This document shows, piece after piece, positions 1-64,000 of a DNA stretch of 64,000 nucleotides. The translations under genes and the position numbers were made by a program. The stretch comes from Adineta ricciae (lineage: Eukaryota > Rotifera > Eurotatoria > Adinetida > Adinetidae), in NCBI GenBank assembly GCA_905250025.1, contig CAJNOJ010000153.1:62001-126000 (forward strand), given 5' to 3'. The first letter of the stretch is position 1; every line of letters starts with the position of its first letter. The notes beneath the pieces are model-generated. The model saw only the letters and a list, made by a program, of their open reading frames with translations, was not told the DNA's origin and searched no databases.

Positions 1-1
1 C

Positions 2-896
2 GACCAACTCAAAATAGCCATACAGAATGATCGAGCTAAGGGTTTAATTCCATTTTGCATCATTGGAAATGCAGGTAAACAGAAGAGTTCATTCAATTCT
101 CTGAAGAATGATCTGAGTTTAGTATTTTGCTTATTTTATAGGGACAGTAAACACGGGTGCATTCGATGATCTCGTCGAGCTTTCTACGATCGCGCGAACA
201 GAAAACGTTTGGTTACATGTAGATGGAGCATTTGGAAGTTCTGTTATTCTTGATCCTCAACGTCGTCATCTAGTGGCTGGTCTTGATCAAGCAGATTCAC
301 TTGCATTCGATTTTCACAAATGGTTTCATTGTCCATACGAAGCTGGTTGTATACTCGTTCGTCATGGTCTGGATCTCCAATCGACCTTCTCAATGGAACA
401 ATCGATTTTAGGTATCGTCCGAAAAGATTCCATAAATGATGCGCTTCCATTTACTCAATTAACTCCTGATCTATCCCGTTCGTGCCGCGCACTGAAAGTA
501 TGGTTTACACTTCAGGAGCATGGTACTCTCAAAATCGGCAAAAAGATTGCTGACAACTGTGATCAGACGCAGTATTTTCTATCATTACTCGAGAAATCCA
601 AGCACACTATTGATATCATTCGCCCTGTCACATTAAACATAATCAATTTTCGATTCGAACCTGTTGAACTTGATACGACCAATCATGAACTGATCGACAA
701 TCTCAATATTCGCCTTGCCAATGATGTGCAATTCTCAGGTATTGCTTATCCATCAACCAGTTGCATTCGAAATCGCTCCTATATTCGTGTGTGTATTGTA
801 AGCCATCGAAGTACGCACGAAGACGTTGATATATTTGTAGAAACATTGTTGAAACTGTATGAAATTCGACTCGCCAAGAGTCAACAAACAAATTGA
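2..896 (+). CDS. PLP-dependent group II amino-acid decarboxylase, C-terminal part (partial)
   Basis: This is the 3' part of a decarboxylase of the aromatic-amino-acid/glutamate decarboxylase family; the 5' part lies left of the window. Exon 1 ends at 74, the intron is 75-141 (GT..TAG), and exon 2 is 142-896 with the stop at 894-896. Across the join the reading continues NAG-TVNTGAFDDL, then WLHVDGAFGSS (the Asp that pairs with the pyridine nitrogen) and FDFHKWFHCPYEAG, whose Lys after His is the PLP Schiff-base lysine. The C-terminal small domain follows without a break. Substrate cannot be told. The N-terminal half of a similar gene, same strand, ends at the N at 40668. That copy may be the other allele of this gene. 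Confidence 0.88.
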
Positions 897-1005
897 TAAT
901 TTTTGTTATATCGAAAGTAAAAGTAGATCTACTCGAGATGCTCGTTACTGTTTAGTGCTAATTTGCCATATTTATTGTCAATCAAAGAAATAAATAGTTA
1001 AGAGG

Positions 1006-1838
1006 TTAGTCAAGAAACTTCTTCTGAAACATAACGATGAGCAATGCTCCAGTGATCAATTTATAAATAGCAGATGTTGACATTGATACTGCCGAGTTAC
1101 ATTTGTCTCCATTACAACAACAAACCCAATATCTGCTTCTGTCAATGATTTTCCACGAGCATTCATTCCAAGCACAGATGCCCGATAGAGCGACTCCTCG
1201 ATCTACAGATGCATAGTCTTCATTCGAAGTGCTTCGACGCTACAAACAAATATCGAACACGTGAGTAGTATGAATATTCAACTTACGTAGCACCAGCCCG
1301 TTCTCGAATCTGCTGTCGACACTCCTACACTCTTTCGATTAAATGGTTTTGGACAATTCGTACAATCATAGCAGAGGGTTGTCGGAGGATCCCCATTACA
1401 TAGACTACCGTCACAACAGCAAACCCATGTTTTAGCACCGTTTACTATCTGCCAGGAACATCCTTTGGTGTAACATAGTCCAGGCGGAGCAGCATTTCGA
1501 GTAAAAGTGGCATCGGACGAATCTGAATTACTCATCATCTGAAATTATTTAGAATGAGATTCTTTTTCATTAGTTATTCAACTTACAGAACACCAGCCTG
1601 TAGACGTGTAAACTTGCATAACAGACGAGAGATCAGGAGTAAATGGCTTTGGACAACCTACGCAGGAATAACATACACCAGCGCCGCGTTCATTTGATAT
1701 ATTTAATGCTGAGTTGTCACATTCACACACACCTCCAATTAAAACTTTATTTTCTTATCGTTTTAAGTTATTCTTACCGGTAAACAATAGAATTATCGAC
1801 AATATTATGTATGAAGTATGCATGGGAGAAGTATTCAT
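1006..1838 (-). CDS. Secreted/GPI-type protein with two Ly6/uPAR-like cysteine modules
   Basis: Four exons give 230 residues: 1778-1838, 1587-1732, 1287-1538 and 1006-1239, all with GT..AG introns and matching phases. The N-terminus is hydrophobic (ILSIILLFT), consistent with a signal peptide. Two modules follow, each opening with CYxCxxCPKPF and closing with WVCCCxGxxCN. The CC...CN ending is the hallmark of Ly6/uPAR (three-finger) domains. The C-terminus, ALLIVMF then basic residues, resembles a GPI-attachment signal. Introns fall inside the modules after GWC, so exon and module borders are offset. Ligand unknown. The gene is absent from copy B because that copy begins downstream of it, at the N at 40668. 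Family placement is inference from the cysteine pattern. Confidence 0.75.
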
Positions 1839-3252
1839 AGGAATGTAAAAAATAACAAATCAACACTACTTTTATAGTATCACGTTGCACCAATCTTATC
1901 ATCGTGAAACTACAGCTAAAATGACGTTAGTGGTATCTATGTGTTCTGACTCAGTGTTTCATGAATACGTCAACTCATCAACTTCTGAAGATAAGATTGA
2001 GAGTTGTCATCTTTTTTTCCTTGACCCTCATTTGCAGTAGAAAGTCGTTTTACAATATCTTACTATCATTACCACTGTTTATGGCGTAAAAGTATACTGC
2101 AAGCCATGTACAGTAGATTTTGTGGATATCTTTTGACTTCACTATACAATAGTGAACAAACGGATGTTATCACGAAGAAAAAATTTTTATATTTTTTTCA
2201 TAAATTTACTCTTGATTGAATCAATGAAAAAGAAAAAGTAAAGTTCTCGATCACACAGTATATTGTATTCTGTGTTTCTTATTTCTTGCCATCACGAATA
2301 TCAACGCCATCTTTGTATCCTTCGCCGTAATCCTTACTTCGTTCTCCTTTGTGACAGCCTCCTTGCAGAATATCGAGTGATTGGTCTACATGGTCTATTA
2401 CACTTTTTAGCGCATCGAACAAAGCATGCTCAAAACCCATACCGTAGCATTGACTTCGTGTTGATCCAACTAGCTTTGTCCACTTGAATGCAATACACTT
2501 CAGGCTGTTGAAGAACTGTTCGAACGAGTATAAAAGAGTGACAGCTAATGAAGATCAGAAGAAGAGTAAACTATTCTTCGCACCCTCACCCACACCCTAG
2601 TTGTGTCAGAAGATTTAAAGCAAGATTCTAGTGAGCTCTAAGGATGATTTTTCACCTTTTGGTGACTTGCTGGTCGCCAAAGTCGCCGATTCGATTATCC
2701 CTTTGTTCTCTTTAATAATCGCTTTACATAGGAAATGCAGCGTTTCCCAATGAATGGTATATAAACGCACTTAAAAGATAATAAAGTACTTAAGGCATAA
2801 AATGAAGTTGAAAGAACGATGTTGCATTTTCTATTATCTGTGGACTTTTCTAAAAGGACATGATTAATATCTCACTTTTGATTTGTATTTTATCTGTTGT
2901 TAAAACATTGTGCCATATACTCTCTGCATCTGACGTGTAAATACAGCAACGCGAAAGAATCATCAACCATTGTTTTTCATTCGAAAGATAAGCATAATGT
3001 GAATGAGAAAGCATATTCGCGAATCACACAAAGTTTATCATCCATATGTCGCGTCCTGGAACGGAAACGGAGGACACTTTTCGATTGAAAAGGTTAATCA
3101 GAGTCAGTATTCTGCTTGGAAGACAAATCTCTCTCAGTTTAAGCTTGAACGCATGTATATCCCGTCTTTAATTCCTATATACAGTGTGAGAGCAACTTAA
3201 ATTTATTTTTAAGTGATTAATTTTCATTTTTTTTTATAAAATGAGAACAACA
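1839..3252. other. Gene-free stretch
   Basis: No convincing gene is visible. Short open frames around 2263-2487 and 2897-3200 have no recognisable motif. A C-rich tract near 2579-2600 (CACCC/CCCACA runs) resembles the C-rich core at 39145-39200. Oligo-A/T tracts are common. Confidence 0.5.
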
Positions 3253-4553
3253 TCAGTCTTCACGATCAAATTTTTGTATTCGACGATTGCCAATGTCAAC
3301 GACATACAGATTTCCTTCTCGATCGAAAGCTATGTCGTCTAAGCCATTTAATAAATGCGAATCACTTCCCTTGCCATACCCACCGACAACAATCATTGAC
3401 TCTTGAGTTTTTTCTGACCAACATACTACTCGATCGTTGAGGCTATCAGCGACGTAGACATTACCCAAATGATCAACAACCACTCCCTTAGCGAGAAACA
3501 ATTGTCCAATGTTGTCTCCTTGCGCATTGCCACCGGCAACAACAATTCCTGCTTTTCCATTCTTCGCCCATTTCATCACACGATTATTATTCGTATCCGA
3601 TACATAAACGGAATAATGATGATCAACAAATACATACGATGGTTGATCAAGTTGATCTAGTGCATCTCCTACTCGATTTCCACCGGCAACAACTTCTCCA
3701 ATGTTTTCTCCATCGTTCCATCGTTTGACTACTGCTTGATCGTTATCGCTGACATAGATCGATCCGTCTTGATCAATGGCTAGACCATTACAATTTATGT
3801 TCGAAATTATAATCCGTTGTTCCGTCGCATTCTGGAGAGACCATCTCATCACTCGTTGATTCTTTTTATCACAAATAATAAGCGAGTTTTTCTTTTTGTC
3901 AACAACCACATCTGTTGGACTATTTAGCTGATTAGCTCGATTACCGAAACCATTCCCGCCAGCAACAATTTCACTACGCGTTGCGTTCATTCTTTGTCTG
4001 ATAACACGATCATTTCCTGCATCGGCAAAATAAATCGATCCATCGTCATCGATATCGATTCCCTTGAATTGCATACCTTTAATCACAGTGGATCCATATT
4101 GATTCCATGAAAGATAAACACTCTCTAAATTGTATTTTAAAAAAATCTACGCTCAAGTCTTCGAATGAAAATATCACACGGTATACTTTCTGCTACTGTA
4201 TGTGTTACATCTAAGGACGGTTCTCGTGTTTCTAGTGCTGCTAGACTTAATTTTGAGAGCTTTTCATTTTGCTTGCCGACAACAGATATAATAATCACCA
4301 TGATGGATATGACCAAAACGATCACAACAATAGAGAATAGTACACACATCCATTTCGATATATGAATGTGTTTGTGTCTATAAACAAAATTATCCGTATT
4401 CTTTTCTGCTGTTTACGAAACAGATACTTACAATATTCTTGAGTCAGTCGTTTCTGTTTGAGACTAAAAAGAATTAAACAAAAACGCAATCGACTTCGTC
4501 TCATCTGATCAGTTAAGAATTACTTTCTCTTCAGATTCTTCGTTGTTACTCAT
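3253..4553 (-). CDS. Membrane-anchored NHL-repeat protein
   Basis: Four exons, 374 residues: 4524-4553 (30 nt), 4432-4463 (32 nt), 4187-4377 and 3253-4124. Introns are 60, 54 and 62 bp and phases agree. I chose the ATG at 4553 because only this chain joins the membrane segment in frame. A cytoplasmic tail of about 35 residues precedes one hydrophobic segment (VLFSIVVIVLVISIMVIIISVV), so a type II membrane protein is expected. The C-terminal 280 residues are NHL repeats with the recurring signatures VVAGGN..G...NQL..P and D..G..YVAD..N.RV..W, which fold as a beta-propeller and usually bind protein or RNA. The gene diverges from the three-unit membrane protein across 388 bp. Its first exon recurs in copy B at 40721-40750. 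Confidence 0.85.
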
Positions 4554-4941
4554 CGATACAATAGAAAAAAAAGTAGAATCAAATAGATGAAGTCGTCACT
4601 TAGAAGCGGGGCTACTAGGCTAATATCAGTTAATTCGTTTCCTTTTCAACAATATTTTTCAAGCAAATTAAAACTTATGTTTTTCACCATCTGTCAGAAA
4701 AAAGACATATCACATTTCACACAGGACGTGAAAACAAGCTTTTAAAAATGAAATATGCAAATAAATCAACGATTAGTAACCAGTATTTGAACGCGTTTTC
4801 AGTGTTGCCATCCTGGTTTTTAGGATTAAGATGCAAAATTATTGGACATCTGCTGTTATTTTGCCGATTTTATGAACGTAAGGATTTGTCGATGAGAAAC
4901 AGTGAGTTAGAGAAAAATATCATTTGCTGCGATACTTCATC

Positions 4942-7900
4942 ATGCGTCTCAAAAAATTTTACTCACGATCTTTCCATCAATCTGTTCGCGACAAATGGGG
5001 AACATGGAATGTTTTCAGCTCTCAATCATCAGACCCATTGATTAAAAGTCGAGAGATCTTATCTACTCGTCTATACATCACTCTCGTGATCATTTCTTTC
5101 ATCACTTTAACCACGTATACGATGATTATCGATCGGATCGAGAACAAAAGTGTGCCATTTCCAAGCCAATCCAAGTACTTAGCCTTGCAAAAGAAGTATG
5201 CGAATAATCTTCAATGTTCGTGTACTGGAATCGCAATTGTACACAAAAACTTTGTCGAAACAAGACCGATATTTCACCAGGTGTGTTCAAGTGAATTTCT
5301 TTCGCAACAATGGATCGATTTGGTGTTCAAAGTGGATTCAACCTCTATTTATCCAATTGATCTTCGAACAAGTTTAAGTGCAATGTGGCAATTGGTTCGA
5401 TCGTTCTGTCAAAGTGCAAACACTGCAATTCTGGACATACTCAAACAATTTCATAATTCACCATTGCTGAGTTCTGTACTGTTGACAGAAGAGTTGTTGA
5501 AAGCATCAGTTCAAGCTACTTTACATTCGTTACGGCAAAGCATATCGTCGAGTTTTATTCAATCGGTGATTATTCCACAAAAAATGGCGCAAGCCAATCA
5601 ACTGGTAACAGCTTTATCAACAAACTATATTCCTGTAACAAAAGAATATGGGGATATAACTGAGCGTTATCCATCTTATGACATTGGATCCTTGGAAGTA
5701 TCGGCTTACATTGGAATGTTCGAAAATAAATTTATATTACAAAATTCATCCGTAGCTTGTTCTTGTAAGAACAACGTCTCTTGTCCTCTACCTGGCAGTT
5801 TTTACAACTACAGTGGGTTAGACAAACTTGGCACTTATGACATGAACAAAATTCAACCGGTTGCTACATTACCGGGCCTTACCATCGATTGTTTACCAAT
5901 TCAATCGACATTTTTGTCGACATTAGAATGTTTCTACAATCAAACATGTTTAGAACTTCTTCTCTCATTTTACTCAATTCACACCAATTTTTCCGTTCTC
6001 AACAAAATTTTACCGAGTCGTTTTAACTTAACTACAAAAATCGAATATCTGGTCAGCGAACTTTTTGTGGAGGAAATTTTCAACGAAATAAACTACAGCA
6101 AATATTATGCTGAATGCAAGCCAAATATCTGTCGCTATAGTTATTTAAACCGCTTCAATTGGCTTTATCTTATTACCATTCTTCTTGGACTTTTTGGAGG
6201 TATAACAGCAGTATTGCGCATCGTTACTCCATATGTCATTCAGATATATTTCTTTATAAAAGCTCGTTTATGTTCGAAACAAGCACGAAGTATTCGCGAC
6301 GATCAAAATGTCGTCTCCAATCAAAATCGATTAAGAAATCTTTTCCAGCAAATTGAAAGTCAAATCATGAATTTGAATATTTACTCGAGTAGTTCGCAAG
6401 ATCAAACTCGTATGTACCGTGACGTTCTCTCCACCTGGTTATACATCATTCTATTATTAGTTACCATCTGTATAAGCATTTTCTATTCCGATTTGTCATC
6501 TCAAATAGTAAAAGAAACCATTCCGTATCCAACCATCGAACAATATACAAAATTATACCAACAATATTCAACAGATTTAGTATGTCCGTGCACAAACATA
6601 TCAATACCTTATGGTAAATTCTTGACAGTTCAAGTGAAATATCATCAGATATGTTCGAGTGATTTCATTCGATCCTGGTGGTATGAACGTTTTACGCCTA
6701 AAACATCTCTTGATATTGAAATGAATTTCATTTCGTTCGCTTCGTCATACTTTCAAACGTTAGCTGCATTTTGTGATCTCGCGAATGATACAGTACAAGA
6801 TGTCATTCAACGATTTTTGACAACGACTTTTGTTGATGCACAACTCATATCCAACGAGACATTTACTTTGACTTTTCAATCTCCAATACATTCCCTAATG
6901 GAATTAACACGAATTGAATTAGCCAATGCTATCTCGCTAGCGAATACTACGTTGCATGGTAACCATTATTTAAGTAACATGAGAACAAGCACTTCTCTTT
7001 CGCCGCAATTGTTCCGAATCGATGGAAAATATTCAATACGTATAATCTCTTCTCAACTGTTTAGTGTTGACGTAAAAAAACAAGTGTGCTATTGTATTTA
7101 TGACTCGACCTGCACAGTGGATTATATGCTAATGCTCCAGTCGATATCCACGATTGTTACCTGGCAACTTGAAGGGATACATGGAGGTTGTACGGTGATT
7201 GATTCGGTATTGAAATCATCAATGATGTGCTGGTTTAAAAAAGGATGTGTAACTCGATTGCAAATACATAATTCAAATAAGAACACGTCGAACGCTTTGC
7301 CAATAAGGTTACTTGATCGAAATTTATCTAGTCGATATTCTCCGGATACACGAATTGAAAACATTGTAAATGATATTATGATCGAAGATTGGAATTTCTC
7401 GCATTCATTCGACAAATTTTATCACGAATGCAAACCTATGTCTTGTACATTCACTTACGAGAAAAAAACGAATGTTTTCTACATCGTTACGGTTCTTGTT
7501 AGCCTTATTGGGGGAATTAATATCATTCTTCGATGGTTTTCTTTAATCATTATCACCATCGTTTTGAAAGTCATCGTTGCGTTCAAATATAAACGATTAA
7601 TGCGAACAGGAATCGTAAAACAAGACGAGAGCGGTAAGTTAATCTTCGGTTAGGCTATTCTAGGATGAATTCAGTAATTTCTATATATATGTTTAGGAAA
7701 CAGTGGAATTAGAGGCAAGATTATGATTGTTTTGCATGAGTTAAAAGATACCATTTTGATGTTAAATATCTTTCACAATAAATCGAATGATATCGAGTCC
7801 ATTCGTCGTCAGCGAATATCAACACGAGTTTACTTAGTCATCTTTTCGATGTCGGTTTACATTATAGCTGTCTATTTTATATATTCCAACACCACGGCAG

Positions 7901-8988
7901 TCCAATCGGTACAAAAACCTTCAGAAGATGAATATGACAAATTGTTCATGTCGTATGCGAGTTCGTTGGATTGTCCTTGCAGGAAAATATCGATCGACTA
8001 CAAAGATTTTGTTGGAATCACTAGGAGATTTCATTCGGTATGCTCGAGTGATTTTACCGTTAAAAGCGAATGGCGTGATTATTTATCTCGTCGAACACAT
8101 GCGGACCTACGCGATCGACGTGATGTTCGTGGAAATGGTCAAGCATATTTTTCGCTTCTTTCGACTCTATGCCAGATAGCAGAAACTGCAGTTGAAAATG
8201 CAAATAATCGATTTCTTCATAGCGCATTTATCAATATTCAATTGATGCCGAAAGCTGATTTTCAAAACCAAATTGAAAGCATTTTCTCGCAATTTCGAGG
8301 TATAACTCTAGCGAAATTCGCTCGAACTTTACAACTCACGCGTGATGTTCTGAATGGAAATGCGTTTGTGTCTTCCCATTCTCTCAATTGGGAGTGGTGG
8401 AGAGATTTATCTCGTGATTTCTACACCCTACCGGCACGACCGATTGTGACTGAAAACGGATGTTCTTGTGGAACACGAAGTGATTGTACCCAGTCAGGAG
8501 GAGTTTACAATGCGATTGATCAGTATCAAGTGTTCGCAATGCCTGGTTTGAATATCGGATGTTCAGCTGTTGAAACACTATTACGTTCGACATTGGAATG
8601 CTTATATGAACAGAAGTGTATTGATTCATTAATACGCCATATTGCAGCGAATTCAGGTGGAAATCCTCGAATAAATATGTCAAGTATCAATTCTTCAATG
8701 TCAAGTCGTTTTCAAAAGAATACAAGTATTAAATATATTATAGATGAATTATTCATCGAAGACTGGTACATTAATAGTTCTTATTCGTCGTTTTACAATC
8801 AATGCGCACCGGTTACATGCTCATACAAGATTCAAGTTGATGATTATGTTATTTATACGACTTCGAAAATTTTAGGTTTTTATGGCGGATTAACTATTAC
8901 TTTACGGTTTAGTATTCCAATTATAGTTGGACTGATTTTCCAGCTACGAGATCGAGGTCGAAGAAATACAATTAATCCTGCTGAATAA
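4942..8988 (+). CDS. Three-unit, six-span cysteine-rich membrane protein (family not recognised)
   Basis: Two exons, 4942-7633 and 7697-8988 (63-bp intron, phase 1), encode 1327 residues. The start is the ATG at 4942, also used in copy B. The protein is three copies of one module of about 430 residues. Each module has a hydrophobic segment after a TRLY/TWLY-type motif, then Y..L...Y...L.C.C..I.I, a F.Q/SVCSS(D/E)F motif, a CSC or CYC cluster, LE/CxY(N/E)Q.C, C.P..C.Y/F, and a second hydrophobic segment with L.GGI/L...LR. Spans lie near residues 45-63, 407-432, 497-517, 844-880, 943-962 and 1282-1312. The loop between spans is large, Cys-rich and probably extracellular. Two spans with such a loop recall DEG/ENaC channels, but I see no diagnostic channel motif. 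The only intron lies between units 2 and 3. A polyadenylation signal AATAAA is at 9010-9015. Confidence 0.85.
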
Positions 8989-9111
8989 TTTACTGAACAC
9001 ATGCTTTTCAATAAATAAAAATTTCGTCTTTCTGCATTCTCTTTAGTCTTTGCTTATTTTCAGATTTCTGGAGGAGTTATAATACGACTTAACACCAATC
9101 TAAAACTGGCA

Positions 9112-10482
9112 ATGACTCGGAACAAGATAGGCGTTGTTCATGTAAGCTACTTACTTTCCAAGTAAATCGAAATAGTACTGTTGCCTATTTCAGATCCAGA
9201 TCATCAATTCAAACACTGCCCAAATATCCAATATTCAAAGAGTTGAACCGTTCGTACACTGTGGAGGCGAATACTTAGTAAAAAAGAGCGTTTTTTCAGA
9301 TACCCACAGAGTCGTAGAAGAAGATCTTATCGGGGTATATGGGTAACTATATTTGTGATCATGGGTGTACTAGGGATGATCGCGATCACGCCTGTTTTCA
9401 TGAAGAAATTAAAAAATGCACGACTAGCAATGTCAACCACAGTAGCATCAACGATTACAACGACAGAAGAGAAGACAACATCAAAAATAACGACAAAGGC
9501 AACAACGACACGAAGAAAAAGTATATATGTATATATATGAAAGAAAGAAAAATAGTTCTTTGTTGCTCCTGCTGTAGTTAAAATCAATCGCAAATGGATG
9601 CAAAATGGTATTACTATTGTTGGAGGAACGAAGCCAGGAATAAAACTGTTCACTCCCAGAAAAGTATACATTGACGATGAAGATGATCAGATAATTTATA
9701 TTGTCGACAGACACAATAATTCCATCGTCAAGTGGAAGCAAGACGTCAACGAAGGTGAAATTATTGCTGGTGGCAACGGAGCAGGAGATAATATGAACCA
9801 ATTAAACCTACCGTCAGCTTTAATTATTGACAAATATACGGACTCGTATATAATTTGTGATTCGCGTAACAGACGTGTTGTGCGATGGTTCAAACAAAAC
9901 CATGATGAAGCACATCAACAAATAGTCCTATCAGAAATTGATTGCTCCGATTTATCTGTAGATAGTGAGGAAAACTTTTATCTAGCAGATTATCAAAATC
10001 TTGAGATAAAACGATGGAGAAAAGAAGAAGCACCAGCAACGGTTGTAGCTAGTGGAAATGCGCTTGGAGATCAAAGCAATCAAGTGCGCCTTCTTTTGAA
10101 CTTTTTTGTCGATCGAAATCAGTCAATTTATCTAGTAGATGCATACAATCATCGTGTATTAAAATGGGCGAAAGGCACCTCAGAAGCGACGGTCGTTGCT
10201 GGTGGACATGGTGAAGGAGATAGTCTCACACAATTACGTACTCCTTCGGACATAATTGTCGATCAACAGGGAAATATTTATATAGCTGATCAATGGAATC
10301 ATCGAATTATGTGTTGGTTAAAGGGTTCGAAAGAAGGCAGCGTTATCGTTGGTGGAAAGGGAGAAGGAAATCAATCCAATCAATTGAGTCGTCCGTTGAG
10401 TTTATCATTTGATCAACAAGGAAATCTCTATGTTGCGGACTATGCCAATCGTCGAATACAGAAATTTGATGTTATTGATTGA
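9112..10482 (+). CDS. Membrane-anchored NHL-repeat protein with Thr-rich stalk
   Basis: Four exons, 401 residues: 9112-9141, 9194-9253, 9310-9520 and 9578-10482. Introns are 52, 56 and 57 bp. For intron 2 the acceptor after CCCACAG at 9309 is the only one that keeps phase in both copies. A short N-terminal part ends in a basic SRRRRSYR patch, then one hydrophobic segment (WVTIFVIMGVLGMIAITPVF) and a Thr/Lys-rich stalk of about 45 residues encoded by simple sequence. The rest is NHL repeats (VVAGGHGEGDSLTQL, NIYIADQWNHRIMCW and similar). Likely a type II surface protein. It is convergent with the NHL-D8C gene, 127 bp between stops, and its overall plan matches the NHL gene at 3253-4553. Confidence 0.85.
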
Positions 10483-10609
10483 TGAAGTAATCGTTTTGTC
10501 GAAATATCTTAGACTATATTTCTATTCTTTAATTAAAAATAAACTGATTAATTGTATTTTTGAGCTCTCGAAGTGTACTATAGTAAGAAAAAAAAGTTCA
10601 GTATATCAC

Positions 10610-12083
10610 TTAAACGGTACAGTAACGCAAACTGCAAACCGGTGGTGCTACGAGAAAAAATACATAGAAGTCACTACACTTAGTCACTGTCACACCATTA
10701 GACCAATTACAAATATTGTTACCCCAATGGTAACAGGTAGTACCGGACGATATTGTACCAGTTTCTGATGGAAATGCGCCATTAAACCAGCCGGTGGCGT
10801 GTGTTCCACATTGATGTATAGGTACAGTATAATTAACCAGCATTGTTCCCGCACCGCCTGAGAATCGAAACCATGATCCTGAAACCGTCATTGGGCTTTG
10901 GCGATCGCACAATACAGTTGTGCGCACAGAGTTTATATTCCGTGTGCTATCAGTAATCAACGTGTAGTTTGAACACTGTGTTGGAAGAGGAGTCATCGTA
11001 CTTTGCACTAAAGCAACAAACAAATTTTACAACAAAAAAGCTGCAGTCATTAGCCTAAAGTACAAAAACGATTTACGTACCACAATCATTTTGAATTAGA
11101 TCGAACTTTTGAATCCGATGATTACGTACGTCTGTAACAAAAATATTGCCGTTGCTATCGAATGCCATGGCGTATGGTTCATTCAACTGATCAGGTGCTG
11201 TTCCAGGCGTATGCGAACATCCAAACAAGCATTTAAATCCGCCAGATAACGAGCGAATAATTCGATGCTTTCCACTGTCGACAATAAACATATGATCGTC
11301 GCCATCAAGAACAACATCAGTTGGTCGATCTAAAATGAAAATGACTTCTGCTCCAAAGCCAGCTATTGTGATTCCATTCGTTTCATCTCGATCAAACCGT
11401 TGGATTCGATTATTGCGACTATCGGCAACATATAGGCGAAAGTCTTTATCAACAAAGATTCCATGTGGATGATCAAGCATGTTCATTACTGGTCCAGAAC
11501 ATCCAGTACCGGCTATAACTCTTGGTCTTAATGCGTTACTGTTATGATCTAACTTATAAATAGAATGAGATTCTGAGGACGAACAATATAGACTTTTGAG
11601 TATATCAACAAAAAGTCCTGTACATGAACTAGCCACTTCCATGACAGATTCAATAACTGAGCCGTTCCGCGACCATCTATCTACTGCATTCTTGTGGAAA
11701 CCATTATCGATATAGATGTCATTGTTCTCTGTGACAAAGAGACTCCATGAATTAGTGAAGTTCGCCATGATAGTTTTGTTGTAAAAGGGCGATTGTTTGT
11801 ACCAGATTAGGATCTGACCGTTTTGCCGCTCGGTTACGAAAATCTTGTCGTGTCGATTAATGAAAATGTCTGTTGGTTGCTGACCGATACAATTCTGATC
11901 TGCAAATGTAGTTGCTGCGTCATTCCATTTTGCACACGAACTGAACTTAGGCTGATTGAAAGACGTACCTTATGACGACACAAATAAAAAGGCTTTAATC
12001 GGATCGAATAGTATAAAATGGTATTTACCTAGACAAGTGTAAGTAGTCGCTAATAAAATGATAATCCAATTTTTCGTTAACAT
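10610..12083 (-). CDS. Secreted NHL-repeat protein with C-terminal D8C domain
   Basis: Three exons, 446 residues: 12029-12083, 11081-11968 and 10610-11007, with introns of 60 and 73 bp, both phase 1. Exon 1 is a signal peptide (WIIILLATTYTCLG). Exon 2 carries degenerate NHL repeats (LYVADSRNNRIQRF, NIFVTDVRNHRIQKF). Exon 3 is one module of about 125 residues with exactly eight cysteines and the signatures GSWFRFSG, CGT.A.GWFNG, P...G, CYHW and VCSLRYC. These match the D8C domain of uromodulin, GP2 and OIT3 proteins. Domain and exon borders coincide, suggesting exon shuffling. Expected outside the cell; binding partner unknown. Intact in copy B at 46837-48315. Confidence 0.87.
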
Positions 12084-12797
12084 GAATAGAATGCTGTTCT
12101 TTGTAAAAAGTTAACTCTACCTAGTCATCTTGGAAATTGAGTGGAACAAGAATAACAGTCGTGATCTAACATATTTTCAGTCTACTAGTAATTTAATCTG
12201 TGGAACACGATTGTTTCATTCTTTGTTAATCATCACATCTGACTGTAACCGTATTCCTTAGCGAAAGTCAGGCTTGACTTTTTTTTCATAGAAAAGATCA
12301 CGTAATGTTTCCCTTTGGGCACAGTTTTTGTCTCTAATGATAAAGAAAATATTGAAAAAAAACCAGCAGAATGATATGGATATAAGGTAATCTCGCAAGT
12401 CACCACGATTATCCAACTTGGATGTAGATATGCAAACGAAATTATGCTCCCATTTCAATTCAGAAGTGAATAATTTCAAACATTGCACAGAATACGTTTG
12501 CTATCATTCATCTGTTGGTCTCGTTCGAATGATTTGAAACCATCTGGAACGATACGCACCTACACATTTTTTAGTCACTTTTCCAACGTCATTATTTACA
12601 ATTTTGTATAATGGTTACGAAACAATTTTTCTTATCTATTTTGAAATCTAACAATCACATTTCTCTCTAGTTCTGATCAATAATCGAATGTTACTGTGCA
12701 TACAAGTCTATTTTCTCTCATTTCATAGCTATCAACTGACAGTTTTATAATAAGTCATATCAAGCACATTCATTCGTATACACAATACAAAAGAAGA
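12084..12797. other. Gene-free stretch between divergent genes
   Basis: Non-coding spacer between the divergent NHL-D8C and Gly-rich genes. It is present and alignable in copy B (48316-49034). No motif is recognised apart from T- and A-runs. Confidence 0.5.
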
Positions 12798-13091
12798 ATG
12801 TCTCGAACCCCTGCCAATCGATTAGGCAAAGACAACAGAGTTCGAGCCGAAGCTCGTGAAATAGCTAGCGAACTTGGATATGGAAGTGGTGGTGTAGGAC
12901 TTGGCTATGGGGGTCCACGTGTGAGAGCTATTTTTATTCCATGTCCACCGCAATATGGTATGGGTGGTCAACAATATCTTCCTGGTGGCATGGGTGGTAT
13001 GGGTAATTTTGGCGGCTACGGAGGAGGAATACCGGCAGCCCGAAATAGGCCTTTTGTGACAGCTAATGAAGTAGTTTACAATCAGTTTTAA
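12798..13091 (+). CDS. Small Gly/Tyr/Met-rich protein, unknown
   Basis: A single exon of 97 codons, not recognised. It begins with a charged segment (MSRTPANRLGKDNRVRAEA), probably helical. A short conserved VRAIFIPCPPQYGMGGQQY stretch follows, then a low-complexity part built of GGMGG and GGYGGG. There is no signal peptide or membrane segment. In copy B (49035-49328) the frame is intact with few replacements (for example Ala to Val, Gly to Glu, Leu to Pro), which supports a real gene. Candidate roles for such proteins include structural or RNA-associated functions, but nothing here decides. AATAAA-like signals lie 3' near 13185-13195. Confidence 0.65.
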   Translation: MSRTPANRLGKDNRVRAEAREIASELGYGSGGVGLGYGGPRVRAIFIPCPPQYGMGGQQYLPGGMGGMGNFGGYGGGIPAARNRPFVTANEVVYNQF

Positions 13092-13239
13092 TGAATTGAA
13101 CTATTAACCACTTAAAACACAACCATGAACGAAAACCAATCGGACAATATCGTTGTTTTGCGTATTTTCTACTGGAGCCATTAAAATAAAATATCTGTTC
13201 ACTATAGAGAACCGTTCTTTTTATATTGATGAATCAGCC

Positions 13240-13560
13240 GAGTGTCATATTTCACAAGCTTGGGATTGGAAGTTGTCGCAAGACGGGGACTACCATATGT
13301 TTTGACAGGAAAGCGGAGTGGTATGAATAACGAAATGAGAACTCATTTGAGAACAAGCTCAATACCATTGTTTTTTTGTGAATATGTATTTGTGCACATT
13401 AGAGAGAAGAACGAAGTATTAGTTCGTTGCTGGTTTTTGTCACGGCACAAGTGTATTATACTTTTCGAAAAAAGTCGCGTCCAGACGTTGACTTGTCATA
13501 TAGAAATAGAGAAACAAGAAAATATTTTATTTGATGACTTTGTTGTTCTATGATGAATCA
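13240..13560 (+). pseudogene. Decayed tandem relic of the macin gene
   Basis: Near 13250-13330 short blocks of the macin gene recur in order but collapsed: CTTCACAAGCTTGGGATTG (end of the signal peptide), GTCGCAAG (mid-gene) and CAGGAAAG..GAGTGGTA (3' end), with the sequence between deleted. The following 230 bp are a diverged version of the 3' flank of the live gene (compare 14288-14470), including TTTTCGAAAAAA. Copy B has the same relic (49460-49920) with more of the 5' part, so the tandem duplication predates the split of the copies. Confidence 0.75.
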
Positions 13561-13778
13561 AATGCTTAAAAAATATGATGCTCAAGATAAAATAATGTGA
13601 TATTTGCGGGCCGTAAGAAGAAAATCACATATCAGGACATATGCACATATACTTCTCGCTGTGTAACTTTACCTGGAAATTGTCGTTTTCGTTGATATTA
13701 TCACAGATAAATCTGAGTTTAATTGTTACTCGGAAATCAATGTTGCTGTCCATGATATTTGCTCGTACCTTTCTTCAT

Positions 13779-13786
13779 ATATATAT
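13779..13786 (+). promoter_or_regulatory. Candidate TATA box of the macin gene
   Basis: TATATATA lies 80 bp before the ATG at 13866, in a block conserved in copy B (50183-50190). No transcript evidence is available. Confidence 0.4.
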
Positions 13787-13865
13787 AGTGTGAAAGGTAC
13801 GATCGATTCATTGCATTGAAGTTTAATACTTTATTTACTGTGTACAGGAAAGAAAACTTATCTCT

Positions 13866-14171
13866 ATGAATCCGACTCAATCGTTGCTGTTATGCTGCTT
13901 CGTAGCTTTTCTAGTACATACTTCACAAGCTTGGGATTGTTACGAGACATGGAGCCGTTGTACACGCTGGTCCTCACCAGCGACTGGTATTCTTTGGCAA
14001 GATTGTAACAGTTATTGTCAAGGTTGCTACAATGCAGCGAGTGGGACTTGTCGCAAGGTAAAAACTACAAAGTGTCTTGGAAAGACAATTGAAGCATACC
14101 AATGCCAATGTTCAGGAAAGTGGAGTGGTAAAAATAAACCATGGTGTTTTCCTTTTGGATTGGGAAGATAA
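13866..14171 (+). CDS. Macin-family antimicrobial peptide precursor
   Basis: A single exon of 101 residues. Residues 1-22 form a signal peptide (LLLCCFVAFLVHTSQA) followed by a mature peptide of 79 residues beginning WDCYETWSRC. It has ten cysteines spaced as in the macins of leeches, molluscs and cnidarians: CYETWSRC, ATGILWQDCNSYCQGC, GTC, TKC, YQCQC and PWC. Known macins are secreted, cationic, cysteine-stabilised peptides that act on bacteria and, in leeches, promote nerve repair. The mature part here is rich in Lys and Arg. Copy B differs only in the signal peptide (Ser to Trp, Leu to Met), so the mature peptide is identical. A dead tandem copy lies just upstream. Confidence 0.88.
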   Translation: MNPTQSLLLCCFVAFLVHTSQAWDCYETWSRCTRWSSPATGILWQDCNSYCQGCYNAASGTCRKVKTTKCLGKTIEAYQCQCSGKWSGKNKPWCFPFGLGR

Positions 14172-14627
14172 AAAACTGAACTCATGTAACAATGCTATCG
14201 ATTTCCTTCGCTCAATTGTTTCACTTTGCCTCCAGTAATCTTTTTTTTCTTCATCAACTGTCGTCTATCCCTTCTGAGAAAGTGTTTTTTTTTGTGTATA
14301 TTAAAGAAGAGAACAAACTATAATGATTCATTTCTCTTCTATGGTATGACGCATAGGCGTGTAATGTACTTTTCGAAAAAAAAATCATGTCCAGGCGTCG
14401 GTGTCCTATACAGAAGCAGAGAAACGATGAAATATCTTGCTTACTTACTTCATCGTTCTGCCAGAGAACGTTTATATTCTCATGTTTTTTGAAAATAGTA
14501 CATAAATAATGTACTTTTGCTCGAAAAAAAGAATTATGCGATGATTTATAACTAACAACTTTACGCAAGTATAAAAGCACAGATAAAATGCCACTGGATA
14601 ATATTCGTCTCAACTACAACAATAATT
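14172..14627. other. Gene-free stretch
   Basis: 3' flank of the macin gene and 5' flank of the dioxygenase gene. Open frames on both strands here are not conserved in structure with copy B. The TATA box of the next gene is at 14570-14577. Confidence 0.5.
14570..14577 (+). promoter_or_regulatory. TATA box of the intradiol dioxygenase gene
   Basis: TATAAAAG lies 58 bp before the ATG at 14628, within a block that is conserved in copy B (51014-51021). A good match to a eukaryotic core promoter. Confidence 0.6.
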
Positions 14628-15669
14628 ATGAATTCAATCTTCTCTACAACTTTACTTCTTGGTTTCTTATGTCTTGCATCGAATTCTGTCCAAGGTAGGA
14701 ATCGTGTAGAACAATAATCCGATGAATATTTCTTTGTCTAGGATCGGCTCGTTGTCGTCGAGCGGTATCAACATGCATTCTAACACCTGAAACAACCGAA
14801 GGTCCATATTCATGGAACACAACTCTGATGCGTCAGAATATCTCGTAAGTGAAACCGTTATTATCCAAACGTCACTTTTATCAAATGAATTTTTGTTTGA
14901 TTCAGAGAAGATCGTCCAGGCATTCCATTTCGATTGTATCTCACAGTCATGAACATCAACACATGTGAGCCAATCGTAAATGCAGCTGTGGAAATTTGGC
15001 ACTGTGATGCACTTGGTATCTACTCACATTATATTCAAGCTAGTAACAATGTACAAAATCCAAAAACTGACAACTCTACCTACCTTCGAGGTAATTAAAC
15101 ATACTTTTCGACGTAAATCATTGTTTTCTCGAATCTTAGGTATGCAATTAACCAATGCTAGCGGTGTTGCTACGTTTGATACCATCTATCCCGGCTGGTA
15201 TACCGGTCGAGCAACACATATTCATGTTCGTGTTCATCTCAATGGAGTGTATGTCACATCTACCGGTTACTACTCTGATGGAAGTCTTGTGAAAACTGGT
15301 CAATTATTTTTTAATGATTCATTGACAGATTTAGTTGCACAACAATCACCCTATTCAACTCATACAATTACACGTACATTAAATAGTGTTGATACAATTT
15401 ATCAAAGTAGCACAATTACTTTGATGGATATTCAATATGTCAGTTCAGCAGCGGGATTATCAGGTGGTATGGTTACATCAGCTACGCTAGGTGTGTCATC
15501 GTCATCGACGTCATCATCAACAACAACAAAAGCATCCGCAAGCACAACGACCGCACGGACATCCAGCACGACTACTGTACGGACATCAAGAGCAACAACG
15601 ACTACGCAGCGTTCACAAACGGGTGGAGCGAATAATTCTAAGCGACCATGGTGGCAATTCTTTGGCTAA
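14628..15669 (+). CDS. Secreted intradiol ring-cleavage dioxygenase with Ser/Thr-rich tail
   Basis: Four exons, 294 residues: 14628-14694, 14742-14844, 14906-15090 and 15140-15669, introns 47-61 bp with matching phases. A signal peptide (residues 1-22) precedes the dioxygenase core: TPETTEGPY, RPGIPFRLYLTV, VEIWHCDALGIYSHY and YPGWYTGRATHIHVRVH. Proposed Fe(III) ligands are Tyr96, Tyr139, His145 and His147, the two-Tyr/two-His set of catechol-type intradiol enzymes. The family opens catechols between the hydroxyls to muconates. Residues from about 235 are Ser/Thr repeats (SSTTT.RTS), likely O-glycosylated, ending in a short NNSKRPWWQFFG. Secreted forms are typical of fungi and occur in some mites by gene transfer, so a foreign origin is plausible, with introns gained later. 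Substrate not visible. Confidence 0.87.
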
Positions 15670-16770
15670 ACATGTGTGTATGAATAATCATTATCACTGA
15701 CGTTCGTTTTATTGTAACACAAAGCTTCTAATAAACAAGTAAAGTTTATCCCTAATCATTTACAAATACTGTTATAACCTCGCTAAATGGAAAAGACGAT
15801 ATGCGAAGAAATCAAAGGCATAGAACCCACGTAGTAATGATATAATTCAAATCGGAAATTAACTGCAGGGTTTTACTAAGCCGGTGGTGGTGCATAATTT
15901 ATCAAAATATTCGTTTGCCTTCCATTTGATCTTGATAGTTCGCATTAGTTTACTGATAGTAGACGAAAAAGATGATTGTCTGTTCAATTACTGAATATGA
16001 TCCCAAGTAGACTGTCGAGATGTTCAGGGGAGAAAGTCGTATTCACTCCCTTCACCCTCGACTGAGGATAGTTCATTAGTCAACTTCAGACAACTTTGTT
16101 GAGAGTAGTGTAGGTCAGATGTATGAACATTATGTCATTTTCAGGAAAGCCAAAGAACGAATTCTTTTCGGATCAGACATTTACAAGGGGCAGAATGCGA
16201 GTAACCGCGCTACGCATAATAACACTCTTTGTTCGCAGAAAATCAATAGCAAATGTTTGTCTAAGATTTCCACAGCTCGATTACATTTTCAACTGAAATT
16301 TTAGATTTCACTTGCCATGAAACAATGATTGGATGGATTATTAAATAAGGCGCATTATGTCACAAACACACGTCACAATAATTTCTTTCTTCTCACCTAC
16401 CTTTCAGCCGTTATATCATAAAAGTAAAAAATATCCTTCCTTCTTACTGTGCTATCTGCCAAGTTCATCGATACTTTTCAGTATTAATATTTGATAACAA
16501 ATCAATCCTAAACATTCGAAAGTTGTTACAAGAATTTTACTAAAGTTTGCAAAATCAGTTTCTTCTTTTTTTGTGTTAATTGAACGGAACACTCTTTCTC
16601 TCCGAGCAAAAGGAAGTGCGTCGTTCAGGTGAGTAATAATCCTGTGAAAAAGAGTTCTCTTCTTTTGAATACATCTATATAGAACTTTCATTTACGATAG
16701 AAACCTACAGTTTAAATTTTTAGATTGTCAAGGTTTCTTTGAAAAGACTCATGCACTTTACTTCATCTAG
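15670..16770. other. Gene-free stretch, mostly absent from copy B
   Basis: No gene recognised. AT-rich, with short meaningless frames at 16119-16304 and 16452-16691. Copy B loses alignment shortly after the dioxygenase gene, and nearly all of this stretch is missing there. Confidence 0.5.
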
Positions 16771-16776
16771 TTACAA

Positions 16777-17504
16777 GAAATGAGTCCCCTAGCTGATGAA
16801 ATCGGTTATGTCAATTGAATAGCTCGAAACATTTTAGTACTCGGTGATGTATTCTTTTTCGTTCTTGGCGTCATTGACAACTCTAGCAATATCGTGGCAT
16901 TTTCTTATTTGCCTCATTTCAACAAAAGATCTACTTCAGTCTTTCTCTTATTTTCATTTCTTGGAAGTCAAGCAACACTTCTTACTGGCTTATTACCTCA
17001 ATTAGTCTATCCACTTACTGGCAACGATCCATTGATTGTTTCTGTTATCCTTTGGAAATTACGATAGTATTTTGGCGGTTCTAGCGCATGTATTGTACTG
17101 CATTGCTTAACATTAGCAGTTGTGAATCAATACCTATTAACGTCTCGTAATCTGGGGCGACATACAATGCTTATATCACTTTAATCATTTGTAGCATAGG
17201 TTCCATCATTCTGCTATCGATATTTCCACTCTTGACATGACGTCCAGCTTTGGAACGATCGTTGACTCGCTTAGCATCAGTTGGTTGTGCTATCAGACGA
17301 ATTGATTCATTATATAAATTGAATATACCACAGACTGTAATTCTAATTGCTCAAGAGAATGTTATTACTAATGCATTCATATTAGATGCTTTTACTATTC
17401 ATACATTTCCGTTTTACACCTATATGATAAATTCGAAAGTGTTTCGTTCAAATATGTCATCTGTATCAATTCAAAAGGTATCCAAAGTTCGTCCTACTGT
17501 TTAA
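16777..17504 (+). pseudogene. Seven-transmembrane receptor pseudogene
   Basis: Translation in changing frames shows receptor-like pieces: VFFFVLGVIDNSSNIVAF (span 1 with an N-containing motif), SVFLLFSFLGSQATLLTGLL (span 2) and CIVLHCLTLAVVNQYLLT (span 3 with an NQY in place of DRY). These are broken by in-frame stops, for example after VILWKLR near 17066. The tail HTFPFYTYMINSKVFR resembles span 7 and the start of the cytoplasmic tail. Missing from copy B. It looks like a dead relative of the receptor at 19130-20160. Confidence 0.65.
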
Positions 17505-19129
17505 TAAAAAGACGTAAGTGAACTTTTTAAGCTCACTTTACATCACATTTTGAAAGAAAAGATCCTTACCTTTCATATTCATCTGTAGAACGTTCTCAAC
17601 GAGCGAAGAATAATTATAATTGGCTCGTATATCAAATATTTATTAACAAGTGTAGAAACAATTACATTCTCATTATTTCCACTTAGCTAGATTCTAGTAG
17701 CAGCTAAATAAAGTTCTACTTTGTAACACAAATGTTTTCTTTCGCTTTATTCTTCGAGGTCAATAGTAACTGATAATCGAGACGAAAGCAGAGATGCACT
17801 GTTTATTTTATTATGGATTGACGACACATGTCGTAAGCAAGTTTATGTATATCAAAAGAATATATTGTGAGTGTATTGTTATTCGACCAAAAATGCGCTA
17901 AATTGACGAGAGAAGAATGTCGTCAAATATATCCACATTTAAAGTTTTTTTCTTGTCTTCTTATCTAATTAAAGTGTACGTATGAAAACACACATAGAAT
18001 TATTCGGATTTATTACATTATCATCCTGATAAGAATCGCACGGTGATTTTGCTTCCGTCGCTGATTCATCAACTTGTGGAGAATTTTAAAATCCCTATGA
18101 GGATATAATATTGCGAGGTATGTTTGCGTACTGTTTGCCTACTTTTTGATTACAACCCTTCTCCTTTACCAAAGCACTACAAATTAAACAGTAAAGCCTT
18201 CCAGGAAGTTGTCATCCTATCGCTCAAACTCGCGACAGTATTTGCAACGCAATCGATTGCACCGTAAATAATTATTCGAAGTTGTTTTCGTTGTCTTCGT
18301 GGTTTTGAGGTAAAAAATGTAGATAATCACCAGTTTTTCTTCAACGTTCGAGTTGGCTTCCCAGGAAGTAGAATTTAGGTACCACATGTTTACGCAGTCG
18401 TGTCAAGCAGAAATGGTTCAATGAACATATTCATTTGATGTCGACCGTACGGTGAAACATCGATTACGTGTATAGTTAGACCTGAGCAGCTTAGTTCGTT
18501 TTCTTCGTTTTATGAATCGTATTATCCAATAAAATGACACAACCAAAGCAAAGACAACAAAATCCATATCGCTGATCAGAAGCACTTGACTTCTTATTAT
18601 GATGGTGTCCATCGAACACCTAACCTCGTTGATACAGAATCAAATCAATAAATTGCCTGATAACATAAAAAGGGACTTGAAGAATATGAAATGGAAAACA
18701 CAGTGATATTGAAACGAAGAATTCCACAGATTTGGAATTTGGGGTAATATATATATATCATGTTCCAACAAGCGAGTTTTCAACATTTGAGCTGCGTTGA
18801 GGTGGTATGACGAAGTAAGAACTATTTTATTATGAAAGGGTTGAAGACTTCTGAATCAACCTTTACCCACTGACACAAATGTAGATAAGTATATTCACTA
18901 GCATGATTTCATCATTTGCGATTCTGTTATTCTGAGTTGATAAATATAGACGTTGAAGAATCATATAATTTTAATCGAGAGAGAGAGAGAGAGAGAGCTG
19001 TAATGAGTGAAGTGTGTTGTATTTTGCTCTTCATACTCACTCGCTGCTTTTCTTTAGTGAAACAACATGCAATTACATTTATAACGATATCTGTTTCATT
19101 ACATATTAGAAGTCCTTTTTTGTAGCATC
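17505..19129. other. Gene-free stretch
   Basis: No gene supported. About 17700-18330 aligns weakly with 52480-53400 of copy B, clearly less than the coding parts do. A (GA)n run sits at 18977-18997. The minus-strand frame at 18418-18612 has one hydrophobic stretch but no counterpart in copy B. Confidence 0.45.
18977..18997. repeat. (GA)n microsatellite
   Basis: About ten uninterrupted GA units, 130 bp upstream of the receptor start. Confidence 0.9.
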
Positions 19130-20160
19130 ATGTCGTTTCACAATCAATCTGAGATGCAAATACTATTAAAGCCAAGTGATACTGTCGTCATGCTAGCAAA
19201 GCTTCAACTAGTTATCAATCATTCTGCGCCAGTGTTTCTTATTTTCGGTACTTTTGGGTTTCTTGGCAATTGTTTTACATTTCTCCACCCGATAATTCGT
19301 ACGAATACTTGCTCAATTTACTTATTATGCGGCACAATCAGTGATGAACTCGACCTTCTTCTTAATCTCCTACCAAATTATCTTACTCTCTTTGGCTATA
19401 CCATTCCGTATGTGGCAACATCATCTTCAATGTGTAAATTTGTTATGTTTATTCATACATTTCTACCTCAACTGTCAGTTAGCTTCTTAATTCTCGCTCT
19501 GATTGATCGATTTGCTTGTTCATGTGATTTAACATCCAAATGGCGTCAAATCAATAGCCTAAAAATAGTTCCTTGGATGATTGGATTAACAATACTCTAT
19601 AGCCTACTTATCGGCATTCAAGCAATATTTTTCTATGATGTTACTCCACCGTTTGCATTATACTGTATACCTACACAATCGTTTTTGTGTAGTGTGCTGT
19701 ACATTATAACGAGCACATGTGTTCAAGTGTCGCTTCTCTCACTTTTTGTGTTACTCATCTTTCGAAATGTGACGCGTAGTCGAAAGCGGGTGGTAAATAA
19801 TCTTCTTGTTTCACAAAAAGTTTTCTTTCTTACTTTTTCTCTGTCTAGAATGTTGCAGCATCTGGTCGAATGAATCGGCAGTTTATTCGTACAACCGTTG
19901 TGCAGGTGTTTGTAACTAGTTTCTTATCAATTCAGTGGATAGTACTCTATTCTTTCGTCATTATCAATAGAGAAGATAGTTTCAATGTGTCTTGGGAACG
20001 AATCTCGATCATTAACTTCATATTTACTTTAGGTTATCACGTATTCTATATTAATAGCGTTAAATCTTTCTATGTGAGCACTTTATCCTCAGCGTTATAT
20101 CGCAAAACTTTCCGAATGGCAATCAAAAAAGCTTTTACCATAAAATACGGTGATCAGTGA
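19130..20160 (+). CDS. Rhodopsin-like seven-transmembrane receptor
   Basis: Two exons, 19130-19792 and 19849-20160 (56-bp intron, phase 0), give 324 residues. Seven hydrophobic spans are visible. Span 1 holds GFLGNCFTF with the conserved GN. A Cys before span 3 (MCKFVMF) can pair with the Cys in loop 2 (YCIPTQ). Span 3 ends LIDRFACS in place of DRY. Span 5 ends in a basic loop RNVTRSRKRV where the intron lies. Span 7 has GYHVFYINSVKSFY instead of NPxxY. An extracellular N-glycosylation site (HNQS) is near the N-terminus. Ligand unknown; lineage-expanded receptors of this type are often chemosensory or peptide receptors. Copy B keeps only a broken exon 2 (53438-53690). Confidence 0.82.
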
Positions 20161-20449
20161 CGTTCGATTTACCTAATTAATACATTTCTTTGGAAATATT
20201 TTGTACGAATGCGATAATACATTTTCCTCTAGCACACAGTATTGAATAGCTTGAAAAACATCTTCAATCAGCAGATCATTCGCATACGTTTTAGATTATG
20301 CTATTGACGAGCATAGTGGTGACACAAATTACATAAAACAATGAAAAAAAAAGCATATTGAGGCTTCATATGTTTCGATACACACGCACACGCATTGAAA
20401 ATCGGATAGTATGATTTAACAATAGTAGAGTAAATCTTCGACATGTGGA

Positions 20450-22392
20450 TTACGAATCCTGATCGGTCTTGGAAGATTGTTCAAATAGTTTCTTCATTTG
20501 ACACCAGACAAATCCCAATTGTGATTGTCGCTGATCATTTAATGACTAAAAAAGAATAAGAATTCACAAATAACACAATCTATGCGCAATAAAATCTTTT
20601 TATTCACTCGTTTTCCAAGCCATAAGTGAAGCCGTTTAGGTGTGGAACAATATTCTGACGGATACTCGGGTTGACATGTTGCAGTACAATGAAGATATTG
20701 TTCGATACGATTAATAATCAAACTGGGATCGTACTGGGAAGCTAGTATTGTGTTTTTCATTGACTTATGAACAACGAAGGAAACACTTGTCAATTGTTTG
20801 AATTTATCAATAAAAGAAATCATATCTGATCTGAATTTAATAATGCACTGATTGATATGTTCGACACAAGGAAATAAATTACTTAATTTTCTGATATTAT
20901 CGGCATTTTCTATGGAAACATCACAATCGCTTAATTTCAATGTACGGACCTGTTTGAACGGCTCTAATCCACATATACGCAAGATTTCTGATATTCCAGA
21001 CGAATTTGCCAGACTTAAAGTGTGAAGTTTTGGCATATGATGTTGAATATATTTCAATAAAGGATATGAGGCGGGACCAATGCTCAAATCTTCTACCTGT
21101 TCCAAGTCAAAGATTGATATTAAGTTCTCCCATCGATCGTTCCAAAAAAGTTCAAGAGTTTTAACCGAACTAAATCGAAAGTTATGGGTCAGAGATGCTC
21201 TTTCATGAACGATTGAGCTTTGAGGTCTATAGAGAATTGGATGATTGGGTACTGTTGAGTATAGAAATGAATTGGATGATATGTTCGCATACGGTAAAGC
21301 GAAGTCAGAAATTGTAAATAGATATCGGTCATGATAAGCGACAAACCAACGTTTTTCTTCAACCCAGAAAGGTGTTCGAAACGAATTCACATACATTTCG
21401 CTTTGTAAACGAAATTTAAAACTGAATGAGGACAACGATTGGGTAATCGTTTGCCAATAATATCCAGTAGCCATAGTCATATCAACATTTTGATACAAGA
21501 TTTTTACTTCAAAATGAGTTAAATTCGGAAAATTACGTAAGAATTGTCCAATTTCATTGAGTGACATTGTTACACCTACAAATATATGTTCCGTTTTACA
21601 CAGTGGCTTGAGACGCTTTTCGACGAGCGGTTTAAATTCTGATGAAAATATGCTATTTTCGTACTTACCGGCACTTGTTACACTAAGTTGTGTCAATGAA
21701 TAACATGGTTGACCTCCAGTAAAATCATACAGGTTACTGAGGCAAAGAGTAAGAGATTGAAGTTGAGGAGCATGCTGAAAAATTTTGTTCACATTAGACA
21801 TTAATGTTCCAGAATTTAGTTTTAAGTGAAGTAGATTTGGAAAATGCATCACTGTTAATACTTCTGAATAGTTCGTACATAAATATCTAAGTCGAAGAAA
21901 TATTTCAGCACAAAACCTATGTGAAGAGGAACAGATGTTCATGTGTGGTGTTCGTCGGTTATCTCTAGAATCAATACGAATTTCTTTCCCACCGAAGTCG
22001 TCAAGCGAAACAGCCTGCAATTGTTTCAATTGAGATAAACTAGGTAAAATTTCGCGTAATGATCCATAGTTGATTTCAATTAATGAGATCGATCGAAGAT
22101 TTATAAATTGTTCGATTTGAAAATAAGATAGGAATAGTTTCGATTGACTGGGTGTGTCATTTTCGTCCGAAAGTATCAATGAAATGACTTGCTCAGGTGA
22201 AATCCATTCACAGATATGATGAAAAGCTGATTTTCTGATGGACCGACAATTGATTCGATATGTGGGATAAGATTTTAAAATTGCATCAATGCGATCATTA
22301 AGATTAGAAAATGAATGAAGAGCTTCATGCGCCCAAAAATATTTCAATACGTCATAAAACAATTCAGTTGGCAAACGATCCAATTGAGTCAT
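20450..22392 (-). CDS. F-box/leucine-rich-repeat protein
   Basis: Exon 1 is 20608-22392 (595 codons). I join it to a last exon at 20450-20545 through a 62-bp intron (GTGAAT..TTTTTTAG), giving 626 residues. Without splicing the frame would end in EFLFFFSH inside the intron. The last exon's frame is kept in copy B, which supports it. Residues 4-38 are an F-box (LDRLPTELFYDVLKYF), which would bind Skp1 of an SCF ubiquitin ligase. The rest consists of irregular leucine-rich units such as LSQLKQLQAVSLDDF, LLHLKLNSGTL and VRTLKLSDCDV, the usual substrate-binding part. Target unknown. Copy B holds only its 3' end. Confidence 0.82.
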
Positions 22393-23596
22393 TTTCGTAT
22401 TATTATTACTCTAACTTTGCTGTTTTGTTTTGTGTAAAAGTGAATTTTCGGTTACCTTTTAATACGTGAAAAGATAACAGTATTTCATTTATCTCAGTTT
22501 GTTTTGAGTAATTTGCATGATATAAATTTACGCATTTCTTATGTTCATCTACCTTCGTTTTGTTGATATACTTTTATGTGAAAGTGACTCGTTACAATAC
22601 TTCAACATAATTTTTTAGAATTGCTAGATAAAACGAATTCAATGCTTAAAAACATCCCACATCCTGAATAGTAGAGTATAAATGGAAGAAAATCAAGTAA
22701 AAAGCTATCGCATGTTGTGTTTTTTTTTGTGGGAAAAAGTGAACTAATATATGTTTTAAGATAACTTTTTTTCTTTTCTTCAGTCTGCTTTTCACCTCAT
22801 CTGTGCTAAGGATTTACTTTGAGTTCGACGGCAGAACAAAGATCACTAGAACACTGGGAAAAGATGGTGTGTTTATGAGCGATGAGATCGCATCTTTCGC
22901 TAGCAAACCCACGCGTTCAACTGACAGTACAAAATAATTAAGAAAAATATGAAAGTTCACCCTCAAGTCATTCGAAAAAAAAATTCTTCACTGAATATCT
23001 TTATATATTTCTTCTTCATAACTTTCTATCCGTAAAATTTAGCATGAAAAATCTTTCCATTATATTTGTTTAGTGACGTATGATCAATTTTTCTCGAAGT
23101 TTGCATACATGTTTTTTATCCTTGAAAACACACATGACTCGTGCATGGACTTGTAATTTTAAATTAATAACAATGTTTCAAGTATCACGCGGAGAAAGTT
23201 CAAGCGAGATTCATATCTCCGTATATAATTATTGTTCTAGAGTGTTGAGCTAGTGCCATCAGATAGAAAAAATATCACATGATATAAAGAGACGAAGTGA
23301 AACACCGTGAATATTGAAATATTACACTCCAGCTCATTAGTACATTCACCTTCCCTCATACATCGTTTAACATGGATATAATCTCATATATTGCTTTGAT
23401 ATGATATGACATCCTACCTAGGAGCACCGATGTTCACAATGATTACCGTTCTTGTTATATAGAAGGTACATGAATATTAATTAAAAGTATTCATATCTAT
23501 GAGCTTTTTTCAATATAATTATTAACATAGACCGTTATTCCTCTGCGAAACGCTGCTCTTCTTTTATAGATCTTTTTAAGTGAAACTACAGTAATC
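22393..23596. other. Gene-free stretch
   Basis: Divergent spacer between the F-box and second receptor genes. No coding or RNA feature seen. Not represented in copy B. Confidence 0.5.
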
Positions 23597-24554
23597 ATGT
23601 TATCAAGTATCGCTTTCACTATCATTTCTATAGCAAGTACTAGTTTTACAATTTTGATCACTCTTCCTATTGTTATTATCCTGTACATTCGTTTACACCG
23701 TGAACGAGCTACTGTGATTCTCCTGTCAGCCAATACGTACGTGGGCTTACTCACATTTTCTATCATACTTCTGTCGACAAACATTAACGTTCTTCGAGCG
23801 GATTTGTTCGAAACGAGTTTGGTAAATACCGGTGGGTTAACTGCTTGTCAGCTTCAAGGTTTTCTTGTCTATGAACGCTTCGGCTGCTGTTATTCAAGTT
23901 TTGTTCTTCAAGCACTCTCTCGTTTATTAAAAGTCTTATATCCCAAACGAACAATTCTTCAGGTATGTGTACATAATAATCAGATGTAAGAGTAAAGGTC
24001 TCTTTTTCGTATTTTAGTCATTCAAATTCAATCTAGTTTGCATTGTCTTACAATGGATTCTATGCTTTCTTCTTCTTCTACCTTCTTACATATGGCGAGA
24101 TCTATTCTATTCACTTTACGAATTTGATTATTACTGCGGCATACGTTATGAGAGATTATTTTATCTCTGGTATGTCATTTTCAATATATACGTCTTACCC
24201 CTTACTTACATGGCTATAATCTACATTCGATTGATGTATTATATACGTCGTGGAAACCTTGAATTATTGCAAACACAACGAGGACGAAGTGCACAACGTA
24301 ACTACGTTGTTATACGTCGTATTTTATGTACTATGACTGTTCTGGCTTTAGCAGGACTACCGAACGTCGGTTTAGCTATTTTAGCATATATCAAGCCGAA
24401 CTTGTCCGGCTATTATTATATGTACCGAATTCAATGGATGGTTCCAACAATAACGATGTGTACTCTTAGTATAGTACTTGTATTTATTACCCCACAGCTA
24501 AAAAAGGTCATCATGAACGCAAAACTCCCAGATAAACAAGTGATGCCTACTTGA
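23597..24554 (+). CDS. Seven-transmembrane receptor, second family
   Basis: Exons 23597-23962 and 24018-24554 (55-bp intron, phase 0) encode 300 residues. Hydrophobic spans: ITLPIVIILYIRL (1), ANTYVGLLTFSIILLST (2), CCYSSFVLQALSRLLKVLYP (3, with SRLLK in the DRY position), LVCIVLQWILCFLLLLP (4), YVIFNIYVLPLTYMAIIYI (5), VVIRRILCTMTVLALAGLP (6) and MCTLSIVLVFITPQLKKV (7). Cys pairs TACQL and YYCGI fit the usual span 3 to loop 2 bridge. Compared with the receptor at 19130 the spans do not align closely, so it is a different subfamily. Found only in copy A; its place in B falls in the 5.3 kb missing at the N at 54558. Confidence 0.8.
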
Positions 24555-24742
24555 AGTCAAACCTTTAACTGTGCTTATATAACAAATGTATTGTGAAATC
24601 AAAATAAACTTTGTTCTATATATAGGACTTTGCATGAGATAGTGATAAAAATAAATATTTCGAGTGTTCTACTACTTCAGACACATTATCAGAGCGAAGA
24701 AAATATATTGCCTTTCAAGCTCTAAGGCTGTGTTTAGTTAAT

Positions 24743-26128
24743 ATGAATAAGTCATTTATTTTTCAGATAGTTCATATAGTACATCATCTGTATAAAAATA
24801 TCTGCTACTTTCGTTATTCCCTTACATCTGCTCGAAACACGTGCGCTGCTGTTTATGTGCTGAATGATTCATTCACTATTTCGCAATGTGCTCTTAGGCA
24901 AATCGATGATGTTATTGCGCATATTAATGTAAATATAGGTCAAACACATCTTATACCGTCTATTCATATTAGATTTCTCGTGTATATGGCTACACAATCA
25001 GCAAAATTAACTTCATTTGTTTATGAGGATTTAATTCGTCAAATTCAATTCATTCAAACTCATATAATTCAGTTGACGAACTATCTAAACGATCGATGCC
25101 AAACGGATTTGAAATCACGATCATTCTCTTTTAGTGATCCATTCGGAAACGAAATCACTCAGAAGTTTATGGATCATGAAATCATCGAAATTATCTTTAA
25201 AAAATATGTCACAGAATATATATCAAAACATTTACGACCATTTATCAAAATCGGGAAAATGTGCCACGGTCACATCCAACTGATGTACGAACATGAGCTC
25301 AAATTTAATGCATCGCAATTTCGTGATGGCTTCCAGTTTATTGCGTGTTGTGAAATAACCGTTTGGGTGGGCGATTACGAAAGTTCAATATGCAGACGAG
25401 TGGTAATACCAGTGCGTTTGTTGGATAGTATTGAAAGCGTTAATAACGGCTTGAAGATTCCACCGAAAATTACAAATGTTGAATTTAAATCATTAAGAAA
25501 CGATCGAAATATGAAACCGACGAGAGATAATTGGGACCAAGGTAAACCACTCATGTCTTCGGATACAATTGGTTCGTCTCAATTATATCAAAACGATACA
25601 ATTCTAATGGCAAAATTGATACAACCACATGCAGATCCTGCGCATTCCAGTCCTACTTTTCAAATATTCGTCAGAACTCTTAAGGGTCAAGTTATTACAT
25701 TGACAGTCCGTTCTGACATGTCCATCTGTGACGTAAAAATACTTATACAAAACAGTGAAGGTTCATCTCCTGACATGCAACGTCTAATCTTTGCTGGAAA
25801 ACAGCTGGAAGACGATCGAACTCTGGCAGATTACAACATTCAGAAAGAATCAACATTGCAGATGGTGCTCCGATTGCGCGGTGGAATGTATCATTTTACA
25901 AGTGGTCGACAAAATTTTCAACAGTTATCTTATGATAGTGCAAAAGCAATCCAAAATATTCTCAATTATGAACTCACAAGTATCAGTGATGTGAGTGACT
26001 CATCACCAATGGAAATACAAGACAAGATTTTACAAGCACAAACACTTCTTTCGGCACTATACAGTACAATCAGAGAATATTCAGTTGCAAATAATATTGT
26101 CAATCTAAAAACGATTATTCTCGAATAG
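24743..26128 (+). CDS. Ubiquitin-domain fusion protein
   Basis: A single open exon of 461 codons from the first ATG. A TTTTTCAG follows at about 24758-24767, so the true start may lie in an upstream exon. Residues 1-305 are not recognised. Residues 306-381 are a full-length ubiquitin ([40 protein letters not shown]). Lys27, Lys48 and Lys63 are kept; Lys6, 11, 29 and 33 are replaced (Arg, Gln, Leu, Ser). Eighty further residues follow the RLRGG, rich in Ser, Gln and Leu. If a deubiquitinase cleaves after Gly-Gly, the tail is released. If not, this is an internal ubiquitin-like domain. It lies just after a receptor and is missing from copy B. Confidence 0.75.
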
Positions 26129-26513
26129 AAAAATCAAAGGGAAAGGAACTCTGTATTTCATTTTACAAATAAACATTTTTATACAACATATAGTTTATAA
26201 GTCATTCGAGCATCATCGTAACGAGAGTGAATGTTTAATCAGCCGACAACAACTTGACGACGTGGGTGTGGCTGTGAAAGAATCGATGTTAGTAATAACA
26301 TACTGCAGCAACAGAAAACTTTCCAACTTTGTAAGAGAATGAGTCATCAGGGAAATTCCGACAAGCTTTTATTATTTATATTACATTTCGTTTCGCAGAA
26401 GGAATTAACCGTGGTACTTCCGTTCTGTTTGCGACTACAAGCTCATATACGTAAAAATATATATTCAGTGCATTGCATTGCATTATATTAGTTTGAACAA
26501 AAAAAAAACAGCG
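26129..26513. other. Short gene-free stretch
   Basis: 3' flank of the ubiquitin-fusion gene and 5' flank of the dehydrogenase-like gene. Copy B resumes at the position matching 26256. No regulatory motif recognised. Confidence 0.5.
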
Positions 26514-27725
26514 ATGAAAAAAATCGTTGTCATTGGTGCTGGCCAGATTGGCAGAGAAACGGCTTGTCAAGTAGCTGAGATGGGCTATGATGTTGATATT
26601 ATCAACAGATGTACCAACGAAAGCCAAGCAGCTTCATCTGCAGATCAAGCAGGGGCGCGGGCTATTATCGACAAGAATAGCCTCAAAGTGGTGGAACTAC
26701 TGAATGCTCGTATGACAGGCAAACTAACATTTAAAAAGTATGCGAATGAAGAAGAATTGGGTGTTTTGCTATGCGAAGCTAATTTTGTAGCAGTTTGTGT
26801 CGGAAGAACTTTAAATTCCATGTCGAACGAGAGTAAGGGCATACCTCATCCTTTACAAGGCGCTGTGGAAAATTCCAACATATATGAAGCTATTGGCAAA
26901 GCAATTGCGGAGAATGCTGCCGATGACGTGCGTGTTTTATCAACTGCAATTCCGGTGGAAGTCGTTGCAAATACTTTGTATAGTTCAATCAAAAAGAACT
27001 GGAGCAAATCAATCGAACGGAAAACTGAGTTTCATGCTGGACGCATCTGTGCAGGTGGAACTTTGCTCGATACGATTCGCTTAAAAAATGTAGTTTTAGA
27101 TTATATCAACGCAAAAGAAGAAAGAGCTACCGAAATTATTGATGTTTACGCCCTAGGAAGTCATGGATATGGCCCATATTCAGATCAGTATGAAATTGGT
27201 CTTATGGCCTCGACACATTGTGGGTCTATTCGATTTGGTGGTGTCAGAAGGTTAGATGGAACTTGGACTGATGGAGATTTGATTCCATTCGATCAGATCA
27301 TTAATTATGCTGAGAAACAAACACTAATGAAAGCTGCTTTTACACAGCCTGTTTACATTAGGGACGCTGCTGGAGAACGAGCCTTGCACAAAGAAGCTGG
27401 CAGAAGTAATGCAGTGGTCATTAAAGCATTCCTACAACCGGAACTGTTCCAAGGTATGAAGTTGTCATTGGCCGTCTTCAGTAAAGACAAGCAGTTGTTT
27501 TACGGAGGAGTTTGTACAATGACTGAAAGCGGCTTGTTTGAAGAGATACCACCCTCAACTTATTTATCATCTCAAGAACAGGAAGTATTCAATGTACGAA
27601 TACGTGGCATACAGAAAGTAAATGATGCTATCAAAACCACTGCACCAGGTACGTCTCTTGACACGATTGTAGCATTGGGTAAACAATTGGATTTGCAACC
27701 TCAACAACTTATTGGCTTCATATAA
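26514..27725 (+). CDS. Lactate/malate dehydrogenase-like NAD-binding protein
   Basis: One exon, 403 residues, starting at the ATG of MKKIVVIGAGQIGRETACQ. The dinucleotide fold GAGQIG is at residues 8-13, with an acidic residue (DVDI) after strand 2. Further matches to the LDH/MDH superfamily are VLSTAIPVEVVANTLY (where the family has a NPVD-type turn), ICAGGTLLDTIRLKNV (GTxLDxxR) and YALGSHGYGPY, with His217 where the catalytic His of GEHG lies. The substrate-loop arginines cannot be placed with confidence, so activity on lactate or malate is uncertain. About 90 residues longer than typical LDH/MDH. The lack of introns, among intron-bearing neighbours, would fit acquisition from bacteria. Copy B is frameshifted. 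Confidence 0.7.
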   Translation: MKKIVVIGAGQIGRETACQVAEMGYDVDIINRCTNESQAASSADQAGARAIIDKNSLKVVELLNARMTGKLTFKKYANEEELGVLLCEANFVAVCVGRTLNSMSNESKGIPHPLQGAVENSNIYEAIGKAIAENAADDVRVLSTAIPVEVVANTLYSSIKKNWSKSIERKTEFHAGRICAGGTLLDTIRLKNVVLDYINAKEERATEIIDVYALGSHGYGPYSDQYEIGLMASTHCGSIRFGGVRRLDGTWTDGDLIPFDQIINYAEKQTLMKAAFTQPVYIRDAAGERALHKEAGRSNAVVIKAFLQPELFQGMKLSLAVFSKDKQLFYGGVCTMTESGLFEEIPPSTYLSSQEQEVFNVRIRGIQKVNDAIKTTAPGTSLDTIVALGKQLDLQPQQLIGFI

Positions 27726-29844
27726 CTCGAGATCATTTTTGTAATGTTTCTTTGTTGTTCATTCTAATTCCGAAAAGCGATATAATTATGATACCGTTCC
27801 TCATAAGAATTCATATCTTCAACAATCTCGCACAACGAGAATATTCGTATGTGGTAGGAATTCATTATATTTGAAAGAAAATACCAGTTATCCATTATAT
27901 ATACTAAACACAGAAAGAAAAAAGCAGCTTTTTCTTCTGTAACAGTAGAAGAGTTTTGCTTTTTTCAAGATTTACGTAGTGCAAATCTTCCAGTTTCTAT
28001 CGTAGCACAACTATAGTTTGATCATTTGCAATAAAAACGGTTCTGCAGAAAAAAAGTGTTTCGAGTTTAACATTTTTTGAACACATACAATTGCAACAGT
28101 GTAAAAACACTGCAGCAAACTCAATGTCACATACTAATAAAAACTTGCCATTACATGTATTTCTAAATACCAGCTGGAACTGATGAAAAGGAAAAGAATT
28201 AATTTCAACGTGAGTGAAATATCGCATTTGCAACACATTACAATTAACAACTGAAATCGTTTTTCTGTTAGTCTCTTTTTCTACTGTTTGCATAGTGAAG
28301 GTTCTCTTATTCAATGATCATTGAATGTATGAAAAGAAGTTGTTGATTTTAACAAGCATATTTTTGTAGGATGCGTTCATTTTTACTTTTTTTTTATTTT
28401 GGTTTCAGTGTTGGGAGGATGATTTTTTGTCAGTATCACATGGCTGCTATTCAATGATTTTTCATATCAGATAAGCAGAACAATTCAGTACAGATGTTTT
28501 TAATTGGATCATAATTGAAATATTCAATTGCTTTATCGTTCTATCAAACCTCTTGTTTAGTTTTCTCAATATTTTTCACCAAATTTCCAAACATCTTCGT
28601 AAAAGTTATCATGCGTATGATTGTAAATATTCTTTATGTGCTGAGTTTACCGTGAAGAACTTGATATGTTTTAGAGTTTTTCTGAAAATTGTATATATTC
28701 TGGACAACACATAAACTGTCAGAAATTCGAAAAATATTCCATAAAACGGCCATAGTAAAAATCGTTTTGACTGTCGGGAAGAGACACAACTGACCTTCTA
28801 TAAAAACATCATAACGCATGAAATCCACAATTGATTTTATAGTTAGATATCGCATTCGTGCGTGATTATTAAGTTCCGTTTAACTTAAGATTTACAATTG
28901 GTGTACATGCTATTCTACGTTTATATCTTATAATGAAAAATCGTTGAACAATCTCAGTCGTCATATTTTGGAAAGTGTTGATGACGGACCAAGACCAACA
29001 TTCATATACTCTTTTTGAGTTCTTTTTTTTTATTACGACAAAAAAATATTTTATTCGCGAACATGCTAAGATTTTGATTCGATGAATTTTACCTGAAAAG
29101 TATAAACTACGTTGCGTTCTCCCTTCATATTTCATTCTCTTAATATTTGCATTTTGTCGTCTTATTCTTTATTCTTTCATTTCTCTTCTATACTAAATAT
29201 TCTATCCAGTCGATTGAAGTAGAAAAATGCTATAGAGAGGATGACGGTGAGAAAGAACATAGTTTTTATTGCAGCACAAAACAAAAAAGCTTCTTATCAA
29301 GTTTTTTGCTTTCTGTCTATTTTATTATTTGTCTAAGATAGTGTTTCATTACCACGAGTTTCGTTTACGTACAGTAGTTAGTAATTTTCGCCGAAAATGC
29401 AGCATTCTCTGTCGCTTCTCTATAGTTTGTATGAAAATTCTCAGAGTCGGTTGACGAAACCAAAGTCAGTATCTCTCATAAAATTGTCTGTTTTTAAACC
29501 CTATCAATAAATAATGCGTTTCAAACTTTTTGAACAAAGTAATATACTCGCGTGTAGAATTCCTCCGAGCAAAATTCAGTACTTATCGGGATATGATCGC
29601 TGAGCCCTGTACTGCAGTTTTAATCTCACTGGTTGTAGACCGAACTCGATGAACTTTATCTGTTTCAACTGTCGCTTTTTTTATTCTCATCCACACCTGT
29701 CCTAAGCATTATATCCATGTGTCTTTATTTGTTCTAATTGATGAATTTATCTATGATTGCAAATGTTCTGACTATGAGGTTAGGTGGTGATTTCTTCGAC
29801 TATCTTTCTTGCAGATACGTTCGACTAGCAAGTCTGTTGGATAC
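27726..29844. other. Long gene-free stretch with a possible conserved minus-strand frame
   Basis: No gene recognised. A minus-strand frame at 27997-28314 (ending FIANDQTIVVLR) and another at 28634-28855 (DFMRYDVFIEGQL) become one continuous frame in copy B (56776-57162), where about 410 bp between them is missing. The similarity includes many replacements, so coding is doubtful. Several indels against copy B are bounded by short direct repeats. Confidence 0.4.
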
Positions 29845-31313
29845 ATGGCATTAAATAAATCCGATAAAAAGAAATGGGCGATTTCAGAAGAAAACCAAAG
29901 ACGATTACTGGAACGATACAGTAACAACGAGGCACTCAAGCATGCGCAGGTTGCAATTGACTCCTTCGGAGACAAAAAGAAAAAGTTACGACAGCGAATG
30001 TACGTGCAACCCGTCGGTCAAATACCAAATTTTGAGAGACTTAGGGGTTCGGAGTCATATGACGACGAAGCTGTTGAACACTATCTTGAGCGTGCAATCC
30101 TCTATGAAAATGAGACAGCATTACGTGAAAAACGCGATGAGTATGCTATCATCGAAGACGACTTTGGGCCAATGTTAGAAAAAAAACTGGGAAATGGTAC
30201 AGCTCCATCGTTCAGAACCCTTCGGAAGGCCTGTGAACGACTGGATCGAAATTCTGACCAACACTTCGAAAAAAGTCAGGTAACATACACATATTTCACT
30301 CAGCGAGGAGTTGAACAAGATGATGCTAAAGCCTGTGCTATGGCCATCGCATTCTATTCGGGTGGTTACAGCGCACTAGTCAGTACATCAGCAAATTACG
30401 TTTGTCGAATGGAACGGAAAGTAGCTGAATTGTATACAGATGAAGAAAACCTAAATACTGATGCGCTCATGGTCATGTATTACCTAATAAGAGGTCTTGC
30501 TCGTATCGATTTCCACTGGGGTGTTGTGACACGTTATGTTGACTTGGACAATGATGATGTAAAAGATTATAAACCTGGGGAAATCTTGACTTGGCTGCAG
30601 TTCAGCAGTGCAGACAAAGGTGGAAACAATATGATACACTTTCAAAATCGTAATACCGTTTTCAAAATAACATCACTTACTGGTCGAGCTATACAATACT
30701 TTTCGAACTGTGCCGACGAGGAAGACGAAGTTCTTTTTCTTCCACATTCGTCTTTTCTTGTATGTAGCGTCGTCGATAGTCGGCCCCAACGACAAATATT
30801 TCTGAGACAAGTAAGCCACACATTCTTCTATAGTTCGCTGTCTAAAATACATATACTTTGGTCTATTAGATCGAATTGGGTCTAAGTAAATACGTCATCT
30901 TGTGGGTTGACGACAATATTTTTGACGAGGACTGGGGAAATAAGCAACTCATGGAGAGAGCAACAACGCAAGGCACCAGTGTTAATGTTCATTTCATTCC
31001 CAAATCGAACACGGAAGCAGCACTTTCGTTTCTACGCTCAGAATTTGGACAACGTCTGAAAAAAAGAGAATCCTTTCGTATCGTCACTGATATGAAGCGA
31101 ACAAATGAAATTGATCCTAGTATGGCGGGCGTTCGATTACTTGTAGGTGTACGGAAATTAGGTTTTCAACAAGCTTGTCTAATATTCACGGGCCATGAAG
31201 AATCAGCTTACAACAAGCTGCAAAAGGCGTTCGGTACTGATAAACCTCAAGGTATTAAAGTCACCCAATACGACTCCGAACTGGAGAAGTTTGTCCTTTT
31301 CAAACGCTGTTAG
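29845..31313 (+). CDS. ADP-ribosyltransferase fused to a receiver-like domain
   Basis: Exons 29845-30810 and 30870-31313 (59-bp intron, phase 0), 469 residues from the ATG of MALNKSDKKK. In-frame sequence continues upstream to 29809 in both copies, so the start is uncertain. Residues about 130-322 match arginine-specific ADP-ribosyltransferases (R-S-ExE type): YYLIRGLARIDFHWG with Arg216, FSSADKG with Ser254-Ser255, and DEEDEVLFLPHSSFLV with Glu293-x-Glu295. Such enzymes move ADP-ribose from NAD to arginine. Exon 2 (residues 323-469) reads like a two-component receiver: YVILWVDDN with Asp336-Asp337, RIVTDMKR with Asp396, and CLIFTGHEE with Thr429. The usual Lys of strand 5 is not clear. The first 120 residues are charged and unrecognised. 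Domains and exons coincide. Intact in copy B. Confidence 0.78.
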
Positions 31314-32239
31314 ACAATCGAGCATAAACACAAATTTTTCCATTTCAAATACACTAAATGAACTTAGAATCGAGAACTTTTATAAATTACTCCTCTATTA
31401 TTTTGACGATGATGATGATGAATAGATCAGACGAATACACATAATGAAAACCACCGTCAGTTTTGTGCACTGTTTTCTTGTATTAGAACAGAATGGAATA
31501 AATGAAAAAAAGAAAGAAATATAGATCGTGCTCAAAGATCACGTTTGTTCATAACATAGAGAGTTCGATCTATTAACTGATACGAGCACTTCTAGACATG
31601 TGATGAAGAGATTCACATGCAAATTCTTTATTGCAATTGCATTTATTTAAGAGAAAATGTGTAAACATTGCATTGCCACAAATCATTGCCTTCTCCTTTT
31701 CTTCAAAATATTCGGACAAAGCTATGTAAACTTAACTCTTCATATGGCAATGTCGAAACTAGACATGTATTAGGAATGAAAGCAATCGTATGGTTTTGAA
31801 CATACATAGATCTTTATTGCTTTCAACGTAGAATCTGGGTAAAAATGTGAATGATTTTTTCCTTCTTGTATTTGACTTTTCCAGAATGAAACTTTCTGCT
31901 TCCATTCATGATTGTACTAAGGTAAACAAAAGTGTTCTACATATGATTTTACTATTTTAATCAAATAAGTAATTGTTTATCTTGTCTGTATTTGCTGACT
32001 CTTATTGAAAGACAGATCAGTCGGCAATGAAATCAGCAGGGAATGGTCTTTTCTACAAACAATAGAAAAATCATTTGCAGAGGCACACTCAATATTCACT
32101 AACTCAACAGTGCAAGATGCGCTTTATTCTTCGTCAGTGAAATAACAAGTAATATTTGTTGAATATATGTTTATTCATCTCTGATATGTTTCATAATTAT
32201 TAGCAATTTCATACAATTTACCAAACTTTTGTGCCAATG
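31314..32239. other. Gene-free stretch
   Basis: No feature recognised; aligns with 59646-60559 in copy B with many small differences, as expected for non-coding sequence. Confidence 0.5.
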
Positions 32240-32913
32240 TAACTTAGAATCGAACTTGGATAACATTTCCCGAAGGTAGCAGTACGGATTACAGAGGCTT
32301 TGGTCTACTCATCAACACGAATGATAGGTTCTATATAAACAGCCAGCATGACCACAAAATCTATATGTAGCTCTATGAAGTTACTACTCCTACATATAAT
32401 ATCTTCAATAATTTGAATACAGAATTTATTATCTTTCTGACGGACAATGGTGCTATGTATGAGAAGCATACAGTTATAGTTCACTTTAGGTCGTTGTTGG
32501 CACCGGTACTAACAGCTCAGATTTAACGACACTTTCTGCTCCTCATGGCATATATTGCTAATGCTGACTTTCGATTATACGTGGTTTACTGTAGAAATGA
32601 TAAAATTCAATGATTTGATTCTGGATTATTGAATGGAACATCAATAGTCAAAAGTGGAACACCATCAACAGTATCATTTGATCAGCCAAACTATGGACTT
32701 GTAGTTATGGCTCATGGAAGTCTGTTCATCATAGATAGACGTGGACAACGCATTGTTCAATTCAGATACATTATCGGATGCCCCGGAGATACAATATTAA
32801 AGTCACCCGAAACAATAACCTTTGATAGTCATGGTAATATATATGTTACTGGTCGAGACAATGGAGGAATTCAAAAATTTGCTCTTGCAACGAATTGCTT
32901 TGGTGGATATTAA
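32240..32913 (+). pseudogene. NHL-repeat protein pseudogene (copy A)
   Basis: Pieces of an NHL protein close to the exon-2 part of the NHL-D8C gene are readable in changing frames: INTNDRFYINSQHDHKIY, an LSAPHGIY..ADFRLYVV stretch, GSLFIIDRRGQRIVQF and NIYVTGRDNGGIQKF. They are broken by stops (one follows HKIYM; an ATTTAACGAC stop lies near 32521) and by a deletion of about 130 bp relative to copy B, at repeated CTATGTATG-like sequence near 32453. The last piece ends with a Cys and a stop, without a D8C exon. Confidence 0.75.
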
Positions 32914-33639
32914 GACAAACAATATTCTACATGCATTTTCCATGACTACACAGAAATCATGCACAGCGTCAATAACTACACATGACTTGCATACAACTTC
33001 AATGGTCACAACTCTTCAGTCTTCTGATTCTAAAACGATTTTACACTCAAGCTGCCGTCCTTGCGAGGGGAAAATTGCGAAAGAAAAATATGATCAAACT
33101 CATGGACGCACTGTTGTGGAACAATCGATTCACACTCAGATTCAGCGCGGTTATAATCTAAGTGTACCTCCCACTCGTTCGCCAATTTCCATAAGGTTTC
33201 TGTTAAACAAACGTACATTCGATTATTATTTGCTTTTCTCTTTTCAAATAGTGAACCAAATCATTTGTCGACTCGATTCCGAAGGACATGTTTCTTTCTT
33301 CTTTCTCTTTTTTCTACTAATGCCACGTATTTTTTCTATTTCTTACGTTTCACATTCAACATGCAGGTAATCTTGCCATGTGCAGGTTTATTTTTCTCGC
33401 TTTACATATCGTCGAAGCGATGCGTAACATTTTATCGAATTATCATGAACACGGCGATTTCTTTTCCTACCTAGTTTACAAACTCTTCTTCCTTTTTAAT
33501 TTCTCTCTTCCATAAACCATATCAACTAATCATCAACATGTCGCACAAAGTAATGTTTTTTTTAAAAGTACCGGGGTGCTTTGTAGATATAATCTAACCT
33601 ACTTACACTAATATTTGCTTGGGATTGTTTAATTCAACT
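32914..33639. other. Gene-free stretch
   Basis: A Thr/Ser-rich frame (32822-33370) runs through here but overlaps the dead NHL gene in another frame and has no start or motif of its own. T-rich pyrimidine tracts are common. Aligns with 61506-62229. Confidence 0.45.
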
Positions 33640-33922
33640 ATGGCTATAAATAATGGCGAAACTAATGCAGGCGATGCGCCATTTGTATGTATTTTGATTA
33701 TTATTTTATCGAAGTTAATGGTTCTGCCTATTTTTCTTAGGCTAAATCTGATCCACCAACGTCTCACTCATCAAATAAGCGACAACCGACGTCAGATGCA
33801 CTACAAGAACACATTCGCGTTGTATCAGGATGTGCAGCCAATATCTTGTCTTCAATTGGTATTATATTCCTTAACAAATATATCTTCTCCCATTGCCAGA
33901 TCAAAACGGTGACGTTAACAGC
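33640..33922 (+). CDS. SLC35E3: SLC35E3-like transporter, 5' part only (truncated by contig end)
   Basis: Exon 1 is 33640-33684 (MAINNGETNAGDAPF), intron 33685-33740, and exon 2 runs from 33741 to the N at 33923. The readable part ends in the first membrane span (ANILSSIGIIFLNKYIF) and QIKT. The complete gene is in copy B at 62230-63396. The sequence stops matching copy B exactly at the N, so the truncation is most likely an assembly break and not a mutation. Confidence 0.85.
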
Positions 33923-33923
33923 N
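33923..33923. other. Contig junction (single N)
   Basis: One N where copy A ends inside transporter exon 2 and unrelated sequence begins. Continuity across it is not supported. Confidence 0.85.
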
Positions 33924-35162
33924 TCTATAAAAACGATCATCCTTCATTTCAGTCTCTTTTCGTATACATCCTGAGAACTCAGTATCTTTGAAATAAAGGC
34001 GCGAGGGCACGAATCCTCTTGAGGTTTTTCATACCTCATTGAGGTCTATCTATCACCAAAAGATGGGATCTAAATCGCTTAATCACCTAAATATGTTCCC
34101 TCGTAAGCGATACATAAGAGAGAGAGATGTTAGGCAATAGGTTCAATACTTACTAGCCGTATGGCGAACAGCAAAGACCCGGTTCACACCCACAAATGCG
34201 ACAATCGCCATCTGAAAAATACTTCCTCAATTGAAATCATCTCTCATAGATCAATTCAATACTTACTTCTGATTGTAATATTCTTGCTTGGTCGAGTCAA
34301 GTCATTTTTACAATGTTCCGGGGTGTCTCCACAACTTAGTTTATAAAAAAATGTAGGTATGAATGAAATCTACACGATCGTATCGATTTACAAGCCGTAT
34401 TCAGAGCAGCATAGATCACCGGGACATCCTTCCAGTTTGCAGTTACCATATACTGAAGATGAACGGGAGAGTAGCATTAACTTGTTGAATATCTCTCCTT
34501 AACTTACCATAAATGATGAGAAACGAAATCAACACAACAGAAAGTCGAATATCGAAGATCATGTCTGTTCCTCACTTTTTTCCATGTAAAATAGTGATAA
34601 AAATAAAATGAAAATGCGTTAAAAGGAGATTCGATTTCAAAATTTGTGTTCGGTTTTTCTCCCATCCGAAAGCAGATACCGATTACATCTATGAAGAAAG
34701 AGAACTTATCTTTTGATTTGTAATGTAATATTGCAATGATAGGGTGTGGAATGTGCAAAATTAAATGTAAACAAGTATTCTATCTTTTGAGGGTTAGTCG
34801 GTCTATTCTATTCGAAAGCAAGAAATACGATAGTAGTTTAATACTTTCTAAATTCAAAGAATGAAGCAAACCGTCGGATGAATAAAGATGTTGGTTTATT
34901 CGTCCATTATTGTATTCAGTTGATCAACTAGATACGGCTTGTTTTGCATGCCTCCTTCATCGTTTATTGATAAAAATCATTCAAACACATCGGAAATAGA
35001 TGTGAACATATAAGCAGAACCAAGTTTCAATTCTCAGTACAAACGAAACTCGTGAAAATAATCAGCGACACATGCTAATGATCTAGTCTATGAATTTTAA
35101 ATTAACTTGTTGTTCTATTACTGTGGCAACAGAAAGGAAATATATGAGCTTTGCACAACAGT
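33924..35162. other. Gene-free stretch
   Basis: No gene seen. A short imperfect hairpin lies near 34019-34050 (GAGGTTTTTC..CCTC..GAGG). Not related to copy A or B. Confidence 0.45.
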
Positions 35163-36567
35163 TCAATTTCTATCAGTTTCGAATTTTTGTACTGTATTGT
35201 TTGAATAATCAAGAACGTAAAGATTGCCGTGTTGATCGAACGACAAACTCAAAGCATTTGGTTGACGGACGATGACATCACCTTGAGCTGTTTCTTTCAA
35301 CCAGCGTACTACTCGATTATTACCATAATCTGCCACATATAAAGTCCCCAATTCATCGACGATTATTCCACAAGGGTATGACAATTGGTTTAAATGATAT
35401 CCTTGACCCTGTCCACCAGCAACGACAATACCTACTTTTGCATCTTTCGTCCACTTCACTACACGATGGTTTTCGTAATCTGATACATAGACTGAAAAGT
35501 TTTGATCGACGGCGATGCCATAAGGATTTTTCAGTTGATCGAGACGAGTTCCTGATCCATTTCCGCCAGCTACAATTGTCCCATTTGCGTCTCCTATTTT
35601 CCATCGCCTCACTTCGTGCTTATCTGAGTCGGCAATATAAAGATTTCCATCTCTATCCATAGCCAAACCGTGACAACTAACATTTGAAAGGATTGTTTCT
35701 GCAGTTGTGTCATTTCGGCGAGGCCATCGGACTACTCGCCTGTTACCACAATCACCAATGATCAAACAATCGTTGTTTTGATCTCTATGTAGGATCACCG
35801 ATCTTGGTGAATTCAATTGCCCGTTATTACCCGCTATTACTTTTCCACTAGTTTCACCAATCTTCCATTCCACAATACGGTTATTACCAGTGTCGGCTAC
35901 GATTATACTTTGATTGCTATCATCGATACACATACCCCACGGCCATTTTAATTCATTTCTTCCAAATACAGTGATCCCGTTTTGTTTCCATCTTAAATTG
36001 GTATCGATCTTGCCATCTGAAATAGATACGGAATCGCCAAAGAACGAAATCAATTCAATCTATATACGTACTTGAGAAAACAATGACACGAATCGGAGAA
36101 ATGAATGATGAAGATTCTTGCTGTATTGAAATACTTGATGATTTGACAGAGTTTTCTTTCAATCGAATCAGATGAATTTCATTGAAGTCGTTTTCTTCTC
36201 GAATATTTCTCAGATGCTCCGTGAATTTGCACAATTCAGTTTCAATTGTATCAGTATGTTTTTTAATATACTGTCTTACTAATTGTCTTGACATTTCTGC
36301 CCTTTCTTGAATCTTCGTAATCGAGTCCCTTTCCCATTGGTTGACTTCGTCGATTAATGAATGTTTTTCTGGATTCGTTTTTTGTTCCGTTAGGATTTGT
36401 CGAAAAAGATTTCGTTGATTTTCTAATTCATCTAGTTCTATGCTAAGTGTTCTATTATGTTCGTTGAGATGATTCAAACAAAAACTTTGTAGACAACCTT
36501 CGCATTTATAGGCAACTCTATCTTTTCCACATGTAACACAATGAGTTTTACCAGTCGATGTCGCCAT
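35163..36567 (-). CDS. B-box/coiled-coil/NHL protein (TRIM-NHL-like without RING)
   Basis: Exons 36072-36567 and 35163-36016 (55-bp intron, phase 1) give 449 residues. Residues 8-40 form a B-box-like zinc site (CVTCGKDRVAYKCEGC, CLNHLNEH). Residues about 40-150 are a Glu/Lys/Gln-rich coiled coil. From 170 on there are NHL repeats with strong signatures: MCIDDSNQSIIVADTGNNR, GIAVDQNFSVYVSDYENHR and GIIVDELGTLYVADYGNNR. The order B-box, coiled coil, NHL is that of TRIM-NHL proteins such as TRIM2/3 and Brat, but no RING is present, so ubiquitin-ligase activity is not expected. Likely cytoplasmic: no signal peptide or membrane span. The B-box and coiled coil replace the membrane anchor found in the other NHL genes here. 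Confidence 0.87.
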
Positions 36568-36900
36568 GTCGGTTGAATTCGTTGATTTACGTATGTTTGA
36601 AAGTGGGTAACGAAATATAAGACAGCTTTGTATGTCGACGTGTCAACAAAAGGTAGAGAACACGACTAAAATTTTCTCCTAAACATTAAAATGATGTCGC
36701 TCACAAGTAAAAGAATATTGTAGAATAAAACAACTTCAGTTTCAATTGCGCAATACGTTTCCTTTCTTTGCGTGCGACGAGGTGCACGCCACGATTTTGA
36801 ATGGATGCAAGAATTGAATGCTCTCACAAAACTTCACTCTCCTATACATTAGTGCAATCATTTCATATTTATCGTTGTGTTGTCGGCATAGGTAAAAAAA
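36568..36900. other. Short gene-free stretch
   Basis: 5' flank of the B-box/NHL gene and 3' flank of the tRNA. The run of seven A at 36894-36900 is a T7 terminator for RNA polymerase III on the minus strand, directly after the tRNA. Confidence 0.6.
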
Positions 36901-36971
36901 TGAGCGTACCTGGAATCGAACCAGGGTTCCGAGTTCCGTAGACTCGAGCGCTGCCACTACACCATACGCCC
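36901..36971 (-). tRNA. tRNA-Arg (anticodon ACG)
   Basis: On the minus strand the 71 nt fold as a complete cloverleaf. The acceptor stem GGGCGTA pairs with TACGCTC (one G-T), the D arm is GTGT..GCGC, and the anticodon stem CGAGT/ACTCG carries the loop CTACGGA, anticodon ACG. The T arm is CCTGG/CCAGG with loop TTCGATT. The discriminator base is A. No intron. The internal promoter boxes are in place and a T7 terminator follows. The A at position 34 is expected to become inosine and read CGU, CGC and CGA. Confidence 0.93.
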
Positions 36972-37187
36972 GTTGTGTTTGAACAGGCATCTAAGTTTCG
37001 AAGCGAACCATTATTTTCAGACAATGGAATCATATACTGAAAAACTTCGCATAATTGACAGCAGAGAATAAAGTGATGTAAACACTTTCATTCTTGCATA
37101 TGTGAATCATATTTTAAAAAAAGGTAATCGAATTATACAGCATTATATAGTGACGTATCTTATCCTTGGTCTAGATATGCATGAATA

Positions 37188-37376
37188 CACTTAATTATAC
37201 ACATATGATTGAAGAAGAAGTCGGAGGAAAAATGGAAAGCTTTGCAGCAAATCGTTCAGATGCGCCAAGTCGGTGTACATATATTCTTCATGGTGATCAG
37301 ACAAAATGTCTAGATCATCTGACTTTCGAGTTTGTTTTCCTTCTTGAGATAAGTCTTTTCCTACGTCTACGTTTTA
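37188..37376. repeat. 189-bp exact repeat, left unit
   Basis: Identical to 37378-37566, separated by a single N. It holds the first coding part of the CBS pseudogene. Most simply the overlapping ends of two contigs that were joined without merging. Confidence 0.95.
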
Positions 37377-37377
37377 N
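37377..37377. other. Contig junction (single N)
   Basis: The N lies between two identical 189-bp stretches, so it marks an unmerged contig overlap, not an unknown base. Confidence 0.9.
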
Positions 37378-37566
37378 CACTTAATTATACACATATGATT
37401 GAAGAAGAAGTCGGAGGAAAAATGGAAAGCTTTGCAGCAAATCGTTCAGATGCGCCAAGTCGGTGTACATATATTCTTCATGGTGATCAGACAAAATGTC
37501 TAGATCATCTGACTTTCGAGTTTGTTTTCCTTCTTGAGATAAGTCTTTTCCTACGTCTACGTTTTA
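37378..37566. repeat. 189-bp exact repeat, right unit
   Basis: Second unit of the exact repeat; continues into the CBS pseudogene without a break. Confidence 0.95.
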
Positions 37567-38832
37567 GACAAAAATCACATGGGTAGAAAATCTACAATAA
37601 TGTCCTGGAGTTAATTGGTGATACACTACTTGTACTGTCAATCGTTTAAGACAAGATGCAGGCATTCAATGTAGTGTTTGTAAGTTAATTATATATACTC
37701 ATTTGAGCAATAATTTCACTGAGTATTTGAATTTAGTGACAAAACTGGAATATATGAATCCTGGTGGTAGTATCAAAGATCGAATTGGTTTATGTATGAT
37801 TGAAGAAGCTGAAAGGAATGGATCGTTGAAATCTAATGATACTATCATTGAATCGACAGCTGGAAACACAGGTGTTGGGTTAGCATCGATCTGCGCAGTA
37901 AAAAACTATCGATGTATTATACTGTTTTACCAGAAAAAATGAGCAAAGAAAGGTAAACATCAGAATCACATTTTTGGGTTTTGTCTTATGGTTTGCTATT
38001 CAGATAGACGCACCTCGGGCATTGGGTGCAGAAATTGTTCGTACGCCAACGATTGCACCGTTCGATTTACCTGAATCAGATATTGCTGTAGCTCATCGAT
38101 CGAAAAGTAATATTCCTAATTCACATATCCTAGATCAATATCGAAATTCTTATAATTCCATCGCACATTATGATACAACAGCAGAAGAAATTCTTCAAGC
38201 ATGCAGCAGTGAGTATAAGATTCGTCGAGATATCTACAATTCAATAGTTTGATTTTGTTATAGGACAAGTTGACATGATCGTCGTCAGAGCTGGAACAGG
38301 CAATCTACAAATGTATAACGAGTATTGGTAAATGACAGATGTTTAATTTCAGGAGGAACATTATCTAATCTGTCGAGAAAATTAAAAGAAAAATGCCCGA
38401 ATTGCATCGTCATTGGTGGTGTTGATGTCGACGGTTCATTGTTAGCGCAACCAGAAGCAATGAACTCAATTGGAAGCACGTTCTATAAAGTAATTCCCTG
38501 CTTTTCAACTTCTTTCACGTATCTCATTGAGAATTGATTTTGGATCGAAGGAATTGAGTAGGGAATATTCTGCATCTACGGAATATGGATAAAATTGAAA
38601 TGAATATAGGCATGGTTTTATTCCAACTGTACTTGATCGATCGTTAGTTGATCGTTGGTATAAAAGTTCTGAAAAAACATCATTTCAATGTGCAAGGAAA
38701 TCAATTAAAGCCGAAGGCATCCTTTGTGGTGGATCGTCCGGCGCAGCTATGGGATGTGCTTTACAAGCATGTAAAGGTTTTCAATTGACCGAAAATCAAA
38801 ATTGTGTTGTTATTCTCCCGGATTTCATGTGA
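37395..38832 (+). pseudogene. CBS: Cystathionine beta-synthase pseudogene
   Basis: A decayed CBS gene still showing its exon-intron form. Visible pieces in order: NRSDAPSRCTY (region of the heme-ligand Cys; the His ligand segment is gone), a [12 protein letters not shown] block, [12 protein letters not shown] with the PLP lysine, [12 protein letters not shown] (phosphate loop), [83 protein letters not shown], and ILCGGSSGAAMG..CVVILPD. Breaks: a one-base frameshift near 37920 before VLPEKMSKE, frame changes at the 5' end and around 38310, and a stop at 38830-38832 right after VILPDFM. The C-terminal regulatory CBS domains are lost. CBS makes cystathionine from serine and homocysteine. A working copy presumably exists elsewhere. 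Confidence 0.85.
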
Positions 38833-40293
38833 AGCTATATTTAAGAATTTCAATCGACTTTCACATTAATCGAATTTAATTTGTTTTTATTAACACAGTT
38901 CGAAATTTCTGAGCATTGATTGGAGTGATGTCATAATCCCGTTACACCCGGTATTCATCCAAAAGCACACAATTCACTGCGTTACCATATGCAGCTGAGT
39001 CAGTGTATCCAACACGATACCCAAATAGAAGTGTATCCTGAAAAGCTGAGGAATATGAGTGGATTTGGTGTATCCAACACGATAACCAAATAGAAGCGTA
39101 TCCTGGGAAGCTGAGAAATGTGAGTGAATTTCGCGTATCCAGTGACCACCCTCACCCTCACCTGCACCCTCGCCCCACACCCTCACTTACACCCTTACCT
39201 TATTTGAGTATCGGGCTGGATACACCAAATCCACTCATATTCCTCAGCTTTCCAGGATACACTTCTTTTCGGGTATCGAGCTGGATACACCAAATCCACT
39301 CAGATTCCTCAAAGTTCATGATGGTCGTATTCTTTCTGTAATATAAAAGTGGTTACCCGCGGATAGAACGGGCTGGTATCGATACCGGTGTTCGTTCGTT
39401 GATCAGTATCAGGGTATCGTGACGTTTGGCTGTCGATACCCGGTGTAATGGTATTATGACATCTATGCAAAAAATCGTTGGTAAAACGAATGAAAAACAT
39501 TCAGCTTCACGAACCGGTGTTCTTGGAATGTCCATTACAATACAAATTCTTATTTAACACGATCTATTGTCATTATCGAATTAAAGCAAATATTAAGTAC
39601 ATGCCAGCAGGTCGACCAACCAAGAGACTAACATCATATCTTGATAATGAGGAGCATACCTTTTTCGATCGCCTATGTGGGTTTGTCTTGAGCTAAATCA
39701 CTTCATATCTCGATGCGAAGGTTCCTTTCTTCCTATACATCAGATTAGTATTCATAGACTTGTTAGTGTTCACTCATGCTTTCTTTTGTTTTTCTCAAGT
39801 TGCCGTTCTCTCTTTGAAGCTCACATTATGATAAGACGGTCAGCGCCTAATGGCGAATTCGTCATAAGAAATAAATAAAGCATTTATAAAAAAAAATTTT
39901 CCTCTTTAGCTATAGCGAATAGATTTAGTATAATAACCAGCATTGATTTACTTGATTTCATTGCTAAACGCAATGAATCAAATCAAATCGCATAACAAAG
40001 TTACCTTCATCATACATAGATAACGAAATCAAGGACGATACAACCAAGCAAGTCCTTGACTCAGATTATGTGAAAACATGATGGAAAAGATAAAGAGGAT
40101 ACAATCACTCGGACCTTCACATTTATCTTTTTTTCGGTTTACCTACATTTTTGTGCTTATTTAAGTATACAAATATAGATTTTTTTTCTCAACTCTTAGA
40201 GTTACCATTTCGTTGTATAACAAGAGTTGTGTCACGATGAACGCATGTCTTTCTTTTAGATTTACTGCTGCATCTTCAACGTGAGAAACACAA
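38833..40293. other. Gene-free stretch with inverted repeat
   Basis: Holds the 65-bp inverted minisatellite (39003-39319) and, near 39360-39450, repeated CGATACC motifs. A short frame starting MPAGRPTKRLTSYLDNEEHTFF (about 39601-39696) is not recognised and has no second copy to test it. Confidence 0.5.
39003..39319. repeat. Inverted 65-bp minisatellite flanking a C-rich core
   Basis: Left arm: two 65-bp units starting at 39003 and 39068 and a third start at 39133 (G.GTATCC, AAATAGAAG, GTATCCTG, GAGTG.ATTT). Right arm, about 39205-39319, is the reverse complement with GGATACAC at 39218 and 39283, again 65 bp apart. Between them 39145-39200 is a C-rich strand of CACCCT and CCCCACACCC. The arms could fold into one long hairpin, and the G-rich complement of the core could form quadruplexes. 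Confidence 0.85.
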
Positions 40294-40667
40294 ATGAACG
40301 TGTTGATCGAACAGGTCTTGATGAAATTGCGAGAACCATTACACGATATGGAATCGATCTCGCAATGGAAGATGCAGATGTTCACATTTATCGATAGAAT
40401 TGCTGAACTTAAAGTATCTTCTACCAACTCAGGTAGCAGTGAGAATATCTCTCTCGATCCAGTCGATTGGTCCGCAGCGCGTCACATAGCTCATGAGATG
40501 CTCGATGCATCATTGAACTTTATTCAAACCATACGAGATCGACCTGTTTGGCGACCGGTACCAGAAGATGTACGTACTATTTTAGAAGATGCACCTGTTC
40601 CTGAACGAAGTCGATCATTAGCGGATGTTTGTAATGACATACTAACATACGTGTTACCCTATCCACG
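40294..40667 (+). CDS. PLP-dependent group II decarboxylase, N-terminal part (cut at contig end)
   Basis: 125 codons from the ATG of MNVLIEQVLMKLREP to the N at 40668. The pattern LDPVDWSAARHIAHEMLD, FIQTIRDRPVWRPVPEDVR and VLPYP is the N-terminal substrate-domain start of aromatic-amino-acid-type decarboxylases; the family continues with an HP.F.G motif that would follow the N. Same strand as the C-terminal half at 2-896. In copy A that half lies about 3.6 kb before the start of the repeat, so this contig end fits the missing left flank of copy B. Confidence 0.85.
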
Positions 40668-40668
40668 N
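40668..40668. other. Contig junction (single N)
   Basis: Joins the N-terminal half of a decarboxylase to the middle of an intron of the TM-NHL gene. By comparison with copy A, at least the decarboxylase C-terminus, the Ly6-like gene and most of the NHL gene are missing here. Confidence 0.85.
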
Positions 40669-40720
40669 AATTAAACAAAAACGCAATCGACTTTGTCTCA
40701 TCTGATCAGTTAAGAATTAC

Positions 40721-40750
40721 TTTCTCTTCAGATTCTTCGTTGTTACTCAT
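40721..40750 (-). CDS. First exon of the TM-NHL gene, copy B fragment
   Basis: The ten-codon first exon (MSNNEESEEK) is identical to 4524-4553, followed by the same GTAATT donor. The rest of the gene is cut away at the N at 40668. Identity of this tiny exon in both copies supports its assignment. Confidence 0.65.
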
Positions 40751-41166
40751 CGATACAATAGAAAAAAAAGTAGAATCAAATAGATGAAGTCGTCACTTAG
40801 AAGCGGAGCTACTAGGCTAATATCAGTTATTTCGTTTCCTTTTCAATAATATTTTTCAAGCAAATTAAAACTTATGTTTTTTACCATCTGTCAGAAAAAA
40901 AGACATACCTCATTTCACACAGGATGTGAAAACAAACTTTTTCAATCGACGATAAATACCCTGCACCATAAAATGAAATATGCAAATAAATCAACGATTA
41001 GTAACCAGTATTTGAATTCCTTTTCAGTGTTGCCGTCCTAGTTTTTAGGATTATGATGCAAAATTATTGGACATCTGCTGTTATTTTGACGATTTTATGA
41101 ACGTAAGGATTTGTCGATGAGAAGCAGTGAGTTAGAGAAAAACATCATTCACTGCGATACTTCATC

Positions 41167-44100
41167 ATGCGTCTCAAATTTTACTCACAATTTTTCCATC
41201 AATCTGTTCGTGACAAATGGGGAAGATGGAATGCTTTCAGCTCTCGATCATCAGACCCATTGATTAAAAGTCGAGAGATCTTATCCACTCGTCTATACAT
41301 CACTCTCGTGATCATTTCTTTCGTCACTTTAACCACGTATACGATGATTATCGATCGAATTGAGAACAAAAGTGTGCCATTTCCAAGCCAATCCAAGTAC
41401 TTAGTCTTGCAAAAGAAGTATGCGAATAATCTTCAATGCTCGTGCACTGGAATCGCAATTCTACACAAAAACTTTGTCGAAACAAAATCGATATTTCACC
41501 AGGTGTGTTCAAGTGAATTTCTTTCGCAACAATGGATCGATTTGGTGTTCAAAGTAGATTCAACCTCTATTTATCCAATCGATCTTCGAACAAGTTTAAG
41601 TGCAATGTGGCAATTGGTTCGATCATTTTGTCAAAGTGCAAACACTGCAATTCTGGATATACTCAAACAGTTTCATAACTCACCATTGCTGAGTTCTGTG
41701 CTATTGACGGAAGAGTTGTTGAAAGCATCCGTTCAAACTACTTTACATTCGCTACGGCAAACCATATCGTCGAGTTTTATTCAATCAGTGATTATTCCAC
41801 AAAAAATGGCACAAGCCAATCAATTGGTAACAGCTTTATCAACAAATTATATTCCTGTAACAAAAGAATATGGACATATAACTGAGCGTTATCCATCTTA
41901 TGACATTGGATCCTTGGAAGTATCGACTTACATTGGAATGTTCGAAAATAAATTTATATTACAAAATTCATCGGTAACTTGTTCTTGTAAGAACAACGTC
42001 TCGTGTCCTCTGCCTGGCAGTTTTTACAACTATAGTAGGTTAGACAAACTTGGAACTTATGACATGAACAAAATTCAACCGGTTACTACGTTACCGGGCC
42101 TTATCATCGATTGTTTACCAATTCAATCGACATTTTTGTCAACATTAGAATGTTTCTATAATCAAACATGCTTAGAACTTCTTCTCTCATTTTACTCAAC
42201 TCAAACCAATTTTTCCGTTCTCGACAAAATTTTACCGAGTCGTTTCAACTTAACTACAAAAATCGAATATCTGGTCAGCGAACTTTTTGTGGAGAAAATT
42301 TTCAACGAAATAAACTACAGCAAATATTATGCTGAATGCAAGCCAAATGTCTGTCGCTATAGTTATTTAAACCGCTTCAATTGGTTTTATCTTATTACCA
42401 TTCTTCTTGGACTTTTTGGAGGTATAACAGCGGTATTGCGCATCGTTACTCCATATATCATTCAGATATATTTCTTTATAAAAGCTCGTTTATGTTCGAA
42501 ACAAGCACGAAGCATCCGCGACGATCAAAGTGTCGTCTCCAATCAAAATCGATTAAGAAATCTTTTCCAGCAAATTGAAAGTCAAATCATGAATTTGAAT
42601 ATTTACTCAAGTAGTTCGCAAGATCAAACTCGTATATACCGTGACATTCTCTCCACCTGGTTATACATCATTCTATTATTAGTTTCCATCTGTATAAGCA
42701 TTTTCTATTCCGATTTGTCATCTCAAACAGTCAAAGAAACCATTCCGTATCCAACCATCGAACAATATACAGAATTATACAAACAATATTCAACAGATCT
42801 AGCTTGTCCGTGCACAAACATATCAATACCTTATGGTAAATTCCTGACAGTTCAAGTGAAATATCATCAGATATGCTCGAGTGATTTCATTCAATCCTGG
42901 TGGTATGAACGTTTTACGCCTAAAACATCTCTTGACATTGAAATGAATTTTGTTTCGTTCGCTTCATCATACTTTCAAACGTTAGCTGCATTTTGTGAAC
43001 TCGCGAATGTTACAGTACAAGATGTCATTCAACGGTTTTTGACAACGACTTTTGTTGATGCACAACTCATATCCAACGAGACATTTGCTTTGACATTTCA
43101 GTCTCCAATACATTCCCTAATGGAATTAACACGGATTGAATTAGCCAATGCTATCTCGCTAGCGAACACTACGCTGCATGGTAACCATTATTTGAGTAAT
43201 ATGAGAACAAGCACTTCTCTTTGGCCGCAATTGTTCCGAATCGATGGAAAATATTTAATACGTATAATCTCTTCTCAATTGTTTAGTGTTGATGTAAAAA
43301 AACAAATATGTTATTGTATTTATGACTCGACCTGCATAGTAGATTATATGCTAATGCTCCAGTCGATATCCACGATTGTTAACTGGCAACTTGAAGGGAT
43401 ACATGGAGGTTGTACCGTGATTGATTCGGTATTGAAATCATCAATGATGTGCTGGTTTAAAAAAGGATGTGTGACTCGATTGCAAATACATAATTCAAAT
43501 AGGAACACGTCGAACGCTTTGCCAATACGGTTACTTGATCGAAGTTTATCTAGTCGATATTCTCCGGATGCGCGAATTGAAAACATTTTAAATGATATTA
43601 TGATTGAAAATTGGAATTTCTCTCATTCATTCGACAAATTTTATCACGAATGCAAACCTATGTCTTGTACATTCACTTACGAGAAGAAAACGAATGTTGT
43701 CTACATCGTTACGGTTCTTGTTAGCCTTATTGGGGGAATTAATATAATTCTTCGATGGATTTCTCGAATCATTATCACCATCGTATTGAAAGCCATTGTT
43801 GCGTTGAAATATAAACGATTAATGCGAACACGAATCGTAAAACAAGACGAGAACAGTAAGTTACTCTTCGGTTAGGCAATTCGAGGAAGAATTCAGGGAT
43901 GACTCTTATATATTTTTAGGAACCAGGGGAATTGGAGGCAAGATTATGAGTATTTTGCATGAGTTTAAAAATAACATTTTGATGTTAAATATCTTTCACA
44001 ATGAATCGATTGATATCGAGTCCATTCGTCGTCAACGAATATCAACACGAGCTTACTTAGTCATCTTTTCGATGTCGGTTTACATCATAGCTATCTATTT

Positions 44101-45211
44101 TATATATTCTAACACAACGGCAGTCCAATCGGTACAAAAACCTTCAGAAGATGACTATGACAAATTGTTCATGTCGTATGCGAGTTCGTTGGATTGTCCG
44201 TGCAAGAAAATATCGATCGACTACAAGCATTTTGTCGGAATCACTAGAAAATTTCATTCGGTATGCTCGAGTGATTTTACCACTAAAAACGAATGGCTTG
44301 ATTATTTGTCTCGTCGAACGCATGCGGACCTACGCGATCGACGCGATGTTCGTGGAAATGGTCAAGCATATTTTTCGCTGCTTTCGACTCTATGCCAGAT
44401 AGCAGAAACTGCAGTTGAAAATGCAAATAATCGATTTCTTCATAGCGCATTTATCAATATCCATTTGATACCGAAAGCTGATTTTCAAAACCAAATTGAA
44501 AGCACTTTCTTACAATTTCGAAGTATAACTCTAGCAAAATTCGCTCGAACTTTACAACTCACGCGTGATGTTCTGAATGGAAATGCTTTCGTGTCTTCCC
44601 ATTCTCTCAATTGGGAATGGTGGAGAGATTTATCTCGTGATTTCTACACCCTACCGGCGCGACCAGTTGTGACTGAAAACGGATGTTCTTGTGGAACACG
44701 AAGTGATTGTACCCAGTCAGGAGGAGTTTACAATGCAGTAGATCAGTATCAAGTGTTCGCAATGCCTGGTTTGAATATCGGATGTTCAGCTGTTGAAACA
44801 CTATTACGTTCGACATTGGAATGTTTATATGAACAGAAATGTATTGATTCATTAGTACATCATATTGCAACGAATTCAGGTGGAAATCCTCGAATAAATA
44901 TGTCAAGTATCAATTCTTCAATGTCAAGTCGTTTTCAAAAGAATACAAGTATTAAATATATTATAGATGAATTATTCATGGAAGACTGGCACATCAATAG
45001 TTCTTATTCGTCGTTTTACAATCAATGCGCACCAGTTACATGTTCATACAAGATTCAAGTTGATGATTATGTTATTTATACGACTTCGAAAATTTTAGGC
45101 TTTTATGGCGGATTAACTGTTACTTTACGGTTTAGTATTCCGATTATAGTTGGATTGATTTTCCACCTACGAGATAGATGTCGAAGAAATACAATTAATC
45201 CCGCTGATTGA
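41167..45211 (+). CDS. Three-unit, six-span cysteine-rich membrane protein (copy B)
   Basis: Exons 41167-43855 and 43920-45211 (64-bp intron) give 1326 residues, one fewer than copy A because of an in-frame loss of one lysine codon at MRLKFY. All six spans, the three FxxVCSS motifs and every cysteine block seen in copy A are kept. Replacements are scattered and mostly conservative (Ile/Val, Lys/Arg, Asn/Ser). The frame is open throughout despite many silent changes, which argues for selection on both copies. AATAAA lies at 45233-45238. Confidence 0.85.
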
Positions 45212-45333
45212 TTTACTGAACACATGCTTTTGAATAAATAAAAATTTCGCCTTCCTGTATTCTCTTTAGTTTTTGCTTATTTCAGATTTCTGAAGGGGTT
45301 ACAATACGATTTAACACCAATCAAAACCTCGCA

Positions 45334-46710
45334 ATGACTCGGAACAAAATAGGCGTTGTTCATGTAAACTACCTACTTTCAAAGTAAATCGAAATAGTAC
45401 TGTTGTGTATTTCAGATCCAGATCATCAATTCAAATACTGCCCAAATATCCAATATTCAATCAGTCGAACCGTATGTAACATTGTGGAGGTGAATACTTA
45501 GTAAAAAAGAGCGTTTTTTCAGATACCCACAGAGTCGAAGAAGAAGATCTTATCGAAGCATATGGGTAACTATATTTGTGATCATGGGTGTGCTAGGGAT
45601 GATCGCGATCACGCCTGTTTTCATGAGGAAATTAAAAAATGCACGACTAGCAATGTTAACCACAGTAACATCAACGATTACAACGACAGGAGAGAAGACA
45701 ACATCAAAAATAACAACAACAGCAACAACGACGACACAAAGAAGAAGTATATATATATATATATATGAAAGAAAAAAAGATAGTTCTTTGTTGCTTCTGC
45801 TGTAGTTAAAATCAATCGCAAATGGATGCAAAATGGTATTACTATTGTTGGAGGAAAGAAACCAGGAATACAACTGTTGACTCCCAGAAAAGTATACATT
45901 GACGATGAAGATGATCAGATAATTTACATTATCGACAGACACAATAACTCCATCATCAAATGGAAGCAAGACGTCAACGAAGGTGAAATTATTGCTGGTG
46001 GCAACGGAGCAGGAGACAGTATGAACCAATTAGACCTTCCGTCAGCTTTAATTATTGACAAACATACGGACTCGTATGTAATTTGTGATTGGCGTAACAA
46101 ACGTGTTGTGCGATGGTTCAAACAAAACCATGACGAAGCACATCAACAAATAGTCCTGTCAGAAATTGATTGTTCCGATTTATCTGTAGATAGTGAGGAA
46201 AATTTTTATCTAGCAGATTATAAAAATCTTGAGATAAAACGATGGAGAAAAGAAGAAGCACCGGCAACGATTGTAGCCAGTGGAAATGCACTTGGAGATC
46301 AAAGCAATCAAGTGCATCTTCTTTTGAACTTTTTTGTCGATCGAAATCAGTCAATTTATCTATCAGATGCATACAATCATCGTGTATTAAAATGGGCGAA
46401 AGGTACCTCAGAAGCGACTGTGGTTGCTGGTGGACATGGTGAAGGAGATAGTCTCACACAATTACGTACTCCTTCGGACATAATTGTCGATCAACAGGGA
46501 AATATTTATATAGCTGACCAGTGGAATCATCGAATTATGTGTTGGTTAAAGGGTTCGAAAGAAGGCAGCGTTATCGTTGGTGGAAAAGGAGAAGGAGAAC
46601 AATCCAATCAATTGAATCGTCCGTCGAGTTTATCGTTTGATCAACAAGGCAATCTCTATGTTGCGGACTATGCCAATCGTCGAATACAGAAATTTGATGT
46701 TATTGATTGA
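45334..46710 (+). CDS. Membrane-anchored NHL-repeat protein with Thr-rich stalk (copy B)
   Basis: Exons 45334-45363, 45416-45475, 45533-45746 and 45806-46710, 402 residues. The donor of intron 2 (GTAACA) is stronger than in copy A (GTACAC). Exon 3 is three bases longer through the ACA/ACG simple sequence that encodes the Thr-rich stalk. Intron 3 carries about nine TA units at 45748-45766, more than copy A. NHL repeats and membrane span are intact. Confidence 0.85.
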
Positions 46711-46836
46711 TGAAGCAATCGTTTCGTCAAAATATCTTAGAGTATATTTCTATTCTTTAATTAAAAATAAATTGATTTATTGTATTTTCGAGCTCTCGAA
46801 GTGTACTATAGTAAGAAAAAAAGTTTAGCATATCAC

Positions 46837-48315
46837 TTAAACGGTACAGTAACGCAAACTGCAAACCGGTGGTGCTACGAGAAAAAATACATAGAAGTCA
46901 CTGCACTTAGTCACTGCCACACCATTAGACCAATTGCAAATATTGTTACCCCAATGGTAACAGACAGTTCTGGAAGACGTTGTACCAGTTTCTGATGGAA
47001 ATGTGCCGTTAAACCAACCGGTGGCGTCTGTTTCACATCGATGTATAGGTACAGTATAATTAACCAATATTGTTCCCGCATCACCTGAGAATCGAAACCA
47101 TGATCCTGAATCCGTCATTGGGCCTTGGCGATCGCACGCTACAGTTGTGCGCGCAGAGTTTATATTCCGTGTGCTATCGGTGATCAATGTGTAATGTGAG
47201 CACTGTGTTGGAAGAGGAGTCATTGTACTTTGCACTAATGCAACAAACAAATTTAAAAGTAAAAAAAAACTGAAGTCATTAATCTAAAGCACAATAAGGT
47301 CAACATACGTACCACATTCATTTTGAATTAGATCGAATTTTTGAATCCGATGATTACGTACATCTGTAACAAATATATTGCCATTGCTATCGAATGCCAT
47401 GGCGTATGGTTCATTCAACTGATCAGGTGCTATTCCAGGTGTATGCGAACATCCAAACAAGCATTCAAATCCGCCCGATATAGAGCGAATAATTCGATGA
47501 TTTCCACTGTCGACAATAAACATATGATCGTCACCATCAAGAACAACATCAGTTGGTCGATCTAAAATGAAAATGACTTCTGCTCCAAAGCCAGCTATTG
47601 TGATTCCATTTGCTTCATCTCGATCAAACCGTTGGATTCGATTATTGCGACTATCGGCAACATATAAGCGAAAGTCTTTGTCAACAAAGATTCCATGTGG
47701 ATGATCAAGCATGTTCATTACTGGTCCAGAACATCCAGTACCGGCTATAACTCTTGGCCTTAATGCGCTACTGTTATGATCTAACTTATAAATAGTGTGG
47801 GATTCTGAGGACGAACAATATAGACTTTTGACTATATCAACAAAAAGTCCTGTACATGAACTAGCCACTTCCATGACAGATTCAATAACTGAACCGTTCT
47901 GCAACCATCTATCTACTGCACTCTTGTGGAAACCATTATCGATGTAGATGTCATTGTTCTCTGTGGCAAAGAGACCCCATGAATTAGTGAAGTTCGCCAC
48001 GATAGTTTTGTTGTAAAAGGACGATTGTTTGTACCAGATTAAGATCTGATCATTTTGCCGTTCGGTTACGAAAATGTTGTCGTGTCGATTAATGAAAATG
48101 TCTGTTGGTTGCTGACCGATACAATTTTGGTCTGCGAACGTGGTTGCTGCGTCATTCCATTTCGCACACGAACTGAACTTAGGCTGATTGAAAGACGTAC
48201 CTTATGACGACACAAATAAAAAGAGTCTAATTGAATCGAATAGTACAAAATGGTATTTACCTAGACAAGTGTAAGTAGTCGCTAATAAAATGATGATCCA
48301 ATTTTTCGTTGACAT
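46837..48315 (-). CDS. Secreted NHL-repeat protein with C-terminal D8C domain (copy B)
   Basis: Exons 48261-48315, 47313-48200 and 46837-47234, each the same length as in copy A, 446 residues. All eight D8C cysteines are kept while surrounding residues vary (for example QCGTHATGWF in A, RCETDATGWF in B). The signal peptide differs by Leu to Ser at position 2. Equal exon lengths and open frame indicate a working gene. Confidence 0.86.
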
Positions 48316-49034
48316 GAATGAAATGCTGTTCTTTGTAAAACGTTAACTCTACCTAGTCATCATGGAAATCGAGTGGAACAAGAATAACAGTCGTGATCTA
48401 ACATATTTTCAATCTACCAGTAATTTAATGTGTGGAACATGATTGTTCCATTCTTTGTTAATCATCACGTCTGACTGGTAACCGTCTTCCTTTGCGAAAG
48501 TCAGGTTTGATTTTCTTTCATAGAAAAGATCACGTAATGTTTTCCTCTGGGCACAAATTTTGTCTCTGATGATAAAGAAAATATTGAAAAAAAAAACCAG
48601 CCGAATGATATGAATATAAGGTAATCTCGCAAGTCACCACGATTATCCAACTTGGATGTAGATATGCAAATGAAATTATGCTTACATACTCAATGCAGAA
48701 ATGAATAATTTCAAACATCGCGCAAAATACGTTTGATATCATTCATCTGTTGGTCTCGTTCGAATGATTGAAACCATCTGGAACGATACGCACCTACACA
48801 TTTTTGAGTCACTTTTCGTACGTCATTGTTTACAATTTTGTTTAACGGTTACGAGACAATTTTTCTTATCTATTTTGAAATCTAACAATCATATTTCTCT
48901 CTATTTCTGATCAATAATCGAATGTTACTCTGTACACAAGTCTATTTTCTCTCATTTCATAGCTATCAACTGACAGTTTTATAATAAGTCATATCATGCA
49001 TATTCATTCGTATACACAATACAAAAAAAAAAGA
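48316..49034. other. Gene-free stretch
   Basis: Counterpart of 12084-12797; nothing recognised beyond oligo-A/T runs. Confidence 0.5.
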
Positions 49035-49328
49035 ATGTCTCGAACCCCTGTCAACCGACTTGGCAAAGACAACAGAGTTCGAGCTGAAGCTCGTGAAATA
49101 GCTAGCGAACTTGGATATGAAAGTGGTGGTGTAGGACTTGGTTATGGAGGTCCACGTGTGAGAGCTATTTTTATTCCATGTCCACCACAATATGGTATGG
49201 GTGGCCAACAATATCCTCCTGGTGGCATGGGTGGTATGGGCAATTTTGGCGGTTACGGAGGAGGAATACCGGCAGTCCCAAATAGGCCTTTTGTGACAGC
49301 TAATGAAGTAGTTTACAATCAGTTTTAA
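49035..49328 (+). CDS. Small Gly/Tyr/Met-rich protein (copy B)
   Basis: 97 codons from the ATG of MSRTPVNRLGK. In-frame codons upstream reach 48996 but contain a poly-A run and have no in-frame match in copy A, so the ATG at 49035 is preferred. Copy B has Ala to Val, Gly to Glu and Leu to Pro changes and an altered IPAVPNRPF near the end. The core PRVRAIFIPCPPQYGMGGQQY is unchanged. Confidence 0.65.
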   Translation: MSRTPVNRLGKDNRVRAEAREIASELGYESGGVGLGYGGPRVRAIFIPCPPQYGMGGQQYPPGGMGGMGNFGGYGGGIPAVPNRPFVTANEVVYNQF

Positions 49329-49459
49329 CATGAGTATAAACGAAATGGACAGTATTCTTGTTTTGCGTATTTCTATTTCGATCAATTAAAATTCTTGAGT
49401 CATTGAAATAAAATATCTGTTCATTATAGAGAACCGTTCTTTTTATATTGATGAATGAA

Positions 49460-49920
49460 CCGAGTGTCATATTTCAAATATGCTTGTTTTCTTTCTTTAT
49501 ATATACGACGTGAAAGCTACGATCAATTCATTGTATAGTTAAATTCAGCATTCCACTTCCTGTACGATAAATAATTATTCGAATGAATTCAACTCGATGC
49601 TTGTTGGTACATACTTCACAAGCTTGGAATTGGAAGTTGTCGCAAGATGGACACTACCCTATGTTTTGGCAGGAAAGTGAAGCGGTATGAATAACGAGAT
49701 GAGAAATCATCTGAGAATGAGCTCAATACTATTATTTTTGTGAATATGTATTTGTGTACACTGGAGAGAAGAACAAACTGTTGGTTCGTTGTTGGTTTTT
49801 GTCACGACACAAGTGTGTTATATATTTTTCGAAAAAAACTCGCGTCCAAACGTCGACTTGCCGTATAGAAATAGAGAAGCAAGAAAATATTTTGCTTGAT
49901 GACTTTATCGTTCTATGAAA
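49460..49920 (+). pseudogene. Decayed tandem relic of the macin gene (copy B)
   Basis: Keeps more of the 5' part than copy A: a promoter-like TATATATACGACGTGAAAG block, an ATGAATTCAAC start-like piece near 49584, then GTACATACTTCACAAGCTTGG, GTCGCAAG and CAGGAAAGTGAAGCGGTA joined with the middle missing. Stops and the large internal deletion rule out a working peptide. Confidence 0.75.
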
Positions 49921-50182
49921 AAGTCACATCTATTGGGTACACTCTAATATTACGATAAATCAAATGCTTTAAAAAAATTGACTCTCAAGATAAAATAATG
50001 TAATATTTGCGGACAGTAAGAAGAAAATCACATATCAGGGCACATACATATACACTTCTCGCCATGTAGCTTTACCTGAAAATCGTCGTTTTCGTTGATA
50101 TTATGACAGATAAATCTGAGTTTAATTGCTACTCGGAAATTAATGTTTCTGTCCATGATATTTGCTCGTACCTCTATTCATC

Positions 50183-50190
50183 TATATATA
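50183..50190 (+). promoter_or_regulatory. Candidate TATA box of the macin gene (copy B)
   Basis: TATATATA, 79 bp before the ATG at 50269, same context as in copy A. Confidence 0.4.
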
Positions 50191-50268
50191 GTGTGAAAGG
50201 TACGATCAATTCATTGCATTGAAGTTCAATACTTTATTTACTGTGTACAGGAAAGAAAACTTATCTCA

Positions 50269-50574
50269 ATGAATCCGACTCAATGGTTGCTGTTATGCTG
50301 CTTCGTAGCTTTTATGGTACATACTTCACAAGCTTGGGATTGTTACGAGACATGGAGCCGTTGTACACGCTGGTCCTCACCAGCGACTGGTATTCTTTGG
50401 CAAGATTGTAACAGTTATTGCCAAGGTTGCTACAATGCAGCGAGTGGAACTTGTCGCAAGGTAAAAACTACAAAGTGTCTTGGAAAGACGATTGAAGCAT
50501 ACCAATGCCAATGTTCAGGAAAGTGGAGTGGTAAAAATAAACCGTGGTGTTTTCCTTTTGGATTAGGAAGATAA
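50269..50574 (+). CDS. Macin-family antimicrobial peptide precursor (copy B)
   Basis: 101 residues. The mature part, with its ten cysteines, is identical to copy A; the two replacements (Ser6 to Trp, Leu17 to Met) are in the signal peptide. Several silent third-base changes are present, so identity of the mature peptide reflects constraint and not merely recent origin. Confidence 0.88.
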   Translation: MNPTQWLLLCCFVAFMVHTSQAWDCYETWSRCTRWSSPATGILWQDCNSYCQGCYNAASGTCRKVKTTKCLGKTIEAYQCQCSGKWSGKNKPWCFPFGLGR

Positions 50575-51071
50575 AAAACTGAAATCGTGTAACAGTGCTA
50601 TCGATTTCCTTCTTTCAATTGTTTCACTTTGCCTCCAGTAATCTTTTTTTTCTTTGTCAACTGTCGTCTATCAAATAAAATCCGCTCACTCTATTTCGTA
50701 GTAGAAGTCACATATCACTTCTGAGAAGGTGTTTTTTGTGTATATTAGAGAAGAGAACAAACTATAATGATTCATTTCTCTTCGATGGTATGACGCATAG
50801 ACGTGTAATGTACTTTTCGAAAAAAAAATCATGTCCAGGCGTCGGTGTCCTATACAGAAGCAGAGAAACGACGAAATGTATTGTTTACTTACTTCGTCGT
50901 TCTGCCAGAGAAAGTTTATATTCTCATGTTTTTTGAAAATAGTACATAAATAATGTACTTTTTGTCGAAAAAAAGAATTATACGATGATTTATAACTAAC
51001 AACTTTACGCAAGTATAAAAGTACAGATAAAATGCCACTGGATAATATTCATTTCAACTACAACAAAAATT
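50575..51071. other. Gene-free stretch
   Basis: Counterpart of 14172-14627; carries the TATA box at 51014-51021. Confidence 0.5.
51014..51021 (+). promoter_or_regulatory. TATA box of the intradiol dioxygenase gene (copy B)
   Basis: TATAAAAG, 58 bp before the ATG at 51072, the same spacing as in copy A. Confidence 0.6.
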
Positions 51072-52137
51072 ATGAACTCAATATTTTCTATAGTTTTACT
51101 TCTTGGTTTTTTGTGTCTCGCATCGAATTCTGTCCAAGGTAGAAATCGTGTAGAACAATAATCCGATGAATATTTCTTTGTCTAGGATCGGCTCGTTGTC
51201 GTCGAGCGGTATCAACATGCATTTTGACACCTGAAACAACTGAAGGCCCATATTCATGGAACACAACTATGATGCGTCAAAATATCTCGTAAGTGAAACC
51301 GTTGTTATCCAAACGTCACTTTTATCAAATGAATTTTTACTCGGTTCAGAGAAGATCGTCCAGGCATTCCATTTCGATTGTATCTCACAGTCATGAACAT
51401 CAATACATGTGAGCCAATCGTAAATGCAGCGGTGGAAATTTGGCACTGTGATGCACTTGGTATCTACTCACATTATATTCAAGCTAGTAACAATGTACAA
51501 AATCCTAAAACTGACAACTCCACCTATCTTCGAGGTAATTAAACATACTTTTCGACGTAAAGCATTGTTTTCTCGAATCTTAGGTATGCAATTAACCAAT
51601 GCGAGTGGTGTTGCTACGTTTGATACCATCTATCCCGGTTGGTATACCGGTCGGGCCACACATATTCATGTTCGTGTTCATCTCAATGGAGTGTATGTCA
51701 CATCTACTGGATACTATTCCGACGGAAGTCTTGTGAAAACTGGTCAATTATTTTTTAATGATTCATTGACAGATTTAGTTGCACAACAATCACCTTATTC
51801 AACTCATACAATTACACGTACATTAAATAGTGTTGATACAATTTACCAAAGTAGCACAATTACTTTGATGGATATTCAATATGTCAGTTCAGCAGCGGGA
51901 TTATCAGGTGGTATGGTTACATCAGCTACGCTAGGTGTGTCATCGTCATCGACGTCATCATCAACAACAACAAAAGCATCCGCAAGCACAACTACTGCAC
52001 GAGCATCCAGCACAACGACCGCACGTACATCCAGCACGACTACTGCACGAACATCAAGAGCAACAACGACTACGAAACGTTCACAAACGGGTGGAGCGAA
52101 TAATTCTAATCGACCATGGTGGCAATTCTTCGGCTAA
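51072..52137 (+). CDS. Secreted intradiol ring-cleavage dioxygenase (copy B)
   Basis: Exons 51072-51138, 51186-51288, 51350-51534 and 51584-52137; the first three have the same length as in copy A. 302 residues. The proposed metal ligands (two Tyr, two His) and the whole catalytic core are kept. The only length change is eight more residues (24 bp) in the Ser/Thr tail, one extra SSTTTAR(T/A)-type unit near 52000-52040, a repeat-number difference. Confidence 0.87.
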
Positions 52138-53437
52138 ACATGTGTGTATGAATGATCATTATCGATGAATTTCCTTTTATTATAACAAGCTTTTAATCAA
52201 CAAGAGAAAAACTTCTTTTTTAAAACTTCATATATCTTGTTTTTATAGTCGATGATGTGATTGAATCTCGTAACAGAGAGGAAAATGGATATTTTTCAAG
52301 ATTGCTTTTAATAATAACAAATGAGTTCTGCAAATAGATATTTATCGCCTGAGAAAAACTCATCAGAAAGCCTTAGGACATCTCCGAGAAGCAAAAAGTG
52401 AGTGAAAGCGAAAAATCGATTTAATTGAATATATATATTTACGAAATCTCTCTTCGCACGCAAGATTCGATCTGTCATGAAACAACGACGCATCTTTGTA
52501 ACACGAACGTTTTCTTTTGCTTTATCCTTCACGATGAGCAACGACCAATAATCGAGATCAGAGCAGGCATATATTCGCTTCTTTAATTACGGTTTGATGA
52601 CGCTGCCGTAAGCAAATATCTGCATATCAAAAAAATATTTGGTGAGTTCCTCGTTCATTATACTGTCAGAAAAAATATCATCACATTTGGAGTTTTCTTT
52701 TTGCCTTCTCTATTATGAACTACTCTTTCGCTATCAAAGAAAATGATCAGGATGAGAATGAGTAATGATCAACTTCAATATACTCGATATATTCGAGTTA
52801 ATTGTTTCATAATTAAGAATTTCCAGACAGAAGATCTTGATAAGTCACTCGGTGATGTTACTACCGTTGTTGATCACGTCATTTTTGTACACCCAACAAA
52901 CACAAAAAGAGAATTGGTCTAGCGATGAGTTTCGGACTTTATTAGCGGATGTTAAAGAATGTAAACACATCCATACTCTCGCACCAGCACTTCAAACTCG
53001 CAACGCACCACTTTTCCAATGATAAACGAACGGTATCGTTTCGTTGAATACAGGTATCGATAAATTAAGTCTATATTTCAAAGGAAATTTCGAAAAATCT
53101 CTCTTTGTTTCGAATGATATGATCCGAAGGCAAAATTGACTTAGAATTTCAAATTTGTTACGAAAAATCCTATGAGAACATACTCTTGCAAGTTGTGCCT
53201 GAGCACCTTTTGTCCATTCTCTGACTATGTCCTTGCTCCCATAACAAAGCATTAAAAATTCAACAGGAAAGTCTTCCAGAAGATCAGTACCCCACTGCTC
53301 AACCTTATTATAATATTGGCGCAATGTTTTGCATCATGAAAGATTATTCAAAGACACTTTCATTTTCTTCGAAGTTTTGTTATAAAAAATACAGATAATC
53401 ACCAATTGTTTTCTTTTAATATTTTTCCAATTTAGAA
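52138..53437. other. Gene-free stretch, diverged from copy A
   Basis: About 52480-53400 aligns weakly with 17700-18330. A minus-strand frame of 110 codons at 52992-53324 is open here but lacks a counterpart of that length in copy A and shows no motif. Confidence 0.45.
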
Positions 53438-53690
53438 TGCTGCAGCACCTAGCCGAATGAATTGTTAATTTATTCGTGCAATCCAATGGCTAGTTCTCTG
53501 TTCTTTTGTCGCTAATAATAGATAAAATAGCTACAGCATGTCTTCGAAACAAATTTCGACCCTAAACTTCATATTTGCTTTAGGTTATTATATTTTCTAC
53601 ATTAACGGTGTTAAATCTTTATTTCGTAAAACTTTTCGAATGGCGATTAAAAAGCTTTTGTCATAAGATACGACGCTCTGTGACGTTCGA
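53438..53690 (+). pseudogene. Receptor relic (exon 2 of the receptor at 19130-20160)
   Basis: Begins at the acceptor TTTAG|AATGCTGCAGCA matching 19849, then GRMN-like codons hit a TAA at about 53468. Span 6 is partly deleted (about 45 bp). The span 7 part (LNFIFALGYYIFYINGVKS) and the tail KTFRMAIKK are still readable, out of frame with each other. Exon 1 is missing altogether. Confidence 0.75.
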
Positions 53691-54087
53691 TTTGCCTAAT
53701 TAATACACATTTCCTCTCGATCAGAAGCATAATGTTGTTTGCTATAATTCGATTGGTAATGAATCAAATCAACTGTGTTGATATTCCATATCTCTTTACC
53801 GAGAGGAATTTTCTCTTTGCACTCATATTTACTGCGTAGAACTGTCTAGCACAGCATAACATAGCTTGAAAGCGAACTTCAATCAACAAATCATCCACAT
53901 ACGTCTTTGATTATTTTATTGACGAGTATAGTGATGACACACATTACACAAAACAATTTGCAAAATCATATTGAACCTCTGCTTCTTGAGTATCGTGTTT
54001 AATCTTTTTGGACACACATGCGGCGAAAGTCATATACTGTAATTATAGATGATAATAAGAGTACAAAACAAATCTTCGACATGTGGA

Positions 54088-54557
54088 TTACGAATCATGA
54101 TCGGTCTTGGAAGATCGTTCAAATAGTTTCTTCATTTTACACCAGACAAATCCAAATTGTGATTGTCGCTGATCATCTGATGACTAAAAAAGAATAAGAA
54201 CTCACAAATAACACAATCTATGTGCAATAAAATCTTTTTATTCACTCGTTTTCCAAGCCATAAGTGAAGCCGTTTAGGTGTGGAACAATATTCTGACGGA
54301 TACTCGGGTTGACATGTTGCAGTACAGTGAAGATATTGTTCGATACGACTAATAATCAAACCGGGATCGTACTGGGAAGTTAATATTGTGTCTTTCATTG
54401 ACTTATGAACAACGAAGGAAACACTTGTCAATTGTTTGAATTTATCAATAAAAGAAATCATATCTGATCTGAATTTAATAGTGCACTGATTGATATGTTC
54501 AACACAAGGAAATAAAGCACTTAACTTCTTGATATTACCGGCATTTTCTATGGAAAC
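54088..54557 (-). CDS. F-box/LRR protein, 3' part only (cut at contig end)
   Basis: Last exon 54088-54183 (SSDDQRQSQFGFVWC...) and part of the main exon 54246-54557, cut by the N at 54558 in the segment MENA(G)NI. Same splice sites as copy A (GTGAAT donor). The F-box and most LRRs are missing. The break is at an N, so loss of the 5' part is not proven. Confidence 0.8.
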
Positions 54558-54558
54558 N
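54558..54558. other. Contig junction (single N)
   Basis: Sequence jumps from the position matching 20919 to that matching 26256 of copy A, skipping 5.3 kb with two and a half genes. Confidence 0.85.
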
Positions 54559-54811
54559 GACGATGTGGGTGCGGCTGTGAAAGAATCGATGTTGCTAATA
54601 ACATACTTCCGCAACAGAAAACTTTCCAACTTTGTAAGAGAATGAGTCATCAGATAAATTCCAGTAAGCTTCTATTATTTATATTACATTGCGTTTCGCT
54701 CAAAGAATTAACCGTGGCACTTCCGTTCTGTTTGCGACTACAAGCTCATATACGTACAAACATATACTCAGTGCATTGAATTATATTAGTTTCAACAAAA
54801 AAAAAACAGCG

Positions 54812-56024
54812 ATGAAAAAAATCGTTGTCATTGGTGCTGGCCAGATTGGCAGAGAAACGGCTTGTCAAGTAGCTGAGATGGGCTATGATGTTGATATTAT
54901 CAACAGATGTGCCAACGAAAGCCAAGCAACTTCATCTGCAGATCGAGCAGAGGCGCGGGCTATTATCGACAAGAACAGTCTCAAAGTGGTGGAACTACTG
55001 AATGCTCGTATGACAGGCAAACTAACATTTAAAAAGTATACGAATGGAGAAGAATTGGGTGTTTTGCTACGCGAAGCTAATTTTGTAGCAGTTTGTGTCG
55101 GAAGAACTTTAAATTCCATGTCGAATGAGAGTAAGAGCATATCTCATCCTTTACAAGGCGCTGTGGAAAATTCCAACATATATCAAGCTATTGGCAAAGC
55201 AATTGCGGAGAATGCTGCCGATGATGTGCGTGTTTTATCAACTGCAATTCCGGTGGAAGTCGTTGCAAATACTTTGTATAGTTCAATCAAAAAAGAACTG
55301 GAGCAAATCAATCGAACGAAAAGCTGAGTTTCATGCTGGACGCATCTGTGCAGGTGGAACTTTGCTTGATACGATTCGGTTTAAAAATGTAGTTTTAGAT
55401 TACATCAACGCAAAAGAAGAAAGAGCTACCGAAATTATTGATGTTTACGCCCTAGGAAGTCATGGATATGGCCCATATTCAGATCAGTATGAAATTGGTC
55501 TTATGGTCTCGACACATTCTGGGTCTATTCGTTTTGGTGGTGTCATGAAGTTAGATGGGACTTGGACTGATGGAGATTTGATTCCATTCGATCAGATCAT
55601 TAATTATGCTGAGAAACAAATACTGATGAAAGCTGCCTTTACACAACCTGTTTACATTAGGGACGCCGCTGGAGAACGAGCCTTGCACAAAGAAGCTGGC
55701 AGAAGTAATGCAGTGGTCATTAAAGCATTCCTACAACCGGAACTGTTTCAAGGTATGAAGTTGCCATTGGCCGTCTTCAGTAAAGACAAGCAGTTGTTTT
55801 ACGGAGGAGTTTGTACAATGACTGAAAGCGGCTTGTTTGAAGAGATACCACCCTCAACTTATTTATCAACTCAAGAACAGGAAGTATTCAATGTGCGAAT
55901 ACGTGGCATACAGAAAGTAAATGATGCTATCAAAACTACTGCGCCAGGTACGTCTCTTGACACGGTTGTAGCATTGGGTAAACAATTGGATTTGCAACCT
56001 CAACAACTTATTGGCTTCATATAA
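54812..56024 (+). pseudogene. LDH/MDH-like gene with a one-base frameshift (copy B)
   Basis: Aligns throughout with the intact 403-codon gene of copy A. At 55289-55294 it has six A where copy A has five, shifting the frame after about residue 160 and stopping at 55325-55327 (INRTKS then stop). The remaining 3' part is fully open in the original frame up to IGFI at 56024. One homopolymer change as the only lesion fits either a very recent null allele or a sequencing/consensus error. Confidence 0.75.
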
Positions 56025-58176
56025 CTCGAGATCATTTTTGTAATGTTTCTTTGTTCTTCATTCTAATTCCGAAAAACGATATAATTATGATACCGCTCCT
56101 CATAAGAATTCATATCTTCAACAATCTCACATAACGAAGAATATCCGGATGTGATGGGAATTCATTATCTTCATGAGTATGTGCATGAGCATACATCCAT
56201 GGATGACACGCTCGTTGTTCATGCATGATCGATCAGAAATGATCGCATCTATCTACAAAAAGCTAAGAAAGATTCAAAGTATTTTCAACACGATCTATAA
56301 TTAACTTTGCGTCTTCCAGCGGAAGGAATTTGTACACAACTTACCTATGTGAGAACAATCACGAAATAAGATATGCGAACGGAATCACTACTAAGACAAC
56401 CTGTTTACTTTCTATTGTAAAAGTATTGTTGTGCATGAATTTGGAAATGTTCCAGTTGTTTAGTCAGCAACTGCAGTTTTGATCATATGAGTTTCTATAC
56501 AATCTAAAACTAACTTCACAATCAGTACATGATGAGTCTGCTGAAATTGATGATGATTTTCTCTTAGTGTTGTACTAAATGTGTGCAACTATTTACTTTA
56601 TGCATGAAGATGTAGTTCATTTCCTCAGAAGTGTTTCTGTTCATTATATTTGAAAGAAAATAGCAGTTGTCCATTATATACAATAAACTTAGAAAGAAAA
56701 AAGCAGCTTTTTCTTCTTTAACAGTTGAAGAGTTTTGCCTTTTTCAAGATTTAAGTAGTGCAAATCTTTCAGTTTCTATCGTAGCACAACTATAGTTTGA
56801 TCATTTGCAACAAAAATGGTTCTGCAGAAAAAAAGTGTATCAAGTTTAACATTTTTTGCGCACATACAATTGCAACTGTATAAAAACACTGCAGCGAACT
56901 CAATGTCACATACTAATAAAAACTTGTCATTGCATGTATTTCTAACTACCGGCTCCAACTGTTGAAAAGAAAAAGAATTAATTTCAACGTGAGTGAAATA
57001 TCGCATTTGGGACACATTACAATTAACAGCTGAAATAGTTTTTCTGTAAATTGTATATATTCTGGACAACACATTGACTGTCAGGAAGAAATATAACTGA
57101 CCTTCTATAAAAACATCGTAACGCATGAAATCCACAATTGATTTTCTAGTTAGATACTGCATTCGTGCGTAAATGGTAAGTTCTGTTTAACTTAAGATTT
57201 ACAATTGGTGTACATGCTATTCTATGTATATATCTGCAGAAGTATCCAGTGTTCATCTGTACACTTATAATGAAAAATCGTTGAACAATCTCAGTCGTCA
57301 TATTTTGAAAAGTGTTGATGACGAACCAAGACCAACATTCATATACTCTTTTTGGGTTCTTTTTCTATAACGGCAAAAATACATTTTATTCGCGAACATG
57401 CTGAGATTTTGATTCGATGAATTTTACCTGGAAAGTATAAACTACGTTGCGTTCTTCCTTCATATTTCATTTTCTTATATTTGCATTTTGTCGTCTTATT
57501 CTTTATTCTTTGATTTCTCTTCTATACAAAATCTTCTATCCAGTCGAGTGAAGTAGAAAAATACTATAGAGAGAATGATGGTGAGAAGGAACATAATTTC
57601 TATTGCTGCACAAAACAAAAAGCTTCTTATCAAGTTTTTTGCTTTCTCTTTATTTTATTATTTGTCCAAGATAGCGTTTCATTACTACGAGTATCGTTTG
57701 CGTGTAGCAGTTGGAAATTTTCGCTGAAGATGCAGCATTCTCTGTCGCTTCTCTAGTTTGCATGAAAATTCTCAGAGTCAGTTGACGAAACCAAAGTCAG
57801 TATCTCTCATAAAATTGTCTGTTCTTAAATACTATCAATAAGGAATGCACTTCAAAACTTTTTGAACAAAGTAATATACTCGCGTGCAGAATACCTCAGA
57901 ACAAGATTCAGTACTTATCGGGATAGGATCGCTTAGTCCTGTGCTACAGCTTTAATCTCACCGGTTGTAGACCGAACTCGATGAACTTTATCTGTTTCAA
58001 CTGTTGCTTTTTTGATTCTCACCCACACTGTCCTAAGCATTATATCCATGTGTTTTCATTTGTTCTAATTGATGAAGTTACTTTTTATAATTGCAAATGT
58101 TCTGACTATGACGTTAGGTGGTGATTTCTTTAATTCTTTCTTGCAGATACGTTCGACTAGTAAGTCTGTTGGATAC
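56025..58176. other. Long gene-free stretch
   Basis: Counterpart of 27726-29844. Has the extra 480 bp at 56169-56648 and lacks about 410 bp present in copy A. The minus-strand frame at 56776-57162 is discussed under findings. Confidence 0.45.
56169..56648. repeat. 480-bp segment unique to copy B, bounded by an 8-bp direct repeat
   Basis: TTCATTAT occurs at 56161-56168 and again at 56641-56648, while copy A has a single TTCATTAT (27861-27868) at the same place. Either an insertion with 8-bp target duplication or a deletion in copy A through the repeat. No terminal inverted repeats seen. Confidence 0.7.
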
Positions 58177-59645
58177 ATGGCACTCAATAAATCTGATAAA
58201 AAGAAATGGACGATTTCAGAAGAAAACCAAAGACGATTACTGGAACGATACAGTAACAACGAGGCACTCAAGCATGCACAGGTTGCAATTGATTCCTTCG
58301 GAGACAAAAAGAAAAAGTTACGACAGCGAATGTACGTGCAACCCGTCGGTCAAATACCTAATTTTGAGAGACTCAGGGGTTCGGAGTCATATGACGAAGA
58401 AGCTGTTGAACACTATCTTGAGCGTACAATCCTCTACGAAAATGAGACGGCGTTACGTGAAAAACGCGATGAGTATGCTATCATCGAAGACGACTTTGGG
58501 CCAATGTTAGAAAAAAAACTGGGAAATGGTTCAACTCCATCGTTCAGAACCCTTCGGAAGGCCTGTGAACGACTGGATCGAAATTCTGACCAACACTTCG
58601 AAAAAAGTCAGGTAACATGCACATATTTCACTCAGCGAGGAGTTGCAGAAGACGATGCCAAAGCCTGTGCTATGGCCATCGCATTCTATTCGGGTGGTTA
58701 CAGTGCACTGGTCAGTACATCAGCAAATTACGTTTGTCGAATGGAACGGAAAGTAGCTGAATTGTATACAGATGAAGAAAACCTAAATACTGATGCGCTC
58801 ATGGTCATGTATTATCTAATAAGAGGTCTTGCTCGTATCGATTTCCACTGGGGTGTTGTGACACGTTATGTTGACTTGGACAATGATGACGTAAAAGATT
58901 ATAAAGCTGGTGAAATATTGACTTGGCTGCAGTTCAGCAGTGCAGACAAAGGTGGAAACAATATGATACACTTTCAAAATCGTAATACCATTTTTAAAAT
59001 AACATCACTTACTGGCCGAGCTATACAATACTTTTCAAACTGTGCCGATGAGGAAGACGAAGTTCTTTTTCTTCCACATTCGTCTTTTCTTGTATGTCGC
59101 GTCGTCGATAGTCGGCCCCAACGACAAATATTTCTGAGACAAGTAAGCCACACATTCTTCTACAATTGACAGTCTAAAATGCATATACTTTGGTCTATTA
59201 GATCGAATTGGGTCTAAGTAAATACGTCATCTTGTGGGTTGACGACAATATTTTTGACGAAGACTGGGGAAATAAACAACTCATGGAGAGGGCAACAACT
59301 CAAGGCACCAGTGTTAATGTTCATTTCATTCCCAAATCGAACACGGAAGCAGCACTTTCGTTTCTGCGCTCAGAATTTGGACAACGACTTAAAAAAAGAG
59401 AATCATTTCGTATCGTGACTGATATGAAGCGAACAAATGAAATTGATCCTAGTATGGCGGGCGTTCGATTACTTGTAGGTGTACGGAAATTAGGTTTTCA
59501 ACAAGCTTGTCTAATATTCACGGGTCATGAAGAATCAGCTTACAACAAGCTGCAAAAGGCGTTCGGCACTGATAAACCTCAAAGTATTAAAGTCACCCAA
59601 TACGACTCCGAACTGGAGAAGTTTGTCCTTTTCAAACGCTGTTAG
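58177..59645 (+). CDS. ADP-ribosyltransferase fused to a receiver-like domain (copy B)
   Basis: Exons 58177-59142 and 59202-59645, both of the same length as in copy A, 469 residues. The R-S-ExE residues and the receiver acidic residues are unchanged. The receiver exon differs by one residue (Gly to Ser in PQxIKV) despite several silent changes. In B the frame is also open upstream to an ATG at 58072 that would add a hydrophobic leader (MKLLFIIANVLTMTLG). In copy A a 2-bp length difference puts that leader out of frame, so I prefer the inner ATG. Confidence 0.78.
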
Positions 59646-60559
59646 ACTATTGATCATAAACTCAAAGTTTTGTATCCCACTTTAATAAACTACTCCTCTA
59701 TTATTTTGATGGTGAATAAATAAGACGAATACACATAATAAAAATCCACATCAGCTCCATTGATTGTTTTCTTATATAAGAACAGAATGGAAGAACAAGA
59801 TATAGATCGTGCTCAAAGGCCATGACAGATCTCTAAGATCACGTTGGTTCATAACATAGAGAGTTCGATCTACTAACAAATACGAGCACTCCTAGACTTG
59901 TGAGGAAGAGATTAACATGCAGATTCTTTATTGCAATTGTATTGTTTAAGAAAAGAAGGATGTAAACATTCCACTACCACAAATCATTGCCTTTTCCTTT
60001 CCTCCATAATATCTGGACAAAGCTATGTAAACTTAAATCTTCATATGGCAATGTCGAGACTAGAAATGTATTCAGATTGAAAGCAATCGTATGGTTTCGA
60101 ACATACATAGATCTTAATTGCTTTCAACATCAAAATCTAGGTAAAAATGGGGATGAATTTTTCCTTCTTGCATTCGACTTTTCAAGAATGAAATTTTTTG
60201 TTTGCACTGATGATTATACTAAGATAAAAAAAAGTGTTCTATATATGATTTTATTATTTCAAACAAATAAGTAATTGTTTATCTGGTTTGTATTTGCTGA
60301 ATCTTATCCAAAGACAGATCAGTCAGCAATGGAATGAGCAGGAAATGATCTTTTCTACATACAATAGAAAAATCATTCGCAATTTTGCAGAGGCGCACTC
60401 AATATTCACAAACTCGACAGTGTAAGATATGCTTTTGTTCTTGCTTTATTCATTATCAGTGAAATAACAAGTAATATTTATTGAATATATGCTTATTCAT
60501 CTCTGATATTTTTCATAATCATTAGCTACTTCGTACAATTTACCAAACTTTTGTGCCAA
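59646..60559. other. Gene-free stretch
   Basis: Counterpart of 31314-32239; nothing recognised. Confidence 0.5.
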
Positions 60560-61505
60560 TGCAACTTGAAATCTGACTTCAACAGCATTTCCCGAAGGTA
60601 ACAGTACGGATTACAAAGGCTTTGGTCTATTCATCAACACGAATGATAGATTCTATATAAACAGCCAACATGACCACAAAATCTATATGTGGGTCTATGA
60701 AGTTACTACTCCTACATATAATATCTTCTATAATTTGAATACAGAATGTTCTGTTTTTCTGACGGACAAAAAAAATGGTGCTATCTATGCTGATCAGAGC
60801 ACCGCTAATGAAGTGAAGATGGCAATAATCAATCAAAGCGGTACGAAATTGGCCATGAGCACTGAAGCAGCGTGTACTGGACTTTTCATTGATACGAATA
60901 ATACACTTTATTGCTCTATGTATGAGAAGCATACAGTTATAATACAATTTAGGTCGTTGCTGGTACCGGTACTAACAGCTCAGATTTAACGACACTTTCT
61001 GCTCCTCATGGCATATATTGTTGATGCTGACTTTCGATTATACGTGGTTTACTGTAGAAATGATAGAATTCAATGATTTGATTCTGGATTATTAAATGGA
61101 ACACTGTTACAGGCATGTACATACACATGCCTTCACATCCTCCTCTCCATCTGTTTCTGTTATCTTCGATGCACATTCTCTTTCGCATCGTTTCGAATAA
61201 ACAGATTGAGATTCGTCGCTCGAGCGAAGACATCGCTAATAAACACCAATAGTCAAAAGTGGAACACCATCAACAGTATCATTTGATCAGCCAACTATGA
61301 ACTTGTAGTTATGGCTCATGGAAGTCTGTTCATCATAGGTAGACGTGGACAACGCATTGTTCAATTCAGATGCCCCGGAGGTACAATATTCAAGTCACCC
61401 GAAACAATGAGCTTTGATAGTCATGGTAATATATATGTTACTGATTGAGACAATGGAGGAATTCAAAAATTTGCTCTTGCAACGAATTGCTATGGTGGAT
61501 ATTAA
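60560..61505 (+). pseudogene. NHL-repeat protein pseudogene (copy B)
   Basis: Longer than in copy A: it keeps an open piece at 60687-60960 (VYEVTTPTYNIF, AACTGLFIDTNNTLYC, MYEKHTVII) that matches the CTGLFVD..YCSSSESH segment of the NHL-D8C protein. It is broken by a stop after the AQI at 60986, frame shifts, an insertion of about 145 bp at 61103-61247 relative to copy A, and a TGA after YVTD near 61447. Both copies are dead, with different added lesions, so the gene died before they split. Confidence 0.75.
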
Positions 61506-62229
61506 CACAAACAATATTCTAGATGCATTTTCCATGACTACACAGAAATCATACACAACGTCAATAACTACACATGACTTGCATACAACTTCAATGGTCA
61601 CAACTCTCCAGTCTTCTGATTCTAAAACGATTTTACACTCAAGCTGCCGTCCTTGCGATGAAAAAATTACGAAAGAAAAATATGATCAAACTCATGGACG
61701 CACTGCTGTGGAACAATCGATTCACACTCAGATTCAGTGTGGTTATAATCTAAGTGTACCTCCCACTCGTTCGCCAATTTCCATAAGGTTTCTGTTAAAC
61801 AAACATACATTCGATTGTTATTTGCTTTTCTCTTTTCAAATAGTGGACCAAATCATTCGTCGACTTGATTCCGAAGAACATGTTTCTTTCTTCCTTCTCT
61901 TTTTTTCTACTAATGCCACGTATTTTTTCTATTTCTTACGTTTCACATTCAACATGCAGGTAATCTTGCCATGTGCAGGTTTATTTTTCTCGCTTTACAT
62001 ATCGTCGAGGCGATGCGTAACATTTTATCAAATTATCATGAACACGGCGATTTCTTTTCCTACCTAGTTTACATACTCTTCTTCTTTTTTAATTTCTCTC
62101 TTCCATAAATCATATCAACTAATCATCAACATGTCGCACAAAGTAAAGTTTTTTTAAAAGTACCAGTGCTTTGTAGATATAATCTAATCTACTTACACTA
62201 ATATTTGCTTGGGATTGTTTAATTCAACT
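61506..62229. other. Gene-free stretch
   Basis: Counterpart of 32914-33639, with a Thr-rich frame that overlaps the dead NHL gene; not considered coding. Confidence 0.45.
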
Positions 62230-63396
62230 ATGGCTACAAATAATGGCGAAACTAATGCAGGCGATGCGCCATTTGTATGTATTTTTATTATTATTTTATC
62301 GAAGTTAATGGTTCTGCCTATTTTTCTTAGGCTAAATCTGATCCACCAACGTCTCACTCATCAAATAAGCGACAGCCGACGTCAGATGGACTACAAGAAC
62401 ACACTCGCGTTGTATCAGGATGTGCAGCCAATATCTTGTCTTCAATTGGTATTATATTCCTTAACAAATATATCTTCTCCCATTGCCAGATCAAAACGAT
62501 GACGTTAATAGCTATTCAAATGGCGATCACTTGGTTGGGATTGGTCATCTGCTTGAAAATGAATACGTTCGTACGCAAAAGTGCGCCATTGATGAAAGTT
62601 TTACAGTTAGCTGGCGCGTTTTGTGCGTTCGTGGTCTTTACTAATCTTTCCCTTGAATACAATACGATCGGTACATATCAACTATTCAAAGTCTTAACAA
62701 CGCCCGTTGTCGCATTGATCTCCTGGCAATATTACAAAGAGAAATATTCACGAATGGTTATCGCTACATTGATACCTGTTGTCATAGGTGTTTGCACACA
62801 TTCAGTTAACGATATTAAACTGACAATTTTTGGTACACTCATTGCGTCTATCGGCGTGCTTGCAGCATCGCTCTATCAAGTTTGGGTTGGTGTCTGTTTG
62901 AAAGAGTTAGAAATGAAGCCACAACAATTACTATTTTATCAAGCACCTCTATCCGCGGTGTTATTGATACCGTGTATTCTGCTAATGGAAAGTTTACCGT
63001 CGTACAAAACAAGTGAAGAAGAACGAACTGCATTCTTTGCAGTTCTTGCGTCTAGCGTCGTGGCATTCGTATTCAACCTGTCCCTTTATTGGGTGATTGA
63101 TAACACGTAAGTAGTTGTTGATAATGTCATCTTGCTTTTTTCTTCTTACATTGGAATATGATCTGTATTTCTCATGTAGATCACCCTTGACATACAATAT
63201 GATTGGACATTTGAAAACTGTTTTGATACTCGTTGGTGGCTGGTTCCTATTCAATGACACATTGAACTTTAAACAATTCATTGGTATTTTATTGACATTA
63301 TTTGGTTTATTTACTTATTCATTCGTTAAAATGGGCGAAAAAAATCAATTGCCATGTAAACGATGGAATACAGATCCTGGCAATAGTATAGTCTAA
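62230..63396 (+). CDS. SLC35E3: SLC35E3-like nucleotide-sugar/triose-phosphate-type transporter
   Basis: Three exons, 62230-62274, 62331-63106 and 63180-63396 (introns 56 and 73 bp), 345 residues. A hydrophilic N-terminus of about 45 residues precedes about ten hydrophobic spans: ANILSSIGIIFLNKYIF, TLIAIQMAITWLGLVI, LAGAFCAFVVFTNLSLEYN, YQLFKVLTTPVVALI, MVIATLIPVVIGVC, FGTLIASIGVLAASLYQVWV, PLSAVLLIPCILLM, ASSVVAFVFNLSLYWVI, LTYNMIGHLKTVLILVGGW and FIGILLTLFGLFTYSFVKM. The LTYNMIGHLKT and YQLFKVLTTP motifs are typical of the TPT/SLC35E branch. Expected in the Golgi; substrate not known from sequence. Copy A is cut in exon 2. Confidence 0.9.
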
Positions 63397-63757
63397 ACGT
63401 CTCGACCATAATGTTCGTTCATTGACTATTTCTCTTTGCATTCTGACACAAAACGTATTCGTTCTTATGCATATAAATGTTGTGATAAATATTTGATACA
63501 ATTCACTCGCAGTTCACTATCCCATTTTGTCAAGCTTTTCGTGATCGTCAAAATTCATGTTTTATGCGTAAAGATGTCAGAGATAATAAAACATGACGTC
63601 CTACAAATGCCTTTTCATGTACGAAATCCAAAGTCGTCAGTTCGATATGTGATTTTTTTAATTTCCGACTCTACGACAAAACATTTGAATTCATTCAATT
63701 AAACGACAATAACATAAGAAACAGGTTCGCTTTAAGAATACTGATTGTGTCAATATT
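63397..63757. other. Short gene-free stretch
   Basis: Convergent 3' flanks of the transporter and NOP56 genes; a minor open frame (63436-63702) has no motif. Confidence 0.5.
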
Positions 63758-63975
63758 CTATTCGGCAAGTTCAGCAGCAGCCTTACGCCGTTTTTTCTCC
63801 TTTTTCCGGCGTTTCTTCTCTTTGACTAAGATTTGTTCACGTTCAACTTCTGCTTCTTCCAAAGCAATCTTCATAACATCGACATTTTTCGGTGGTAATT
63901 CGCCACTATCATAGAATTTCAGACGATCAGATACCTGCTGTTTCAAATGATCACCGAACACAGCAGTCGGAATGT
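63758..63975 (-). CDS. NOP56: NOP56 C-terminal exon (partial gene)
   Basis: Last exon of a minus-strand gene: acceptor TTCTTGTAG, then [34 protein letters not shown], an acidic helix and a Lys/Arg-rich tail ([21 protein letters not shown]) to the stop at 63758-63760. This is the end of the Nop domain region and basic tail of NOP56, a core protein of box C/D snoRNPs in the nucleolus, as opposed to NOP58, whose end differs. The intron and upstream exons run off the right edge. The tail is shorter than in vertebrates. Confidence 0.82.
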
Positions 63976-64000
63976 CTACAAGAAGTAAACATAAGATTTG

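Follow-up and report, generated by a model that had tools for sequence, protein, structure and literature searches.

The window, which denotes the whole 64,000-nucleotide stretch analysed here (62001-126000 of contig C153 of Adineta ricciae, within a genome of 130 Mb), holds a gene at 29845-31313 whose two exons join across an intron of 59 bp into a single open frame of 469 amino acids (Table 1). The original prediction, that an animal gene fuses an ADP-ribosyltransferase (ART) to a domain of receiver fold, is borne out by this frame and by paralogues that carry both domains in a single frame. To our knowledge, animals lack two-component proteins, and we found no report of an ART-receiver pairing in the open-licence literature. 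The pairing is real and constrained, and it is made of two known kinds of domain.

Table 1. Features of the ART-receiver gene, its second copy and the duplicated segment (window positions)
Feature	Position	Strand	Remark
Candidate 3' splice site	29802..29815	+	pyrimidine-rich run followed by CAG, about 30 bases 5' of the ATG; kept in both window copies
Exon 1	29845..30810	+	322 codons, open frame; variable N-terminal region (residues 1-129), ART domain (about 130-322)
Arg230, ART motif Arg	30532..30534	+	placed by aligning eight further ARTs of this genome
Ser254, ART Ser motif	30604..30606	+	same alignment of eight ARTs
Glu293-Asp-Glu295, ExE motif	30721..30729	+	same alignment of eight ARTs; E295 invariant in six distinct paralogues
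GT-AG intron of 59 bp	30811..30869	+	falls precisely between ART and receiver
Exon 2, receiver-like (pseudo-receiver) domain	30870..31313	+	147 residues and stop; profile match to bacterial LWVDD receivers, AlphaFold model, PDB fold matches
Acidic pair Asp14-Asp15 of exon 2	30909..30914	+	end of strand 1
Asp74 of exon 2	31089..31091	+	phospho-acceptor position, end of strand 3
Thr107 of exon 2	31188..31190	+	end of strand 4
Exon 1, second copy	58177..59142	+	
Intron, second copy	59143..59201	+	
Exon 2, second copy	59202..59645	+	one replacement relative to the first copy
Segmental duplication, first unit	4472..33922		contains the first gene copy; similarity is in blocks and does not cover the whole length
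Segmental duplication, second unit	40669..62512		holds the second gene copy

Gene structure and duplication

The ART domain of the window protein was recognised by PF01129 at residues 239-323 (E = 1.1e-4) with 22.0 bits, just under the cut-off of 22.3, and the same family scored above the cut-off in five paralogues on other contigs (C391, 40.0; C386, 36.6; C437, 32.0; C630, 30.1; C238, 26.8). Two elements of the R-S-ExE core proposed at the outset, S254 and E293-x-E295, stood when eight further ARTs of this genome were aligned to the protein, but the motif Arg is Arg230 and not Arg216. The ExE motif is the mark of arginine-modifying ARTs, and by this motif the enzyme would be a mono-ADP-ribosyltransferase. 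The ART repertoire of the genome comprises at least 150 scored PF01129 matches (553 candidates, of which 150 were scored).

The second gene copy in the window lies at an offset of +28332, and its exon and intron lengths are identical to those of the first. Eleven replacements separate the copies in exon 1 and one in exon 2, confirming the equal exon lengths and the single replacement in 147 receiver residues noted earlier. Using the NG86 method with 300 bootstraps, we obtained a dN/dS between the copies of 0.147 (0.067-0.326) for exon 1 and 0.023 (0-0.097) for exon 2. Since dN/dS is low in both exons, the constraint is real and strongest on the receiver, as had been suspected.

Both copies sit within a colinear duplication in direct orientation that is interrupted by indels and spans about 29 kb in the first unit and about 22 kb in the second; of its nine matching blocks, eight are 86-95% identical and one is 71% identical. 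The duplicated units may represent a tandem repeat, or else alleles that the assembly placed one after the other. Because both gene copies sit in this colinear segment, they count as one observation. Among the other contents of the window, two very long duplicated ORFs of 915 and 914 amino acids (4906-7653 and 41131-43875) had no Pfam match at E ≤ 0.01, ORFs with NHL repeats occur on both strands (3253-4146, 9556-10482, 11073-11969 and 35163-36059), and a Pyr_redox_2 oxidoreductase lies just upstream of both ART-receiver copies (26409-27722 and 54668-55324).

The pyrimidine-rich element ahead of the start codon is possibly an upstream exon boundary or a trans-splice acceptor. Provided that the 23-base sequence taken for the bdelloid spliced leader is correct, its matches mark the genome as that of a bdelloid rotifer. 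The exact pattern had no match in the genome; with up to three mismatches there were 46 matches, 41 of them sharing 22 of the 23 bases, and the reversed control gave none. In the copies that were read, the leader is followed by GT. Spliced-leader RNA genes were often arranged as inverted pairs about 150 bases apart (contigs C6, C8, C43, C77, C99 and others).

Paralogues elsewhere in the genome

Searched at the protein level with exon 2, the genome showed nine receiver places, and a diverged query added a tenth (C882). The ART-receiver family thus consists of ten loci: the two window copies and loci on eight other contigs, four of which hold both domains in an open single frame while the rest are broken, stopped or cut off. 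Weak receiver matches on C146, C79 and C108 (E 0.01-0.43) were read and set aside as chance.

The four one-frame fusions are intronless and encode proteins of 530 (C391), 469 (C386), 578 (C437) and 465 (C238) amino acids. As these paralogues hold both domains in one stop-free frame, the fusion does not depend on the splice, and at those loci separate genes for the two domains are excluded. The junction between the domains reads R-Q-[IV]-E-L-G in six of the seven aligned rotifer proteins; the seventh, C630, has an in-frame stop at the R and so between ART and receiver. Stops break the C877 paralogue, which has an intron-like GT...AG gap at the position of the window intron, and frame changes break that on C503. 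On C882 only the last 55 receiver residues are present, at the contig end. ART sequence lies upstream of the receiver at nine of the ten loci; at C882, the tenth, the contig ends before that region. At the level of the family, the two domains form one protein.

Trees of seven sequences, built alike from the ART and the receiver, grouped C437, C386 and the window copies (supports 0.88-0.98). The placements of C391, C630 and C238 differed between the two trees with weak support. Receiver identity equalled or exceeded ART identity in 21 of 21 pairs (one tie), and among six distinct paralogues 41 of 147 receiver positions were invariant, as were 33 of 193 ART positions.

The front ends of the paralogues vary. 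On C437 a dual-specificity phosphatase domain (PF00782) is fused in frame, in which Ser seems to occupy what we take to be the Cys position of the active enzyme; a rhodanese match in the ORF upstream stayed below the cut-off. On C238 a caspase ORF (PF00656, E 5.5e-37) with visible SGHG and DCC motifs lies directly upstream of the ART-receiver frame (L119:3775-4686, minus strand) and ends at a CAG|GTAAGT donor adjoining it. Nineteen candidate introns would keep the frame from caspase to ART-receiver, three of them with the CAG|GTAAGT donor. The C238 protein lacks the Arg, the Ser and the first Glu of the ART motif as well as the acceptor Asp of the receiver, and its frame is still open. This joint loss, a single case, suggests that the receiver Asp may matter only while the ART works. 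A nucleotidyltransferase ORF (PF01467, L124:2282-3067), which we take to resemble the NAD-making enzyme NMNAT, lies directly downstream of the C391 ART-receiver, and the C503 counterpart carries a similar ORF (L123:7327-8103).

The receiver domain and its bacterial relatives

Searches of Pfam, NCBIfam and PDB sequences with the rotifer receiver rows returned matches at chance level only. Among the families listed for the eight rotifer rows at E ≤ 10, a setting at which filtering removes most matches weaker than about 0.1, PF00072 was absent. The rotifer alignment yielded no confirmed match in a first scan of genome contigs or in a scan of viral contigs, and no plasmid or phage matched the receiver of one paralogue in a tblastn search at E ≤ 1. 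A six-frame intronless search of the rotifer genome for canonical receivers (PF00072) found none, but this search misses the ART-receiver family too. A single bacterial receiver used as query also found no match in the rotifer genome; since the same query misses the known rotifer family, that result is uninformative.

Homology became apparent with a bacterial receiver class beginning LWVDD, represented by a typed bait with which natural loci were retrieved. Of 83 loci the best 80 were kept, and by reading 76 belonged to the LWVDD class and four were canonical receivers. Comparison of the rotifer and bacterial profiles with hhalign gave Prob 98.5, E 2e-15 and a score of 89.1 over 90 columns, versus at most Prob 2.3 and a score of 18.5 in 40 column-shuffled controls. 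Run over 935 ORFs (632 distinct), the bacterial profile scored 24.9-31.6 bits on intact rotifer receivers and 7.4-18.0 bits on pieces of the broken C503 and C877 receivers; the best other ORF reached 4.8 bits and the best reversed ORF 4.0. The W-V-D-D mark was found in 76 of 76 bacterial and seven of seven readable rotifer rows, and its W in none of the four canonical rows. Likewise, Arg77, the DMxR mark three residues past the acceptor, occurred in 76 of 76 bacterial and eight of eight rotifer rows and in none of the four canonical receivers. Judged by both marks and by its C-terminal place, the rotifer receiver belongs to this bacterial LWVDD/DMxR class. Of 75 bacterial proteins that entered a domain scan (L071, with an internal stop, was omitted), 73 matched PF00072; it is through these relatives only that the rotifer receiver is tied to that family.

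Structure prediction gave a corresponding picture. AlphaFold modelled exon 2 poorly as a single sequence (pLDDT 41.5). Supplied with alignment A4, in which exon 2 was joined by the other window copy and by 51 bacterial receivers out of the 76, it returned five alternating strands and helices in a (beta-alpha)5 arrangement (pLDDT 86.7, pTM 0.84); the acidic pair lies at the end of strand 1, Asp74 at that of strand 3 and Thr107 at that of strand 4. As homology guided the choice of A4, we read this model mainly as a test of consistency and less as independent proof. All 13 PDB structure matches at E ≤ 0.001 were receiver or response-regulator entries, at moderate TM-scores by query length (0.50-0.58 over these first 13 rows), and the lower rows included other Rossmann-like alpha/beta proteins, for example a complex I chain and decarboxylase domains. 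A predicted fold unlike the alternating beta-alpha receiver would have spoken against the original proposal; the model with A4 and the PDB matches both point to a receiver.

The DD, D and T of the receiver recognised at first sight correspond to D14, D15, D74 and T107 of exon 2. The acidic pair and the Thr are invariant across six paralogues, and Asp74 is kept in seven of the eight aligned rotifer rows. Thr107 is kept in all eight, whereas Ala stands in its place in 59 of the 76 bacterial relatives. The active-site Lys is different. Its canonical column is marked by three canonical rows, the match of the fourth stopping short of it, and the window copies lack a Lys both there and within two columns either way. 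None of the eight rotifer rows has Lys at the canonical column itself; of the 76 bacterial rows, one has it and 4 show a gap. A shifted Lys occurs in four rotifer rows, two columns on in C391, C386 and C503 and one column on in C437 (in numerical order, the four are rows L011/L121, L012/L124, L013/L120 and L016/L123), so that another alignment could take these residues as the active-site Lys. The window copies do not show the full DD, D, T and K set of a canonical phospho-receiver. By a published definition, the lack of at least one of five active-site residues (PMC12632262), the receiver of the window copies is a pseudo-receiver.

In the bacterial ORFs the receiver is C-terminal in 75 of 76 cases, with at most 44 residues after it; the exception, L086, has 222. 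Partner domains among the 75 scanned proteins included TIR_2 (11), DUF4062 (5), KAP (2) and one each of CHAT, SIR2_2, Peptidase_C14 and HNH. Since the effector-type listings number 38 less overlaps, at most 33 of the 75 proteins have a named domain of this type and at least 42 are without one. The architectures include CHAT-TIR-receiver (L042), caspase-receiver (L051), SIR2-receiver (L089), TIR-receiver (L107) and KAP-receiver (L112 and L114), and some of the relatives are recognised, at the level of domains, by the PADLOC models for Thoeris, Dsr2, QatA, PifA and caspase proteins. The partner domains of this minority suggest a role of the bacterial relatives in defence or cell death. The likeness to bacterial conflict proteins that had been pointed out earlier is supported: the bacterial kin share the C-terminal receiver, and a minority carry it on NADase, caspase and NTPase effectors.

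We scanned ORFs of at least 150 amino acids at the 76 loci (690,664 bases) for a histidine-kinase box and found none with a crude pattern, which was positive at one of the four canonical-receiver loci. A stricter pattern had missed even the canonical loci, and the looser one, accompanied by positive strings, was used instead. In L042, L051, L089 and L107, this receiver class stands C-terminal to immune-type effectors with no kinase box nearby.

Proposed mechanism and comparison with known systems

The explanation we favour, tentatively and at close to an even chance, is that of a small, old bdelloid family in which a C-terminal pseudo-receiver of the bacterial conflict-system class controls a NAD-consuming ART. 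It builds on what can be read from the sequence: the fusion and its occurrence on eight further contigs, a receiver with bacterial homologues and a predicted receiver fold, window copies without the phospho-coupling Lys, the constraint, and a C-terminal place shared with the bacterial relatives. The receiver would keep its metal-binding acidic pocket, and a ligand or partner protein, not a histidine kinase, would set the switch. The receiver would keep the ART inactive until its own conformation is altered by a signal of stress or infection, and the released ART would then modify target proteins. As to origin, the receiver would be bacterial and would have been joined once to a home ART before the paralogues split. 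By analogy with bacteria, which place this C-terminal receiver on some effectors without a neighbouring kinase, we infer that the rotifer receiver probably binds its ligand or partner via the acidic pocket and so sets ART activity.

Alternatively, the receiver may be an enzyme and not a switch, its pocket binding or cleaving a cyclic or phosphorylated NAD derivative and thereby tuning the substrate or product pool of the ART. The intact acidic site, the NAD-consuming partner and the TIR and SIR2 fusions among the bacterial kin would fit such a role. An activity on NAD derivatives has been proposed for cRec, a divergent receiver linked to NAD/ADPr enzymes and described as never occurring in histidine-kinase systems (PMC7824862). 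However, that activity is itself presented there as a prediction, and the cREC family PF20274 had no match in a six-frame intronless search of the genome, among the families listed for the eight rotifer rows or among those listed for the 75 bacterial proteins. We consider an enzymatic receiver unlikely.

The original prediction had also allowed for a phosphorylation switch, in which Asp74 would be phosphorylated by an unrecognised kinase or a small phosphodonor and would turn the ART on or off. The acidic pair, acceptor Asp and Thr are in place in the window, and both the retention of the Asp in nearly all rotifer rows and that of the Thr in the face of bacterial Ala agree with this, as does the Lys one or two columns past its canonical place in four rows. 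Against it stand the window copies, which are without a Lys there or nearby, the bacterial loci without an adjacent kinase box, and a six-frame intronless search of the rotifer genome for HisKA and Hpt, the two kinase/phosphotransfer families covered, which found neither. On balance the phosphorylation part of the prediction is weakened and the shifted Lys still speaks for it; we regard a true phospho-switch as quite unlikely.

Somewhat less probable still is a passive scaffold or localisation domain, kept for stability or partner binding and receiving no signal. The open frame of C238, despite the losses in both of its domains, could be explained in this way, but the acidic pair and the Thr are invariant across six paralogues, and the sole aligned paralogue without the Asp has lost its ART motif too, a single case that hints at a link between the two losses. 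That the gene is an assembly duplicate or a pseudogene without a protein is highly improbable: the colinear copies could be alleles joined in assembly, and C877 and C503 are broken and C630 stopped, but dN/dS is far below 1 in both exons and five members, with the window pair counted as one, are open across both domains on different contigs.

If a ligand- or partner-gated pseudo-receiver does control the ART, the rotifer family would give a tangible example of an animal using a control module from bacterial conflict systems: a receiver domain of predicted fold, strongly constrained, on a NAD-consuming enzyme in a bdelloid. The animal may then run a borrowed bacterial control switch. A broader version, which we hold as possible but doubtful, is that the animal acquired the receiver tail found on bacterial NADase, caspase and NTPase immune effectors, fused it with an ART of its own and combines the pair with different front ends (phosphatase in frame on C437, caspase frame directly upstream on C238), giving receiver-gated effectors that work without a kinase and possibly sense a NAD-derived signal. 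Bdelloids are known for their desiccation tolerance, and a stress role such as the one put forward at the outset may exist. At the level of GO processes, ADP-ribosylation is named for over-expressed genes in desiccation and radiation work on Adineta vaga (PMC10809525), and a spaceflight study places it among under-expressed genes (PMC12220480). Pseudo-receiver signalling in bacteria is called a mystery in a study of these domains (PMC12632262); the rotifer family would, if the favoured explanation is true, offer a tractable route to how pseudo-receivers signal.

Among known systems, NAD:arginine ADP-ribosyltransferases (PF01129) share with the rotifer protein the Arg, Ser and ExE motifs, which align, but the C-terminal receiver sets the family apart and is found at 10 loci only in this genome. 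Canonical response regulators of two-component systems (PF00072) have the (beta-alpha)5 fold, predicted here for the rotifer domain, and the acidic pair, Asp and Thr; the window copies differ in having no Lys and no Pfam match, and no HisKA or Hpt was found in the six-frame search of the genome. Bacterial pseudo-receivers (PMC12632262) are comparable in that the window copies are without one of the five active-site residues, whereas the rotifer domain is in an animal and on an ART. cRec (cREC_REC, PF20274) is likewise a divergent receiver tied to NAD/ADPr enzymes and not to histidine kinases (PMC7824862), but the rotifer receiver does not match its profile. The closest comparison is with the bacterial LWVDD/DMxR receivers (L042, L051, L089, L107, L112, L114). 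Here the rotifer protein differs in its partner, an ART, in a longer helix-1/2 region, in an identity of 17-29% between the window exon and the 51 bacterial rows of A4, and in keeping the Thr where most bacterial members have Ala. In common are the receiver class, the C-terminal place, the rarity of Lys at the canonical column (1/76 in bacteria), a neighbourhood without a kinase box in bacteria and, for some of the bacterial members, a partner that consumes NAD.
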